Part shown: positions 1-54,189 of the stretch, piece by piece | Position numbering within the stretch: position 1 is the stretch's first letter | How the letters are laid out: each line of letters starts with the position of its first letter | Made by a program: the position numbers and the translations under genes | Assembly: GCA_017620395.1 (NCBI GenBank) | Contig: JAFZQJ010000030.1 | Coordinates: forward strand, 1-54,189 | Length of the DNA: 54,189 nucleotides | Direction of reading: 5' to 3' | Source of the DNA: Clostridia bacterium | GTDB taxonomy: Bacteria; Bacillota; Clostridia; Oscillospirales; RGIG8002 | Notes under the pieces: model-generated | What the model was told of the DNA's origin: nothing | Seen by the model: the letters and a program-made list of their open reading frames with translations, nothing else | Databases searched by the model: none

Positions 1-90
1 CATGGCTTCGTATTCGGCGGCGACGATGGCTTCGCCCTTCTCTACCTCTACCTCGTAGGTTTTTCCGTTGAGAGTAATTTTATATTTCAT
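1..90 (-). CDS. Biotin/lipoyl carrier protein, N-terminal fragment (runs off window)
   Basis: The first 30 codons of a gene that continues beyond the left edge. The start MKYKITLNGKTYEVEVEKGE is typical of the small biotin carboxyl carrier (gamma/BCCP-type) subunits of sodium-pump decarboxylases and carboxyltransferases; the biotinylated Lys would lie outside the window. It follows the OadG-like gene by 19 bp on the same strand, so it is probably co-transcribed with it and with the carboxyltransferase upstream. The family call rests on a short stretch plus context. Confidence 0.75.
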   Translation of the reverse strand, partial: MKYKITLNGKTYEVEVEKGEAIVAAEYEAM

Positions 91-109
91 ATCGGGTTCC
101 GTCCTTTCG

Positions 110-487
110 TCACTTTACTTCTTTGATGGAGATGAAGCGCAGGGTGTTCAGCGGCTCGCCGAGCTTGTCGGCGGTTATCGCCATGAGCATCGCCGCGGTC
201 TTGTCGGGCACGTCGAAGAGCTTGACCTCGCCGCAGGAGCCGGGGGCTTCCGCGACCGGCGCGGCGGGAGCTTCGGCCGCTGCCGCGGGCGCGACTTCGG
301 CGGGCGCCGCCTTATCCTTCAGGAACACGCCCATCAGCTTGATGACGCCCATCAGCAGCACGAGCACCGCGAAGACGACCAGCAGGCCGAGCCCGGCGAT
401 CGCGAGCACGCCGCCGGCGGACTTCGCCATCTCGGCGTTGGAGTTCGCGCCCGTCGCGGCTGCCGCTTCGGAAATGAATCTCAGCAT
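110..487 (-). CDS. OadG-like small membrane subunit of a sodium-pump decarboxylase
   Basis: A 125-residue protein with one hydrophobic segment at about residues 25-50 (IAGLGLLVVFAVLVLLMGVI) followed by an Ala/Pro/Glu-rich linker and a short conserved-looking C-terminus. This is the plan of the OadG/gamma family, which tethers the carboxyltransferase and biotin carrier to the membrane beta subunit. The start is supported by an upstream AAAGGACGGG. It lies between the carboxyltransferase (17 bp upstream) and the biotin carrier gene. No beta subunit is in the window; it may lie to the left. Membership is likely, but the substrate (oxaloacetate or methylmalonyl-CoA) cannot be decided here. Confidence 0.8.
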   Translation of the reverse strand: MLRFISEAAAATGANSNAEMAKSAGGVLAIAGLGLLVVFAVLVLLMGVIKLMGVFLKDKAAPAEVAPAAAAEAPAAPVAEAPGSCGEVKLFDVPDKTAAMLMAITADKLGEPLNTLRFISIKEVK

Positions 488-504
488 ATCGGTATCCCGT
501 CCTT

Positions 505-1884
505 TCAGATGGCTTCGATGGTGTACTTCGCCTTATTCTCCGCGTTGGCGCGGCGGTCGGTCAGGAACTTCTCCGCCTGCTGCGGGAAGGCGATGTAGGA
601 GAGGACGTCCTCGTCGGTCTCGGCGAGGTCGCCGATCTCGGCGCGCGCCTTCTCTATCTGCGGCTCGAGCGTGTCCGCGAAGCGGCAGGTGATGCGCTCC
701 TCGCCCTCAAGCCCCTTCTTCATAAGGTCGGCGTCGATCTCGCCGGGGGCGCGGCCGTATTCGCCGCGGAGGTACGCCTTTATCTCCTTGCTGATGGTCT
801 TGTAGCGTTCGCCCTGCAGGACGTTCGTCGCCGCCTGGACGCCGACCATCTGGCTCATCGGAGTTACCAGCGGAGGATAGCCCATGTCCTTGCGGACGCG
901 GGGGGTCTCTTCAAGCACCTCGGGCAGACGGTCGAGCGCGTTCTGCGCCTTCAGCTGCGCGATGAGGTTGGAGAGCATTCCGCCGGGGATCTTGTAGTTC
1001 AGCGCGTCGGTGTCGGTCGCGAGCACGCGGGGGTTCAGCTTGCCGGCTTCGAGGAACTCGTCGCGGACGGGCTTGAACCAGTCGTTGACCTGCTTCGTGA
1101 CGGCGTCGTCAAGGTCGACTTCGTAGCCGAGGCGGCGCAGCGCGAACGCGAGCGTTTCGGTCGCGGGCTGGGAGGTGCCGCCGGAGAAGCAGGAGGTCGC
1201 CGTGTCGATGACGTCGGCGCCGGCTTCAACGGCCTTCAGATAGGTCATGTACGCAAGGCCGGTCGTGCAGTGCGTGTGGACGACGAGCGGCAGGTCGACG
1301 GCGTTCTTGATCGCGGAAACGAGGTCGTACGCCTCGTCCGGAGTCATGACGCCCGCCATATCCTTGATGCAGATAGAGTTGACGCCCATTTCCTGCATCT
1401 CCTTGCAGAGCTTGACGTAGTTCTCAAGCGTATGCACCGGACTGGTGGTGTAGGAGATCGCGCCGGAGGCGTGGGCGCCGCATTTCAGCGTTTCTTCCAC
1501 CGCGACCTTGATGTTGCGGATGTCGTTGAGCGCGTCGAAAATGCGGATGATGTCTATGCCGTTTTTGACGGAAAGCTGCACGAAGCGGCGGACGACGTCG
1601 TCCGGATAGTGCTTGTAGCCGAGCAGGTTCTGACCGCGCAGCAGCATCTGCAGCTTGGTATCGGGCATCTTCTCCTTGATCCTGCGGAGGCGCTCCCACG
1701 GGTCCTCGTTCAGATAGCGCAGGCAGGAGTCGAAGGTCGCTCCGCCCCAGCATTCGACGGAGTAGTAGCCCGCCTTGTTCATCGTTTCGAGTATGCCCTC
1801 GAACTTATCGAAGGGCAGTCTGGTGGCGATGAGCGACTGGTTGGCGTCCCTCAGCACCGTTTCGGTGAAACCGACTTTTTTCAT
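505..1884 (-). CDS. oadA: Carboxyltransferase subunit (oxaloacetate decarboxylase alpha / pyruvate carboxylase subunit B type)
   Basis: A 459-residue protein that starts MKKVGFTETVLRDANQSL; the start is set by AAAGGACGAG 8 nt upstream, and the open frame further upstream has no such site. The TIM-barrel carboxyltransferase signatures are visible: DANQSL near the N-terminus, the Lys-containing loop ICIKDMAG and the metal-binding VVHTHCTTG, followed by the conserved helical region with DMGYPPLVTPMSQ. In this family the enzyme moves carboxyl groups between a 2-oxoacid and biotin. It lacks its own biotinyl domain, which fits the separate carrier gene downstream. First gene of the minus-strand operon, with a promoter at 1986-2014. 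Confidence 0.9.
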   Translation of the reverse strand: MKKVGFTETVLRDANQSLIATRLPFDKFEGILETMNKAGYYSVECWGGATFDSCLRYLNEDPWERLRRIKEKMPDTKLQMLLRGQNLLGYKHYPDDVVRRFVQLSVKNGIDIIRIFDALNDIRNIKVAVEETLKCGAHASGAISYTTSPVHTLENYVKLCKEMQEMGVNSICIKDMAGVMTPDEAYDLVSAIKNAVDLPLVVHTHCTTGLAYMTYLKAVEAGADVIDTATSCFSGGTSQPATETLAFALRRLGYEVDLDDAVTKQVNDWFKPVRDEFLEAGKLNPRVLATDTDALNYKIPGGMLSNLIAQLKAQNALDRLPEVLEETPRVRKDMGYPPLVTPMSQMVGVQAATNVLQGERYKTISKEIKAYLRGEYGRAPGEIDADLMKKGLEGEERITCRFADTLEPQIEKARAEIGDLAETDEDVLSYIAFPQQAEKFLTDRRANAENKAKYTIEAI

Positions 1885-1985
1885 ATTCACTCGTCCTTTC
1901 GAGGTAAAATGCGTTCGCAAAGCGCTGTTTGCGGGTCGTCCGGCGGCGCAAGCGGCATCGCGCCCCTCATCTCCCGCCATTATAC

Positions 1986-2014
1986 AGTATATCACACACG
2001 AAGCGTGAATGCAA
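1986..2014 (-). promoter_or_regulatory. Sigma-A-type promoter of the carboxyltransferase operon
   Basis: On the minus strand the -35 box TTGCAT (2009-2014) and the -10 box TATACT (1986-1991) are separated by exactly 17 nt. It lies about 100 bp upstream of the carboxyltransferase start. Confidence 0.75.
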
Positions 2015-2198
2015 GCGGTTTCACAACAAATTGCGAAGCCGTTTTATAATAGACTGATTGGCGGTAAGGACAACACGGTTTTGAACGGCGGATTTTGCCC
2101 CGTTCCGTGTTAAAATGCTCGGCAATACAGCAAGTATTGCCTTGCGCTTTTGCCTTGAACGAAACAAAATCGGTTCGTTCAAAACTGCTCCGCACCTG

Positions 2199-2296
2199 AA
2201 AGCGAGGCAAATCCGAGGGATTTGCGGCGCGGAGGACGACGGCGGGCCGGCGCCCGCCGAGGACAACAAGCCGGAAAGTTCCGGATTTGACCGCTT
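2199..2296. repeat. Palindromic element, copy A (about 100-nt nested hairpin)
   Basis: Nested inverted repeat: outer arms AAGCG/CGCTT, then CAAATCCG/CGGATTTG, then CGGC/GCCG, and an inner GGCGGGC/GCCCGCC hairpin flanked by GGACGAC and GAGGACAACAAG. The same architecture, with changed arm sequences, recurs at 21691-21796 and 33458-33561, with half copies at 33409-33448 and 27171-27207. This copy sits between the divergent oadA and rubrerythrin genes. Confidence 0.75.
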
Positions 2297-2344
2297 ATCA
2301 GGCGTATTGTCCTTATCGCCGATCAGTCATTTCTGATTTTACTA

Positions 2345-2373
2345 TTTACAAATCCTGAAAAATATGTTATTCT
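2345..2373 (+). promoter_or_regulatory. Promoter of rubrerythrin
   Basis: TTTACA (2345-2350) and TATTCT (2368-2373) with a 17-nt spacer, about 25 nt before the rubrerythrin start codon. Confidence 0.65.
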
Positions 2374-2397
2374 TTTATTCGAAAGGGGGTCTGATTA

Positions 2398-2931
2398 ATG
2401 GAACTTAAAGGAAGCAAAACCGAGAAAAACCTGATGGAGGCGTTCGCCGGCGAATCGCAGGCGAGGAACAAGTACACCTACTTCGCTTCTAAGGCGAAGA
2501 AGGAGGGCTACGAGCAGATAGCCGCCATTTTCGAGGAGACCGCGATAAACGAGAAGGAGCACGCCAAGCTGTGGTTCAAGCACCTGGGCGGCATCGGCAC
2601 GACCGCCGAGAACCTTCTTGCCGCCGCCTCCGGCGAAAACGGCGAGTGGACCGATATGTATCCGCGCATGGCCGCGGAGGCGAAGGAGGAGGGATTCCTC
2701 CAGATCGCCGCGCAGTTCGAGGGCGTAGCGAAGATCGAGAAGGCACACGAGGAGAGATACCGCAAGCTGCTTGCGGCGCTCGAGGCCGGCGCCGTCTTCG
2801 AGAAGGACGGGACCTATATGTGGAAGTGCCGCAACTGCGGTCATATCCACGTCGGCAAGTCCGCTCCGCAGGTCTGCCCCGTCTGCGCCCATCCGCAGGC
2901 ATATTTTGAGATCGTCGTCGAAAACTACTGA
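2398..2931 (+). CDS. rbr: Rubrerythrin
   Basis: A 177-residue protein of usual rubrerythrin length. An N-terminal four-helix ferritin-like diiron domain (about residues 1-135) carries the ExxH-type ligand motifs NEKEHAKLW and IEKAHEERY. The C-terminal rubredoxin-like domain has two Cys pairs, CRNCG and CPVCAHP. In anaerobes this enzyme reduces hydrogen peroxide using electrons from rubredoxin or NAD(P)H reductases. The start follows GAAAGGGGGTCTGATTA. It is monocistronic, with its own promoter at 2345-2373 and a strong terminator at 2987-3014. Confidence 0.97.
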
Positions 2932-2986
2932 GTTTTTTCGGTGAGGCCTTTCGCTCAGCGCGACAGGTCAAGGTCAGAAAGAAAAA

Positions 2987-3014
2987 CGCCGCGTCGAAAG
3001 ACGCGGCGCTTTTA
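2987..3014 (+). terminator. Rho-independent terminator of rubrerythrin
   Basis: Perfect 9-bp stem CGCCGCGTC / GACGCGGCG closed by a GAAA tetraloop and followed by CTTTTATTG; A-run on the left side. Confidence 0.9.
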
Positions 3015-3051
3015 TTGTTGTCAGCGGTCATTTGTCGTTCAAACGCTCCGC

Positions 3052-3480
3052 GTGAATGCGCGGACGAGCGATGCTCGTCCCTACGGGCTGTCATCCCGAG
3101 CGTCAGCGAGGGATCCCACACCGTAAGCAGACGCCTGCATACGTTGTCATCCTGAGCGAAGGCGAAGCCGGAGTCGAAGGATCTTGTCGGTAACGGTCGT
3201 GTTATCGGGAAAGTGTGCAGTCGGAAACGGGGGCTACGCTTTGTTTTCTTTCGCGGCGTTCTGTTTTCTTTCGCGGCGTTACGCTGAAAGGGATAGCTCG
3301 TCTTTAAGATCCTTCGACTGCGCAACCTTCGGTTGCTCCGCTCAGGATGACAAACCGACCGCTGCGCTGCGTGAGATCCTTCGGCTGCGCGATGCTTCGC
3401 ATCGCTCCGCTCAGGATGACAAAGGACGGCGCGGGTGCGTGAATGCGCGGACGAGCGATGCTCGTCCCTACGGGCGCGGC
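3052..3480. repeat. Composite REP-like repeat cluster
   Basis: This 430-bp gene-free stretch is built of interspersed modules found many times in the window. They are a palindrome around GGACGAGCGATGCTCGTCC, the hairpin module read as TGTCATCCTGAGCGAAG to GTCGAAGGATCTT, and a module with GTGTGCAGTCGGAAACG. Related clusters lie near 19674-20097, 26810-27160, 29590-29700, 33130-33390, 43710-44390, 45010-45165, 48240-48780, 49690-50040 and 51165-51330. Open frames through these clusters (VILSE-type peptides) are not taken as genes. Confidence 0.8.
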
Positions 3481-3501
3481 GGACGCTTTTACATAACGCA
3501 A

Positions 3502-3527
3502 ACCGCGCGGCATTTCTGCCGCGCGGT
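3502..3527 (-). terminator. Probable terminator of the ribosomal operon
   Basis: An 11-bp GC-rich perfect stem with a GAAA tetraloop on the minus strand (ACCGCGCGGCA/TGCCGCGCGGT), followed by only a weak U-tract. It lies about 240 bp after rplQ, in the convergent gap between rubrerythrin and rplQ. Nothing else was recognised between 3528 and 3764. Confidence 0.5.
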
Positions 3528-3764
3528 ATGAGTAAACGTTCGCTTTTCCGGTGTAAGCGGTACCGTTTCCGCGCGCCGTGGCTGAACGGCTGCGGAAGTC
3601 CCCTTCTCCGCGGCGTAGGACGCGGGAAAGGTCGTAAGCTCTGAACTCAAAACCATCAGCCGACGCTTACGCGCAGGTTTACGGTTTTAAGTTATGACGC
3701 GGCTGCGCCGCGGTTATGAACTCGCCTTCGGCGAGCGTTGACACAAATCGCTCCGCGATTCGCG

Positions 3765-4106
3765 TCAGACCAGCTCGATGATCGCCATCTCGGCGGCATC
3801 GCCGCGGCGCGGACCGGTCTTGATAACGCGGGTATAACCGCCGTTGCGGCTTTCATACCTGGGCGCTATCTCGTTGAACAGCTTGCTGACGACGTCTTCC
3901 TTCGTGATGAAGGCGAGCGCCTGACGGCGGCTGTGAAGAGTATTCTTTTTGCCGAGAGTGACCATCTTGTCGGCGACGGAGCGCAGCTCCTTCGCTCTGT
4001 AAAGGGTGGTCTCGATGCGGCCGTGCTCCAGCAGCGCCGTGACCATGCCTCTCATCATCGCGATGCGGTGATCGGTCGGTCTCCCGAGTTTTCTCGTTCC
4101 GGGCAT
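3765..4106 (-). CDS. rplQ: Large ribosomal subunit protein bL17
   Basis: A 113-residue protein starting [14 protein letters not shown], the conserved L17 N-terminus, which fixes the start downstream of the longest open frame. The conserved core [19 protein letters not shown] is complete and the length is normal. Last gene of the alpha operon, 19 bp after rpoA; transcription probably ends in the gap toward rubrerythrin. Confidence 0.98.
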
Positions 4107-4125
4107 ATCAAATATCCTCCCTGTA

Positions 4126-5073
4126 TCATTCTTCTTCCCTGCGCAGGGACAAGCCCAGCGAGGCGATCTTGGAGATGACTTCTTCAAGCGACTTCTTGCC
4201 GAGGTTTCTGACCTTGATCATATCTTCCTCGGTGAACTTGATGAGGTCTTCCACCGTGTTGATTCCCGCCCGTTTCAGGCAGTTGAAGGAACGCACCGAG
4301 AAATCCAGCTCCTCGATAGTCATCTCGAGGACCTTTTCCTTGCTCGCTTCTTCCTTCTCAATGATTATGGAAGCGTCCTTCGCCTCCTGCGTCAGCTCGA
4401 CGAAGAGGTTCAGATGCTCGGTGAGCACCTTCGCGGCGAGGGCGACGACGGATTTCGCGGAAACCGTGCCGTTCGTCCAGACCTCGAGGATCAGCTTGTC
4501 GTAATCGGTGAGCGACCCGACGCGGGTGTTCTCAACCTTGTAGTTGACCTTCAGCACCGGAGTGTAAACGGAGTCGACCGGGATAACGCCGATGGCGTCG
4601 TCGTCCGACTTGTTGCGCTCGGAGCCTACGTAGCCGCGGCCGCCGTTGATGACCAGCTTCATGCGGAGCTCGGCGTCTTTGTCAAGAGTCGCTATGTGAA
4701 GCTCGGGGTTGAGGATCTCCACCTCGGCGTCCGGCTGGATGCTTCCGGCGGTGACTTCACACTCGCCCTGCGCTTCGATATATACGGTTTTCGGTCCTTC
4801 GCAGTTGAGCTTGGCGATAATGGACTTGACGTTGAGAATGATCTCGGTGACGTCTTCCTTCACGCCCGGGATGGTAGTGAACTCGTGCTGTACGCCCTCA
4901 ATGTAGACGGACGTCACGGCGTAACCCTCAAGAGATGAGAGCAGTACGCGTCTCAGCGAGTTGCCCATTGTGATGCCGTAGCCTCTCTCAAGCGGCTCGA
5001 CGACCACCTTTCCGTAGCTGCTGCCCGGTTCCGGCTCGAAAAATTCCACTTTCGGTCTTTCGATTTCGATCAT
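4126..5073 (-). CDS. rpoA: DNA-directed RNA polymerase subunit alpha
   Basis: 315 residues, normal length. The N-terminal assembly domain (about 1-230) includes the conserved [20 protein letters not shown]. The C-terminal domain (about 250-315) has the helix-hairpin-helix region [15 protein letters not shown] and GKKSLEEV, which in this family contacts promoter UP elements and activators. Located between rpsD and rplQ as in other Firmicutes. Confidence 0.99.
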
Positions 5074-5184
5074 ATTAACCCTCCTCTGCGGTTATAATGA
5101 GACGGCTGTGCGCGCGAGGGCGCGCAAAGCCAGACGGCGCAATGCGCCGCACCTGCGGCGGATATTCCGCCTTCCTTCGGCAGT

Positions 5185-5811
5185 TTACTTGGAGTACAAC
5201 TCGACGATGAGCTGCTCGTCTACCGGGATATCGATCTCTTCGCGGGTGGGGATGCTGAGCACCTTCGCGGCGCGCGCCTCTTTGTTGAGGTCGAGCCACT
5301 TCGGCGCCGGATGAGTCGCAGTCGCTTCGAGAACGGCCTTGATCTTTTCCTTCTCGAGAGACTTGGACGCGATGGCGACGACGTCGCCGACCTTCAGCGC
5401 GTAAGAGGGGATGTTGACCTTCTTGCCGTTGACGGTGTAGTGGCCGTGCAGCACGAGCTGTCTCGCTTCCGGTCTGGAAAGCGCGAAGCCGCAGCGATAG
5501 ACCACGTTGTCAAGTCTCGTCTCGAGAAGCTGGAGCAGGTTCGTACCGGTCTGGCCGGGTCTTCTCTCAGCTTCCGCGAAATAGTTGCGGAACTGGGTCT
5601 CGAGAACGCCGTAGATCCTTCTGGCTCTCTGCTTGGCGCGGAGCTGGATGCCGTATTCAGAGGACTTTTTGCGTCCCTTGCCGTGCTGGCCGGGAGCGAA
5701 GGGGCGGACGTTCATCGCGCACTTCTCGGAATAGCACTTCGCGCCTTTCAGGAAGAGCTTCTCGCCCTCTCTGCGGCACTGTCTGCATACCGCTTCAGTA
5801 TATCTTGCCAT
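5185..5811 (-). CDS. rpsD: Small ribosomal subunit protein uS4
   Basis: 208 residues. Zinc-type S4: Cys9, Cys12, Cys26 and Cys31 are all present near the N-terminus, followed by the S4 RNA-binding domain ([15 protein letters not shown]). S4 nucleates 30S assembly and in many bacteria represses the alpha operon. The 111-bp gap to rpoA is the longest in this part of the operon and holds GC-rich dyads. Confidence 0.99.
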
Positions 5812-5826
5812 ATTCTTATTCCTCCG

Positions 5827-6234
5827 TTACACGCGTCTTCTCTTGGGCGGACGGCATCCGTTGTGGGGGATCGGCGTGACGTCTTTGATCATGCTGATCT
5901 CCAGGCCGGCTGCCTGCAGCGCCCTGATGGCCGCTTCTCTGCCCGAACCGGGGCCCTTGACGTAAACTTCGACGGAGCGAAGCCCGTATTCCATCGCCGC
6001 CTTCGCGGCGGTCTCCGCGGCGGACTGAGCTGCGAACGGAGTGGACTTACGGGAGCCGCGGAAGCCGAGGCCGCCCGCGGACGCCCAGGACAGAGCGTTG
6101 CCCTGCGTGTCGGTTATCGTTACGATCGTGTTGTTGAAGGTCGACTGGATGTGAGCCGCGCCCTTGTCAACAAACTTTTTCTCACGGCGGCGACGGACTG
6201 TCGTAGCGCCTTTTTTCGCTGTTTTAGCTGCCAT
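5827..6234 (-). CDS. rpsK: Small ribosomal subunit protein uS11
   Basis: 135 residues with the conserved core [16 protein letters not shown] and the C-terminal [16 protein letters not shown]. Lies 15 bp after rpsM and 15 bp before rpsD. S11 forms the platform of the 30S subunit next to S18 and contacts the mRNA exit path. Confidence 0.99.
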
Positions 6235-6249
6235 TATTCCGTTGCCTCC

Positions 6250-6618
6250 TTACTTCTTCTTGTTCGCAATGGTCTTCTTCGGGCCCTTGCGGGTTCTCGC
6301 GTTGGTCTTGGAGCGCTGGCCGCGGACGGGCAGTCCCTTGCGGTGACGCACGCCTCTGTAGCAGCCGATCTCGACCAGACGCTTGATGTCGAGCGCGACT
6401 TCTCTGCGAAGGTCGCCTTCGACGCTGTAATTCGCCTCGATGAACTCCCTGATCTTGGAAACTTCATCGTCGGTAAGGTCTTTGACTCTGGTATCGGGAT
6501 TGATTCCCGTTTTGCTCAAAATCTCGTTTGAGCGGGTTCTGCCGATGCCGTAGATATAGGTGAGGCCTATCTCAACGCGCTTTTCGTTCGGCAGATCAAC
6601 ACCGGAAATTCGTGCCAT
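6250..6618 (-). CDS. rpsM: Small ribosomal subunit protein uS13
   Basis: 122 residues beginning [19 protein letters not shown], with the helix-hairpin-helix [10 protein letters not shown] and the basic tail [14 protein letters not shown] that reaches the P-site tRNA in this family. It follows rpmJ in the standard infA-rpmJ-rpsM-rpsK-rpsD order. Confidence 0.99.
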
Positions 6619-6640
6619 TTACTTCTGCACCTCCATTTTA

Positions 6641-6754
6641 TTAGCCCTGCTTCTGCTTGTGCTTGGGGTTCTCACAGATGACCATGACGCGCCCCTTGCG
6701 CTTGATTATCTTGCACTTTTCACACATCGGTTTTACCGAAGGTCTGACTTTCAT
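6641..6754 (-). CDS. rpmJ: Large ribosomal subunit protein bL36 (zinc-binding form)
   Basis: A 37-residue gene. It reads [20 protein letters not shown] onward and carries the zinc ligands Cys11, Cys14, Cys27 and His32, so it is the C+ form of L36. An AGGAGGAAAATATT ribosome-binding region precedes the ATG. It lies between infA and rpsM as usual. Confidence 0.98.
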
Positions 6755-6814
6755 AATATTTTCCTCCTACGCTATGCGATTTTTCGCTGTGCTTCAGCGG
6801 CGGAAACCCGCCTC

Positions 6815-7033
6815 TTACTTGTTTCTCCAGGTGATGCGGCCTCTTGTCAGGTCGTAGGGAGACATCTCGAGAGTCACCCTGTCGCCCGGGAGAATCTTGA
6901 TGTAGTTCATTCTGAGTTTGCCCGAGATATGCGCCAGAACGATGTGGTCATTCTGCAGCTTCACCGAGAACATGGCGTTGGGAAGCGCCTCGACGACTAC
7001 TCCTTCCAGTTCGATCATATCTTCTTTTGACAT
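6815..7033 (-). CDS. infA: Translation initiation factor IF-1
   Basis: 72 residues, a single OB-fold (S1 domain) starting [20 protein letters not shown] and ending [13 protein letters not shown], the family's invariant end. IF-1 occupies the A site of the 30S subunit during initiation. Separated from rpmJ by 60 bp. Confidence 0.99.
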
Positions 7034-7036
7034 AAA

Positions 7037-7276
7037 TTACCTCCAGGAACTTAACAACTTTCTGAGAACGTGGTCTTCCGCGTTTTTCGCATCCGCGGTA
7101 TCAAGTTTGCCCAAATACGCGAGATGCCTGACGTTTTTGCGTTTCGGCTTCGCAGTCTTGCGAAGCTCTCCGTCGACGACGGAGGCGACGCCGTTTTCAA
7201 CGGCGACGACCGCGTAGACGCGGCCTTTGTCGTGCCCCGCACGGGACCGGACGACGCATCCGGGTTCAATTTCCAT
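7037..7276 (-). CDS. KOW-domain RNA-binding protein (L14e/YbzG-like)
   Basis: A 79-residue protein starting MEIEPGCVVRSRAGHDKGRVY; the KOW motif spans the first 30 residues. The start is chosen because AAGGAGAT lies 6 nt upstream, while the longer open frame has no initiation signal and would overlap map. Firmicutes commonly carry this small ribosome-associated protein between map and infA. Its precise role is not established. The stop lies 3 nt before infA, suggesting translational coupling. Confidence 0.9.
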   Translation of the reverse strand: MEIEPGCVVRSRAGHDKGRVYAVVAVENGVASVVDGELRKTAKPKRKNVRHLAYLGKLDTADAKNAEDHVLRKLLSSWR

Positions 7277-7293
7277 AGAAATCTCCTTCTGCG

Positions 7294-8043
7294 TTATACC
7301 TTCGTCAGTATCTCCGCGCCGTTCGGCGTAATGGCGACCGTATGCTCGAAATGCGCGGACAGCATGTGATCCGCGGTAACAACGGTCCACTCATTGGGTA
7401 GGGTGTAGACGCGCTCGCTGCCCTGCGTGAGCATCGGCTCGATCGCGATCGTCATACCCTCACAAAGTCTGACGCCGTGCCCCGCCCTGCCGTAATTCGG
7501 CACGTCCGGCGGCTCGTGAAGGTGCGTTCCGACTCCGTGGCCGGTGTAGTCCCGCAGCACGGAGTATCCGTGCGCGAGCGCCTCGCACTCCACCGCGGAA
7601 CCGATATCGCCGATGCGGTTGCCTATAAGCGCCGCTTCGATGCCTCTGTCCCGCGCCGTCTTCGTCACCTCGCAGAGGCGCTTCGCTTCTTCGCTGACGC
7701 TTCCGCAGTAAAAGGTGCAGGCGGTGTCTGAATGGTAGCCCTTTTTGTACGCTCCGACGTCGATCGTGACGATGTCGCCCTCGCGGACTATCCTGTCTTT
7801 CGACGGGATGCCGTGGATGACCTCCTCGTTGATCGATATGCACGCGGACGCGGGAAAGCCCTGATAATTCAGGAATGACGGAGTGGCTCCGTGCTTTTCG
7901 ATAAAGTGACGGATGAACTTATCCAGCTCGGCGGTCGTAACGCCGTCCTTTATGCGTTCTCCGGTCTCCGCGAGAGCAGCCGCGGCTATTTTACCCGCCT
8001 CCCGCATCAACTCCAATTCAGCTTTATCTTTAAGCACTATCAT
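7294..8043 (-). CDS. map: Methionine aminopeptidase, type I
   Basis: 249 residues. The five metal ligands of the pita-bread fold can be placed: Asp in TIDVGAY, Asp in GYHSDTACTF, His in GHGVGTHLHEPP, Glu in IEPML and Glu in FEHTVAI. Removes the initiator Met from nascent chains. The ATG at 8043 (MIVLKDKAELELMREAG) lies one base after the adk stop. A GTG three codons upstream (8052) that overlaps adk is an alternative start, and the ribosome-binding site does not decide between them. Confidence 0.97.
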   Translation of the reverse strand: MIVLKDKAELELMREAGKIAAAALAETGERIKDGVTTAELDKFIRHFIEKHGATPSFLNYQGFPASACISINEEVIHGIPSKDRIVREGDIVTIDVGAYKKGYHSDTACTFYCGSVSEEAKRLCEVTKTARDRGIEAALIGNRIGDIGSAVECEALAHGYSVLRDYTGHGVGTHLHEPPDVPNYGRAGHGVRLCEGMTIAIEPMLTQGSERVYTLPNEWTVVTADHMLSAHFEHTVAITPNGAEILTKV

Positions 8044-8044
8044 A

Positions 8045-8677
8045 TCAGCCACGCACTATCCCGACGATGTCGCTCGCGATCTTTTCGATCGGGGCGTCTC
8101 CGCTGACGGGGAAAAGGATCCCTCTCTCGCGGTAATACGCCTCGAGCGGTTCGGTCTGACGGTGAAAGACCGCCAGCCGCTCGCGTACGACCTCCTCCCT
8201 GTCGTCCTCGCGGACGCTCAGGGGCTCGCCGCATACCCCGCAGCGGTCTCCCGCCGGGGACGGATTGTTTTCAAGGTGGTAGGTCGCGCCGCACTTCAGG
8301 CAGACGCGGCGTCCGCTCATGCGCTTGATAAGCGCATCGTCGGCTACCTCGATGTCAATAACCTTGTCTATAATAATCCCCATCCCGCAAAGCCCTTCCG
8401 CCTGCGCGACGGTGCGCGGGAAGCCGTCGAGTATGAACCCTCCGGCGCAGTCGGGCTTCGCGAGTCTGGTCTTTACTATACCGATAACAGTTTCGTCCGC
8501 AACGAGTCTGCCTTCGTTTATCGCCTGCCGGGCCTGAACGCCCAGCTCGCTTCCGGCGGCTATCTCTTCGCGGATGATGTTACCTGTGGAAATCGTCGGC
8601 ACGCCCAGCGTTTCCGCCAGCAGCGCCGCCTGAGTTCCCTTCCCCGCTCCGGGGGGGCCGAAGAATATCAGCTTCAT
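8045..8677 (-). CDS. adk: Adenylate kinase (zinc-binding LID)
   Basis: 210 residues with the P-loop GPPGAGKGTQAALLAE at the N-terminus and FILDGFPRTVAQA. The LID domain holds four Cys (CLKCGATYH and CGVCGE), so it is the zinc-stabilised form common in Gram-positives. Interconverts ATP, ADP and AMP. Lies 12 bp after secY. Confidence 0.99.
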   Translation of the reverse strand: MKLIFFGPPGAGKGTQAALLAETLGVPTISTGNIIREEIAAGSELGVQARQAINEGRLVADETVIGIVKTRLAKPDCAGGFILDGFPRTVAQAEGLCGMGIIIDKVIDIEVADDALIKRMSGRRVCLKCGATYHLENNPSPAGDRCGVCGEPLSVREDDREEVVRERLAVFHRQTEPLEAYYRERGILFPVSGDAPIEKIASDIVGIVRG

Positions 8678-8689
8678 AGGAACCGGAAA

Positions 8690-10012
8690 TTACTCAAGGA
8701 ATCCCTTGTAGTGTCTCATCATCAGCTGGGACTCGATCGCTTCCATCGTGTCGAGCGCAACGCCGACGCAGATGAGGAGCGTGGTACCGCCGATGCCCAG
8801 GTTGCCGACCTGCGGGAACAGGATTCCGACAAGCACCGGGATTATCGCGATCAGCGCGACCGCGAAGGCGCCTATGAGCGTGATCTTGTTGAGTATCTTC
8901 TTGATGTACTGGACGGTCGGTTCGCCCGGACGGATGCCGGGGATCGAGCCGCTGTTCTTCCTCAGGTTATTCGCGATCTCCTGCGGATCGTAGGAAATCG
9001 AAATGTAGAAGAAGTTGAAGAAGATTATCAACAGGAAGAATACGATGGCGTATACCCAGGACCTCGGTCCGAACCACTTCTGGATGAAGACTATCCATCC
9101 CTGAGTCTGGTCCGCGAAGAACTCGGTGATCATCTGCGGCATGCTCACAAGGGAGCTGGCGAAGATGATGGACATAACGCCGGACATATTCAGCTTGAAG
9201 GGGATGTGGGTGCTCTGTCCGCCGTAGACCTTGCGGCCGACGACGCGCTTGGCGTACTGAACGGCTATGCGGCGTTCGGTCGCCGAGATTATCACGACGT
9301 AGACGATCATGAACAGTATGCCCAGAATGATCGCGGTCGCGAGGAGCCATTCGCTGTTGCGGTACAGCTCGATAAGATAGAGCACCAGGCTCTTGAAGTT
9401 CGCCAGAATACCGGCGAAGAGGATCATGGAGATACCGTTGCCGATACCCTTCTCGTTGATCTGTTCGCCCAGCCACATGACAAGCGCGGTGCCGGCCACG
9501 AAGCAGGCGATGATGACGATGGCTCTGAACCAGTCGCCGCCGCCGAAAGGCGTGTTGGTCGCGAGGACCGCCTGAGTCGATCCGTCTTCGAGCGTCGCGG
9601 TGTTGCGGGTCAGGGTGATGTAGTACACGAAGCCCTGCAGCAGACCGAGAGTGACGGCGACGTAACGGGTGATCTGCGCGATGCGCTTTCTGCCGTTCTC
9701 CTCATCCTTCGAGAGTCTCTCGAGGGCGGGGATCGCGACGGTCAGCAGCTGCATGATTATGGACGCGTTGATGAAGGGCGTGATGGACATCGCGAACAGC
9801 GTTGCGTTCTGGAACGCGCCGCCGGTCAGCAGTCCGAGGTACGTCGACAACGTGCCCTGCTGGCTCGATGCTGCCGCCTGGACGGCGTCGGGGTTCAGGA
9901 ACGGAACCATGACGTGGCATCCGAGACGGAAGATGAGAATGATGAAAAGGGTGTAGATGATCTTGCTTCTTATCTCCCGAACTCTGAAAGCGTTCTTAAG
10001 CGTCGAAAACAT
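8690..10012 (-). CDS. secY: Protein translocase subunit SecY
   Basis: 440 residues with ten predicted membrane segments and the conserved plug and loop region (FLNPDAVQ, MSITPFINASIIMQLL, GQSTHIPFKLNMSGVMSIIFA). Forms the channel through which the SipW-type signal peptides encoded later in the window would be exported. Its ATG overlaps the rplO stop (ATGA). Confidence 0.99.
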   Translation of the reverse strand: MFSTLKNAFRVREIRSKIIYTLFIILIFRLGCHVMVPFLNPDAVQAAASSQQGTLSTYLGLLTGGAFQNATLFAMSITPFINASIIMQLLTVAIPALERLSKDEENGRKRIAQITRYVAVTLGLLQGFVYYITLTRNTATLEDGSTQAVLATNTPFGGGDWFRAIVIIACFVAGTALVMWLGEQINEKGIGNGISMILFAGILANFKSLVLYLIELYRNSEWLLATAIILGILFMIVYVVIISATERRIAVQYAKRVVGRKVYGGQSTHIPFKLNMSGVMSIIFASSLVSMPQMITEFFADQTQGWIVFIQKWFGPRSWVYAIVFFLLIIFFNFFYISISYDPQEIANNLRKNSGSIPGIRPGEPTVQYIKKILNKITLIGAFAVALIAIIPVLVGILFPQVGNLGIGGTTLLICVGVALDTMEAIESQLMMRHYKGFLE

Positions 10013-10452
10013 CAGATCACCTCGGCCTTTCCGCCGGCAGCTTCAATCTTCTGCTGCGCAGCCTTGGTGAAGCCGGCCGCCTTGACGGTAAGCTTCTTGG
10101 TCAGCTCGCCGTTGGCGAGGATCCTTATGCCGTCGTTAGCCTTGGAGATAACGCCGGTGTCGAGGAGAAGCTGCGCGTCGACCACGGTGCCGTTGTCGAA
10201 ACGCTCGAGCTCATAGATATAGACCTCGACGAGCTTCTTGGCGAACACGTTCGTGAAGCCTCTCTTGGGCAGGCGTCTGGTGATGGGCATCTGGCCGCCT
10301 TCGAATCCGACACGGACTCCGCCGCCGGAGCGCGCGTTCTGTCCCTTGTGTCCTTTGCCGGCGGTCTTGCCGTTGCCGCTGCCCGCGCCTCTGCCTTTGC
10401 GCCATGCCTTTCTGGAATCGCCCTCGGCAGGTGTGAGATCACACAATTTCAT
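10012..10452 (-). CDS. rplO: Large ribosomal subunit protein uL15
   Basis: 146 residues starting [20 protein letters not shown], with the Gly/Arg/Lys-rich N-terminal extension ([20 protein letters not shown]) that runs into 23S rRNA. Normal length. Directly upstream of and overlapping secY, as in the spc operon. Confidence 0.98.
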
Positions 10453-10467
10453 ACGCGTAGCACCTCC

Positions 10468-10665
10468 TTACAGTTCTTTGACTTCTACTAAGTAGCAGAT
10501 GTGGGCGAGCTTGCCGTTGGTCGCGTCATTGACGGGCTGAACGCTCTTGTCGCCGATCTTGCGAAGTCCCATGGAATTCGCGGTGGCGATGTGGCTCTTC
10601 TTCCTGCCGATGAGGGACTTGACGAGCTTGACTTCTACCTGCTTGTTGTTCTTTGCGGTAGCCAT
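10468..10665 (-). CDS. rpmD: Large ribosomal subunit protein uL30
   Basis: 65 residues. The core KLVKSLIGRKKSHIATANSM matches bacterial L30. A short N-terminal extension (MATAKNNKQ) and a C-terminal tail make it slightly longer than the usual 58-60 residues. Sits between rpsE and rplO. Confidence 0.97.
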   Translation of the reverse strand: MATAKNNKQVEVKLVKSLIGRKKSHIATANSMGLRKIGDKSVQPVNDATNGKLAHICYLVEVKEL

Positions 10666-10677
10666 AATTTATCCTCC

Positions 10678-11178
10678 CTATCCGACGATCTCGGCGGGCG
10701 TCTTTCCTCTGACTTCCGCCACCTGCTCTATGCTGCGCAGGCTCTTGAGTCCCTCCATCGTCGCGTAAACGACGTTGATGGGGTTGTTGGAACGAAGGCA
10801 CTTCGCTCTGACGTCTCTGACGCCGACCGCCTCGACGACGGCTCTGACGGCGCCCGACGCGATAACGCCGGTACCGGGGGCGGCGGGCTTGAGCATAACT
10901 CTGCCCGCGCCGAACGCGCCGATCGTTTCATGAGGAAGCGTGGTGCCCTTCAGGGCGACCTTGACGAGGTTCTTCTTGGCGTCTTCGATACCCTTGCGGA
11001 TGGCGTCCGGAACTTCGCCGGCCTTGCCCAGACCTACGCCGACGGTGCCGTTTCCGTCACCGACGACGACGATCGCGGCGAACTTGTAGATACGTCCGCC
11101 CTTGACGGTCTTGGATACGCGGTTTATGGCGACTACCTTTTCGGTAAGTTCAAACTGCTGTGCATCTATTCTTGACAT
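10678..11178 (-). CDS. rpsE: Small ribosomal subunit protein uS5
   Basis: 166 residues. The start [11 protein letters not shown] is chosen because GGGGAGGAATACG precedes it; a Met five codons upstream overlaps rplR. The S5 signature [21 protein letters not shown] is complete. S5 contributes to mRNA helicase activity and decoding accuracy. Confidence 0.98.
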
Positions 11179-11192
11179 CGTATTCCTCCCCA

Positions 11193-11552
11193 TCAGAACT
11201 TCAGTCCGTTTTCACGGGCCGCTTCGGCGAGAGCCTGTACTCTGCCGTGATAGATGTAACCGCCGCGGTCGAAAACGACGTTCTCGATGCCGGCGTCCAG
11301 CGCCTTCTTCGCGATAAGCTCGCCGACCTTCTTGGCGCCTTCCTTGTTGCCTCCGCTGACGCCGAAGCCCTTCTCGAGAGAAGAGGCGGCGACCAGCGTC
11401 TTGCCGGCGACGTCGTCGATGATCTGGGCGTAGATGTTGCTCGTGCTGCGATAAACGCTCAGGCGCGGTCTTTCGGGAGTTCCGGATATCTTGTTCCTGA
11501 CTCTGAAGTGTCTCTTGAGTCTGGCAGCGTTGGAATCTTTCTTATTGATCAT
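11193..11552 (-). CDS. rplR: Large ribosomal subunit protein uL18
   Basis: 119 residues with [20 protein letters not shown] at the N-terminus and the C-terminal [20 protein letters not shown]. Binds 5S rRNA with L5. Standard position between rplF and rpsE. Confidence 0.98.
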
Positions 11553-11565
11553 ATCTTCTCACTCC

Positions 11566-12114
11566 TTACTTCGCGGTCTTGCCGGCCTTGCCTTCCTTGC
11601 GGCGGATGTGCTCGGTCACGTACTTGATGCCCTTGCCCTTATAGGGTTCCGGCGGACGCTTTTCTCTGACTTCCGCGGCAAACTGGCCGACCTTCTGCTT
11701 ATCGGGACCGGAAATGATGATCTTGTTCGGGCCGGGGACGTCGATGGTGATGCCGTCGATCTCGTCCATAACGACCTGATGGGAATAACCGAGATTCATG
11801 ACCAGCTGCTTGCCCTGCTTCTGGGCTCTGTAACCGGTGCCGTTGACCTCGAGCTCCTTGGAGAAGCCGTCGGTGACGCCAACGACCATATTGTGGAGCA
11901 GCGCGCGGGTAAGACCGTGGAGCGCTCTGTTCTCCTTCTCGTCGTCGGGACGTTCAACGGTGATCTGTCCGTCTTCCATAGTCAGCTTCATCGTGGGGCA
12001 GAGGGGCTGCTCAAGGGTTCCCTTGGGGCCCTTTACCGTTACGACGTTGCCTTCCTTGATATCGACGGTAACTCCGGCGGGGATGACGATAGGCTTTTTA
12101 CCGATTCGTGACAT
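11566..12114 (-). CDS. rplF: Large ribosomal subunit protein uL6
   Basis: 182 residues starting [19 protein letters not shown], two L6 domains, and the C-terminal signature [20 protein letters not shown]. Sits near the factor-binding site of the 50S subunit. Confidence 0.98.
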
Positions 12115-12127
12115 TTCTCTTCCTCCC

Positions 12128-12526
12128 TTACCAGACGAAGGCGAGAACTTCGCCGCCGATGTTTTCCTTGCGCGCCACTCTGTCGGTCATAACGCCCTTG
12201 GAGGTGGACACGATGGCTATTCCCAGACCGCGCATGACCTTCGGAAGCTCCTCGCTCGACGCGTAAATGCGGAGACCGGGCTTCGAAACTCTGCGGAGTC
12301 CCTGAATGACCTGCGATTTGTTGGGACCGTACTTCAGGACGATGCGGATTATTCCCTGCTTACCGTCCTCGATATTGGTCCAGCTCTTGATATATCCCTC
12401 GTCCAGAAGCACCTGAGCAATAGCCTTCTTTATGTTGGACGCAGGAACATCAACCGAATCGTGCTTTGCCGAATTCGCGTTACGGATACGGGTGAGCATA
12501 TCGGCAATGGAATCTGTTGTCTGCAT
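12128..12526 (-). CDS. rpsH: Small ribosomal subunit protein uS8
   Basis: 132 residues beginning [18 protein letters not shown] and ending with the conserved [21 protein letters not shown]8 binds the central domain of 16S rRNA and represses the spc operon in some bacteria. Confidence 0.98.
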
Positions 12527-12553
12527 TATTTCTTCCTCCTTATAAAGCGGTTA

Positions 12554-12739
12554 TTACCAGGACGCCTTCTTGACGCCGGGGATGTAGCCCTTGTAAGCCA
12601 GCTCGCGGAAGCATATTCTGCATATGCCGTACTTGCGGAGATACGCGTGCGGTCTGCCGCATATCTTGCAACGGTTGTAGGCACGCGTGGAGAACTTCGG
12701 CGTACGCTGCTGCTTTATCTTCATTGACGTTTTAGCCAT
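12554..12739 (-). CDS. rpsN: Small ribosomal subunit protein uS14, type Z
   Basis: 61 residues, the short zinc-binding form: CKICG and CRICFRE provide the four Cys ligands, as in Gram-positive S14 type Z. Precedes rpsH by 27 bp. Confidence 0.98.
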
Positions 12740-12752
12740 AACTTTTCTCCTC

Positions 12753-13292
12753 CTACTTCGCGAACGGAGCGCCCATCAGCGTGAGCAGCTCTTTGGCTTC
12801 TTCGTCGTTGGGCGCGGTGGTGACGAACACTACGTTCATACCGCGGACCTTCTCGACCTTGTCATACTCGATCTCGGGGAATATCAGCTGCTCCTTCAGG
12901 CCGAGCGCGTAGTTTCCTCTGCCGTCGAAGGCGTCCGGGTTGATGCCGCGGAAGTCTCTGACGCGGGGAAGCGCCACGGAGAAGAGGCGGTCGACGAACT
13001 CGTACATCATGTCGCCGCGAAGGGTGACCTTGACGCCGATGCTCATGCCCTCTCTCAGCTTGAAGTTAGCGACCGACTTCTTCGCCTTGGTGACGACCGG
13101 TCTCTGACCGGTGATCGTGGCGACGTCCTTTACGATCGCGTCAAGCGCTTTCTGATTGTCCTTGCAGTCGCCCGCTCCGACGTTGACGATGACCTTGTCA
13201 AGCTTGGGTATCTGCATTACGCTCTTGTACTCAAACTTCTTCATGAGCGCGGGAGCGACTTCGTTTTTATAAAAGTCCTTTAATCTTGCCAT
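12753..13292 (-). CDS. rplE: Large ribosomal subunit protein uL5
   Basis: 179 residues from [20 protein letters not shown]. The longer open frame upstream overlaps the end of rplX and is rejected. The conserved [15 protein letters not shown] and the C-terminal MNVVFVTTA are present. Binds 5S rRNA. Confidence 0.98.
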
Positions 13293-13303
13293 CTCTACTC
13301 TCC

Positions 13304-13654
13304 TCACTTGAAGGTCTTTCCGCAGTCCGCGCGGCGGCACTTGCGGAGCTTCGTCACGTTGCCCTTGGCGTCGACGCTGACTTCATGACCGACTCTGGTG
13401 GGCTTGCCGCACTTGGGGCAGACAAGCATTACCTTGCTGGCGTGAAGAGCGCCCTCGGCGGCGATGATACCGCCCTGCTCGCCCTGCTTGCGGGGTTTGA
13501 CGTGCTTTTGCTTTATGTTGCGTCCCTCGACGATGACCTTGCCCTCTTTCGGGGAAACGGCCACGACCTTGCCGGTCTTGCCGACGTCGCCGTTCTTGCC
13601 GTGTCTGCCGCTGATGACCATTACGGTATCGCCGGTCTTAACATGTACTTTCAT
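13304..13654 (-). CDS. rplX: Large ribosomal subunit protein uL24, with zinc-finger-like tail
   Basis: 116 residues. KOW domain at the N-terminus ([18 protein letters not shown]). The C-terminal part carries [11 protein letters not shown] and a second Cys pair ([11 protein letters not shown]), a tail seen in a subset of L24 proteins. L24 is an assembly initiator of the 50S subunit. Confidence 0.98.
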
Positions 13655-13669
13655 TCTCGTTCCTCCCCA

Positions 13670-14038
13670 TCAAAGCACTTCGGGCGCGAGGCTGAGGATC
13701 TTCATGTAATCCTTTTCTCTCAGCTCTCTGGCGACCGGTCCAAAGATACGGGTACCTCTGGGGTTCTTGTCTTCCTTGATGATAACCGCCGCATTTTCAT
13801 CGAAGCGGATGGTGGAGCCGTCGTCACGGCGGAGCTCCTTCGCGGTGCGCACGATAACGCAGCGAACGACCTCGCCCTTCTTGACGACGCCGCCCGGCGC
13901 GGCCTTCTTGACGGAAGCCACGACGACGTCTCCGATGCCGGCGTATCTCCGGCGGGTGCCTCCCAGAACACGGATGCACATAAGCTCCTTCGCTCCGGTA
14001 TTGTCCGCCGCTTTAAGATAGGTCTGCATTTGTATCAT
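13670..14038 (-). CDS. rplN: Large ribosomal subunit protein uL14
   Basis: 122 residues starting [20 protein letters not shown], with the signature [20 protein letters not shown]. Normal length and position between rpsQ and rplX. Confidence 0.99.
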
Positions 14039-14069
14039 AATACGTTTTCCTCCTTAAACCGAAAGCGAA

Positions 14070-14324
14070 TTACTTCGCCTTCTCGACGATCTCAACCAGT
14101 CTCCAGCGCTTATCCTTGGAGATCGGCCTCGTTTCCATGACGCGGACGACGTCGCCGATCGCGCACTCGTTGTTTTCGTCATGGGCCTTCAGCTTGTAAG
14201 TTCTCTTAACGACTTTTTTGTAAAGCGGGTGCTTGACGTGCTCCTCGATGGCGACGACGACCGTCTTATCCATCTTGTCGCTTACGACCTTGCCGACACG
14301 CTCTTTTCTGAGATTTCTTTCCAT
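14070..14324 (-). CDS. rpsQ: Small ribosomal subunit protein uS17
   Basis: 84 residues, with the OB-fold sequence [20 protein letters not shown] and the signature [20 protein letters not shown]. Its first base coincides with the last base of the rpmC stop codon. Confidence 0.98.
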
Positions 14325-14539
14325 TACTTATCGGCTCCTCCCGCAGCGGCTATCTCTTTTTCGCGGATAACCGTCTTGACTCTCGCGATGTCCTTCTTGA
14401 CGAGGTTGATCCTGACGGGGTTCGTCAGCTGGTTGATCGCGTGCTGGAAGCGAAGGTTGAACAGCTCTTCCTTCAGCTCCTTGAGCTGATCGTTCAGCTC
14501 GATCACGCTGAGTTCTTTAAGCTCTTTTACGTTTTTCAC
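14324..14539 (-). CDS. rpmC: Large ribosomal subunit protein uL29
   Basis: 71 residues. A GTG start (14539) is chosen: it overlaps the rplP stop as GTGA, has GAGGAGG upstream inside rplP, and gives the usual L29 N-terminus [14 protein letters not shown]. The upstream ATG of the longer frame would overlap rplP by 43 bp. Coupled translation with rplP is likely. Confidence 0.96.
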
Positions 14540-14961
14540 TTCGCTTCGACCTCCTCTTCCCTGGTCACAAAGCGGCACTTGATAGGCAGCTTGTGGGCGG
14601 CGAGTCGGAGCGCCTCCTTGGCGGTGGCTTCCGGTACTCCGGCGATCTCAAACAGGACTCTGCCCGGCTTGACGACCGCTACCCAGTACTCCGGCGAACC
14701 TTTACCGGAACCCATGCGGGTCTCGGCCGGCTTCTCGGTCACGGGCTTGTGCGGGAAAATCTTGATGTAGACGTTACCGCCTCTCTTGATGTAACGCGTG
14801 AGCGCGATACGGGCGGCTTCTATCTGGTTGCTGGTGATCCAGCTCGGCTCGAGGGCCTGGAGGCCGTATTCGCCGTTGGTCACCTTGTTGCCGCGGAGCG
14901 CTTTGCCCTTAAGGCGGCCGCGCTGCTGCTTGCGGTATTTAACTCTCTTCGGGATAAGCAT
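14536..14961 (-). CDS. rplP: Large ribosomal subunit protein uL16
   Basis: 141 residues beginning [20 protein letters not shown], with [20 protein letters not shown] and [20 protein letters not shown]. Contacts the A-site tRNA elbow. Its start overlaps the rpsC stop (ATGA) and its end overlaps rpmC. Confidence 0.99.
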
Positions 14962-15629
14962 CAGCGGTTACCCCCTCTTCTTCTCTGAGTGTTTCCGGAA
15001 TCGGCAAGGACTTCGCCCTTGTAGATCCAGACCTTGACGCCGATAACGCCGTAGGTGGTGTGCGCTTCGGCGAAACCGTAGTCGATATCCGCGCGCAGAG
15101 TCTGCAGCGGAATGGTGCCCTCGTGATAATGCTCGGTACGGGCGATCTCGGCGCCGCCGAGACGACCGCTGACGCAGGTCTTGATACCCTTCGCGCCGAG
15201 CTTCATCGTTCTGCCGATCGCCTGCTTAAGGGCGCGGCGGAAGGAAACGCGCTTCTCGAGCTGCTGCGCGACGTTCTCGGCAACCAGCTGAGCGTTAAGA
15301 TCGGGCTCCTTGATGGCGACGGCGTTGAGCATGACCGGCTTGGAAGCGATCTTCTCGACGTCGGCGCGGAGCGCCTCGATGCCTTCGCCGTTTCTGCCGA
15401 TAATCATACCGGGTCTGGCGCAGTACACGTTGATGCGGATCTTCGCGTTATCGCGCTCTATCTCGAGACGGGCGACGCCCGCGTCATAGAGCTTCTTCTT
15501 CAGGAATTCCCTGATCTTGTAGTCCTCGACAAGCAGATCGCCGAACTCTTCGTCCTTCGCGTACCACTTGGAGTCCCATCCTTTGATGACGCCTACACGG
15601 AGACCGTGCGGATTAACTTTCTGTCCCAT
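14961..15629 (-). CDS. rpsC: Small ribosomal subunit protein uS3
   Basis: 222 residues starting [20 protein letters not shown]. The KH domain has the loop [20 protein letters not shown]. The C-terminal domain ends with [15 protein letters not shown]. Forms the mRNA entry tunnel with S4 and S5. Confidence 0.99.
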
Positions 15630-15641
15630 TGATCTGCCTCC

Positions 15642-15980
15642 TTACTCTTCGCGTTCTTTGAGAACGACGGTTATGTGCGAGGTGCGCTTGAGAATGCGCG
15701 CCGCGCTGCCCTTCGCTCTCGGTCTGATCCTCTTGAGGGTCGGGCCGGGGGTCACGAAGCACTCGGCTACGTAAAGCTTGGAGCGGTCCATGCCGTTGTT
15801 GTTCTCGGCGTTCGCGGCGGCGGATCTGACGAGCTTCTCAACGTCTCTGCAAACGAGCTTCGGCGTGTTGCTCAGGATCGCCAGCGCCTCTCTGAGGTCC
15901 TTATTTCTGATAAGGTCGAGGACAATTTTTACTTTTCTGGGAGATACTCTCAGGTATCTCAGATGCGCAATAGCCTGCAT
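15642..15980 (-). CDS. rplV: Large ribosomal subunit protein uL22
   Basis: 112 residues from [20 protein letters not shown]. The longer frame upstream overlaps the end of rpsS and is rejected; GGGAGAATTTTT precedes the chosen ATG. The beta-hairpin region that lines the exit tunnel ([17 protein letters not shown]) is intact. Confidence 0.98.
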
Positions 15981-15996
15981 AAAAATTCTCCCTTCC

Positions 15997-16275
15997 TTAC
16001 TTCGTGTTGGAGGTCTTGCTGCCCGAGTGCGACCTGAAGGTACGCGTGGGGGCAAACTCTCCCAGTCTGTGGCCGACCATATCCTCCGTCACGTACACCG
16101 GAACGTGCTTGCGTCCGTCGTGAACGGCGATCGTGTGGCCGACGAAATCCGGAAAGATGGTGGACGCTCTGCTCCAGGTCTTGAGAACGCGCTTCTCGCC
16201 GGCTTTGTTCATTTCAATGATCCTGTTGTAAAGACGCTGCTCTACAAACGGACCCTTTTTAATGCTTCTTCCCAT
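15997..16275 (-). CDS. rpsS: Small ribosomal subunit protein uS19
   Basis: 92 residues, [19 protein letters not shown] at the N-terminus and [16 protein letters not shown] near the C-terminus, the standard S19 signature. Lies between rplB and rplV. Confidence 0.99.
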
Positions 16276-16296
16276 AAGTCTCTTTCCTCCCTCGCA

Positions 16297-17130
16297 TTAC
16301 TTACCGTTGCGGCGCTTGACAATGAACTTGTCAGTGCGGTGGTTCTTCTTGCGGGTCTTGTATCCCAGCGCGGGCTTGCCCCAAGGAGTGACAGGGCCGG
16401 GACGGCCGATCGGGGATTTGCCTTCGCCGCCGCCGTGCGGGTGGTCGTTCGGGTTCATGACGGAACCGCGGACCGTGGGACGGATGCCTCTGTGACGGGT
16501 GCGTCCGGCCTTACCGACGTTGACGTTCTCATGGTCGATGTTCGACGCCTGGCCGATGCTGGCGATGCAGCGGACGGAGATGAGGCGGACTTCGCCGGAG
16601 GGAAGTCTGACCTGGGCGTATTCGCCCTCCTTCGCCATAAGCTGCGCCATGGTGCCGGCGCTGCGGACGAGCTGGCCGCCCCTGCCGGGGTGAAGCTCGA
16701 TGTTGTAGATGAAGGTACCGACCGGAATGGAGCTTATCGGCAGGGTGTTGCCGGGCTTGATGTCCGCGGCCGCGCCGTTGACGATAACGTCGCCGACCTT
16801 CAGCTTGTGAGGCGCTATGATGTACGCCTTCTCGCCGTCTTCGTACTTCACCAGAGCGATGAAGGAGGAACGGTTGGGATCGTATTCAAGAGACTGCACC
16901 GTCGCGGGCATATCCTGCTTGGCGCGCTTGAAATCGATGATCCTGTACTTCTGTCTGTTGCCGCCGCCCTGATGGCGAACGGTGATCCTGCCGTAAGAGT
17001 TTCTGCCCGCGTGCTTCTTCTTGGGAGCCAGCAGGCTCTTCTCCGGCTTGACCTTGGAAAGCTCGGTATAATCCGTGACGGTCATGCCTCTGCGGCCCGG
17101 AGTCGTCGGATTATAAGTTTTTATAGCCAT
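16297..17130 (-). CDS. rplB: Large ribosomal subunit protein uL2
   Basis: 277 residues beginning [20 protein letters not shown], with the C-terminal signature [20 protein letters not shown] that includes the conserved His near the peptidyl transferase centre. Normal length. A 54-bp gap separates it from rplW. Confidence 0.99.
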
Positions 17131-17184
17131 AATTCAATCTCCTTAAACAAATTCTCCCGCTGTTTAGTGCGGATAATCGCTCAC

Positions 17185-17475
17185 TTACATGAGTCCCTCG
17201 AAGAACTCGATGGGCTTGCTTTCCTTCGTGAGCTTGACGATCGCTTTTTTCCAGGCGGAGGTGTAACCGGACGTGTAGCCCTGTCTCCTCGGCTTGCCCT
17301 TCATGTTGATCGTGTGGACGTCGGCGACCTTGACGTTGAACAGCTCCTCGACCGCAGCGGCGATCTGGGCTTTGTTGGCGCGGGGCGCGACCTTGAAGGT
17401 GTAGCGCTTATAGGTAACGCCGTCCATGGAGTTTTCGGTGATGATGGGTCTGAGAATAATATCCTGAGCCGTCAT
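17185..17475 (-). CDS. rplW: Large ribosomal subunit protein uL23
   Basis: 96 residues with DIILRPIITENSM and KGKPRRQGYTSGYTSAWKKA. L23 is the docking site for trigger factor and SRP at the tunnel exit. The start overlaps the rplD stop by one base. Confidence 0.98.
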   Translation of the reverse strand: MTAQDIILRPIITENSMDGVTYKRYTFKVAPRANKAQIAAAVEELFNVKVADVHTINMKGKPRRQGYTSGYTSAWKKAIVKLTKESKPIEFFEGLM

Positions 17476-18095
17476 TACGCATACACCTCCTGCAGCTTCT
17501 CGACAGCGTCCTTCGCGATGACGAGGCTGTCGTACTTGATGAGGTCATAGGTGCTGATGTTGTTCAGCGGAATGACCTTGACGCCCTCGATGTTGCGGGC
17601 GCTGCGGTAGATGATATTGTCGGATTCCGCGGTGACGAGCAGCGCGTTGGCGACGTTCATCTCTTCCAGCATCTTGACGATGCTCTTGGTCTTTATCTCG
17701 TCGAGCTTCAGCTCGTCGATGACGTAGATCTCTTCCTCGCCGGCTTTGACGGAGAGGGCGCTCTTGAGCGCGAGGCGTCTGGCCTTCTTGTTGATCTCGT
17801 AGCTGTAGTCCCTAGGCTTGGGAGCGAAGGCGATACCGCCGTGAGTCCACTGCGGAGCGCGGGTCGAACCCTGTCTCGCTCTGCCGGTGCCCTTCTGGCG
17901 CCACGGCTTCTTGCCGCCGCCGCTTACTTCGGCGCGGGTCAGCGCGGACTGCGTGCCCTGACGGCAGTTGGCCAGGTGGTTCTTGACCGCCGCGTGCATG
18001 ACCGCGGTGTTGGGCTCGATGCCGAAAATCGCGTCGTTGAGGTCGAAATCGCCGACCTTCTTGCCGCTGATGTTATAAAGTCCAGCCTTTGCCAT
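17475..18095 (-). CDS. rplD: Large ribosomal subunit protein uL4
   Basis: 206 residues. The loop that reaches into the exit tunnel ([20 protein letters not shown]) is intact. In enteric bacteria L4 also controls its own S10 operon through the leader RNA; whether that applies to the leader seen here is unknown. Adjacent to rplC with a one-base overlap. Confidence 0.99.
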
Positions 18096-18730
18096 TATTT
18101 GTTACCTCCCTTGACAGCCGCCGTAACGGTGACGATGCCGCCCTTGTTGCCCGGGACGGCGCCCTTGACCGCGATCACGTTGTTCTCGGCGTCAACCTTG
18201 ACGACGATGAGGTTCTGAACGGTGATCTTCTCGTTGCCCATTCTGCCGGGCATCCGGGTTCCCTTGAACACGCGGGAAGGGTCGGAGTTCATGCCCGTCG
18301 AACCGACGCTGCGGTGGACGGGGCCGGCGCCGTGGCTCATCGGGAGCCTGTGAGCGCCGTAACGCTTGATGGTGCCCGCGGTGCCCTTGCCCTTGGATAC
18401 GCCGCTGACGTCGACAACGTCGCCTTCAGCGAAAACGTCAGCCTTGATAACGTCGCCGACGTTGTATTCACCCTCGAGCTTGAACTCCCTGAGGAACTTC
18501 TTGGGGGCGGCGCCCGCCTTAGCGAAGTGTCCCTTTTCGGGCTTGTTCACATTCTTTTCCGCGGCGTCAGCGAATCCGAGCTGAAGCGCCTCGTAGCCGT
18601 CGGTCTCGACCGTCTTCTTCTGGATCACCGTGCAGGGACCCGCCTCGATAACGGTAACGGGGGTAACGTTTCCGTCCTCGTCGAAGATCTGAGTCATACC
18701 GAGCTTTCTGCCGATAATGGCCTTTGTCAT
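18095..18730 (-). CDS. rplC: Large ribosomal subunit protein uL3
   Basis: 211 residues starting [20 protein letters not shown], with the central extension [20 protein letters not shown] that approaches the peptidyl transferase centre, and [16 protein letters not shown] 79-bp gap separates it from rpsJ. Confidence 0.99.
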
Positions 18731-18809
18731 TTCTTTTTCCTCCTTTGGTTATTGGTTGGCCGCGGTTTCTTCATTATATATATAAACCTCGGTCAACTTG
18801 ACCCTCCGC

Positions 18810-19121
18810 TCAGTTTCTGATCTCCATCTCGACGCCGGCGGGCAGCTCGAAGCTGGCAAGCGCCTCCATGGTCTTGGCGGACGGATTCAGTATGTCAATG
18901 AGGCGCTTGTGCGTTCTCATCTCAAACTGCTCTCTGGAATCCTTGTACTTGTGGACCGCGCGGAGTATCGTGACGATCTCCTTCTTGGTCGGAAGCGGGA
19001 TGGGGCCGGAGACCTTCGCTCCGGTGCGCTCCGCGGCTTCGACGATCTTCGCGGCGGACGCGTCGATCAGCTGATGATCGTACGCCTTGAGTCTGATTCT
19101 GACTTTCTCTTTGTTTGCCAT
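18810..19121 (-). CDS. rpsJ: Small ribosomal subunit protein uS10
   Basis: 103 residues, [20 protein letters not shown] onward, with [20 protein letters not shown]. First gene of the operon; AGGAGGAAAAA precedes the ATG. S10 is also the NusE component of antitermination complexes. No elongation-factor gene lies upstream; the operon begins at its own promoter. Confidence 0.99.
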
Positions 19122-19510
19122 GTGTGTTTTTCCTCCTACCGAAAATAGATTAGCCCCGGAAGCGTGTCTTTTTCTGACACGCCGCCGAGCGTTTCGCCCC
19201 TGCCCGTTAAATAACCGGCAGAGCCGCAGTTGCCGCAGTCACCGGAGCATAACGCATATTTTCGGGTTACCGAATACGTCACCGGGCACGGCCGTCCGAT
19301 TTGCACGGACGTTGGCGTCGGGGGTGTCCCCTCCGCCGGAGCTCCGCGGAAATAACCCGTCTCTGGGACGGCAACCTCCCGCTTCATCGCTCCCGTAGGT
19401 CTGTTCGTACTGCCGCGGCCGCCGCCGGAGTAACGACTTCCGGCCGCCGGATCCGCGCCGTCTGCGCTCGCTGCGCAGGCTTCCGCAGTATGGGGTTTAA
19501 CAAACCACGC
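19122..19510 (-). promoter_or_regulatory. Long 5' leader of the S10 operon
   Basis: About 390 nt between the promoter and rpsJ with no credible coding frame. It is GC-rich and can form several hairpins on the minus strand, for example GCGTGTC/GACACGC (19162-19182, AGAAAAA loop) 40 nt before the rpsJ start and CGTCCG/CGGACG (19294-19311). A regulatory role (ribosomal-protein binding or attenuation) is inferred from length and structure only. No known leader family was recognised. Confidence 0.5.
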
Positions 19511-19516
19511 TCGGCA

Positions 19517-19545
19517 ATAATATCACAACCGAGCGCGAAATGCAA
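19517..19545 (-). promoter_or_regulatory. Promoter of the S10-spc-alpha operon
   Basis: Minus-strand -35 TTGCAT (19540-19545) and -10 TATTAT (19517-19522), 17-nt spacer, followed by the long leader. It is the only strong promoter seen upstream of rpsJ. Confidence 0.8.
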
Positions 19546-19673
19546 GCATTTTTTTGCGATTTTTGAAAAAATTTTTTTCGCGGTTATATTTAGTGGAAAT
19601 ACGCGGGCGCGGGCACAAGATATGGACGCGGCTGAACGTCGCCGAATAATCCCGCGCCGTCAGCAGGGCACCT

Positions 19674-20097
19674 GTCATCCTGAAGCGGCGCAGCCGCTGA
19701 AGGATCCCGCACCTTTTCCGACCGGTTGCATAAGGATGGGGATCCCTCGCTTCGCTCGGGATGACAGCTCGTAGGGACGAGCACCGCTCGTCCGTGCATT
19801 CTCGCACCCGCGCCGCCCTTTGTCATCCTGAGCGAAGCGGCGGAACGCCGCGCAGTCGAAGGATCTTAAAGACGAGCTGTCCTTTTCAGCGCAACGCCGC
19901 GCAAGAAAACGGAACGCCGCGCAGGAAAACGAAGCGTAACCCCCGTTTCCGACTGCACACTTTTCCGATAACACGACCGTTACCTTCAAGATCCTTCGAC
20001 TTCGTAACGCTGCGCGTTACTTCGCTCAGGATGACAACGTGTGCAGCCGTCCGCGAAAGGCGTGGGATCTCTCGCTTCGCTCGGGATGACAGAAACG
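19674..20097. repeat. Composite REP-like repeat cluster
   Basis: Gene-free stretch. It holds the same modules as 3052-3480 in the opposite order: several copies of the TGTCATCCTGAGCG to GAAGGATCTT hairpin module, the GGACGAGC/GCTCGTCC palindrome and the GTTTCCGACTGCACAC module. Confidence 0.8.
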
Positions 20098-20104
20098 GCG
20101 GGGG

Positions 20105-21445
20105 TTATTCCTCGCCGCTTTCTTCCTTATTATATATAATAGAGTCCGCGGGGGCGGGCTCGTCCGGTTCGGGCGCGGTTTCGTCCGGTTCGGGGGCGGG
20201 TTCGTCCGCTTCGGCGGGCTCGTCCGCTTCGGGCGGCGGAGCGTCCTTGCCCTTCGGCTTCAGGTGCTTGCGCGTTCGTTTGCCGATCTCGTCGGCTTTG
20301 GCGGCTTCGGCGGCTTCTTCGGCGGCTTCCGGATCGCGCAGGCCGATCAGCCACCATTTTATCTTGCGGTAGAGCGCGAGCGGCGTGGCGTTGATGCGCC
20401 AGAGCGCGAAACCGACGCCGATTATGACCGCCAGCGTGATGATCAGCAGCGCGATACGCTCCCTGCCGAGCACGAAGAGCACCGCGACCGCGCCGAGGAT
20501 GACGCAGACGCCGTAAATGAACGCGACCGACTGCTTCTGCGAAAGCCCGAGGGCGAGCAGGCGGTGATGTATGTGCTTCTTATCCGCGTGGACGGGTGAC
20601 TGCCCCTTCAGTATGCGGCGCACGGCGGAGAATATTATCTCGAATATCGGCAGGCCGAGAATAATTATCGGCACGGCGACCGACACGACGGCGTACATTT
20701 TGAAAAGTCCGGCGACAGACGCGCACGCCAGCACGTAGCCGATGAAGGACGCGCCGGTCTCGCCCATGAAGATGCTCGCCGGGTTGAAGTTATACGGCAG
20801 GAAGCCGATGCACGCGCCCGCGAGCGCCGCCGTCAGTATCGCGGAGGGCGCGTCGTTGAGCAGCACCGCGATTATCAGCAGCGTAAGCGACGAGATGCTC
20901 GCCACTCCCGCGGCGAGTCCGTCGAGTCCGTCGATGAGATTCACGGCGTTGATCAGCAGGATTATCCAGCCCATCGTTATCGGCACGGAGAGCCAGCCGA
21001 GCGAGAGGTATTCCTTCGACGAGAAAACGAGGATGTTGTTGAGCACGTCGATACGCACGCCCGACGCCACGGCGATCCCCGCCGCGACGAGCTGGAAGAT
21101 AAACTTCTTCATCGGGCGCAGGTTGTATTTATCGTCAAGTATGCCGCCGGTCACGAGCACCGCGCCGCCCGCGAGGAAGCCGAAGTAGCTCTTGTCGAGG
21201 TAGGGGTAGAAGCACATGGTCGCCGTCGCGAACGCGATGAATATGGCAAGGCCGCCCATTCGCGGAATGGGCTTGCGATGCACCCTGCGGTCGTCCTTCG
21301 GGACGTCGATGGCGCCGATGAGTATCGCGAGTCTGCGCGCGAACGGCGAGGCGAAAAAGCACATCAGCGCCGCGATCGCGAACGCGGCGAGCACCCACCC
21401 GAAGGGCAGCGACGTAAATGTAACGTAGACGGTTGAGTTATCCAT
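20105..21445 (-). CDS. Undecaprenyl-phosphate GlcNAc-1-phosphate transferase (TagO/WecA family)
   Basis: 446 residues, polytopic (about 10-11 membrane segments), starting MDNSTVYVTFTSLPFGW with GGGAGCTT upstream; the longer frame runs into the repeat array and is rejected. Family motifs are visible: DDKYNLRP, NAVNLIDGLDGLAAG and the cytoplasmic HIHHRLL. In this family the enzyme transfers a sugar-1-phosphate from UDP-sugar to undecaprenyl phosphate, the first step of teichoic acid or other surface glycan synthesis. The last 60 residues form an acidic Pro/Ala/Glu/Asp tail (PAEADEP, PAPEPDET), which is unusual for the family. It stands alone between repeat clusters. Confidence 0.92.
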   Translation of the reverse strand: MDNSTVYVTFTSLPFGWVLAAFAIAALMCFFASPFARRLAILIGAIDVPKDDRRVHRKPIPRMGGLAIFIAFATATMCFYPYLDKSYFGFLAGGAVLVTGGILDDKYNLRPMKKFIFQLVAAGIAVASGVRIDVLNNILVFSSKEYLSLGWLSVPITMGWIILLINAVNLIDGLDGLAAGVASISSLTLLIIAVLLNDAPSAILTAALAGACIGFLPYNFNPASIFMGETGASFIGYVLACASVAGLFKMYAVVSVAVPIIILGLPIFEIIFSAVRRILKGQSPVHADKKHIHHRLLALGLSQKQSVAFIYGVCVILGAVAVLFVLGRERIALLIITLAVIIGVGFALWRINATPLALYRKIKWWLIGLRDPEAAEEAAEAAKADEIGKRTRKHLKPKGKDAPPPEADEPAEADEPAPEPDETAPEPDEPAPADSIIYNKEESGEE

Positions 21446-21484
21446 AAGCTCCCGATTGCGAACGCTTTGCGTTCGCAGGTTATG

Positions 21485-21680
21485 TTCGCGCCTATCGGCG
21501 CGAGGTAATTTCACGGCTGCCGCCGTGAGGTAAATTCGCCCTTCGGGCGAGGTAAATTCATCCCTTCGGGATGAGGTAAGGAGCAAATTGCCTGCGGCAA
21601 TTTGAATTATTATTGCCTTTGGCAATTTCACTCCCTCAGTCGCCTTCGGCGACAGCTCCCTCGTCTGAGGGAGCTTCCCG
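21485..21680. repeat. Mini-hairpin array I
   Basis: Successive short perfect palindromes whose arms all differ (CGCGCC/GGCGCG, CACGGC/GCCGTG, CGCCC/GGGCG, CATCCC/GGGATG). They are joined by a constant spacer GAGGTAAATT. AAATTGCC/GGCAATTT palindromes and the CTCCCTC/GAGGGAG module follow. Similar arrays lie at 51714-51858 and 52325-52420, and a single unit at 26754-26790. Confidence 0.75.
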
Positions 21681-21690
21681 GACTTTGAGT

Positions 21691-21796
21691 AAAAAGCGAG
21701 GGATTTTCGGATGATTTTCGGCGCGGAAGGACGAAGGCCAGGCTATCTGCCTGCCAAGGACGACAAGCCGAAAAGGGCCGAAAATCACCGCTTTTA
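21691..21796 (-). repeat. Palindromic element, copy B, abutting the trpS stop
   Basis: Nested inverted repeat: outer AAAAGCG/CGCTTTT, then GATTTTCGG/CCGAAAATC, then TTTTCGGC/GCCGAAAA, with an inner GGCCAGGC/GCCTGCC. Its right end includes the TAA stop of trpS. Read on the minus strand it ends in CGCTTTTT, so it could act as the trpS terminator. Confidence 0.75.
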
Positions 21797-22798
21797 TCTT
21801 TGCAGCAGTCCGACTTTCTTATATACCTTGCGCAGCGTCTTGCCGGAAACGTACAGCGCGGCTTCCGCGCCGTCGGCGCAGACCTTCTCGAGGTACGCCC
21901 TGTCGTTCATCAAGCGGTCGTACTCGGCGCGGATGGGATCCATCACATTCGCGACGGCTTCGCCCACGGCGAGTTTGAAGTCGCCGTAGCCTTTGCCCTC
22001 GAACTCGCGCTCGACCTGCTCCGGCGAAGCGCCGGTGGCGGCGCAGTATATATCGATGAGGTTGTTTATACCTTCCTTGCCCTCTCCCCTGCGCACCTCG
22101 GCGCCGGAATCGGTGACGGCGCGTTTGAACTTGCGGACGACGGTGTCTTTGTCGTCAAGCATCGAAACGTAGCCGTTCGGGTTGGGATCGGATTTCGACA
22201 TCTTCTTCGCGGGGTCCTGCAGGCTCATGACGCGGGCGCCCTGCTTCGGCATATACGGCTCCGGCACGGTGAAGACGCCGGGGAAGATGCCGTTGAAGCG
22301 CACGGCGATGTTGCGGGCGAGCTCCAGGTGCTGCTTCTGGTCGTTGCCGATCGGCACGACGTCGGCGTTGTAAAGCAGTATGTCGGACGCCATCAGCACC
22401 GGGTAGTCGAAAAGTCCGGCGTTGACGTTGTCGGCGTGGCTCTGGGACTTATCCTTGAACTGCGTCATGCGCGAAAGCTCGCCGAAGGGCGTCCAGCAGT
22501 TGAGTATCCACGCGAGCTCCGCGTGGGTGTGGACGTGGCTCTGCACGAAAAGCAGACTGCGCGAGGGGTCGATGCCGCAGGCGATCGCCAGCGATATCGC
22601 GGAAAGGGTGCGCTTGCGCAGCTCCGCGGGCTCCTGCCGCACGGTAAGCGCGTGCAGGTCGGCGATTGCGTAGATGCAGTCGAACTCCTCCTGCAGCGCC
22701 GCCCAGTTTTTGAGCGCGCCGAAGTAGTTGCCGATGGTCGGCGTGCCGCTCGGCTGTATCGCGCTGAAGCTTATCTTCTTTTTCGTATTCTCTTCCAT
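21794..22798 (-). CDS. trpS: Tryptophanyl-tRNA synthetase
   Basis: 334 residues, class I synthetase. The HIGH-like motif is in SGTPTIGNYFGAL and the KMSKS motif is intact (DPAKKMSKSDPNPNG). The bacterial TrpS signatures LNCWTPFGELSRMTQFKDKS and DILLYNADVVPIGNDQKQHL are present. Charges tRNA-Trp. It lies 48 bp after the GGDEF gene on the same strand and is probably co-transcribed; an AGAGAGG site precedes the ATG. Its stop codon is part of palindromic element copy B. Confidence 0.98.
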   Translation of the reverse strand: MEENTKKKISFSAIQPSGTPTIGNYFGALKNWAALQEEFDCIYAIADLHALTVRQEPAELRKRTLSAISLAIACGIDPSRSLLFVQSHVHTHAELAWILNCWTPFGELSRMTQFKDKSQSHADNVNAGLFDYPVLMASDILLYNADVVPIGNDQKQHLELARNIAVRFNGIFPGVFTVPEPYMPKQGARVMSLQDPAKKMSKSDPNPNGYVSMLDDKDTVVRKFKRAVTDSGAEVRRGEGKEGINNLIDIYCAATGASPEQVEREFEGKGYGDFKLAVGEAVANVMDPIRAEYDRLMNDRAYLEKVCADGAEAALYVSGKTLRKVYKKVGLLQR

Positions 22799-22846
22799 AT
22801 AATATATACCTCTCTTATCGTTATCCGCGGCGGCGGACGCGCTGGG

Positions 22847-23911
22847 TCAGTCTTTTTCGGTCGTTTTGTAGTAGCAGGCCTTTTCGATATACATCATCTC
22901 GTCCGACTCGCGCAGCATATCGTCTATCGTCTTTTTGCCGTCGGAGTAGCTGTAGCCGACGGAAACGCCGTATTCCGTTTCGGCGACGTTTTTGCGGATG
23001 CGGTCGGCGAGCGCGGCGACCTCGTCGCGCGGGACGCGGCGGCAGATTATCACGAATTCGTCGCCGCCGACTCTGTACGCGGACTCTCCGCGGCGGACGG
23101 CGCGCATGAAGCAGACGCCCAGCGTAATCAGGCCTTCGTCGCCCGCGGCGTGTCCCTGCGTGTCGTTGAGTATCTTAAGGCCGTTCATATCCATCGATAC
23201 GAGCGCGGTAATGCTCTCCGGATTGCTCTCGATATCCGCGTAGTACGCCTGGCGGTTGAGCAGTCCCGTCAGCGGGTCCTTCTTCGTGACCTGAATGATG
23301 AGGAAAACGTAATACACGAAGAGCGCGAGGGCGATGGTGGTGCAGAAAATATGCGAGAACGCGGGCCCGAGGAAAAACGGCAGGACGACTCCGGAGGTGA
23401 GCGCGATCGCGAGGAAGACTATCGGCATGATCTCCGCGGCGCGTTTGTTGCTGTTTTTATACAGCACGTACACCACGAAGACCGAGTATACCGCCGCCGC
23501 AACGAACGGCAGCGTGCCGAGCGGTCCGCGGTGAAAGACTCCGTCCTCGCCGACGCTGAAAACGATCCCCGTGAATATCGACACGATATCTATAACGGTG
23601 AGCGCCGCGGCGGGAATGAAGACCGCCGGGTTCGGCTTCTTGACGAGCGAATAGATGACCTGCGCGATGATTATCGGGGTCGCGCTGTAGCGGAGCGCCA
23701 TGAGCAGCGTACGCGCAAGGGCGTATGCGCCGCGGTCGGCGAGATAAAACTCCGTGAAGACCGCTATCGACAAAACGAATATCTCGACGAGCATGGCGTA
23801 AAAGTGCCTGACCGTCCTTTTTTCCAGAAAGACCGTTACCTTGAGCGCGATCGCGAACGCGACGATGATCAGAAGCAGCGCCCAGTTCTGAAGCAGGTAT
23901 TCTTTTATCAT
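22847..23911 (-). CDS. Membrane-anchored diguanylate cyclase (GGDEF protein)
   Basis: 354 residues. About six or seven membrane segments in the first 200 residues (LLIIVAFAIALKVTVF, FVLSIAVFTEFYLA, FLGPAFSHIFCTTIALALFV and others) form a membrane sensor, followed by a complete GGDEF domain from DPLTGLLNRQAYYADI. The active-site motif is canonical (YRVGGDEFVI, about residue 283), so c-di-GMP synthesis is expected. The usual RxxD inhibitory site five residues upstream reads RRGE, so product inhibition may be weak. AAAGGAGGG precedes the start. It lies between an aminotransferase gene and trpS. It is a candidate source of ligand for the four c-di-GMP riboswitches in the window. Confidence 0.92.
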   Translation of the reverse strand: MIKEYLLQNWALLLIIVAFAIALKVTVFLEKRTVRHFYAMLVEIFVLSIAVFTEFYLADRGAYALARTLLMALRYSATPIIIAQVIYSLVKKPNPAVFIPAAALTVIDIVSIFTGIVFSVGEDGVFHRGPLGTLPFVAAAVYSVFVVYVLYKNSNKRAAEIMPIVFLAIALTSGVVLPFFLGPAFSHIFCTTIALALFVYYVFLIIQVTKKDPLTGLLNRQAYYADIESNPESITALVSMDMNGLKILNDTQGHAAGDEGLITLGVCFMRAVRRGESAYRVGGDEFVIICRRVPRDEVAALADRIRKNVAETEYGVSVGYSYSDGKKTIDDMLRESDEMMYIEKACYYKTTEKD

Positions 23912-23958
23912 AAAATCCCTCCTTTACGCCGCGGCGCGGCGCGAAAACGGACGTCCGG

Positions 23959-25161
23959 TTATCCGGCGAGCGAAGCGGCGTATTCGTTCAGCACGCCGCC
24001 GAGTATCGCCATGCCGCGCTCGATCTGTTCGTCGCTCGGCGTGGAGTAGTTGAGTCTGATGAACGGCACGTTCTCGCCCTCTTTGACGGAGAACGCAAGC
24101 CCCGGCACGACGGAAACGCCGCGCTCCTTCGCGAGCGCCGTGACCGCAAGCGCGTCGCTCCCCTGCGGGAGCGCACACCAGGTGAAAAGGCCGCCCTGCG
24201 GCTCGGTCATGGTCACTCCCTCGGGGAAGTATTTTTTCGCGCCCTCCGCCATCAGCGCGTATTTGCGCCCGTAGATGCGGCGGATCTTCGCGATGTGCGC
24301 TTCGATGTGGCCGGCGTTGACGAAGCTGTCGACTATCATCTGCGCGAGCATATTCGTGTGCACGTCGGAGCACTGCTTGGCGACGGTCAGCTTCGCGATA
24401 AGCTCAGGCGCGGCGGCGACGAAGCCGACGCGCAGGCCCGCGGAAAGCACCTTCGAGAAGGAGCCGCAGTAGACGACGCGGCCGTCGGTATCCATGCTCT
24501 TTATCGTCGGCACGTCCGCGCCGGCGAAGCGCGTTTCGCGGTAGGGGTCGTCCTCGAGGATTATCGCGTTGTATTTGCGCGCGATTTCGTAGAGCTCGGC
24601 GCGGCGGGCCGCGTTGGCGGTGATGCCGGTCGGGTTCTGGAAGGTCGGAATGAGATAGACGAGCTTCGCCTTCGCGTCGGAGGCGAGGGCGCGTTCGAGC
24701 GCGGCGGGGTCGGCGCCGTCCGCGTCAAGCGGCACGCCGGTCAGCTTCAGCCCGCAGGAGCGGAAGGCGTTCAGCGCGCCGATGAAGCTCGGGTCCTCCG
24801 CGACGACGGTGTCGCCCTCGTTGCACATGACCTTCGCGGTAAGCTCTATTCCCTGCTGAGCGCCGCTGACGACGATCAGCTCGTTTTTCGTCATATCTAT
24901 TCCGCAGCGCTCCTCGCACCACTTCTTCAGCGTTTCGCGAAGCGGCGCCCAGCCCTCGCTGATGCCGTACTGAAGCGCTTCGACGGGGCGCGACTCCAGT
25001 ATCTGCTCCGCGGCGCGGCGGACGAAGTCCGACGGGAAGGACTCCGCGGCGGGGTTGCCCGCCGAGAAGGGCACGTTGTTTTTGCCCGCGTCGGATTTCA
25101 GTATCTCCCTGACCGCCGAAGGCTTGAGGGAGGCGAATTTGTCGGAAAAGTTGTACTGCAT
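23959..25161 (-). CDS. PLP-dependent aminotransferase, class I/II (2-aminoadipate/MocR-type fold)
   Basis: 400 residues. The start MQYNFSDKFASLKPSAVREI is preferred because GAAGGTG lies 5 nt upstream; a GTG seven codons earlier is possible. Fold-type I features: SGAQQGIELTAKVMCNEGD, VYLIPTFQNPTG, the PLP-binding Asp/Tyr region ILEDDPYRE and the Lys loop GSFSKVLSAGLRVGF. It resembles the aminotransferases acting on alpha-aminoadipate, aromatic or branched-chain substrates; the substrate cannot be read from sequence. First gene of a probable operon with the GGDEF protein and trpS. Confidence 0.93.
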   Translation of the reverse strand: MQYNFSDKFASLKPSAVREILKSDAGKNNVPFSAGNPAAESFPSDFVRRAAEQILESRPVEALQYGISEGWAPLRETLKKWCEERCGIDMTKNELIVVSGAQQGIELTAKVMCNEGDTVVAEDPSFIGALNAFRSCGLKLTGVPLDADGADPAALERALASDAKAKLVYLIPTFQNPTGITANAARRAELYEIARKYNAIILEDDPYRETRFAGADVPTIKSMDTDGRVVYCGSFSKVLSAGLRVGFVAAAPELIAKLTVAKQCSDVHTNMLAQMIVDSFVNAGHIEAHIAKIRRIYGRKYALMAEGAKKYFPEGVTMTEPQGGLFTWCALPQGSDALAVTALAKERGVSVVPGLAFSVKEGENVPFIRLNYSTPSDEQIERGMAILGGVLNEYAASLAG

Positions 25162-25217
25162 GCTTTCACCTTCATATTGCACGCGCCTTTGCGCATACGT
25201 ATGGTATTATATAGTAA

Positions 25218-25246
25218 AGTATAGCACAACGTCCGGCGTAATTCAA
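25218..25246 (-). promoter_or_regulatory. Promoter of the aminotransferase-GGDEF-trpS unit
   Basis: Minus strand: TTGAAT (25241-25246) and TATACT (25218-25223), 17-nt spacer, about 55 bp before the start codon. A TATAAT-like sequence also lies just downstream. Confidence 0.7.
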
Positions 25247-25292
25247 GTCTAAATTGCGAACGCGGATAACGGCAGCCGGCGTCAATTTTCTG

Positions 25293-25321
25293 TTGTAATT
25301 TTGCCGCGGACGCGGTATAAT
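25293..25321 (+). promoter_or_regulatory. Promoter of the flavin reductase-rsmA pair
   Basis: TTGTAA (25293-25298) and a perfect TATAAT (25316-25321) with a 17-nt spacer, 58 bp before the start. It is divergent from the aminotransferase promoter, 46 bp apart. Confidence 0.75.
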
Positions 25322-25378
25322 AGAAATGGCGGAACGGCAGCGCGCCGCGCCGCTCAATCCACCGAAGGAGCGATTACT

Positions 25379-25876
25379 ATGGAATTCAAAAAGATCCTCA
25401 CCACGGAGCTTGACGGCGTATTTGAAACGGTCGGCAAGCGCCATTTTCTGCTCGGCGCGGGAAACGCCGCCGACTGCAACATGATGACCTGCAGCTGGGG
25501 CGGCCTCGGCGTGCTCTGGGATAAGGACGTCAGCTTCGTCTTCGTGCGCCCGTCGCGCCACACCTTCGGCTATATCGAGAACGAGCTGAAGTATTCCATC
25601 TGCCTATTCGACGACGAATACAAGCCCGCGCTGAACTTCTGCGGCACACACTCCGGACGCGACTGCGACAAGGCGCAGGAAGCCGAGCTCACGCCGATCG
25701 ACCTCGACGGCACCGTCGCCTTCGCGGAGGCGCGTACAGTCATCGTCTGCGAAAAGCTCTACTTCGGCGACATCACGCCCGAGCAGTTCCTCGAATACAA
25801 CCTCCGCCGCCACTATCCCGACGGCGATTATCACAGAATGTATATCGGCGAGATCAAGGCCGTCTATACCAGATGA
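25379..25876 (+). CDS. Flavin reductase-like FMN-binding protein
   Basis: 165 residues starting MEFKKILTTELDGVFETVG, with AAGGAG 8 nt upstream. The split-barrel flavin-binding core is recognisable (NMMTCSWGGLGVLWDKDVSF, VRPSRHTFGYIENE). This family binds FMN and reduces flavin or acts as an electron carrier; flavoredoxin-type roles are common in anaerobes. The stop codon overlaps the rsmA start (ATGAG), so the two are translationally coupled, though no functional link is obvious. Confidence 0.88.
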   Translation: MEFKKILTTELDGVFETVGKRHFLLGAGNAADCNMMTCSWGGLGVLWDKDVSFVFVRPSRHTFGYIENELKYSICLFDDEYKPALNFCGTHSGRDCDKAQEAELTPIDLDGTVAFAEARTVIVCEKLYFGDITPEQFLEYNLRRHYPDGDYHRMYIGEIKAVYTR

Positions 25877-26721
25877 GCCGCGAGCTGACCGATATCGGAT
25901 ACGTCCGCGAACTGCTGCAGCGGCACGGCACGCGCACGAAGAAGGGGCTGGGGCAGAACTTCATCGTCAACCCCTCCGTATGCCCGCGCATGGCGGGGCT
26001 GTGCGGCGCGAAGCCCGACGGCGGCGCGCTTGAAATCGGCTGCGGCGTCGGCGTGCTGACGCGGGAGCTTTCACGCGTCGCGGGCAAGGTCGTCTGCGTC
26101 GAGCTGGACGCCTCCCTCTTCCCCGTCCTCGGCGAAACGCTCGAGGGCTTCAGAAACGTCGAGCTCGTGCAGGGCGATATACTCAAGGTCGACCTCGACG
26201 CGCTGATACGCGAAAAATTCGGCGATATGCCGGTCGCGGTCTGCGCCAACCTGCCCTATTATATAACGACACCCGTGCTGATGCGGCTGCTGGAATACGG
26301 AAACCGCTTCACCGCTCTTACGCTTATGGTGCAAAAGGAGTTCGCGCAGCGCCTCGCGGCGAAGCCCGGCAGTTCGAGCTACGGCGCGCTGACCGTTTCC
26401 GCCGCTTACCGCGCGAAGACGGAGCTGCTTTTCGGCGTTTCCGCCGGCAGCTTCATGCCGCCGCCGAAGGTGGACTCCGCCGTCATCCGGCTGACTCCCT
26501 ACGCCGAGCCGCCGGTGAAGGTCAAAGACGAGGCGGTCTTCTTCGCCGTCGTCCGCGCGGCCTTCGGGCAGCGGCGCAAGATGCTCTCGAACGCGCTCGG
26601 CTCCGCTTTCGGCAGGGAGCGTGCGCTCGCGGCGCTGAACGCCGCGGGGATCCCGCCGACCGCGCGCGGAGAAACGCTGAGCGTGGAGAAGTTCGCCGCG
26701 ATAGCGGACGGGATGGCGTGA
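25873..26721 (+). CDS. rsmA: 16S rRNA (adenine(1518)-N6/adenine(1519)-N6)-dimethyltransferase
   Basis: 282 residues. Conserved KKGLGQNFIVNPSV, the SAM-binding EIGCGVGVLTREL and acidic VCVELDASLF, and the catalytic NLPYYITTP. Dimethylates two adjacent adenines in helix 45 of 16S rRNA. The C-terminal domain has FGQRRKMLSNAL, typical of the family. Overlaps the flavin reductase gene by 4 bp. Converges with the EAL gene, with an inverted repeat between them at 26932-26985. Confidence 0.98.
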   Translation: MSRELTDIGYVRELLQRHGTRTKKGLGQNFIVNPSVCPRMAGLCGAKPDGGALEIGCGVGVLTRELSRVAGKVVCVELDASLFPVLGETLEGFRNVELVQGDILKVDLDALIREKFGDMPVAVCANLPYYITTPVLMRLLEYGNRFTALTLMVQKEFAQRLAAKPGSSSYGALTVSAAYRAKTELLFGVSAGSFMPPPKVDSAVIRLTPYAEPPVKVKDEAVFFAVVRAAFGQRRKMLSNALGSAFGRERALAALNAAGIPPTARGETLSVEKFAAIADGMA

Positions 26722-26753
26722 GCGCAGGCGCAGGCGCGCTGCGCTTGCGCGGC

Positions 26754-27160
26754 TAAATTCACGGCTTACGCCGTGAGCTAAATTGCGGCTTTGCCTGTCT
26801 GTCATCCTGAGCGGAGCGACCAACGGGAGCGCAGTCGAAGGAGCTCACGGAGCGAAGCGGTCCCGCCTGTCATCCTGAGCGGAGGCGAAGCCGGAGTCGA
26901 AGGATCTTAAAGACGAGGCAGTGTTAAAAACAAAAGTGTGTATTCGGAGCGGACGGTAATGATCCGTTTCCGAATACACACTTTTTTCTTTTATTATGCC
27001 GTTACCTTCAGGATCCTTCGACTTCGTGACGCTGACGCGTCACTTCGCTCAGGATGACAAATCGACCGCTGCGCTGCAACACCTCATCAGTCGCCTGCGG
27101 CGACAGCTTCCCCTCAAGGGGAAGCCTTTGCGGACGAGCGATGCTCGTCCCTACGGAATG
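26754..27160. repeat. Repeat-filled convergent gap
   Basis: No gene. From the left: one mini-hairpin unit (CACGGC/GCCGTG between CTAAATT spacers), two copies of the TGTCATCCTGAGCG module, the long inverted repeat listed separately, another CTGAGCG-type module, a CTTCCCCTCAAGGGGAAG palindrome and a GGACGAGC/GCTCGTCC palindrome. Confidence 0.75.
26932..26985. terminator. Long inverted repeat, likely bidirectional terminator
   Basis: Perfect 17-bp arms AAAAGTGTGTATTCGGA / TCCGAATACACACTTTT around a 20-nt loop, with T-runs on both strands. Located between convergent rsmA and the EAL gene. A diverged copy lies at 48655-48710, also between convergent genes. Confidence 0.75.
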
Positions 27161-27170
27161 CGGCTATGCC

Positions 27171-27207
27171 GCCGACAAGCCGCAAAGGACTGAAAATCAC
27201 CGCTTTA
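27171..27207 (-). repeat. Palindromic element, right half (copy D)
   Basis: Only the right half of the element is present (GACAAGCCGCAAAGGACTGA, then AAATCACCGCTTTA). It again ends on the TAA stop codon of the adjacent minus-strand gene. The left half is replaced by a GGACGAGC palindrome module. Confidence 0.65.
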
Positions 27208-29562
27208 CTCGCGGCCGCGGGTGACGAAGTCGACGTTATGCGACTTGCGTTCGATAAACTCGATGTAGTCGCTCAGGCGCAGCGGGGCGGAGTAATGGTA
27301 GCCCTGGATGACCTGGCAGCCCATCTTCTTGAGCATTTCGAGCTGGTCGAGCGTTTCGACGCCCTCCTGCGTGACCTTCATTTTCAGCTCGCGGGCGACG
27401 TTGATGACGCTCGAGAGGACCTTCGTGTCGCGGTCGGCGGAGAGGCCTTTTTCCAGGAAGAAGCGGTCGAGCTTGATCTCGTCCATCGGCAGCTGCTTCA
27501 ATATACTGTATGAAGAGTAGCCGGTTCCGAAGTCGTCGATGGAGCACTTGAAGCCGTTTTTGTGCAGGGTGTTGACTATTTCGCGGAGCATATCGTAGTC
27601 CTCGTAGGCGAAGGACTCGGTAAACTCGAGCGTAAGGAAGCCGTTGGCGATGTTGTGCTTATTCTTGATGTTGATATACTGCTGCAGGAAGTCGCTCTCC
27701 ATCGCGGAGATGCGGGAGACGTTGACCGAAACGGGATAGAGACGTTCGCCGCGGTTCGCGGCCTCTTCGATGTATTCGCAAACCTGCTCGTAAACGTAGA
27801 GGTCGAGCTTGACGATGAAGCGGTTCGCCTCAAACAGCGGAATGAAGACGCCCGGCTGCATGTATTCGTCCTTCTCGGGGTTGTACCAGCGGACAAGCGC
27901 TTCGCATCCGTCCGGCGCATCGTTGGCGATGTTGTACTTAGCCTGATAGAAGACCTGGAACTCGCGGTTGCGCAGCGCGCTCTCCATGTGGACTTCGATG
28001 TATTCCGCCTGCGCGTGGGACGCGTGGATCTTGTCGTTGTAGATTCGGAAGGAGCCGAAGTCGTAGGGGAAGTTCATGGAGCCTTCCGCGTCGACCGCCA
28101 GGTCGATCATCTTGCCGACGTCGTCGACTATGCCGGTCTGGGTGCGGTAGATACCGCCGTAAAGCGTGATGTGGTAGCCGACCGGCAGACGCGCGTTATA
28201 GTTCGAGGCGAGCTGAGTGACCGACTTCAGCTTATCCTCTATCATCTTGAAGTCGCGATAGTGCATAAGCATCACGAAGCGGCCGTCGCCCATATAACCG
28301 TAGGTTTCGTCCAGCACGAGCATACGGGAATAAAGCAGTTTCAGATGCTGCAGGATCTGGGTGACGGTCTCGCCGCCCATCTGGTCGTTTATGTAGTTGA
28401 AGTGTCTGAGATTTATGGTGACGACTGCGAACGCGGTCGCTTTGTTGCGGCTCAGGATCTCGCCCGCGACACGCTCGAACTTGATGCGCGTCGGGCATTC
28501 GAGAACGGGGTCGATATCGTGCATGAGCGCGAGCTGACGGCGGGCGCGGATACGTCCGATGACGTTCGTCACGACCAGCACGAGCAGCAGCGCCGCGAAT
28601 ATCATGATGACGCTGAGTACCGTTCTGACGGTGGAATAGCCGGTGCCGTGGAGGTCCTCGGCGCGGTAGACGGAGACGACCGCGAAGGGAACGGCTCCGC
28701 TTTCAGTCAGGCTGCTGACGCAGATGACGTGCCGCTCGTTCGAGATCTCCGCCTGGAAGACCTGCGAGGTGGACTCGTAGACCGCGGTGCGCATCCCGTC
28801 GATGATGCTCTTGTCGTTTATCTGAGGACGGAGCGCCTCGTAGATGTTGTTGTGCTCATAGAGCCCCATATCCTTCTGCGAAAGGATATTGATTATCTCG
28901 CCCTCGCCGGAGGCGACGCAGGTAAGGCGCGAATCGGCGAATATCTCTTCGTCGAGCGATTCCGGCGGGAACGCGACGACGTCGAAGACGGGGAAGTAGA
29001 AGAAAACGATGACGTCCGCGTAGGCGCAGCCGTCGACCGCGACGACGAACGCGACGCCGTTGGGGTTGATCTCCTGGTCGGAGACTATGCCGGCGCAGCC
29101 GGAGCGGCGGCGCGTAGCGAGCTCGAGGACGGATTTCGTCTCGAGCGTGGTGTTGAACTCCGCGCCGCTGACGCGGTATTCGCTGCCGCCCTTGAAGTAG
29201 CGCAGGCGCAGGTTCGTCACGCCGAACTGCGAGCTGACGTTGCGCAGACGGACGTTGAACTCCTCCTCGCTCTGCGCGGCGCCCTGGACGATGTACTTCG
29301 CCATCTGCTCGGACTTATCCTGATAGGCGTCGACCGCCTTGTAAAGGTGGGTCTTCATCTCCTGCGAATAGCGCATGCCGACGATGCCCGCCTCCTGATC
29401 GATCTGGTCTGAGTAGTTGAACACCATGACCAGTCCGCTGCTGACGAGAACGGCGGATATCAGAACGACAAGCAGTATCAACAGACCGCTGCCGAAGCTG
29501 CGTTTTTTCTTCGAGGCGATCTTTTTTGTGTTTTCGGTTTTGGGAGTCTTGGTTTTTGCCAA
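27205..29562 (-). CDS. Membrane-bound EAL phosphodiesterase with degenerate GGDEF domain
   Basis: 785 residues. A TTG start (29562) is chosen because GGAGG lies 6 nt upstream and the frame then reads as a basic N-terminus AKTKTPKTENTKK. Membrane segments at about 25-50 and 315-335 flank a 265-residue extracytoplasmic sensor region. The GGDEF domain is degenerate (YMGDGRFVML at the motif, about residue 424). The EAL domain (about 535-785) keeps its catalytic motifs: CEALVRW (about 554), LEFTES, DDFGTGYSSYS (about 677), KLDRFF and QEGVET. Hydrolysis of c-di-GMP is therefore likely. It is the last gene of the minus-strand surface locus and would lower the ligand of the riboswitches upstream of it. 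Confidence 0.92.
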   Translation of the reverse strand: MAKTKTPKTENTKKIASKKKRSFGSGLLILLVVLISAVLVSSGLVMVFNYSDQIDQEAGIVGMRYSQEMKTHLYKAVDAYQDKSEQMAKYIVQGAAQSEEEFNVRLRNVSSQFGVTNLRLRYFKGGSEYRVSGAEFNTTLETKSVLELATRRRSGCAGIVSDQEINPNGVAFVVAVDGCAYADVIVFFYFPVFDVVAFPPESLDEEIFADSRLTCVASGEGEIINILSQKDMGLYEHNNIYEALRPQINDKSIIDGMRTAVYESTSQVFQAEISNERHVICVSSLTESGAVPFAVVSVYRAEDLHGTGYSTVRTVLSVIMIFAALLLVLVVTNVIGRIRARRQLALMHDIDPVLECPTRIKFERVAGEILSRNKATAFAVVTINLRHFNYINDQMGGETVTQILQHLKLLYSRMLVLDETYGYMGDGRFVMLMHYRDFKMIEDKLKSVTQLASNYNARLPVGYHITLYGGIYRTQTGIVDDVGKMIDLAVDAEGSMNFPYDFGSFRIYNDKIHASHAQAEYIEVHMESALRNREFQVFYQAKYNIANDAPDGCEALVRWYNPEKDEYMQPGVFIPLFEANRFIVKLDLYVYEQVCEYIEEAANRGERLYPVSVNVSRISAMESDFLQQYINIKNKHNIANGFLTLEFTESFAYEDYDMLREIVNTLHKNGFKCSIDDFGTGYSSYSILKQLPMDEIKLDRFFLEKGLSADRDTKVLSSVINVARELKMKVTQEGVETLDQLEMLKKMGCQVIQGYHYSAPLRLSDYIEFIERKSHNVDFVTRGRE

Positions 29563-29927
29563 AGTGTACCTCCGGAAACGTGGTGTGCGCGGCACGGTGT
29601 CATTCCGAGGAGCCGCAAACGCGCCGACGAGGAATCCCCTTCCCTATGCAGACGGCTGCGAAAGGTGTGGGGTCCCTCGCTTCGCTCGGGATGACAGGCG
29701 TTGGTGCGAAGGTGCGAAGCGACGGCAAGACGGAGGGAGAGATAACGACAACTCTCCTGCTTATCAGGCGCTATGCCGGAGATGAGGGACAGATTTACGC
29801 GGAACGGCCCGACGTCTGCAAACAGAGTTCCGCTTAACGAATCTCGGCATTATCTCTCCCTCAGTCTCAACTTGCTTCGCAAGTTTCGACAGCTCCCTCC
29901 TCAGAGGGAGCCGAGCCGGCGCGCTGC
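29563..29927. repeat. Repeat-filled gap with a MITE-like element
   Basis: No gene. Contains a TGTCATTCCGAGGAGCCGC module, a CTCGCTTCGCTCGGGATGACA module, and a 130-bp element (29733-29862) bounded by 13-bp inverted repeats GAGGGAGAGATAA/TTATCTCTCCCTC. It ends with CTCCCTC palindromes. Confidence 0.65.
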
Positions 29928-30155
29928 TTATCCGAGTGCCTCTAATTCTTTCATAAGCTCATGAAGCCTGTTGCGTTCCGCTTCGATCTGCTCGGTGAAC
30001 TTGTTGAAGAAGTCGACGTCGTCGTCCTTCGGCTCGGTCTTCATCAAAATCGCTTCGACCAGCGCCGCCTGCGAACGGGTGCGCTTCTGCTCGAGCTCCG
30101 CGATCGATTTCTTGCAGTTCTCGATTTCTTTTTTGAGCTTCATCTTTTTGAACAT
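29928..30155 (-). CDS. Small coiled-coil protein, function unknown
   Basis: 75 residues, almost entirely charged helix (KKEIENCKKSIAELEQKRTR, EQIEAERNRLHELMKELEAL), predicted coiled coil, no membrane segment. AAAGGGGAAACCGAA precedes the ATG. It lies 49 bp after the second SipW-like peptidase, on the same strand. No family recognised. It could be a scaffold in the surface-protein locus, but this is only positional. Confidence 0.7.
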   Translation of the reverse strand: MFKKMKLKKEIENCKKSIAELEQKRTRSQAALVEAILMKTEPKDDDVDFFNKFTEQIEAERNRLHELMKELEALG

Positions 30156-30204
30156 TTCGGTTTCCCCTTTTATGTGAAATGGTTGTTTACGTGCCGAACG
30201 CCGT

Positions 30205-31539
30205 TTATTCCGTATCCTTCTGCTCTTCCGCAGGCGGAGCCGCGGCTTCGGCGGCTTTCCTCGCCGCTTCCGCCTTCAGCTTCTCGACCTCAAGCGCGAC
30301 GAGCGCGTCCACCCGCTCCTGCTCGATGCGGTCCGCTTCCTCCTGCTTGCGCTTCGCGGCGCGGGTCATATCGGGTACGTATATAATAAGGAAGATAACG
30401 AATATCATCGTGAAGGTTATCATTATCCCCCGCGTCGTCGAAAGCACGCGCCCGAAGGAGGTCATAAGCGGCAGATTTTTCTCGTATATGCCGAGGACGT
30501 TCGCCGCCTTCGCGGTGTACTGATCCTGGATGATATTGTTGTCGCCCTTCGTGACGAACTCCGCGCCGCCGTTCAGTATCTCAACGACGCGGTGCGTGTT
30601 GTAGGCGCCCGCGATGGAGGGATCGTCCGACTTGAAGACGATAACGTCGCCCGTCCTGACCTCGCTCGCGGCGGCCTTTCGCACAAGTATATAGCTGCGC
30701 TCCGGTATCACCGGCGCCATTGATTCGGTCTTTACCCACATCGCCGTCCTGCCGAAGATGAAGGTCACCTTGCCGCTCATATTCGAGAAGAGTATGAACG
30801 CGACAAGCACCATCATCCCGACGACTACGGTGTAGCCGACGATCTCAAAGACGCGGCGGAAGATGGATTTTTTCGGCTTTTTCGGGGCGGGCGCGGGGGC
30901 GGTGCCGTCGCTGTCATTCCGAGGAGGCAACGCCTCCGACGAGGAATCCCCTTCCTCGGGCAGGGATTCTGCTTGGGGCGTGGGATCCTTCGCTTCGCTC
31001 AGGATGACAGCGTCCGCGGCGTCCGCGGGAATCCCTCCCTCAGTCTCGGACGGCGAGCCGTCCTCGACAGCTCCCTCGTCTGAGGGAGCTCCGCCTGCGG
31101 CGGGGGCTTCCTCTTCCGCGCGGCTGCTTCCGGCGGGGGATCCGTCGCCCTGCGGGCTCAGGATGACAGCGTCAGCGGCGGGCGCGGGGATCCCTCCCTC
31201 AGTCTCGGACGGCGCGCCGTCCTCGACAGCTCCCTCGTCTGAGGGAGCTCCGCCTGCGGCGGGGGCTTCCTCTTCAAAGGGCGCGGCGGCGGCGGGGGCG
31301 GCGGCGTCCTCGGGGACGGCTGTCATTCCGAGGGCTTCGCCGGAGGAATCCCCCTCCTCGGGCAGGGATTCTGCTTGGGGTGTGGGATCCTTCGCTTCGC
31401 TCAGGATGACAGAAGGAGCCGTGAGATCCTTCGACTCGCTTCGCTCGCTCAGGATGACAGCGTCCGCGGGGGTATCCTCTTCAAAGGGCGCGGCGTCTTC
31501 TTTGGGAATATCGTTATCGGGGTTATGTTTTTCAGACAT
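30205..31539 (-). CDS. SipW-like signal peptidase I with a repeat-derived N-terminal region
   Basis: 444 residues. The peptidase part begins near residue 225: membrane segment about 232-252, catalytic Ser273 in KTESMAPVIP, His316 in NTHRVVEIL (the Ser-His dyad of SipW/archaeal/ER-type peptidases rather than Ser-Lys), Asp333 in TKGDNN, a second membrane segment about 371-390 and a charged coiled-coil tail. Residues about 25-205 are translations of the REP-like DNA modules (VILSEAKDPTPQAES occurs twice, PSDEGAVEDG twice), in frame and without stops. The ATG lies one base after the upstream stop (TAGTATG), with AGAGGGG overlapping the end of that gene. Likely processes the SipW-type exported proteins of this locus. 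Confidence 0.88.
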   Translation of the reverse strand: MSEKHNPDNDIPKEDAAPFEEDTPADAVILSERSESKDLTAPSVILSEAKDPTPQAESLPEEGDSSGEALGMTAVPEDAAAPAAAAPFEEEAPAAGGAPSDEGAVEDGAPSETEGGIPAPAADAVILSPQGDGSPAGSSRAEEEAPAAGGAPSDEGAVEDGSPSETEGGIPADAADAVILSEAKDPTPQAESLPEEGDSSSEALPPRNDSDGTAPAPAPKKPKKSIFRRVFEIVGYTVVVGMMVLVAFILFSNMSGKVTFIFGRTAMWVKTESMAPVIPERSYILVRKAAASEVRTGDVIVFKSDDPSIAGAYNTHRVVEILNGGAEFVTKGDNNIIQDQYTAKAANVLGIYEKNLPLMTSFGRVLSTTRGIMITFTMIFVIFLIIYVPDMTRAAKRKQEEADRIEQERVDALVALEVEKLKAEAARKAAEAAAPPAEEQKDTE

Positions 31540-31540
31540 A

Positions 31541-33097
31541 CTAACCCCTCTTTCTCGCGTTCAAACGGTCAAGCGCGGCGCGGCGTTTCGCGCCGTATTC
31601 CGCGCTGCGTTCGCGGACGGCGGGGGCGGCGGTGCCGTGTACTATGCGGCGGCGGCCTCCGGCGGCGGAGACGCGCGGAGCGCGGTAGGTATCGGCGGCG
31701 TTATCGGCGCCTCTTTCGGCGGCGGCTTTCGCCTCCTCCTCCGCTTTCGCGGCGGCTTCGGCTTCCTGCTGCGCGATATACTCCTCTATCGCCTTGCGCC
31801 TGATCTCTTCTTCTGCGGCGGCGCGTTCCTCCTCAGCCTTACGCTCCTTCTCTTCTTCGGAAACGTACACGGGCGCGGCTTCGGGCTCCGGCACGGACGG
31901 GTGAGAGATGATCTTCTCATCCTCGGGCGTAAGCGCCTCGGCCGCGGCGATCGCCACGTCGAGCGACTCGAGCATAAGCCTGTCTTCGGGCGTGAGCGTC
32001 ACGGCGCGCTGCTGCGCGGGCGGCGGCGCGATCTTTTCCGGCTCCGCGGAAACGTTGAACTCGTCCTTGTCGGGCGCCGTCAGCTGATCTACGATGCGCG
32101 GATTATAAACGTCCTCCGCTATACGGGTGTCGAGCGTGCTTTCCGCGTCGAATTCGTTATTTATATTATATCTGAAGATAAGATACTGCAGCGCGAGGGT
32201 GGAATAGAGCTCCTTGACGTAGGCTTCGTCCACTTTTTCGAGGTTCTCCTGCACGAGCATGCTGTATCCGGCCTCTTCGTAGGACTCGATGAACTGCCAG
32301 AGCGCGAGGCACTGGCGCAGATTTTTATTCTTCAGTATCGCGTTCGTGCGCATGACGGGCGGGCGGATGTAGCTGCGCCCCATATCCTGCACGAAGGTAG
32401 AGTTGGCGTAGGTTGTGACTACGTCGTTGAGCTTGACGACGCGGCGCCACAGATCGGTCGTGTGGGTATAGTTCCGCTCGACGCGGTCCTCCTCGCTCAT
32501 CGCGGGCTCCGCGATCTCGACGCGCATATTCACCTTGACCTTTGCGGTGCCGTGGAAAAAGCTCTCGTTGAAGTCAAGGGACGTCGTCTTCTCGTCCTGC
32601 CCCGCCTTCTGAGCGATCTCGTAGCGGCGGTTGACGAAGGCGTAAAGCCTGCTGATCAGCGTATTGATGAACTTGTTTTCGTAGGTCTGGATCGTCTCCT
32701 CGCGGTAGACGTTGAGTATCTTCGATGGGGTTATCACGCCGTCCTCAAACTTCGAGATAAGGTTGGTGTGCTGAGAAAGATGCTGCAGCGAACGCACGGA
32801 AATGTTGCGCGAAAGCTCGATCGGCACGACCTCCTCGCGCTCCTCGATGTACTTGGAGGGGTTGCGGATGATGACGTCAAGCGCGGGCAGGACGTCCTCG
32901 ATCGCGTTCACCCACGTTTCGTCGATGGCGCGGAGGATATAGCGCTTTTTCAGTTCGATGGAGGCGTTGCCGTCGCGCATCTTCTCGAGGATCGTCGGGA
33001 AGACGTCGTAGTCCTGCATCATATTGTCAATGAAGAAAGTCGCGTCTTCATAAACGCGGCTGAAATCATTTGACTTCTTTTTGGCTTCTTCAGGCAC
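31541..33097 (-). CDS. DUF2357-like protein, partner of a McrB-like AAA+ ATPase
   Basis: 518 residues from a GTG start (33097, PEEAKKKSNDFSRVYEDATF) set by AAAGGAGG 7 nt upstream; the frame further upstream is translated repeat and is rejected. The N-terminal 350 residues form a soluble alpha/beta-helical region with ILNVYREETIQTYENKFIN, a pattern resembling DUF2357 proteins that pair with McrB-like ATPases. The C-terminal 140 residues are Glu/Ala/Lys-rich coiled coil (EEEKERKAEEERAAAEEEIR) and a basic end. No nuclease motif was seen. It lies between the AAA+ gene and the second signal peptidase. The family call is moderate; the function is unknown. Confidence 0.6.
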   Translation of the reverse strand: MPEEAKKKSNDFSRVYEDATFFIDNMMQDYDVFPTILEKMRDGNASIELKKRYILRAIDETWVNAIEDVLPALDVIIRNPSKYIEEREEVVPIELSRNISVRSLQHLSQHTNLISKFEDGVITPSKILNVYREETIQTYENKFINTLISRLYAFVNRRYEIAQKAGQDEKTTSLDFNESFFHGTAKVKVNMRVEIAEPAMSEEDRVERNYTHTTDLWRRVVKLNDVVTTYANSTFVQDMGRSYIRPPVMRTNAILKNKNLRQCLALWQFIESYEEAGYSMLVQENLEKVDEAYVKELYSTLALQYLIFRYNINNEFDAESTLDTRIAEDVYNPRIVDQLTAPDKDEFNVSAEPEKIAPPPAQQRAVTLTPEDRLMLESLDVAIAAAEALTPEDEKIISHPSVPEPEAAPVYVSEEEKERKAEEERAAAEEEIRRKAIEEYIAQQEAEAAAKAEEEAKAAAERGADNAADTYRAPRVSAAGGRRRIVHGTAAPAVRERSAEYGAKRRAALDRLNARKRG

Positions 33098-33129
33098 GGA
33101 AAGGCCTCCTTTCGTTTGGTATTGCTCAC

Positions 33130-33390
33130 TGCGTGAGCAGCGAAACCGGCGCGATGCGAAGCATCGCGCCCGTAGGGACGAGCATTGCTCGTCCGGGGAT
33201 TGACGCGAAAGCGCCGCGAAAGAAAACGAAGCGTAGCCCACGTTTCCGACTGCACACTTTCCCGATAACACGACCGTTACCGACAAGATCCTTCGACTCC
33301 GGCTTCGCCTTCGCTCAGGATGACAACGTATGCAGATGGCTGCGAAAGGTGTGGGATCCCTCGCTTCGCTCGGGATGACAGACGTTTCCG
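33130..33390. repeat. Composite REP-like repeat cluster
   Basis: The 461-bp gap between the DUF2357-like and AAA+ genes is gene-free. It holds the GGACGAGC/GCTCGTCC palindrome, GTTTCCGACTGCACAC, the CTTCGACTCC to CTCAGGATGACA hairpin module and the CTCGCTTCGCTCGGGATGACA module. The palindromic elements at 33409-33561 follow. Confidence 0.75.
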
Positions 33391-33408
33391 CGTAAATGCG
33401 CGGCGCGT

Positions 33409-33448
33409 AAAAACGAGGGATTTTCGGACGATTTTCGCCGCGGAAAGC
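33409..33448 (-). repeat. Palindromic element, left half copy
   Basis: Left half of the same family (AAAACGAGGGATTTTCGGAC, then GATTTTCGCCGCGGAA), directly beside the complete copy C. It suggests tandem duplication followed by loss of the right half. Confidence 0.6.
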
Positions 33449-33457
33449 AGAACACGG

Positions 33458-33561
33458 AAAAGCGAGGGATTTTCAGGTGATTTGCGGCGCGGAAGGACGA
33501 CGGCTAGGCTATTGCCTGCCGAGGACGACAAGCCGCAAAGGACTGAAAAGACCCGCTTTTA
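33458..33561 (-). repeat. Palindromic element, copy C, abutting the AAA+ gene stop
   Basis: Outer AAAAGCG/CGCTTTT, then TTTTCAG/CTGAAAA, then TTTGCGGC/GCCGCAAA, inner GGCTAGGC/GCCTGCC with GGACGAC and GAGGACGACAAG flanks. The right end forms the TAA stop of the AAA+ gene; the minus-strand transcript ends CGCTTTT. Confidence 0.75.
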
Positions 33562-35154
33562 ATAGGACATCTTCTGGAGGCGCTGCAAATACTCGATGCA
33601 CTCCTTCATCGCGCCCTTGCCGAAGAGGTTGTCAAGGTAGGCGATCAGGCCGCGGATCTCGTCGCGGATGAGGGAAAGGTTGAGTCCCTCGAACTTACGG
33701 AAAACCTTGGTCGCGAGGATGTAGTCGATACCCTCGACCTCGGTGCCGCCGCAGGCGACGTAGACCGGAACGAATATGCGCAGCTGCTTGATGATACGGT
33801 TACCGAAAGCCACGCGGAACTTCTCGATGACGTAGAGGTCGAGGTGGCTGATGTTCTGCAGCATTTCCTCGCTGACCGGATGCTCCTCGATCGCCTTGCT
33901 GTAGAGCGATTCGACGTAGGAGTAGCTGATGTTCTTCGCCTTGGTTTCGGGGGCGTCGAACGGAATACCCTTGCTGTCGAGGTTGATGACGAGCGCACGG
34001 TCGTAGACCTTGTCGGAAACGGCGAAGGTCGAGTCGTCGTTATTCGCGGTACCGATGTACCAGACGTTCTGCGGGATCTGCAGCTTGCCGTCGATCAGGT
34101 GGTTCGGGTCGCCCGGCCAGGTGGACGGAACGAGCTCGATCTTCCATTCGTCGGCGTTCGGCATTTCAAGGATGGAGAGCATTTCCGCGAAGTAGTACTC
34201 AACGCGGGCTATGTTCATCTCGTCGAGGATGATGATGTTGATGTTGTCGTTGTAGGACGCCTCGTAGATGCGCTTGAGGACTTCGGTCTCGTTGAACTTC
34301 TTGGTGAATTCGTTGAAGTAGCCGAAGAGCTCGGTGCGGTCGCGCCATGACGGCTGGACCGACGCTATCGTCGCGTCGTTGAGGAAGTATTTGCCCATTA
34401 TGTAAGGCAGCGACGTTTTACCTGTACCGGAAATACCCTGCAGGAGTATCAGCTTCGTGGAAGCGAGGCCGGCGATCATCAGGCGTATCGTCTTGATTTC
34501 ATAGAAGAGGCGCGAGTTGAAGCACGCGAAGTTGCGGATGTCGTCGCAGAGCTGCTCGAGGCTCATCGAGCGGTCGTACTCCGGCGGCACGTAGTATTCG
34601 TACTTCTCGTCGACTGCGGTCAGACGGAAGAAGCGTCTGCCCTCCAGATCCGGTACGTTCGAGCCTTCGCCGCCTTCGCCGGTACCGCCGGTACCGCCGG
34701 CGGTGCTCGCCGCGGCGATCGCCCCGGCTTCGTTGCTGATGCCTTCCAGCGTTTTCTTGATCTCTTCCATGGACATGCCGGTCGGGTCGAACTTCATCGC
34801 GAGGATGTGTTCCTTCTCGGCGGTCAGCTTAATGACGTCGCGGTGCAGATCGGCGATCTCTTCAAGCAGGTCTTCGTTGCCGACGAGCGTCTTGCGAAAG
34901 CGCAGGTATTTGCGTATTCCGAGCACGATGAGGAACACGATCGCAAAAAAGATGCCGTAGGCAAGCAGGATCGTAAGTATGCACAGGATCCAGCCCAGAA
35001 TATTGAAGTCCCCTTTGTACCTCGACAGCTGGTCGAATATCATCGGGAAATTGAAGAGCTGGAAAATTCCTATGAACAGCTTTGAAATACCGGTCCATAA
35101 GCCTTCGAGAATAGTCGTCATGAAGGCAAAAAACCAATTCATAAATGCGTCCAT
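33559..35154 (-). CDS. Membrane-anchored McrB-like AAA+ ATPase
   Basis: 531 residues. Two hydrophobic segments near the N-terminus (about residues 1-40 and 52-85) anchor it to the membrane. A helical and Gly-rich linker (TAGGTGGTGEGGEGS) leads to the AAA+ domain from about residue 225: Walker A GISGTGKTSL, Walker B INIIILDEMNIARVEYYFAE, sensor-1 region YIGTANNDDSTF and the McrB-type MNIAR signature. McrB-family motors normally work with a McrC/DUF2357-type partner, which is the next gene. Membrane anchoring and the setting among signal peptidases and surface proteins argue against a restriction role and suggest a part in export or assembly (inference). Confidence 0.85.
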   Translation of the reverse strand: MDAFMNWFFAFMTTILEGLWTGISKLFIGIFQLFNFPMIFDQLSRYKGDFNILGWILCILTILLAYGIFFAIVFLIVLGIRKYLRFRKTLVGNEDLLEEIADLHRDVIKLTAEKEHILAMKFDPTGMSMEEIKKTLEGISNEAGAIAAASTAGGTGGTGEGGEGSNVPDLEGRRFFRLTAVDEKYEYYVPPEYDRSMSLEQLCDDIRNFACFNSRLFYEIKTIRLMIAGLASTKLILLQGISGTGKTSLPYIMGKYFLNDATIASVQPSWRDRTELFGYFNEFTKKFNETEVLKRIYEASYNDNINIIILDEMNIARVEYYFAEMLSILEMPNADEWKIELVPSTWPGDPNHLIDGKLQIPQNVWYIGTANNDDSTFAVSDKVYDRALVINLDSKGIPFDAPETKAKNISYSYVESLYSKAIEEHPVSEEMLQNISHLDLYVIEKFRVAFGNRIIKQLRIFVPVYVACGGTEVEGIDYILATKVFRKFEGLNLSLIRDEIRGLIAYLDNLFGKGAMKECIEYLQRLQKMSY

Positions 35155-35478
35155 TGATCAACAACCTTTACTAATGGATTGCCGCCTGCGGCGGCAGGTA
35201 GCCCGCTCTTTCCGCGAGCGGGGGATTCGCCGTCCGGGGGGTGTATCCGCGCCGTCGGCGCGGGGTCGGGAGGCGCCTGAAAGGCGCTTCGAAATAACTT
35301 AAAACAACAGCAAAAAGTCAACTTTTGGATGCAAACTGCACGCAGTTATCACACCCTCGCACCTTTCGGGCGCGGGGAAAATGCGTGTCTCGCCGTGAAA
35401 CCGGCAAAGAATCTGCCGGGTTTCACAAAATATAAATGAATAAATCGAAAAGTCTGAAAACGCGTCGGATTGGCCGTA
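35155..35478. other. Intergenic region with palindromes
   Basis: No gene. Contains GC palindromes (GCCGCC/GGCGGC, CCCGCT/AGCGGG) and a weak minus-strand promoter candidate (TTGACT at 35316-35321, TTATTT at 35292-35297, 18-nt spacer). A dyad GTGAAACC/GGTTTCAC at 35395-35426 could end transcripts of the upstream signal peptidase but lacks a U-run. Confidence 0.45.
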
Positions 35479-36393
35479 TTACTCCGGCTTTATCTCCTCA
35501 ACGGCTTCCTCGGCTTCGGCCTTGACCTCTTCGACGGCTTCTTCCGCCTTCTCTTCGACGGATTCGACAGCCTCTTCGGCCTTCTCTTCGACCTCGGCTT
35601 TGACCTCTTCGGCCTCGGCTTTGACCTCTTCGGTCTTGGCGCCGCCCTGCTGCTGTCTGAGGTACTCCTCGATCGCCTTCTGCTTGATGGCCTCTTCGTC
35701 GGCGGCGGTGATCTGCTTCTTGCCGGCGTTCTTGACCTTCAGGAACTTGCGGATGAAGACGACCAGCTCAAAGACGAAGAACGCGACCAGCGGCAGAACG
35801 ATGACTACCAGGAATCCGGTTGACGTCTGCAGGAAATCGAGCACTTTGCCGACTCCGGGGAGACGCGTGCCGGTGTACTTGCAGATGACCGCGGTCCAGG
35901 ATATCGGATCGTCGTCCTTCTGGTTCGTTTCCGGGTTGTCGCCGCGGGTGACGTACATGACGTCGTCGCCCGTTCCCTGAACCTCAACTATACGGTGGGA
36001 GTTCAGGGCGTCGTGGAACTGTCCGTCGTCGCCGAGTATGGAGGTCTTGAAGGTGACGATGTCGCCGACCTTCAGCGCCTTCTGCTCTTCGGGCTGGAGC
36101 TTCCTGCCGATAATGATATCGCCCTGGTTGAAGCCCTTTTCCCAGCCGTCCTCGAGCACGAGCTTGCCGTCCTTGACCGCCTGCTCGCCGGCAGCGCGGT
36201 TCATCGACTCGGACTGAACGGTCAAGATCGCACGCCCCGCGATGGCGGGAATGCCGTCGGCATTGGACTGCGCGGCGAACGCAAGCACGGTGGTCAGCGC
36301 AGCGAAGATGATAAATATCCATATAAGGACGTTACCGACGATGCGCAGCACCTTTTTGGCAGTGCTGTTTTCTGCTGTCTTTTCAGTCTGCAT
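35479..36393 (-). CDS. SipW-like signal peptidase I
   Basis: 304 residues. Membrane segment about 18-42, catalytic Ser63 in LTVQSESMNRAAG, His133 in LNSHRIVEV, Asp152 in TRGDNPET, second membrane segment about 190-215, then an acidic Glu/Ala/Lys heptad-like tail (EEVKAEAEEVKAEVEEKAEE). The Ser-His pair places it with SipW/ER-type peptidases, which in Bacillus cleave the TasA-type fibre proteins. It has its own promoter (36544-36572) and a leader of about 145 nt with a hairpin GTCCGGAAAC/GTTTCCCGGAC at 36476-36501. It follows the giant exported protein, its likely substrate. Confidence 0.92.
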   Translation of the reverse strand: MQTEKTAENSTAKKVLRIVGNVLIWIFIIFAALTTVLAFAAQSNADGIPAIAGRAILTVQSESMNRAAGEQAVKDGKLVLEDGWEKGFNQGDIIIGRKLQPEEQKALKVGDIVTFKTSILGDDGQFHDALNSHRIVEVQGTGDDVMYVTRGDNPETNQKDDDPISWTAVICKYTGTRLPGVGKVLDFLQTSTGFLVVIVLPLVAFFVFELVVFIRKFLKVKNAGKKQITAADEEAIKQKAIEEYLRQQQGGAKTEEVKAEAEEVKAEVEEKAEEAVESVEEKAEEAVEEVKAEAEEAVEEIKPE

Positions 36394-36543
36394 AGTTGAC
36401 TTTCCTTTCTATGTAAGTCTTTTTGCTTATGAATCTGATATATTCAACGCCGAAGCGCGAATAACACGCCTATGCGTCCGGAAACACGCGGTTTCCCGGA
36501 CACAAGTACCCTTTTAGCCTATGGTATACGATATGTAATTGTA

Positions 36544-36572
36544 ATTATAATATATAATTGCGGATTTGTAAA
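36544..36572 (-). promoter_or_regulatory. Promoter of the first SipW-like peptidase gene
   Basis: Minus strand TTTACA (36567-36572) and perfect TATAAT (36544-36549), 17-nt spacer, AT-rich surroundings in an otherwise GC-rich region. Probably serves the peptidase and the genes after it. Confidence 0.8.
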
Positions 36573-36664
36573 GAGAAAATGTGAAAAAACGGTTAAAATT
36601 TTCGCTCCGGAACGCGGAAAACCGCGGTTTCGGGACAAAAGCGCGGGTTTGTCCGCGGAGAATT

Positions 36665-36692
36665 CAGAACCGCGCCGGAAGACGCGGTTCTG
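36665..36692 (-). terminator. Hairpin after the giant surface-protein gene
   Basis: Ten-bp perfect stem CAGAACCGCG/CGCGGTTCTG 38 nt after the stop, but with no clear U-run. Possible terminator or transcript-stabilising hairpin that separates the giant gene from the peptidase promoter. Confidence 0.4.
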
Positions 36693-36729
36693 ACGGTGTA
36701 CGTTATCGCCTTTGCGGGCGCGTGAACGC

Positions 36730-39700
36730 TTACGGCGAGGCGTTTGTGACTATTTCCTTCGGCACGTCCTTCTCGAGCGTGACGCCGTTGATGATCACGG
36801 CGGCCGGGTTCGCATCGGTGTTCACGGTGAAGGTCGCTTCGTTCGCGGTGGTTCCGCCGGTGTTGATGACGCGGGTGGTGCCGGAGTAGGTGTTGATCAG
36901 CTGCGTGCCGTAGGCGTAGATATCCTCGGTAGAGGTGAGGGTCACGGTGTAGTTGAGCGTCTGAGTCGCGGAGGTCGAGCCTGCCGGGATCTTCGCGGAC
37001 GTGCCGCCGGAGACGGAGGTCGTCAGCACGGGCTCGGTCGTGCGGGTGATGTTGCCGCCCTCAACGTAGGTGAAGTAGTAGGCGATGTTGGGACCGTAAA
37101 CCGAGGGATAGAAGATATTTTCGCGGAAGCCGTTTGTCATATCGACGACGGCGTACTGGCTGAGCGTCACGTTCTCGACCGGCGTATCCTCGGCGGTGAA
37201 GGTCTGCATATAGACCGACGTGTTGTCGCCGAAGTTGACGTGGACTCTATCGTCCGGCACGCTGATGCTCAGCAGCGTGATGACTTCGTCGAAGACGATG
37301 TTGAAGCCGCCCTCGGACGCGGCGCGGATGATGCGCGTCTTCATATTCTCATGGCCGGCGTAGGCGTAGGTGAAGGTAACGATCTCGACGAAGTCCGCTT
37401 CGACGTCCGTCAGACTGACGCCGCCGTAGACGGTGACGGTGCGGTTGCCGGTGCGGACGCCGTTTTTGTCGAAGGTGTCGAGCGTTTCGACGCGGAGCTT
37501 ATCGACGTTGTGGGTGTCGCGGCCGGTATCGGTGATGTTCTCGACCGATCTGACGACGTAACCGTGCGGGAAGTATTCGATGGGATCGCCGTTGCTGTTG
37601 GAAACGGTGATCCTGCCGCCGATGTAGGTCAGCTCGGTGTTCGTTTCGGAGTTATAGACGACGGCGTTGCCGTTGCGGACGAAATCGTAGGAGCCGTTGT
37701 AGGCGCCCGCGAGGGCGATGGTCGCGGTCTCGTAAGGACGCTGCGCGTCGTAGCCGCCGCCCGCGGTGAGCTGGACGCCCTTGGGCAGCGTGACGTCGTA
37801 ATCCTCTTCGGTGAAGCGTTCGGTGATCGTGACGCGGTCCTTATCCTCCGCCATACCGCCGTTGGCGGCGATGTCGAGGTAGAAGAGGTACGCGCCGTCG
37901 CTGCCGGGAACGGAGCCGAGCGCGAACTCGCCGCCGTTGACCGGGATCTCGAAGTAGTAGACGGCGTTCTGCACCATCGCGGAGCCGGGGTTCGTCATGC
38001 GAACCATATCGAACGCGATGGAACCGCAGTCGGAGGCGGATTTGCCGTCCGAATAGGTGCCGTCGGCGTATTTATAGATGAAGTCGTCGCCTTCGCGCGG
38101 CTTGTATATCTGCGAGATTTCTTTGATCTCCTTCAGATCGTTGGCGTTCTTGTACCCCGCGACGACCTCGGGATCGTCCGCGGCATAGCGGAAGATGCGG
38201 TGCAGCGAGAAGAAGGAGGTGTTGCCGCCGTAATAAGAGCCGGCGAAAACGGTGATGAAGCCGCGGCGCTTGACGTGGAAGTCGATGGAGTCGTTCGGGA
38301 CCTGGAAGTTCGTGTATTCCTCGCTCTCGATGTACGCCTTCGGCAGGGTGACGTATTTATTGACGTCGATCGCGGCGTCCATAAAGTGCAGACCGTAGAT
38401 ATACCGCGATCCCACGAACGTATCGCTCATCGACTGGCGGGCGTCCTCGTAGCGCTTGAATCCGAGGGTGCTGAAGTTTATCTTTTGAGAGGCGGCACTG
38501 GAAATGTTAGCATTGACCGAGTTATTGTTCGCGTTGAAGCTGTCGGAAACGCGGTACCAACCGCTGTAAGTTCCGTTATCCACGCCGGTGATTACCTCGA
38601 GGCGCGAGTCTGCCGTGGCATTGTACGTATAGTATGTGTTACCCCAGTTTCCTGATTGAGTCCAACCGTTTGTTCCGTTCGTCGCAGTACTGATATTATC
38701 CGCGGAATACTGCGATACGCGGATATCGCCCCGGCCGCTGGATGAAGCCGGCGAGATACCGCCGGCGACGATGTAGCCGGTGTTGGTATCGGGGTTCGCG
38801 GCGTACGGCGAGGACTGGATGACGTTGATCGGGAACGCGGAGGCGTAGGTGGAGCCCTCCGTCGTCGTTCCGTCGTTGCGGAGAGCGTGGACGTCCGCCG
38901 CCGTAAGGGTAAGATCGGCGCTGCGCACGTCGGTGTAGGTCAGCTCGGTGTGAGTATCCTGCGGAGTATAGGTCAGCGTCGAGGGGCCCTGCGCGGTAAA
39001 GACCGTTTCCGCGGATACGGCGGAGGCGTCTTCTTCGGTTTCGTAGGCGTGGCCGGAAACCGTCACGGTCGCGGGAGTGAAGGTGATTTCGGTGCGGGTG
39101 ATGCGGTCGTTGTTGTTTCTGCTGTTTCTGGACGTCCAACCGTTGTTATACCGCAAATAGTAGTTGCCGCCGCTGTTACGGATATAGTAATAGTAGTTAT
39201 AGTAGTTATAATATTGGGATTGTGTGCTGTTATTCGATATTGACGCGCTGCCGTTTCCGACGACCAGATAACGTGTCACACCCCTCGCCACTGTTGAAAC
39301 AGTAGTGCTGGTTGACGCATTTCTGCCGGGCGTCGTATCATTGGAGAAAGACCAAAGAACGGCGTTGTCGTCGGAGTTCGACGCGTTCAGCGCGGGATTT
39401 GCGGCGTCGGAAACGTTCAGATAATAGCCTCCGGAGCTCTCGATCGTATAATAGTTCTTGCTCGTATCCATCAGCTTGAAGGTGTTGTTTTCAAGCGTCA
39501 GGGTATAGGTCACTTCGGCGTTGTCGACCTGAAGCGCGCAGGTAAGGTTGTTTCCGGAGTATTCCCACGCGGTGCCGGAATCGTTCTCGTTCGTCGTGAC
39601 CGCGAGGTTGGTGGTCGAGCGGGTCTGGACGTTCGCAAGCAAACCGCGCAGATAATACGTCGTGTTGCCGCTGGTCATGTAAATCTTGCCGGTCGCCTCG

Positions 39701-42600
39701 TTATAAACCCAGTCGGTCGCGTTGTTCGCGCTGTTTCCGGTGGAAACCGCCGTGGTCGAAGCGTTCAGATAGTAGGTCGTGTTTCCGGAACGCGCGGAAA
39801 TCGGGCCGCCGCTCACGGCGGAAGTGCTGACGGTCCAGTTCGTGCCGTTGAAGACGACGTAATAGGTCGTGTTGTTCGCGGTGAAGGTCAGAGTCTTGTT
39901 CGCCGCGTTATAGGTGAAGTTCGTGCCGTTGGCGGCGGTGCTGAGCGAAAGCCCCGTCGTCTGCGCGCGCAGGTAGTAGTTCGTCGTTCCGACGACGGTG
40001 TAAAGCTTGTTTCCGTCCGCGAGCCAGTAGGCGGGCGCGTCGGCGGAATTCGTCACCGCGTTCGTGCCGTTCGGAGCGAGATAGTCGTCTCCTGAATGTA
40101 CGGCGACGAGGTCGAGCGACGGATACGCCTTCCATCCGTCCGAGAAGACGAGATACCACGGCGCGTTGTTATAGGTATAGCTGAGCGTTCCGTCGCTGTT
40201 CCGCGTCCAGGTCGTCGACCGCGTGGTCGAGACCGAAACGTTGGCGCCGGAAGCGTTGAGGTAATAGGTGTTGCCGTTATAATAGGTGCTGATCGCGCCG
40301 TTGTCGAAGACCCAGCGCGTCGCGGCGTCCGCGTCGGTTCCGGAGCCGACCGCGGTCGTCGAAGCGATATTCAGATAGTTGCCGTCCTGCGAGATAACGG
40401 AGGCGTCGGCGTAGGGATAGACCTTCCACTCCGCGCCCTCGCGGTAGAGATACCACGTTCCGTTATTGTAGGTATAGGACATGTGCGCGGCGCCGTCGCG
40501 GGTCCAGACCGTTGACGCGGTCGTTCCGAGCGAAAGCGTATTCGTCGCGTTGAGGTAGCGGATCGTTCCGTTTACCACGGTGTAGAGATGGCCGTTATCC
40601 GCGTCCCACACCCAGTCCGCGGCGTTCGCGGCGTTCACGGCGGCAAACGCCGTGCCGTTGACGCCGAAGTAGTAGCTGCCGTCGGTCACGCGGTAGGCGG
40701 TCTCGGAGGGGAAGCAGGACCACGCGCCGTTCGCGTAGCGGAGATACCACTTCACGCCGGCGTTGTCGGTGAAGTAGAGCGAGTTCTCCGTCTTCGTCCA
40801 GGAGGTGCTCCTCGTCGTGCTGAGCGAAACGGCTCCCGCGGCGCTCGAGTTAAGGTAGTAGACGTTGTTGTTGTAGAAAACGCTTATTCCGCCGGTGGTC
40901 TCGTCGTACGCCCACTCCGCGGTATTGCCGGGGTTGTTCGCAACGCCGTTGACCGTGGTGTTTCCGCTTCTGTTGAGGTAGTAGCCGTTCGAGCGGATGC
41001 GGAAGGTCTCCTTGCCGGGATAGACCGACCAGCCGTTGTTATAGGTCAGATACCACGTGTGGTTGTTGTAGGTGTAGCTCAGCGTATCGTCCGCGTTGCG
41101 CGTCCAGTTGGTCGTGGAAGCGGTCGTGCCGACGGAAAGCGTGTTGTTGTTCCCTCTGTTGAGGTAGTAGGTGCTTCCGTTGGCGTTGGAATAGGTGTAG
41201 AGGCGGCCGTTTTCGAGCACCCAGCCGTTCGCGGCGTCGGCGTCCGCAGTCGACGCGAGGGCGTTCGCGGAGCTGAGGGTCATGTAGTTGGCGCCGTTGG
41301 AGACCTTGAAGCCGTTTTTGATCTCGCCCGTGTAGGACATGTTCGTAACGGTCATCGTCTCCTGATACATGTAAAGGAAGTTATCGTTTGTATTGTAGTA
41401 GTAATACATTCCCGACTCGTCGGAAGAATAATAACGCGCGGCTTTTGGGGGGATGTTCTGATTCTGGTTGGCAGTGATTGAGAAAGTACTCGACGTCGCG
41501 GTGGTGACGCGGCTGACCTCGACTCCGTGCTCGTCGCGGACGACGGTCTGCGCGGTCGGGTAAGCGGTCGTCGGCGTTCTGTTACCGGTGAGGTTCGACC
41601 TGACGTCCGTCAGACGGGTGAACAGGTTATCCATCTTTACGCTGCCGCCGAAGCCGGGGCCCTCGTCCTGCAGATTTTTATACATGACGTTCTGCGTCTC
41701 GACGGGCGCGGCGAGGGTAACTCTCGTCACGTTCAGGTCGAGGCGGTAGGGCTCGGTGCAGTAGCCGACAAGGCCGTAGTCGGACTGGTTGGTCGTGCCG
41801 CCGCCGCTCTCGGAGGCGGGCATGCCAAGCGCCGAAACGCCGCTGCCGACGGTCACGGTGGAGTTCGCGACCGCGACGCCGTTCATGACGCCGTTGACGT
41901 AGCCCGCGGCGACGCCGACGAGGGATTTGTTCTCCGCCGGCGCGGTGGACTCGATGGTCACGGTGTTCAGCGTGAAGTTCTCGACGCGCGCGGTGTGGTT
42001 GTTCGCGTTCGCGGAGCCGTTATACTCGCCGACGACGCCGAAGAAGCCGATGATCTGGTCTCCGGTCGTGCCTTCGTTCGGGATATCCGTAACGGTGTTC
42101 GCGTTCGTGACGGTCAGATTCGAGATGGTGTGGCCGTTGCCGTTGAACTCGCCTATGAAGGGGTATTCGGCGGTGCCGCTCGGGGGAAGCACCCACCCGG
42201 TCATATCGAGGTCTTCGGAAATGTAGAAGTAGACGGGCTCGATCTCGCCTGTTTCCGGATCGGGCTCGTTGAAATATCCGAGGTTCTGCAGCCACGCGAA
42301 ATAGTAAAGCTGCAGCGGATATCTGATTTCGAAAGCGCAGCCGGCTTCGCTTGTCAGCGGATTGCCCTGGCTGTCGTAGCCGTGGGTGGGGTTGCCGTCC
42401 GCGTCGTAGCTGACGTTGTACTGCTGCGTCGAGGTGCCGTCGCCGCTCTCGAAATAGGACTTGTGCACGTAGGAGGTCGCGCCGACAGTCGATTCAAGAG
42501 AGTTGCTCAGCCATGCGTAAACAGCCGACGTCGTCAGCGCCAGCAGGAAAAGCAAAAGCACAAAGCTCGAAGCGAGCTGCTTTTTCGCAAACTTTTTCAA
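36730..42600 (-). CDS. Giant exported repeat protein with SipW-type signal peptide
   Basis: 1956 residues. TTG start (42600) with GGAAAGGAAG 9-10 nt upstream. The leader KKFAKKQLASSFVLLLFLLA ends in AVYAWLSNSLE, the A-x-A-W-[F/L]-S pattern of SipW-dependent proteins. Residues about 90-330 hold a GLUG-like motif (YPFIGEFNGNGHTISNLTVT), as in beta-helical adhesins. From about 430 to 1150 there are seven tandem units of about 100 residues rich in Tyr, Asn and Thr, with recurring W-x5-G-x-[LI]-[YS] and YYLN/YYLR patterns and an intervening LSYTYNN-x-WYL. The C-terminal 750 residues are mixed beta-type sequence without repeats, LPXTG or membrane anchor. It follows the riboswitch-controlled SipW-type gene by 42 bp. 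Probably a fibre-associated adhesin or matrix protein; no named family recognised over the full length. Confidence 0.88.
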   Translation of the reverse strand: MKKFAKKQLASSFVLLLFLLALTTSAVYAWLSNSLESTVGATSYVHKSYFESGDGTSTQQYNVSYDADGNPTHGYDSQGNPLTSEAGCAFEIRYPLQLYYFAWLQNLGYFNEPDPETGEIEPVYFYISEDLDMTGWVLPPSGTAEYPFIGEFNGNGHTISNLTVTNANTVTDIPNEGTTGDQIIGFFGVVGEYNGSANANNHTARVENFTLNTVTIESTAPAENKSLVGVAAGYVNGVMNGVAVANSTVTVGSGVSALGMPASESGGGTTNQSDYGLVGYCTEPYRLDLNVTRVTLAAPVETQNVMYKNLQDEGPGFGGSVKMDNLFTRLTDVRSNLTGNRTPTTAYPTAQTVVRDEHGVEVSRVTTATSSTFSITANQNQNIPPKAARYYSSDESGMYYYYNTNDNFLYMYQETMTVTNMSYTGEIKNGFKVSNGANYMTLSSANALASTADADAANGWVLENGRLYTYSNANGSTYYLNRGNNNTLSVGTTASTTNWTRNADDTLSYTYNNHTWYLTYNNGWSVYPGKETFRIRSNGYYLNRSGNTTVNGVANNPGNTAEWAYDETTGGISVFYNNNVYYLNSSAAGAVSLSTTRSTSWTKTENSLYFTDNAGVKWYLRYANGAWSCFPSETAYRVTDGSYYFGVNGTAFAAVNAANAADWVWDADNGHLYTVVNGTIRYLNATNTLSLGTTASTVWTRDGAAHMSYTYNNGTWYLYREGAEWKVYPYADASVISQDGNYLNIASTTAVGSGTDADAATRWVFDNGAISTYYNGNTYYLNASGANVSVSTTRSTTWTRNSDGTLSYTYNNAPWYLVFSDGWKAYPSLDLVAVHSGDDYLAPNGTNAVTNSADAPAYWLADGNKLYTVVGTTNYYLRAQTTGLSLSTAANGTNFTYNAANKTLTFTANNTTYYVVFNGTNWTVSTSAVSGGPISARSGNTTYYLNASTTAVSTGNSANNATDWVYNEATGKIYMTSGNTTYYLRGLLANVQTRSTTNLAVTTNENDSGTAWEYSGNNLTCALQVDNAEVTYTLTLENNTFKLMDTSKNYYTIESSGGYYLNVSDAANPALNASNSDDNAVLWSFSNDTTPGRNASTSTTVSTVARGVTRYLVVGNGSASISNNSTQSQYYNYYNYYYYIRNSGGNYYLRYNNGWTSRNSRNNNDRITRTEITFTPATVTVSGHAYETEEDASAVSAETVFTAQGPSTLTYTPQDTHTELTYTDVRSADLTLTAADVHALRNDGTTTEGSTYASAFPINVIQSSPYAANPDTNTGYIVAGGISPASSSGRGDIRVSQYSADNISTATNGTNGWTQSGNWGNTYYTYNATADSRLEVITGVDNGTYSGWYRVSDSFNANNNSVNANISSAASQKINFSTLGFKRYEDARQSMSDTFVGSRYIYGLHFMDAAIDVNKYVTLPKAYIESEEYTNFQVPNDSIDFHVKRRGFITVFAGSYYGGNTSFFSLHRIFRYAADDPEVVAGYKNANDLKEIKEISQIYKPREGDDFIYKYADGTYSDGKSASDCGSIAFDMVRMTNPGSAMVQNAVYYFEIPVNGGEFALGSVPGSDGAYLFYLDIAANGGMAEDKDRVTITERFTEEDYDVTLPKGVQLTAGGGYDAQRPYETATIALAGAYNGSYDFVRNGNAVVYNSETNTELTYIGGRITVSNSNGDPIEYFPHGYVVRSVENITDTGRDTHNVDKLRVETLDTFDKNGVRTGNRTVTVYGGVSLTDVEADFVEIVTFTYAYAGHENMKTRIIRAASEGGFNIVFDEVITLLSISVPDDRVHVNFGDNTSVYMQTFTAEDTPVENVTLSQYAVVDMTNGFRENIFYPSVYGPNIAYYFTYVEGGNITRTTEPVLTTSVSGGTSAKIPAGSTSATQTLNYTVTLTSTEDIYAYGTQLINTYSGTTRVINTGGTTANEATFTVNTDANPAAVIINGVTLEKDVPKEIVTNASP

Positions 42601-42642
42601 CTATCGTCACTTCCTTTCCGTGCAGATTAGTGGGGTTCGCCC

Positions 42643-43542
42643 TTACGAATGGCTGGCCGCGATCGTCATCAGGTCGTTGCTCAGTTTGATGACCTGGCCG
42701 ACGCTGGTGATGTCGCCGTTGAGCGTGGCGTCGTAAGCGCCGTATTCGCGGAGCAGCGTTTCGTCGTAGGTGACGTAGACGTAGACGTTGAGCGTTTCGT
42801 TCACGCCGTCGCCGTCCATGTCGTTCCAGTCGGCGGCGGTGTAGTCGATGGAAAGCGTTACCGAATCCGCCTTCGTGTAGCGGTCGGGATCGCCTTCGTC
42901 GCCGGTGACCGTCGTGAAAACGTTGGTCGTAGCGTCGTTCACCGTCTGCGACTTGATGACCTCATAGAGGGTGGAGTCGTTGCCGTAGGGCAGGTTGTCG
43001 ATGTTGCGGTAAAGCGTGGTAGGGTCGTCGCTGTAGATGCCGGCTCCCTTGACGATGGTCAGGCGCATCAGACTCGAAAAGAGGTTGTTCAGCGCCGCGA
43101 GCTCGGAGCCGTTGGCTATCGTGCCTTCGTCCGTGGTAATGCTCGCCGCGAGGTTGCGGCCGATCGTGAGCGCGATAGTTCCCGACTGCGGGAGATCCTC
43201 CTCGCCGGTCAGAGCGACCCTGATGACGGCGGGGGTGTAGCGGTTGCGCTGACGGAATATCAGGTCGTACTGCGGGACCTGGATATCGGTGATGGAATCC
43301 TCCCCTACTCCCACGGCGTTTTTCGCGTCGTAAAAGTAGTGCGAGTATTCGGCCTCGACGTCGTCCTGATAGGCGGTGACCGCCATGCCGTTTCCGTCGA
43401 CTTCCTTGTTCTGCGCAAACCATCCGAAGGCGGAGTTCAGATAAAGCAGAATGACGCCCAGCACGAATAAGCCGAGCAGGATCAGCGAACAGATCCTCGC
43501 GGCGAACCAGATGTTCTGCTTTCTCGTGAAATACTTCGGCAC
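42643..43542 (-). CDS. SipW-dependent exported protein, TasA/camelysin-like
   Basis: 299 residues. Basic N-terminus, hydrophobic core SLILLGLFVLGVILLYL and the processing region NSAFGWFAQNKEVDGNGMAV, which matches the SipW-type A-F-x-W-F site. The mature part is a single beta-rich domain with VTLSIDYTAADWNDMDGDGV and NVYVYVTYDETLL near the C-terminus. AAAGGTGAAAGAAAAG precedes the ATG. It directly follows a c-di-GMP-I riboswitch and its terminator, so expression should rise with c-di-GMP. Likely a fibre subunit or minor matrix protein; the fold assignment is by signal-peptide type and context. Confidence 0.8.
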   Translation of the reverse strand: MPKYFTRKQNIWFAARICSLILLGLFVLGVILLYLNSAFGWFAQNKEVDGNGMAVTAYQDDVEAEYSHYFYDAKNAVGVGEDSITDIQVPQYDLIFRQRNRYTPAVIRVALTGEEDLPQSGTIALTIGRNLAASITTDEGTIANGSELAALNNLFSSLMRLTIVKGAGIYSDDPTTLYRNIDNLPYGNDSTLYEVIKSQTVNDATTNVFTTVTGDEGDPDRYTKADSVTLSIDYTAADWNDMDGDGVNETLNVYVYVTYDETLLREYGAYDATLNGDITSVGQVIKLSNDLMTIAASHS

Positions 43543-43595
43543 TCTTTTCTTTCACCTTTCTGTACGCGCACGCTCCGCACGCGCGTGTTTCAGCC

Positions 43596-43633
43596 GTTAA
43601 AAAAAGCCGGCCTGCTGCATGATTGCAACTGGC
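43596..43633 (-). terminator. Riboswitch-controlled terminator before the surface-protein operon
   Basis: On the minus strand AGCC..GTTGC can pair with GCAGC..GGCT, followed by seven T. The 5' arm overlaps the 3' end of the aptamer (GCCAGTTGC), so ligand binding should prevent terminator formation. Confidence 0.65.
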
Positions 43634-43685
43634 TGACTCGTGGAGTCCCTGTAGCTTTGCGTCACCGGATCGCTCCGGCTTTGCC
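43623..43685 (-). promoter_or_regulatory. c-di-GMP-I (GEMM) riboswitch, copy 1
   Basis: Minus strand, in order: GGCAAAGCCGGAG, a P2 hairpin closed by a GCGA (GNRA) loop, the invariant GTGACGCAAAGCTACAGG, a second hairpin (GACTCCACGAGTC) and CAGCCAGTTGC. These are the conserved parts of the cyclic-di-GMP class I aptamer, including the GNRA tetraloop and its receptor region. It lies 80 nt upstream of the SipW-dependent protein gene. Confidence 0.85.
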
Positions 43686-43699
43686 AAGTTTTAGGTTGT

Positions 43700-44395
43700 G
43701 TTTTTGTTGCAGGCTGTCATTCCGAATGAAGTGAGGAATCCCCTTCCCTTTCCGACCTGCTGCCTTGGCTCCCTCTGACGATGGAGCTGTCGAGGGCGGC
43801 GATACGCCGTCCGAGACTGAGGGAGAGATAACGAAAGTTATCCTCCTGTCAAAACTTTGCTCCGAAGACGAGCTGCCGTTATCTCTCCCTCCGTCTTGCC
43901 TCGGTTTACACCTCGGCAATCCACCTCCCTCCTCAGAGGGAGGCAAGACCGACCGGCTGCGGTCGGCGGGGGTCCCTCGTCGGCTCGCGCCTCTTCGGGA
44001 CGACAGGTTTGCGGAGTCTTCCCTTTCCGACCGGCTGACGTCGGCGGGAACTCCACGGGGCGTGCGCCTTCGGCGCGTGAACGCGGGCCCTCCCGCGTCC
44101 GTTCGCGGCTGAGCCGCGCCGCGGCGAAATACCGATCGCCGCTTTTGGCAAAGCAAAACTTTTCTTACAAGACCCGCGATACGTCTTCTTCCACACACTC
44201 AACGCTCCGCGCCGTACTCCTCCCCCCGCGGGGGGAACCGGGGCGCACGCCGCCTGCGGCGGCGGCCGAGGGAGGAAAGTCTCCCCTTCCGTCAAAGCGT
44301 TCCGGCGGAGAAAGGGCTCTTCCCTTCCTCCGTCACTCACGGGCCCGCCCGTGAGCGCCGCCTCCCCGTCTGAGGAAGGCAGCTTGCGGGGTAAT
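43700..44395. repeat. Repeat block between two riboswitches
   Basis: No gene. A 700-bp mosaic of REP-like modules: TGTCATTCCGAATGAAGTGAG, CTCCCTC palindromes, a 73-bp MITE-like element (43819-43891) with 15-bp inverted ends GAGGGAGAGATAACG/CGTTATCTCTCCCTC, and GC-rich modules. It separates two c-di-GMP riboswitches that would otherwise be in tandem. Confidence 0.75.
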
Positions 44396-44438
44396 AAAAA
44401 CAGCCGCTCGGTTCGCGCTATGTCGAACGTCGCAGCTG
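44396..44438 (-). terminator. Riboswitch-controlled terminator (copy 2)
   Basis: CAGC-GC-GTTCG pairs with CGAAC-GC-GCTG, followed by TTTTT. The 5' arm (CAGCTGCG) is also the 3' strand of the aptamer, so aptamer and terminator are mutually exclusive. Confidence 0.75.
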
Positions 44439-44492
44439 GCTACCCCGGTGGGGTCCTGTAGCTTTGCGTCACCGGATTGCTCCGGCTTTGCC
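44431..44492 (-). promoter_or_regulatory. c-di-GMP-I (GEMM) riboswitch, copy 2
   Basis: Minus strand: GGCAAAGCCGGAGCAATCC (GCAA GNRA loop), GGTGACGCAAAGCTACAGG, the CCCCACCGGGG hairpin and TAGCCAGCTGCG. All core parts of the class I aptamer are present. It is transcribed from the promoter at 44517-44545, begins about 20 nt after the expected start, and lies about 740 nt upstream of riboswitch copy 1. Confidence 0.9.
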
Positions 44493-44516
44493 GATACTTA
44501 TACTATATGCAATCGT

Positions 44517-44545
44517 ATTATAACATAGTACTATATATAAAGCAA
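44517..44545 (-). promoter_or_regulatory. Promoter of the riboswitch-controlled surface operon
   Basis: Minus strand TTGCTT (44540-44545), 17-nt spacer, perfect TATAAT (44517-44522), in an AT-rich island. The probable start is only about 20 nt before riboswitch copy 2. Confidence 0.8.
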
Positions 44546-44595
44546 GTGTTTTTTTCAAAATCGAGCCGATTTTTTTGATTTTTTTCGACTCAAAA

Positions 44596-44619
44596 CCGCT
44601 ATATATATATTAATAGCGG
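44596..44619. promoter_or_regulatory. AT-rich dyad between divergent promoters
   Basis: CCGCTAT and ATAGCGG are perfect inverted arms around ATATATATTA. They lie between the minus-strand surface-operon promoter (44545) and the plus-strand -10 box TATAAT at 44663-44668 of the recombinase unit. Possible operator; the pairing AAAACCGC..GCGGTTTT also allows a terminator-like fold. Confidence 0.4.
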
Positions 44620-44707
44620 AATTAGCGCGGTTTTTTTTCCTTTTTCGAGAGCGGAATCGCGGTATAATATTATATTTTCGTATCCTGCCGGAAAGGAGGG
44701 ATCGGAC

Positions 44708-44896
44708 GTGAAAATGACGCCTTCGGAGCTGCACGCGGAGGCGAACTGCCTGCTCGCCGCCGCTTACGCGAAGCGGCTGCTCGAGCGCGGCGCGCTCACC
44801 GAAAGCGAATACGCCTCCGTCTGCGCGGCGCTGCGCAGGCGCTTCAGACCGCTGCTCGCCGCGCTGCTTTCCGGCGAAGCGCCGGAGCAGCAATGA
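44708..44896 (+). CDS. Small SHOCT-like protein upstream of a recombinase
   Basis: 62 residues. GTG start with AAGGAGGG 7 nt upstream; an ATG two codons later is the alternative. The sequence TPSELHAEANCLLAAAYAKR, followed by GALTESEYASVCAALRRRFRP, resembles the short helical SHOCT-like proteins often encoded just before serine recombinases in Clostridia. Function unknown; it may be an accessory factor of the recombinase, 320 bp downstream. A TATAAT at 44663-44668 could be its -10 box, without a good -35. Confidence 0.7.
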   Translation: MKMTPSELHAEANCLLAAAYAKRLLERGALTESEYASVCAALRRRFRPLLAALLSGEAPEQQ

Positions 44897-45219
44897 CGCC
44901 TTCGGCGTCAGTGAAATTGACACTTCCGCAGGGGCGGCGGCCGAGGAGACCACAGGGGCGATTATCAATCGCCCGCGCAGTCACGCAGCCGTGCCGCAAG
45001 CGCAAATCGTAGGGACGAGCATTGCTCGTCCGGGGATTGATGCGAAAGCGCCGCGAAAGAAAACGAAGCGTAACCTCCCGTTTCCGACTGCACACTTTGC
45101 CTTTCACACGACCGTTACCTTCAAGATCCTTCGACTCCGGCTTCGCCTTCGCTCAGGATGACAGGCCTCCCCTCTCCCCGCCCCCGCACTCAAACCACAC
45201 CACGAAAGGAGCGAACACC
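44897..45219. repeat. Repeat-filled gap before the recombinase
   Basis: No gene. Holds a GGACGAGCATTGCTCGTCC palindrome, GTTTCCGACTGCACAC and the CTTCGACTCC to CTCAGGATGACA module. The frame here is open and continuous with the recombinase, but the peptide is translated repeat and GAAAGGAGCG marks the real start at 45220. Confidence 0.7.
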
Positions 45220-47118
45220 ATGCCGCAAGTAACCGTAATCGAATCCACGCCCGCGCCGGAGCGCGCGGAAGCCGCGCCGAAGCCGCGCCGCGTCGCCGCC
45301 TACGCACGCGTCTCCACCGAAAAGGACGAACAGCAGACCTCCTACGAAGCCCAGCGCAGCTACTACACGCGCCTGATCGCCTCCCGCCCCGACTGGACGC
45401 TTGCGGGCGTCTACGCCGACGAATACTCCGGCACCGGCACGAAGAAGCGCGACGGCTTCCGCCGCATGATCGAAGACGCCCTCGCCGGCGGCATCGACCT
45501 TATCGTCACGAAGTCGGTCGCCCGCTTCGCGCGGAACACGGTCGACAGCCTGACGCACATACGCCTGCTGCGCGAACACGGCACGGAGGTCTACTTCGAG
45601 AAGGAAAATATCCGCACCTTCGACGAAAAGGGCGAGCTGATGCTGACGATACTTTCGTCGCTGGCGCAGGAGGAGAGCCGCTCGATCTCCGAGAACGTCA
45701 CCTGGGGCATGCGCGAAAGCATGCGGCGCGGCAACGCGTGGGTGCCGTACAAGTCGTTCCTCGGCTACGACCGCGCGCCGGACGGCTCGATGGCGGTGAA
45801 TCCGGAGCAGGCGGCGGTCGTGCGCCGCGTCTACGGACTTTTTCTGGCGGGGCTCACCCCCTACGGCGTCGCCCGCACGCTCGAGGGCGAAGGCGTACCC
45901 TTCGCGGCGGGGCGCGAAAAGTGGTACGCCTCCACGGTGCTGAGCATACTGCGCAACGAGAAGTACAAGGGCGACGCCCTGCGGCAGAAGACCTACTCGA
46001 AGAGCTATCTGACGAAAGAGCGCGCCGTCAACAACGGCGAGCTGCGGAAATACTACATAGCCGGACACCACGAGGCCATCGTCTCCCCCGCCGTCTTCGA
46101 CCTCGTTCAGCGGGAGCTGAAGGAGCGCGAGGGCGAGCCGCGCGCGGCGGAGGGCGTTTTCGCGCGGCGTGTGTTCTGCGCGGAGTGCGGCGGCGTCATG
46201 GGGCGCTTCACGCGGAGGCGCGGAGGCGCGGAAACGCGCTCCCTGCGCTGCTCCGGCCGCAAGTGCGGACGCTGCTCCGCCCCGCCCGTACCCGAGGAGG
46301 AGCTGAAGGCGGCGTTCGCCGCGGCGTGCGCGGCGCGGTTCGACCTGAGCGCCGCGGAGGCCGCCTGCGCGGAGGCGGTATCATCTGTCATCCTGAGCGA
46401 GCGCAGCGAGCCGAAGGATCTCACGCCGTCATCTGTCATTCCGAGGAGCCGCGCAAGCGCCGACGAGGAATCCCACACCCTTTCCGACCGGGTGCGTGAG
46501 GAGGGGGATTCCTCGGGCTTCGCCATCGGAATGACACCTCATCCGTCGCCGCCTTCGGCGACGCCACCTTCCCCTCAAGGGGAAGGCTTGGCCGACCGGG
46601 TGCGTGAGGATGGGGCGTTGACCGCCGGCCTCCCCTGTGCAAGGGGAGGTGGCGTCCGAGGCGAAGCCGGGGACGACGGAGGGGTTGTGCAATCAAACGG
46701 CTGCTTTGAGGAAACCGACAACCCCTCAGTCTCGCCCTGCTTCGCAAGTCTCGACAGCGTCTCACCGCGGGCTCGGTCAGGCCGCGGCTCTGACAGCCCA
46801 CCGGGCTGTCATTCACTACCGCGGCCTCCGCTTCGCTACCCTTGCACAGGGGAGCCAACGCGCGCGGCGGGGGATTCCCCGGGCTTCGCCATCGGAATGA
46901 CACCTCATCCGTCGCCGCCTTCGGCGACGCCACCTTCCCCTCAAGGGGAAGGCTTGGCCGACCGGGTGCGTGAGGAGGGGGCGTTGACTCCCGCGCTCCC
47001 CTCTCCCCCGCCGTTTGACGAAACGCTCTTCCGCTGCGTCGTTGAGCGCGTGACCGTCTCCCGCGCGGAGACTGTCTTCACCTTCCGCGACGGCAGCGTA
47101 ATCGTCCTCCCGCGGTGA
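45220..47118 (+). CDS. Large serine site-specific recombinase with an in-frame repeat insertion
   Basis: 632 residues from ATG at 45220 (AAAGGAG 8 nt upstream). Resolvase domain: catalytic Ser32 in AAYARVSTEKDEQQTS, with VTKSVARFARN and LAQEESRSISENV. Recombinase domain: VVRRVYGLFLAGLTPYGVAR, WYASTVLSILRNEKYKGDAL. Zinc ribbon: FCAECGGVMGRF and RCSGRKCGRC. Residues about 388-590 are translated REP modules (VILSERSEPKDLT; PSPPSATPPSPQGEGLADRV occurs twice), after which a genuine recombinase C-terminus resumes (FDETLFRCVVERVTV, VFTFRDGSVIVLP). No stop or frameshift, so the gene may still be active. Its stop lies 15 nt before the putative inversion site. Confidence 0.92.
   Translation: MPQVTVIESTPAPERAEAAPKPRRVAAYARVSTEKDEQQTSYEAQRSYYTRLIASRPDWTLAGVYADEYSGTGTKKRDGFRRMIEDALAGGIDLIVTKSVARFARNTVDSLTHIRLLREHGTEVYFEKENIRTFDEKGELMLTILSSLAQEESRSISENVTWGMRESMRRGNAWVPYKSFLGYDRAPDGSMAVNPEQAAVVRRVYGLFLAGLTPYGVARTLEGEGVPFAAGREKWYASTVLSILRNEKYKGDALRQKTYSKSYLTKERAVNNGELRKYYIAGHHEAIVSPAVFDLVQRELKEREGEPRAAEGVFARRVFCAECGGVMGRFTRRRGGAETRSLRCSGRKCGRCSAPPVPEEELKAAFAAACAARFDLSAAEAACAEAVSSVILSERSEPKDLTPSSVIPRSRASADEESHTLSDRVREEGDSSGFAIGMTPHPSPPSATPPSPQGEGLADRVREDGALTAGLPCARGGGVRGEAGDDGGVVQSNGCFEETDNPSVSPCFASLDSVSPRARSGRGSDSPPGCHSLPRPPLRYPCTGEPTRAAGDSPGFAIGMTPHPSPPSATPPSPQGEGLADRVREEGALTPALPSPPPFDETLFRCVVERVTVSRAETVFTFRDGSVIVLPR
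46381..47000 (+). repeat. REP-like modules inside the recombinase coding region
   Basis: About 620 bp of the same palindromic modules found between genes: TGTCATCCTGAGCGAGCGCA, TGTCATTCCGAGGAGCCGCG, CCTTCCCCTCAAGGGGAAGG (twice) and CCTCCCCTGTGCAAGGGGAG. They lie in frame within the recombinase gene. Confidence 0.85.
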
Positions 47119-47127
47119 CCGAACGCG

Positions 47128-47145
47128 TCCATCGTTCTCCATGAA
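47128..47145 (+). other. Putative recombination site, left copy
   Basis: CATCGTTCTCCATGAACA matches, with one mismatch, the reverse complement of 50965-50982 (CATGGTTCTCCATGAACA on the minus strand). It contains the small dyad GTTC-TCCAT-GAAC. It covers codons Phe-Ser-Met-Asn at the head of the silent cassette. Confidence 0.65.
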
Positions 47146-48010
47146 CACCACCGTGACCGCTGCTAACATGCAGGTCAAGGCCGTTGCCGATCAGGGTATT
47201 CTGATCAACGTCGAAGATACTGCTGATAGTCAGTATTGGGACAGCAACGCGACTACCAACCAGACCACGGGCATCCTGCTCCACGCCACTTCCACCGCGG
47301 ACACTACCACTTGGTATGTTGCGCACAGCAAGATTACCAGCGATGCTGCTAAAGCCGGTGCCGGCGCTCCGTCCAGCAACCTGACTACTGAAGGTTACAA
47401 GACTCTCGGCACTGATCCTTATTCCACCGCGACCTCGACAGTTGCCGCTGCTGCTGCTTCGCATCAGGCTAAGCAGGACATCACTTACGTTGATACCGGA
47501 GCTACCGGCTACACCAACGGCGAAGGCTACTATGTCAAGTATACCTACTTCCTGAAGTCCTCCGCTGAAGCGATTACCACTTCGCTGGCTCAGGGTGAGC
47601 AGAACCTCAATATCACCGTTAAAGCTACGGGCCCCGATACCGCCACTTCTGCCAATCTCGACAAGGCCCTCCGTGTTGCCGTTAAAATCGCTGGCAGAGT
47701 CTATTTCTTCGCTCCTGTCGTTGGTGCTGACGGCACTTACTATGTCAACGCCGGTTCTAACCCCACTACTCCTGTTGTCGCAGCATCTGCTAGCGCGGGC
47801 GCTACCTCTGCGACCAACGTTCTCACTATTCCTGCTGTGACCGCTGATGGTCTTGAAGCTGACGTTTTTGTTTACTTCGAGGGTGAAGATACCAACCTGA
47901 TGACCGATAACGCGCTTTCTACGCTTGACAATCTTATTGTGAGCGTCGAGTTCTCGCTCGTTAAGAACGCTTCGGCTATCTCTACCGCGCCTGGCGTCGC
48001 GCTTGCGTAA
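47141..48010 (+). CDS. Signal-less surface-protein cassette (silent partner of the SipW-type protein)
   Basis: 289 residues from the first ATG, but no ribosome-binding site precedes it and there is no signal peptide. Codons before the ATG read Phe-Ser, as in the full-length homologue (FAWFSMN). Homology to the protein at 50187-51059 begins exactly here (M-[QK]-V-[KQ]-A-V-A-[DE]) and includes LDKALRVAV and the C-terminal VFVYFEGEDTNLMTDN versus IYIYFEGEATELYTDN. Many T-ending codons give it a usage unlike its GC-rich neighbours. It is followed by its own terminators. Either a 5'-truncated gene or a silent cassette expressed after DNA inversion; the matching site favours the latter. Confidence 0.8.
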   Translation: MNTTVTAANMQVKAVADQGILINVEDTADSQYWDSNATTNQTTGILLHATSTADTTTWYVAHSKITSDAAKAGAGAPSSNLTTEGYKTLGTDPYSTATSTVAAAAASHQAKQDITYVDTGATGYTNGEGYYVKYTYFLKSSAEAITTSLAQGEQNLNITVKATGPDTATSANLDKALRVAVKIAGRVYFFAPVVGADGTYYVNAGSNPTTPVVAASASAGATSATNVLTIPAVTADGLEADVFVYFEGEDTNLMTDNALSTLDNLIVSVEFSLVKNASAISTAPGVALA

Positions 48011-48083
48011 TCAACCTACTAACTAACCCCGCGTAAATCGTTACGCACCATCAGCTACCGATCATAGCTGAACGGAAAACATT

Positions 48084-48120
48084 CCCAACGGGACGGAGTT
48101 CCCGTCCCGTTGGGCTTTCT
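48084..48120 (+). terminator. Terminator of the surface cassette
   Basis: Strong hairpin CCCAACGGGACGG / CCGTCCCGTTGGG with a short loop, followed by CTTTCT, 74 nt after the cassette stop. Confidence 0.75.
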
Positions 48121-48135
48121 GCAGAAAGTTTACTT

Positions 48136-48173
48136 AAAAAGAGCCCCCGGCAGACGCAGCCAGGGCTCTTTTT
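48136..48173. terminator. Second, bidirectional terminator
   Basis: AAAAAGAGCCC / GGGCTCTTTTT arms around a GC-rich loop, T-runs on both strands; it lies just after the cassette terminator. Confidence 0.8.
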
Positions 48174-48219
48174 GTTTTATATTGAATACTGAAGACTGAA
48201 AAATGAATAATGAATAATT

Positions 48220-48357
48220 GCGGTAAAAATAAACGACCGCGGGCTGCGTAAAGGCCTCCCCTGTGCAAGGGGAGGTGGCAGGCGCGACCGCAGGGAGCGA
48301 CTGACGGAGGGGTTGTCCGTAGGGACGAGCATTGCTCGTCCGGGCATCGACGCGCTC
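48220..48357 (+). repeat. 138-bp direct repeat, left copy (flanks hicAB)
   Basis: Nearly identical to 49670-49807 (few substitutions, balanced one-base indels). It begins GCGGTAAAAATAAACGACCG and includes CCCCTGTGCAAGGGG and GGACGAGCATTGCTCGTCC palindromes. A shared GTCATCCCGAGGGCGTAGCC module follows in both copies. Confidence 0.8.
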
Positions 48358-48780
48358 ACGTCTGTCATCCCGAGGGCGTAGCCCGAGGGACCCCACACCG
48401 AAAGATGACGGTCGGCCAAGCCTTCCCCTTGAGGGGAAGGTGGCGTCGCCGAAGGCGGCGACGGATGAGGTGTCATCCCGAGGGCGTAGCCCGAGGGATC
48501 CCACACCGAAAGATGACGGCTGCAAAAGGTGTGGGATTCCTCGTCGGCGCGTTCGCGGCTCCTCGGAACGACAGAACGTAAGCGCATACGTTGTCATCCC
48601 GAGCGAAGGCGAAGCCGGAGCCGAAGGATCCTGAAGGTAACGCCATTGTATAAGAAAAAGTGTGTATCAGGAGCGTGAACATTATCGGTTGCTCCGAATA
48701 CACACTTTTATTTTCGACACGACCTCGTCTTTAAGATCCTTCGGCTGCGCTCCCGTCGGTCGCTCCGCTCAGGATGACAA
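48358..48780. repeat. Composite REP-like cluster
   Basis: Gene-free. Copies of TGTCATCCCGAGGGCGTAGC, CCTTCCCCTTGAGGGGAAGG, and TGTCATCCCGAGCGAAGG to GAAGGATCC modules, the inverted repeat at 48655-48710, and one more CTCAGGATGACA module. Confidence 0.75.
48655..48710. terminator. Inverted repeat, likely bidirectional terminator
   Basis: AAAAAGTGTGTAT..GGAGC / GCTCC..ATACACACTTTTA arms with two internal mismatches; diverged copy of 26932-26985. Lies between the plus-strand cassette and minus-strand hicB, again convergent. Confidence 0.65.
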
Positions 48781-48862
48781 AAACGAAGACGCTCTGCAAA
48801 GGGTGTGGGATTCCTCGTCGGCGCTTGCGCGGCTCCTCGGAATGACAGAAACGCGGCGCGGA

Positions 48863-49201
48863 TCACTGATTCGCGGCGTAAGCCGTAAGCGCCTGCTCGA
48901 CCGCCTGATTGAGCGAAATGCCGTTCTTTATCGCGCGCGAAGCGACGGCGCGATGGAGCTCGGGCTTGACTCGCACGTTGAAGGTTCCCTTATACGCTTT
49001 GTCGGGTTCCTTGCCGACCTGCTTGCAGAAAAGAAGATAATCGTCGACGGCGGCGTGAAACTCCTTTTCGATGTCGGCAGCGTTTTCGCTTTCAAAAGTG
49101 ACGAGATCGCGTATGCCCTCGATCTTGCCGTGAAGCACTCCGTCTTCCGCGGAGTATTCGACGTTTGAAAAGTATCCTTTGTATTCAATCGTATTATTCA
49201 T
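48863..49201 (-). CDS. hicB: HicB-family antitoxin
   Basis: 112 residues. N-terminal partial RNase H-like HicB domain (YFSNVEYSAEDGVLHGKIEG, then FHAAVDDYLLFCKQVGKEP) and a C-terminal ribbon-helix-helix-type DNA-binding region (FNVRVKPELHRAVASRAIKN, LNQAVEQALTAY). In this family the antitoxin neutralises HicA and represses the operon. The start overlaps the hicA stop by one base (TAATG). Its likely operator is the palindrome at 49474-49492. Confidence 0.92.
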   Translation of the reverse strand: MNNTIEYKGYFSNVEYSAEDGVLHGKIEGIRDLVTFESENAADIEKEFHAAVDDYLLFCKQVGKEPDKAYKGTFNVRVKPELHRAVASRAIKNGISLNQAVEQALTAYAANQ

Positions 49202-49458
49202 TACAGTTCACCTATCCCTTCAAGCCATTCTTTCAGATTCTTCACCGCGTATTCGCGCATTTCGGACTGCGGATGCGGTTTGTGAAGCAAGATCGCCCTT
49301 TTATCGCTTTCGCGGAAAAACATTACCCGCGATCCGGACGTCTTGCCCTTCGTTTCTTCGACAAATCCGAGCCGTTTCAGCAGCGAGCGCGCCTCATCAT
49401 AAGTATAATCCTTCGGCAGCGCTCTTATTCGATCTTTCGCTTTTTCAAGTTGGCTCAC
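49201..49458 (-). CDS. hicA: HicA-family toxin (mRNA interferase)
   Basis: 85 residues from a GTG start with AAAGGAGG 5 nt upstream. The double-stranded-RNA-binding-like HicA fold is suggested by SLLKRLGFVEETKGKTSGSR and ILLHKPHPQSEMREYAVKNL. The usual GSH catalytic motif reads GSR here, with His in LHKPHP, a variant seen in clostridial HicA proteins; activity cannot be assumed. First gene of the pair, toxin before antitoxin as usual for hicAB. The pair sits inside the putative invertible segment. Confidence 0.88.
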   Translation of the reverse strand: MSQLEKAKDRIRALPKDYTYDEARSLLKRLGFVEETKGKTSGSRVMFFRESDKRAILLHKPHPQSEMREYAVKNLKEWLEGIGEL

Positions 49459-49473
49459 GCGGCGCCCTCCTTT

Positions 49474-49492
49474 GCAACTGACTTACAGTTGC
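49474..49492. promoter_or_regulatory. Operator-like palindrome at hicAB
   Basis: GCAACTGACTTACAGTTGC: perfect 7-bp arms around ACTTA. It begins directly after the -10 box and covers the expected transcription start, the place for autoregulation by HicB. Confidence 0.75.
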
Positions 49493-49520
49493 ATTATACT
49501 CCTTATATTTCAAATGTCAA
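49493..49520 (-). promoter_or_regulatory. Promoter of hicAB
   Basis: Minus strand consensus TTGACA (49515-49520) and TATAAT (49493-49498) with a 16-nt spacer. Confidence 0.85.
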
Positions 49521-49669
49521 TACTTTTATTTCAGATTTTGTGAATTTTTCTTTGTTTCTTGTCGAGTTTTCTTGGCTTTTTCTGAAGTTTTCTTTGAAAA
49601 CCGACTGCTTTTCTTGGAATGGCGTTAGTTTTAATTACTTTTACAATCGTGTTTATCGCTGTACCAAAA

Positions 49670-49807
49670 GCGGTAAAAATAAAACGACCGCGGGAGGCGT
49701 AAAGGCCCCCCTGTGCAAGGGGAGGTGGCAGGCGCGGCCGCAGGGAGCGACTGACGGAGGGGTTGTCCGTAGGGACGAGCATTGCTCGTCCGGGCATTGA
49801 CGCGCTC
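49670..49807 (+). repeat. 138-bp direct repeat, right copy (flanks hicAB)
   Basis: Near-identical to 48220-48357 and in the same orientation. Recombination between the two would delete hicAB. Confidence 0.8.
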
Positions 49808-50040
49808 GCTTTGAGGAAGCCGACAACCCCTCAGTCTCGGACGGCGTGAGGTCTGTCATCCCGAGGGCGTAGCCCGAGGGATCCCACACCGAAAGATGAC
49901 GGTCTGCGAAAGGTGTGGGATTCCTCGTCGGCGGCTTCGCCGGCTCCTCGGAATGACAGAACGCGCGGGCGCGTTCGCGGCTCCTCGGAATGACAGAAAC
50001 ACGGCGCGGGCGCGGCATAAAATAAAACGACCGCAGGCTG
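49808..50040. repeat. REP-like modules
   Basis: Gene-free. TGTCATCCCGAGGGCGTAGC, TTCCTCGTCGGCGGCTTCGC and CGGCTCCTCGGAATGACAGA modules. A third short AATAAAACGACCGC piece of the 138-bp repeat ends the block. Confidence 0.7.
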
Positions 50041-50104
50041 CGTCTGCCCACGGCGTTTGTAAGTGGTTTTTAATTTAATTCTTTGGCCAAAAGATTAAAT
50101 TGTT

Positions 50105-50134
50105 TCCGGGAGGGAGAGGATTTCTCCCTCCCGG
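50105..50134 (-). terminator. Hairpin after the expressed surface-protein gene
   Basis: CCGGGAGGGAGA / TCTCCCTCCCGG stem with a short loop, about 55 nt after the stop, at the same relative place as the hairpin after the silent cassette. Followed on the minus strand by AACAATTT. Confidence 0.55.
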
Positions 50135-50186
50135 ATCGGTTTTTGCTTTGCGTAAGTCTTTTACGCGAGGTTAGTCAGTGGGGTGA

Positions 50187-51059
50187 TTACTCAGCCTCGA
50201 AAGTGACTTCGATATCGAGCTCGTTCAGGCTGGCATAGATGTTATCGGTGTAGAGCTCAGTAGCTTCGCCTTCAAAGTAGATGTAGATACGGACGTCAAC
50301 GCCGCCAAATTTGCTATTGGTCGTATCCTTCGCAGGAACGGTCTCGTTGGCGGTCGCGTAAAGGTTACCAACGCTCGTAGGAGCAAGGTTGGAAACGGTA
50401 GTAGTACCGCTTCTGTTACCATCAGCACCAACACCGGTACCAACTGTATTGGAGGCGTCGCCGCCGAGAGGAGCGTAAACAACGCACTGAGCATTAGCAA
50501 TGATAGCTACGCGGAGAGCCTTGTCGAGGTCAGGGGAATTAGTAGAACCAGTAACATCAACCGCCTTAACTCTGAGGTTTTTCGCAAGAGCAGCATCGCT
50601 GGTGGAGCGGATGTTGAACTCTTTGACAACATAGTAATTGCCGTCGAGATCGGTAGCGGGATTGTTGGAGATAACACCGTCACTCCAGCCGGCCGCAGCA
50701 GTCAAATCAACATAGGTGCCGGCCTTAGCAGTAGTAGCATCAGTGCTCGCAGCAGAAGCGTGCAGCCATTTGGAGGTAATAGCGCTGGCGGTGCCGGTCG
50801 CAGCAGTAGAAGTCGGGCGAAGCGCGGTCGCGGTGGTCATACCGGCATCATCGGTGTAGCTGTAAGCGGTGTTGTCATCGGTTCCGGTAGCGAGGACGTT
50901 GTAGCGGATTTCAATACCGCCTTCAGCAACGGCCTGAACCTTCATGCCGGTCGCGGTGACCTGGTTGTTCATGGAGAACCATGCGAAAGTGGAGGTGCCC
51001 AGGAGGATGGCGCTGACAAGCAGCATCGCGAGGGCGGGGATAAGTCTCTTAAACTTCAT
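50187..51059 (-). CDS. SipW-dependent surface protein (expressed partner of the switch)
   Basis: 290 residues. Signal peptide MKFKRLIPALAMLLVSAILL followed by TSTFAWFSMNNQ, the clear SipW-type A-W-F-S site, then a beta-rich mature domain ending IYIYFEGEATELYTDN and DIEVTFEAE. GAAAGGAAACACAACA precedes the ATG. Controlled by a consensus promoter 540 nt upstream and two tandem c-di-GMP-I riboswitches. From Phe-Ser-Met-Asn onward it aligns with the headless cassette at 47141-48010 on the opposite strand. The many T/A-ending codons suggest high expression or a different origin from its neighbours. Likely the major fibre or coat subunit. Confidence 0.9.
   Translation of the reverse strand: MKFKRLIPALAMLLVSAILLGTSTFAWFSMNNQVTATGMKVQAVAEGGIEIRYNVLATGTDDNTAYSYTDDAGMTTATALRPTSTAATGTASAITSKWLHASAASTDATTAKAGTYVDLTAAAGWSDGVISNNPATDLDGNYYVVKEFNIRSTSDAALAKNLRVKAVDVTGSTNSPDLDKALRVAIIANAQCVVYAPLGGDASNTVGTGVGADGNRSGTTTVSNLAPTSVGNLYATANETVPAKDTTNSKFGGVDVRIYIYFEGEATELYTDNIYASLNELDIEVTFEAE
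50965..50982 (-). other. Putative recombination site, right copy
   Basis: On the minus strand CATGGTTCTCCATGAACA, 17 of 18 positions identical to 47128-47145 but in inverted orientation. It spans the codons directly after the signal peptide (Trp-Phe-Ser-Met-Asn). Confidence 0.65.
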
Positions 51060-51338
51060 TGTTGTGTTTCCTTTCTTTGTTTGGATTTTGTTGATAAAGT
51101 TTTTATCGAGAATCCTCAGGACGCCTCCTTCGGATAATCAATACGTGGGTGGGGGGGAAGTTCTGTCATTCTGAGCCCGCAGGGCGAAGAATCTCGCGCT
51201 GCCTTCTGCATTCCGAACGAAGTGAGGAATCTCAGGTTTGAGATACTTCGGCGCGCCGCGCCTCAGTATTCGCAAGGTTACGTGAGATCCTTCGACTCGC
51301 GCTTCGCGCTCGCTCAGGATGACAGCTTCGCGGGGAAT
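51060..51338 (-). promoter_or_regulatory. Proximal leader of the surface-protein gene
   Basis: No gene. Holds the ribosome-binding region and REP-like modules (TGTCATTCTGAGCCCGCAGG, CTCGCTCAGGATGACA) between the second riboswitch terminator and the start codon. Confidence 0.5.
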
Positions 51339-51379
51339 AAAAAAGCCGCGCTGTTCGCGCTGAGTCGAACATCGCAGCT
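51339..51379 (-). terminator. Riboswitch-controlled terminator (proximal)
   Basis: AGCTGCGATGTTCG (51366-51379) pairs with CGAACAGCGCGGCT (51344-51357) over 14 positions with one mismatch, followed by a run of T. The 5' arm is the 3' strand of the aptamer, so ligand-bound aptamer should allow readthrough. Confidence 0.85.
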
Positions 51380-51434
51380 GGCTACCCCGGTGGGGTCCTT
51401 TAGCTTTGCGTCACCGGATTGCTCCGGCTTTGCC
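51373..51434 (-). promoter_or_regulatory. c-di-GMP-I (GEMM) riboswitch, copy 3 (proximal of tandem)
   Basis: Minus strand: GGCAAAGCCGGAGCAATCCG with a GCAA loop, GTGACGCAAAGCTAAAGG, CCCCACCGGGG hairpin, TAGCCAGCTGCG. Closely matches copy 2. Second riboswitch of the tandem leader. Confidence 0.92.
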
Positions 51435-51456
51435 AAGTGTTAGGTTTTTTGAAATT

Positions 51457-51496
51457 AAAAAGCCGCGCTGTTCGCGCTGTGTCGAACATCGCAGCT
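51457..51496 (-). terminator. Riboswitch-controlled terminator (distal)
   Basis: The same 14-position stem as the proximal one (51483-51496 with 51461-51474), followed by a run of five T. Confidence 0.8.
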
Positions 51497-51550
51497 GGCT
51501 GCCCCGTAGGGCCCTGTAGCTTTGCGCCGCCGGATTTCTCCGGGTTTGCC
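51490..51550 (-). promoter_or_regulatory. c-di-GMP-I (GEMM) riboswitch, copy 4 (distal of tandem)
   Basis: Minus strand: GGCAAACCCGGAGAAATCCG with a GAAA loop, GGCGCAAAGCTACAGG, GCCCTACGGGGC hairpin and AGCCAGCTGCG. It differs from the others by GGCGC in place of GACGC in the core; the adjoining GCAAAG is kept. First riboswitch of the leader, about 40 nt after the promoter. The core change could alter affinity. Confidence 0.85.
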
Positions 51551-51601
51551 AAGTCTTCAGTTTGGTCGCTCAGGCGAACCGCCCTTCGCGATTGTGGTTA
51601 G

Positions 51602-51630
51602 ATTATAGCGCACCGTTTCCGGTTTGTCAA
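51602..51630 (-). promoter_or_regulatory. Consensus promoter of the surface-protein gene
   Basis: Minus strand TTGACA (51625-51630) and TATAAT (51602-51607), exact consensus with a 17-nt spacer. The strongest-looking promoter in the window. Confidence 0.92.
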
Positions 51631-51713
51631 GAGTTTTTTTCAAAATTTTTCAAAAAATTTTTGCGGGATATAGATGTGGGGAAGCGATGCGGGGCGGGAC
51701 ACAAGATGTTGTG

Positions 51714-51858
51714 TCACGGGCTGCGCCCGTGAGGTAATTTCACGCTTCGCGTGAGGTAAATTCGCCCTCCGGGCGAGGTAAATCCGAGCTCCGCTCGGGG
51801 TAAATTCACGCGCTCGCGCGCGCGAGGGAAGGTGCAAATCGCTCCGCGATTTGAATGA
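51714..51858. repeat. Mini-hairpin array II
   Basis: At least six short palindromes with unrelated arms (CACGGGC/GCCCGTG, CACGC/GCGTG, CGCCC/GGGCG, CCGAG/CTCGG, AAATCGC/GCGATTT and others), joined by GAGGTAAATT-type spacers. Same build as array I at 21485-21680. Confidence 0.75.
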
Positions 51859-51948
51859 TTTCGCTGCGGCGGGTTCTTTCGCTGCGACGGGTTCTTTTTT
51901 TTTTATTATACGCACGTATACGCGTGCATGCGCGCGAGGGCATACGCG

Positions 51949-52305
51949 TTATTCTTCTTTTGATTTCATTTTATTTATCGCCGAGATCAGCATCCTGCGG
52001 ATCCTGCCGCATTCGCCCGACAGCGCTTTTGACGATTCTTCCGTTATCAGTCCGGTTCTGCCGAGGAGTTCGAGCCAGTATTCCGACTCGTAGCACTCCT
52101 TCAAGGCAATCTGGAGCTTGAACGTGAAATCCGAGCTGCCGTAACCGTATTTCGCTTCGTGGATATTCGCCCCGATGGACGTTCCGGAGCGTATGAGCTG
52201 CTTTGTAAGCACGGCGGCGTTCGGTCCTTTGTTTATACCGTTGCATACCTTAATGACGTTGACCGCGAAATCTTTCGCGTTCTCAAGCATCGCGCTCTCT
52301 TTCAC
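51949..52305 (-). CDS. Four-helix-bundle protein (23S rRNA intervening-sequence protein family)
   Basis: 118 residues from a GTG start (AAAGGATACGCT upstream). The pattern LTKQLIRSGTSIGANIHEAK and FKLQIALKECYESEYWLELL is characteristic of the four-helix-bundle family often found in rRNA intervening sequences and scattered in genomes. Function unknown. It stands alone, flanked by mini-hairpin arrays on both sides. Confidence 0.85.
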   Translation of the reverse strand: MKESAMLENAKDFAVNVIKVCNGINKGPNAAVLTKQLIRSGTSIGANIHEAKYGYGSSDFTFKLQIALKECYESEYWLELLGRTGLITEESSKALSGECGRIRRMLISAINKMKSKEE

Positions 52306-52324
52306 AGCGTATCCTTTCCTTTCT

Positions 52325-52420
52325 ACCTCGCGCCGAAGGCGCGAATTTACCCGCCGCGCCCCGCGCGGCGATTTACCTCACGGCGAAAGCCGTGAATTTA
52401 CCTGCGAGCGTATAACGCGG
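52325..52420. repeat. Mini-hairpin array III
   Basis: CGCGCC/GGCGCG, CCGCGCG/CGCGCGG-type and CACGGC/GCCGTG palindromes joined by AATTTACC spacers, the reverse complement of the GGTAAATT spacer in the other arrays. A CTTCCCCTCAAGGGGAAG module follows at about 52457. Confidence 0.7.
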
Positions 52421-52502
52421 CTTCGCCGCTACACCTCATCCGGCGCTTCGCGCCACCTTCCCCTCAAGGGGAAGGCTTCCCCCGCGAGCAATTTACCCGC
52501 GA

Positions 52503-52531
52503 AAAGCGCCCCGAAAACTTCGGGGCGCTTT
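52503..52531 (-). terminator. Terminator of the membrane-anchored protein gene
   Basis: AAAGCGCCCCG / CGGGGCGCTTT perfect stem, then TTC on the minus strand, 9 nt after the stop of the gene at 52540. Confidence 0.8.
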
Positions 52532-52539
52532 GAGCGATC

Positions 52540-53265
52540 TTACGCTTCTATTTCTTCTTCACCGCCGGTGACTTCCATCCGCATGTCGATCTTGAACTCG
52601 CCGCCGATTATCTTATCGACGCAGTCGGGGTCGGGGCCCTCGAGCCAGATGACGACGGTGTATTTCGTGATGTCGCCGGGTTTGAAGTTCTCAATGAATT
52701 TCTTGACTATCGTGTTGCCCGTCTGGAACGCCGTAGTGCCGGGTTCCGGGCCTTCTATGCCGTCCGTCCTCGCGTAGGCGTAGTCGACGTATTCGCCGTT
52801 GATGTAGAGCCTGATACGCGCCGCCTTCTCGATCTCGAAGGTCATATTGGCGATGTACATTTCGTACGAGTAGGTCAGCGTCTTCGTGCCCATGTTCTTG
52901 CAGTAGAAGGTGTAGGCCACGTAGTTGTCGCCGTTGTGCTCGCCGTCGACGTTGTCGAGCCAGTCGGGAAGGGTGGAGCCGTCGATGTTCGTTATCTCCT
53001 CCGCGATCTCGGCGTTCAGGCGGGACGAGTAGACGTCGAAGCCGGGGCTTTCGGAAAGCGAGAGCGCGTAGTCGTGGTTATCGAACTTATTGACCGAAAC
53101 GGTGAACGCGCCGAATTTCATATAAAGCACCGATGCGACGTAGCCGACGACCAGCAGCAGCGCGGCTATGAGTATGATTATCGGTATCATCTTCGTCCAT
53201 AATCTGTACCGTTTGACCTCGGTCGCGGTTCTGCGGATGGTCAAACCGGATGATTGCTGAGCCAT
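52540..53265 (-). CDS. Membrane-anchored extracytoplasmic protein, possibly TasA-like
   Basis: 241 residues. One membrane segment at about 27-50 (MIPIIILIAALLLVVGYVAS) and an external beta-rich domain with FGAFTVSVNKFDNHDYALSL, YTFYCKNMGTKTLTYSYEMY and an acidic end (TGGEEEIEA). There is no AWFS site, so it may stay anchored rather than be cleaved by the SipW-like peptidases. GGAGGTGAG lies upstream and the ATG overlaps the stop of the degenerate EAL gene (ATGA), so the two are coupled. No family recognised with confidence; relation to the exported fibre proteins is by fold impression and context. Confidence 0.65.
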   Translation of the reverse strand: MAQQSSGLTIRRTATEVKRYRLWTKMIPIIILIAALLLVVGYVASVLYMKFGAFTVSVNKFDNHDYALSLSESPGFDVYSSRLNAEIAEEITNIDGSTLPDWLDNVDGEHNGDNYVAYTFYCKNMGTKTLTYSYEMYIANMTFEIEKAARIRLYINGEYVDYAYARTDGIEGPEPGTTAFQTGNTIVKKFIENFKPGDITKYTVVIWLEGPDPDCVDKIIGGEFKIDMRMEVTGGEEEIEA

Positions 53266-54189
53266 CAGACGCTCACCTCCTTCTGTTCTACCGCTTCTTC
53301 AAGCGTCATGCGCAGGCCTCCGTGTTCAACGGCGCCTTCGTAGCCCGCCGACGGGATGTAGCCGGAGCAGTCGGCTCTGCTGTGCGCGGTTATCTGCTCG
53401 TCGTTGTATATTCCGTCGCCGATAACGTCGACGGGCAGCGACCGCAGGAAGTTCACGAACGCCGCGAACACATGGTTTTTGTCGCGGTTATCCGACATCG
53501 CCGATACGTGCGGCGACAGCAGCACCATGTCGACGGGGAGCTCCACGAGCGCGGTCACGGGGCAGTCGCGTTCGCCGCAGCCTGTCATGAGCGTGCGCAC
53601 CTTCAGCAGCTTCATCGAAAGCAGCGACGTGCGCGCGGTCTCGACCTCTTCGTAAAGCAGCGTGCGCGGGAACTCAAGGCAGAGCTTGGACGGATCGTCG
53701 AGCTTCAGCTGCCCGAGCAGGTCCTTCATCCACGAGTAGAGGTCCGGCTGACGCGTCAGCGACGCCGGCACGCGCGCGGTCACGAAGTCCACGTTGCGGT
53801 CGAACGCTTCGAAGGTCTGTATCGCTTCGACCGCTTTCGCGACGTTCCAGCGGGCGAGGCGTTCGCCGCGGTCGGTCTCGTCGGCGGCGTATGCGTATTT
53901 CTCCGGCGGGATCACGCCTTCGAGCACGCTGTTTATATAAGTGAAGCTTCTGTATGCGATCGGCAGGCGCCGGTAGCAGCTGTTTATCTGCGCGAAACGC
54001 ATCTCAAGCGGCGCGATGCCCGATGAGAGCGTCATTTTTACGTAGTCGAGCGCCGGAGCGTCCGCGGGGGCGGGGGAGTCCGCGGGGGCGGGGGAGTCCG
54101 CTGCGGCGGGGGCGAGGGAGTCCGCTGCGGCGGGGGAGGGGGAGGGGGCGTCCGCTGCGGCGGGGGAGGGCTCCCCGGTGTAAGGGGAG
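53265..54189 (-). CDS. Degenerate EAL-domain protein (5' end outside window)
   Basis: At least 307 codons; the frame is open to the right edge. The visible N-terminal part is an Ala/Pro/Asp linker (ADSPAPADSPAPADAPALDY) of simple repeats, preceded by a translated REP module. The domain follows the EAL fold: SYLKRLPVD-like VTALVELPVDMVLLSPHVS, LEFPRTLLYEEVETA for the LEITES strand and VIGDGIYNDEQITAH for the AEGVE strand. However, EAL, DDFGTG, KID and the catalytic Glu are all missing (RTLMTGCGERD replaces DDFGTG). It cannot be an active phosphodiesterase of the usual kind; a binding or scaffolding role with its coupled membrane partner is possible. A Met at 54035 is an internal codon, not the likely start. 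Confidence 0.75.
   Translation of the reverse strand, partial: SPYTGEPSPAAADAPSPSPAAADSLAPAAADSPAPADSPAPADAPALDYVKMTLSSGIAPLEMRFAQINSCYRRLPIAYRSFTYINSVLEGVIPPEKYAYAADETDRGERLARWNVAKAVEAIQTFEAFDRNVDFVTARVPASLTRQPDLYSWMKDLLGQLKLDDPSKLCLEFPRTLLYEEVETARTSLLSMKLLKVRTLMTGCGERDCPVTALVELPVDMVLLSPHVSAMSDNRDKNHVFAAFVNFLRSLPVDVIGDGIYNDEQITAHSRADCSGYIPSAGYEGAVEHGGLRMTLEEAVEQKEVSV

Follow-up and report, generated by a model that had tools for sequence, protein, structure and literature searches.

How could an open subunit reading frame that lacks a leader, lying directly beside a large serine recombinase gene, ever be exported? This question is raised by a contig of a Clostridia bacterium (GenBank JAFZQJ010000030.1), which was analysed over a stretch of 54,189 nucleotides, referred to here as the window. 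We consider it likely that the locus is a DNA-inversion switch, with a segment of 3.8 kb that the recombinase is predicted to invert, thereby swapping the body of a fibre subunit. The central features are:

45220..47118, plus strand: large serine recombinase, assigned by Pfam domains (ATG at 45220; a longer frame starts at TTG 45022)
47130..47147, plus strand: parked-side recombination site (pattern scan; presumed crossover TC at 47136-47137)
47135..48010, plus strand: headless subunit body B, an open frame without leader (P0241, 289 aa; first in-frame ATG 47141; AlphaFold2 mean pLDDT 87.5)
47138..50975, no strand: predicted 3.8-kb invertible segment, taken as the span between the two presumed TC dinucleotides
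48084..48114, no strand: 14-pair terminator-like hairpin behind body B (hairpin scan, listed on the minus strand only)
50105..50135, no strand: 14-pair terminator-like hairpin behind body A (hairpin scan, listed on the plus strand only)
50187..51059, minus strand: complete subunit gene as now oriented, made up of the signal peptide and body A (P0001; AlphaFold2 mean pLDDT 85.7)
50966..50983, minus strand: expressed-side recombination site (pattern scan; presumed crossover TC at 50977-50976)

Results

Inverted sites and two subunit bodies

A site-specific inversion switch is recognised by inverted recombination sites that flank a segment, and such sites are found in the window. Both are copies of the 18-nt sequence CAT[C/G]GTTCTCCATGAACA. 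The sequence-only reading had placed this shared inverted site at 47128-47145 and 50965-50982, one to two bases off, but the site itself is real and has no other match in the window at up to three mismatches, nor any in 100 shuffles. The core GTTCTCCATGAAC is matched exactly twice in the entire 1.93-Mb genome, at the two window sites; allowing one mismatch adds four further places, and a backwards control pattern gave one. As had been claimed, both copies encode Phe-Ser-Met-Asn in frame at the same codons of two homologous bodies, and the window contig itself is unbroken across both. Within the site, a TC dinucleotide is invariant across 11 aligned sites, and outside the coding part GTTCTC is kept at five of eight non-leader sites. 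A search for dyad symmetry of at least 8 nt around each site found none.

The homology of the full-length gene to the cassette holds (41% in the best match), each body is open to its stop, and each keeps a terminator-like hairpin of its own, as the earlier reading had it. The GC3 of headless body B is 0.58 and that of the exported copy 0.59, against 0.83-0.89 for the neighbours. The codon usage of the headless body correlates better with the exported copy (0.865) than with the giant gene (0.693) or the recombinase (0.514). Between bodies A and B, dS is 1.77, a divergence too high for dN/dS to carry weight. At the thresholds applied, neither Pfam nor NCBIfam had a family that matched the bodies, the curated TasA/camelysin assignment included, and fold searches gave no strong match, the TasA fibre being a weak structural one.

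The recombinase

The recombinase combines the Pfam domains Resolvase, Recombinase and Zn_ribbon_recom in one long protein, the composition expected of a large serine recombinase, and the enzymes of the relatives G394 and G395 carry Resolvase, Recombinase and zinc-ribbon domains as well. Its stop codon ends 11 nt upstream of the parked-side site, which bears out the proposed placement of a leaderless open cassette beside a serine recombinase. Between G000, the genome of the window, and G002, dN/dS of the recombinase is 0.073 (9 synonymous and 2 other changes over 387 codons), and between G395 and G772, dN is 0.107 and dS 0.90. The enzyme is unusual in one part:

46380..47010 (limits approximate), plus strand: repeat-derived in-frame stretch at the coiled-coil place of other large serine recombinases (repeats, alignment, heptad score)

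The repeat arms of this stretch, at 46432-46598 and 46865-46964, recur outside the gene. A crude heptad score at the coiled-coil place is 0.95 for the window recombinase and 0 for P0125, and is 1.38-1.80 in the coil-bearing relatives G394, G395, G772, P0131 and P0145. By alignment and this crude score, the coiled coil inserted in the zinc ribbon was not found in the window lineage, which has the repeat-derived stretch instead. Given this odd stretch, the window recombinase may be impaired.

Constant leader and neighbouring genes

Upstream of the crossover lies a part of the locus that would stay fixed, and around the switch lies a wider gene cluster:

50979..51059, minus strand: constant signal-peptide exon MKFKRLIPALAMLLVSAILLGTSTFAW (sequence; hydrophobic leader helix in the AlphaFold2 model)
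51370..51444, minus strand: c-di-GMP-I riboswitch, gene-proximal (Rfam RF01051, 50.2 bits)
51487..51560, minus strand: c-di-GMP-I riboswitch, gene-distal (Rfam RF01051, 48.3 bits)
51602..51630, minus strand: promoter-like TTGACA-17-TATAAT (12/12 consensus match, which as a scan is no proof of a promoter)
35479..36393, minus strand: SipW-like signal peptidase I (TIGR02228 above cut-off; SipW model NF046067 at 6.2e-23, yet under that model's cut-off)
36730..42600, minus strand: exported protein of 1956 aa (34% to its counterpart in G394 over 1443 columns)
42643..43542, minus strand: exported protein of 299 aa on the far side of the recombinase (37% to its counterpart in G021)
48863..49201, minus strand: HicB-type antitoxin gene within the invertible segment (Pfam HicB, 73.5 bits)
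49201..49458, minus strand: HicA-type toxin gene within the invertible segment (Pfam HicA_toxin, 36.2 bits)
52540..53265, minus strand: 241-aa operon protein upstream of the subunit, with counterparts in relatives
53265..54035, minus strand: EAL-domain protein (Pfam EAL, 65.6 bits; 54% to the G395 counterpart)

The fixed riboswitches that had been postulated are tandem c-di-GMP-I aptamers, and the postulated promoter and signal peptide have their counterparts in the consensus match and in a leader that we take to be of SipW type. The leader-side contigs analysed for G394, G395 and G772 showed no riboswitch. SipW-like signal peptidases belong to the cluster, with two window proteins above the TIGR02228 cut-off but under that of the SipW model. 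Counterparts of the 241-aa protein (66% in G395, 49% in G021, 36% in G394) each lie immediately upstream of a subunit gene, and the match of the 299-aa exported protein to G394, G395 and G772 is confined to the leader region.

Relatives

The weight of the case rests on relatives. Five of 23 genomes, G395 itself included, encode a recombinase with 62% identity or more to the G395 query. The further headless cassettes that the sequence-only reading would have sought exist among these five (one in G394 and four in G395, beside the one of the window genome G000), and none was seen in G772 although the recombinase is present. With its four parked frames and one constant start, G395 has the multiple partial frames of a shufflon; the window has one parked frame. 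The parked G395 cassettes c2 and c4 are 74% identical and have changed at 142 of 180 synonymous and 106 of 579 other sites. Since the synonymous changes are saturated and the amino-acid changes few, these two cassettes are being kept as protein. Cassette decay, named beforehand as a sign against the switch, was not seen in the open, codon-matched window frame or in these G395 cassettes under purifying selection.

Three of these recombinase-bearing genomes (G002, G395 and G772) have a contig that stops within the site; the chance of at least three of five is about 9e-6, with 300 contigs assumed per genome. The leader contig of G395 ends at GCATGGTTC, directly behind the signal peptide and precisely where the four parked cassettes start diverging, which suggests a crossover at the invariant TC. 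Contigs also end 60 nt (G072) and 79 nt (G772) past the site and inside the body (G394, G769), so more than one cause makes this gene prone to breaks. No flipped window form was found, P0001 and P0241 each being on five database contigs as one sequence each. For the comparison of orientations proposed earlier, this gives the window's proteins in one form and three relatives' contigs stopping inside the site.

Within the genus, the site had no match at up to one mismatch in G001 and G003 and one match, at a contig end, in G002. No full-length subunit turned up in G001-G003, and the 241-aa neighbour turned up in just one of the genus's four genomes, G000. Across 80 genome loci of related recombinases, headless cassettes occur only at the two nearest; the best 80 of 185 viral loci of recombinase relatives held none, and the body profile found no relative in viral contigs. 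Viral contig L258 has one weak full-length-like match. Among plasmids, one record matched, Ruminococcus albus 7 pRUMAL02 (33%), and the 17 kb of it that were inspected carry no annotated recombinase; a DNA search with the leader side returned repeat families only. Among the matches listed, 11 of 223 database homologues start exactly at Met-Asn, the window's own included; this count leaves out P0026, P0055, P0090 and P0257, which look like truncated starts.

Discussion

Our comparisons support the inversion-switch interpretation put forward by the sequence-only reading, and four other explanations must be weighed against it. The recombinase could act like a cassette-chromosome recombinase, integrating and excising circular cassettes at the site that follows the signal peptide, with the parked copies being secondary-site integrations. 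This would fit its nearest curated models, CcrB (84.8 bits) and CcrC (73.7 bits, both far under cut-offs of 900), the direction of the G395 cassette at 6258-7076, which is opposite to the other three, and the wide body differences between species. However, the window sites are inverted, so that exchange between them yields inversion and not excision, and the parked bodies lack a leader, while a second site behind them was not found in the window; cassette capture is unlikely. Inversion and capture are not mutually exclusive. It is quite unlikely that the contig ends at the site merely reflect related strains with a common leader and different bodies, with no switching within a strain. The relatives are draft or metagenome assemblies and the subunit gene breaks elsewhere too, but strains that differ exactly at the site would still require a past exchange there, the recombinase-side contigs of G002 and G772 end where no subunit gene is needed, and the leaderless parked cassettes are left unexplained. 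Very unlikely, in our judgement, is a fossil, in which a recombinase-bearing mobile element once duplicated or rearranged the subunit and nothing moves now. The single orientation on five contigs and the repeat-derived stretch favour it, whereas the purifying selection on recombinase and parked cassettes, the open and codon-matched parked frame and the three contigs that end inside the site do not. Recombination of the general (RecA) kind, or gene conversion, between the homologous, inverted subunit copies is hardly credible, as near-identity spans only about 18 nt (73% over the surrounding 71 nt) and the recombinase follows the headless cassettes across genomes.

In the inversion switch, the recombinase would cut both sites, probably at the TC within the first Phe codon, and re-join them after inversion, so that the fixed promoter, riboswitch pair and signal peptide could be joined in frame to either body. 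The signal peptide would then export the other body, and the first would be parked beside the recombinase without start or leader. Because this crossover would lie two to three residues behind the likely cleavage point, nearly the entire mature protein would be exchanged, and more cassettes under the same scheme, as with the four parked in G395, would make a shufflon there. Through the c-di-GMP riboswitches and the EAL gene, the second-messenger level may set the amount of subunit while DNA orientation sets the body. Large serine recombinases usually join unlike sites in a one-way reaction, which speaks against the switch. We give even chances to a fuller proposal, namely a SipW-type surface fibre under c-di-GMP control whose mature subunit is swapped almost whole by such an enzyme, in a chromosomal shufflon. 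The TC crossover in the codon behind the signal peptide would let donor strand and body move together, keeping cassettes self-compatible, and a window-lineage recombinase without the coiled coil, the usual enforcer of one-way integration, would be an integrase turned reversible invertase.

A search of the literature collection available to us found no paper on this system, nor one on large serine recombinases driving invertible switches in gut Firmicutes, and parallels come from other systems. The subunit resembles TasA/SipW fibres in its presumed SipW-type leader, the SipW-like signal peptidases in the cluster and the weak structural match to the TasA fibre. In Moraxella, Piv-mediated inversion exchanges an expressed for a headless type 4 pilin body, the two having their 5′ part in common. 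One expressed and one headless body with a common 5′ part are likewise present here, but Piv is a Piv/MooV (IS110-like) recombinase acting on a type 4 pilin, whereas our subunit is a SipW-type exported protein. The plasmid shufflons R64, R721 and TP114 share a constant N-terminus, several partial frames, inverted cassettes and an adjoining recombinase gene (PMC9045228). There, the tyrosine recombinase Rci varies a pilV C-terminus of 69-113 residues, the constant part being 345 residues long, whereas here the adjacent recombinase is of the serine type and almost the whole mature protein would be exchanged. The phage tail-fibre systems Gin, Cin and Min also pair a serine-family recombinase with a constant start and alternative ends, with multiple cassettes for Min (PMC6109161). 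Those are small invertases with a Fis enhancer (for Hin, PMC3798978), in contrast to the large enzyme here with its Recombinase and zinc-ribbon domains. In Lactobacillus acidophilus, active and silent surface-protein genes, slpA and slpB, are interchanged by chromosomal inversion of a 6-kb segment, and under laboratory conditions 99.7% of cells share one orientation (PMC6015585). Their product is an S-layer protein, unlike the present subunit. We know of no recombinase gene inside the slpA/slpB segment.

If our reading is true, uncultured Clostridia would invert DNA behind a single constant leader and so change the identity of an entire surface fibre, while a second messenger would set the amount of the switched fibre. 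A large serine recombinase would be employed as a shuffler, and its short recombination sites would be on offer for testing. The switch would account for the assembly breaks in these genes and for 'headless' hypothetical proteins, and would add a bacterial-surface parallel to pilin and S-layer switching, in organisms known from assemblies alone.

Proposed recombination sites and leader module

A pattern search of the window located two copies of the proposed recombination site, in inverted orientation and at the same Phe-Ser-Met-Asn codons, as the sequence-only reading had claimed:

47130-47147, plus strand, CATSGTTCTCCATGAACA, parked side
50966-50983, minus strand, CATSGTTCTCCATGAACA, expressed side

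The window holds no third match with three or fewer mismatches, and 100 shuffles gave 0 matches. Across the genome (1.93 Mb), the 13-nt core is matched exactly at these two places alone, and a genome search finds two subunit copies, the full-length gene with body A (50187..51059, minus strand, signal peptide included) and the parked body B (47135..48010, plus strand). Both sites encode Phe-Ser-Met-Asn. The expressed copy lies directly 3′ of a SipW-type leader, whereas the parked site has no leader and is preceded instead by the stop of the recombinase gene, consistent with the earlier claim of a headless cassette adjoining a serine recombinase. A HicA/HicB toxin-antitoxin pair (48863-49458) within the predicted invertible segment could guard against deletion of that segment.

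The fixed putative promoter, riboswitches and signal peptide expected ahead of the site were also recovered, the minus-strand order being a TTGACA-17-TATAAT match, two c-di-GMP-I aptamers, the signal peptide and the site. Two further aptamers were found:

44428-44502, c-di-GMP-I aptamer
43621-43695, c-di-GMP-I aptamer

The cluster with these four riboswitches also contains a long ORF (27205-29595) that by eye resembles a GGDEF and EAL domain protein, and two SipW-like signal peptidase genes lie within the subunit cluster. The related genome G021 shows the same order of genes (255-aa protein, subunit, SipW, 301-aa protein), with c-di-GMP-I aptamers but no EAL in the part compared. No recombinase lies among these genes, so the switch occupies the place that the subunit gene has in a plain operon. 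The leader-side contigs retrieved for the relatives G394, G395 and G772 contain no riboswitch at or above the gathering score, indicating that c-di-GMP riboswitch control is not general.

The subunit matched no Pfam or NCBIfam family. Given confident structure models of both bodies, and weak structural matches that include the TasA fibre and archaeal TasA-like filaments, it is likely a fibre subunit.

Maintenance of parked bodies

Body B is maintained. Its frame is open, structure prediction gives it a good fold by itself, its GC3 (0.58) is close to that of the exported copy (0.59) and unlike that of three neighbour genes (0.83-0.89), and its codon usage correlates best with the exported copy. 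Among 223 homologues, drawn from the best 120 of 513 and best 120 of 177 matches to the two bodies, most are full-length: 197 have a hydrophobic leader, 11 (including the window's own) start exactly at Met-Asn, and 2 more are leaderless with a few extra residues. Some leaderless homologues may result from wrongly called starts. The longest contigs recorded for the leaderless P0249 and for P0145, a 55% relative of the recombinase, are equal in length (447558), which suggests that the two share one contig.

Two parked cassettes of G395, c2 and c4, share 74% identity across 253 codons; their synonymous sites are saturated (142 of 180 changed), while 106 of 579 other sites differ (dN 0.21). This pattern is unlike that of never-translated genes, and on these substitutions each must be exported at times, for which joining to a leader would be needed.

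Recombinase and distribution among relatives

In a domain search, the window's enzyme shows the domain set typical of large serine recombinases. Its core and that of G002, a genome of the same genus, are separated by 9 synonymous changes and 2 others; between G395 and G772, dS is 0.90 and dN 0.107. In the window lineage, repeat sequence fills the stretch that holds a coiled coil elsewhere, in four variants of different length, all in frame. By analogy with work on integrase coiled coils, this replacement might free the recombinase for reversible reactions. Short intergenic repeat families are dense at 45000-52500 and genome-wide, and some form in-frame coding sequence within the recombinase gene and within a signal peptidase-like gene (30205-31539).

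Among 394 genomes of the order, only the window's genome and G002 have a recombinase more than 60% identical to the G394 enzyme. Of 23 genomes compared (G002 and 22 in which the subunit had a match), 5 including G395 encode a recombinase sharing 62% or more identity with the G395 enzyme and 4 encode one at 40-50%; with the same query, 14 have none at threshold. Comparison with related genomes, suggested earlier as a search for more headless cassettes, yielded them near the recombinase in 2 of 80 loci (kept from genome contigs out of 523 recombinase relatives), the two nearest relatives:

L033, G394, goat rumen: one headless cassette
L034, G395, UBA1243: four headless cassettes, among ATPase genes

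In L034 (1486-6106), three ATPase genes, one ATPase_2/DUF234 and two AAA_14/DUF4143, lie between the parked cassettes. In L033, a second serine recombinase gene (8784-10010) directly precedes the switch recombinase.

Probable crossover point and contig ends

Across 11 sites with both halves aligned, three bases counted back from ATGAAC are invariant: T at -5, C at -4 and C at -2. The G395 cassettes read TCTCA, TCTCA, TCACT and TCACG here, so that fusing a leader to them at TC produces Phe-Ser or Phe-Thr, in frame in all. GTTCTC is kept in the left half of 5 of 8 non-leader sites, though no protein requires it there. Together with the G395 leader contig, which stops exactly after TC, these features lead us to infer that strand exchange would occur at TC.

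Assembly graphs end contigs at branching sequences, so each stop should mark the last base shared by alternative continuations. Three contigs end at the site:

G002, contig C20: CATCGTTCTCCATGAACAC, beyond its recombinase
G772, contig C149: GGTTCTCAATGAACA, some 450 nt ahead of where its recombinase gene starts
G395, contig C18: within the leader at GCATGGTTC

The four parked G395 cassettes are on another contig, C27. At least three such ends in five genomes has p of about 9e-6, assuming 300 contigs per genome (G002 has about 90). However, the G772 subunit gene also breaks 79 nt past the site, G394 and G769 contigs break within the subunit body, and a G072 contig breaks 60 nt past the leader site in a genome without such a recombinase. 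Contig ends inside subunit genes without the 62% recombinase, in L012 (G072, 1501-1638) and L198 (G769), hint at other sources of variation. In G002, an ORF between recombinase and site (L031, 6989-7895) is Fic-like by eye and has an in-frame stop.

Relation to known switches

The evidence supports the earlier reading of the window as a body-swapping inversion switch and extends it to a multi-cassette version in relatives. Its mode of working is like that of the shufflon and of the Moraxella pilin switch, but because their recombinases are of another kind, it is a member of neither family.
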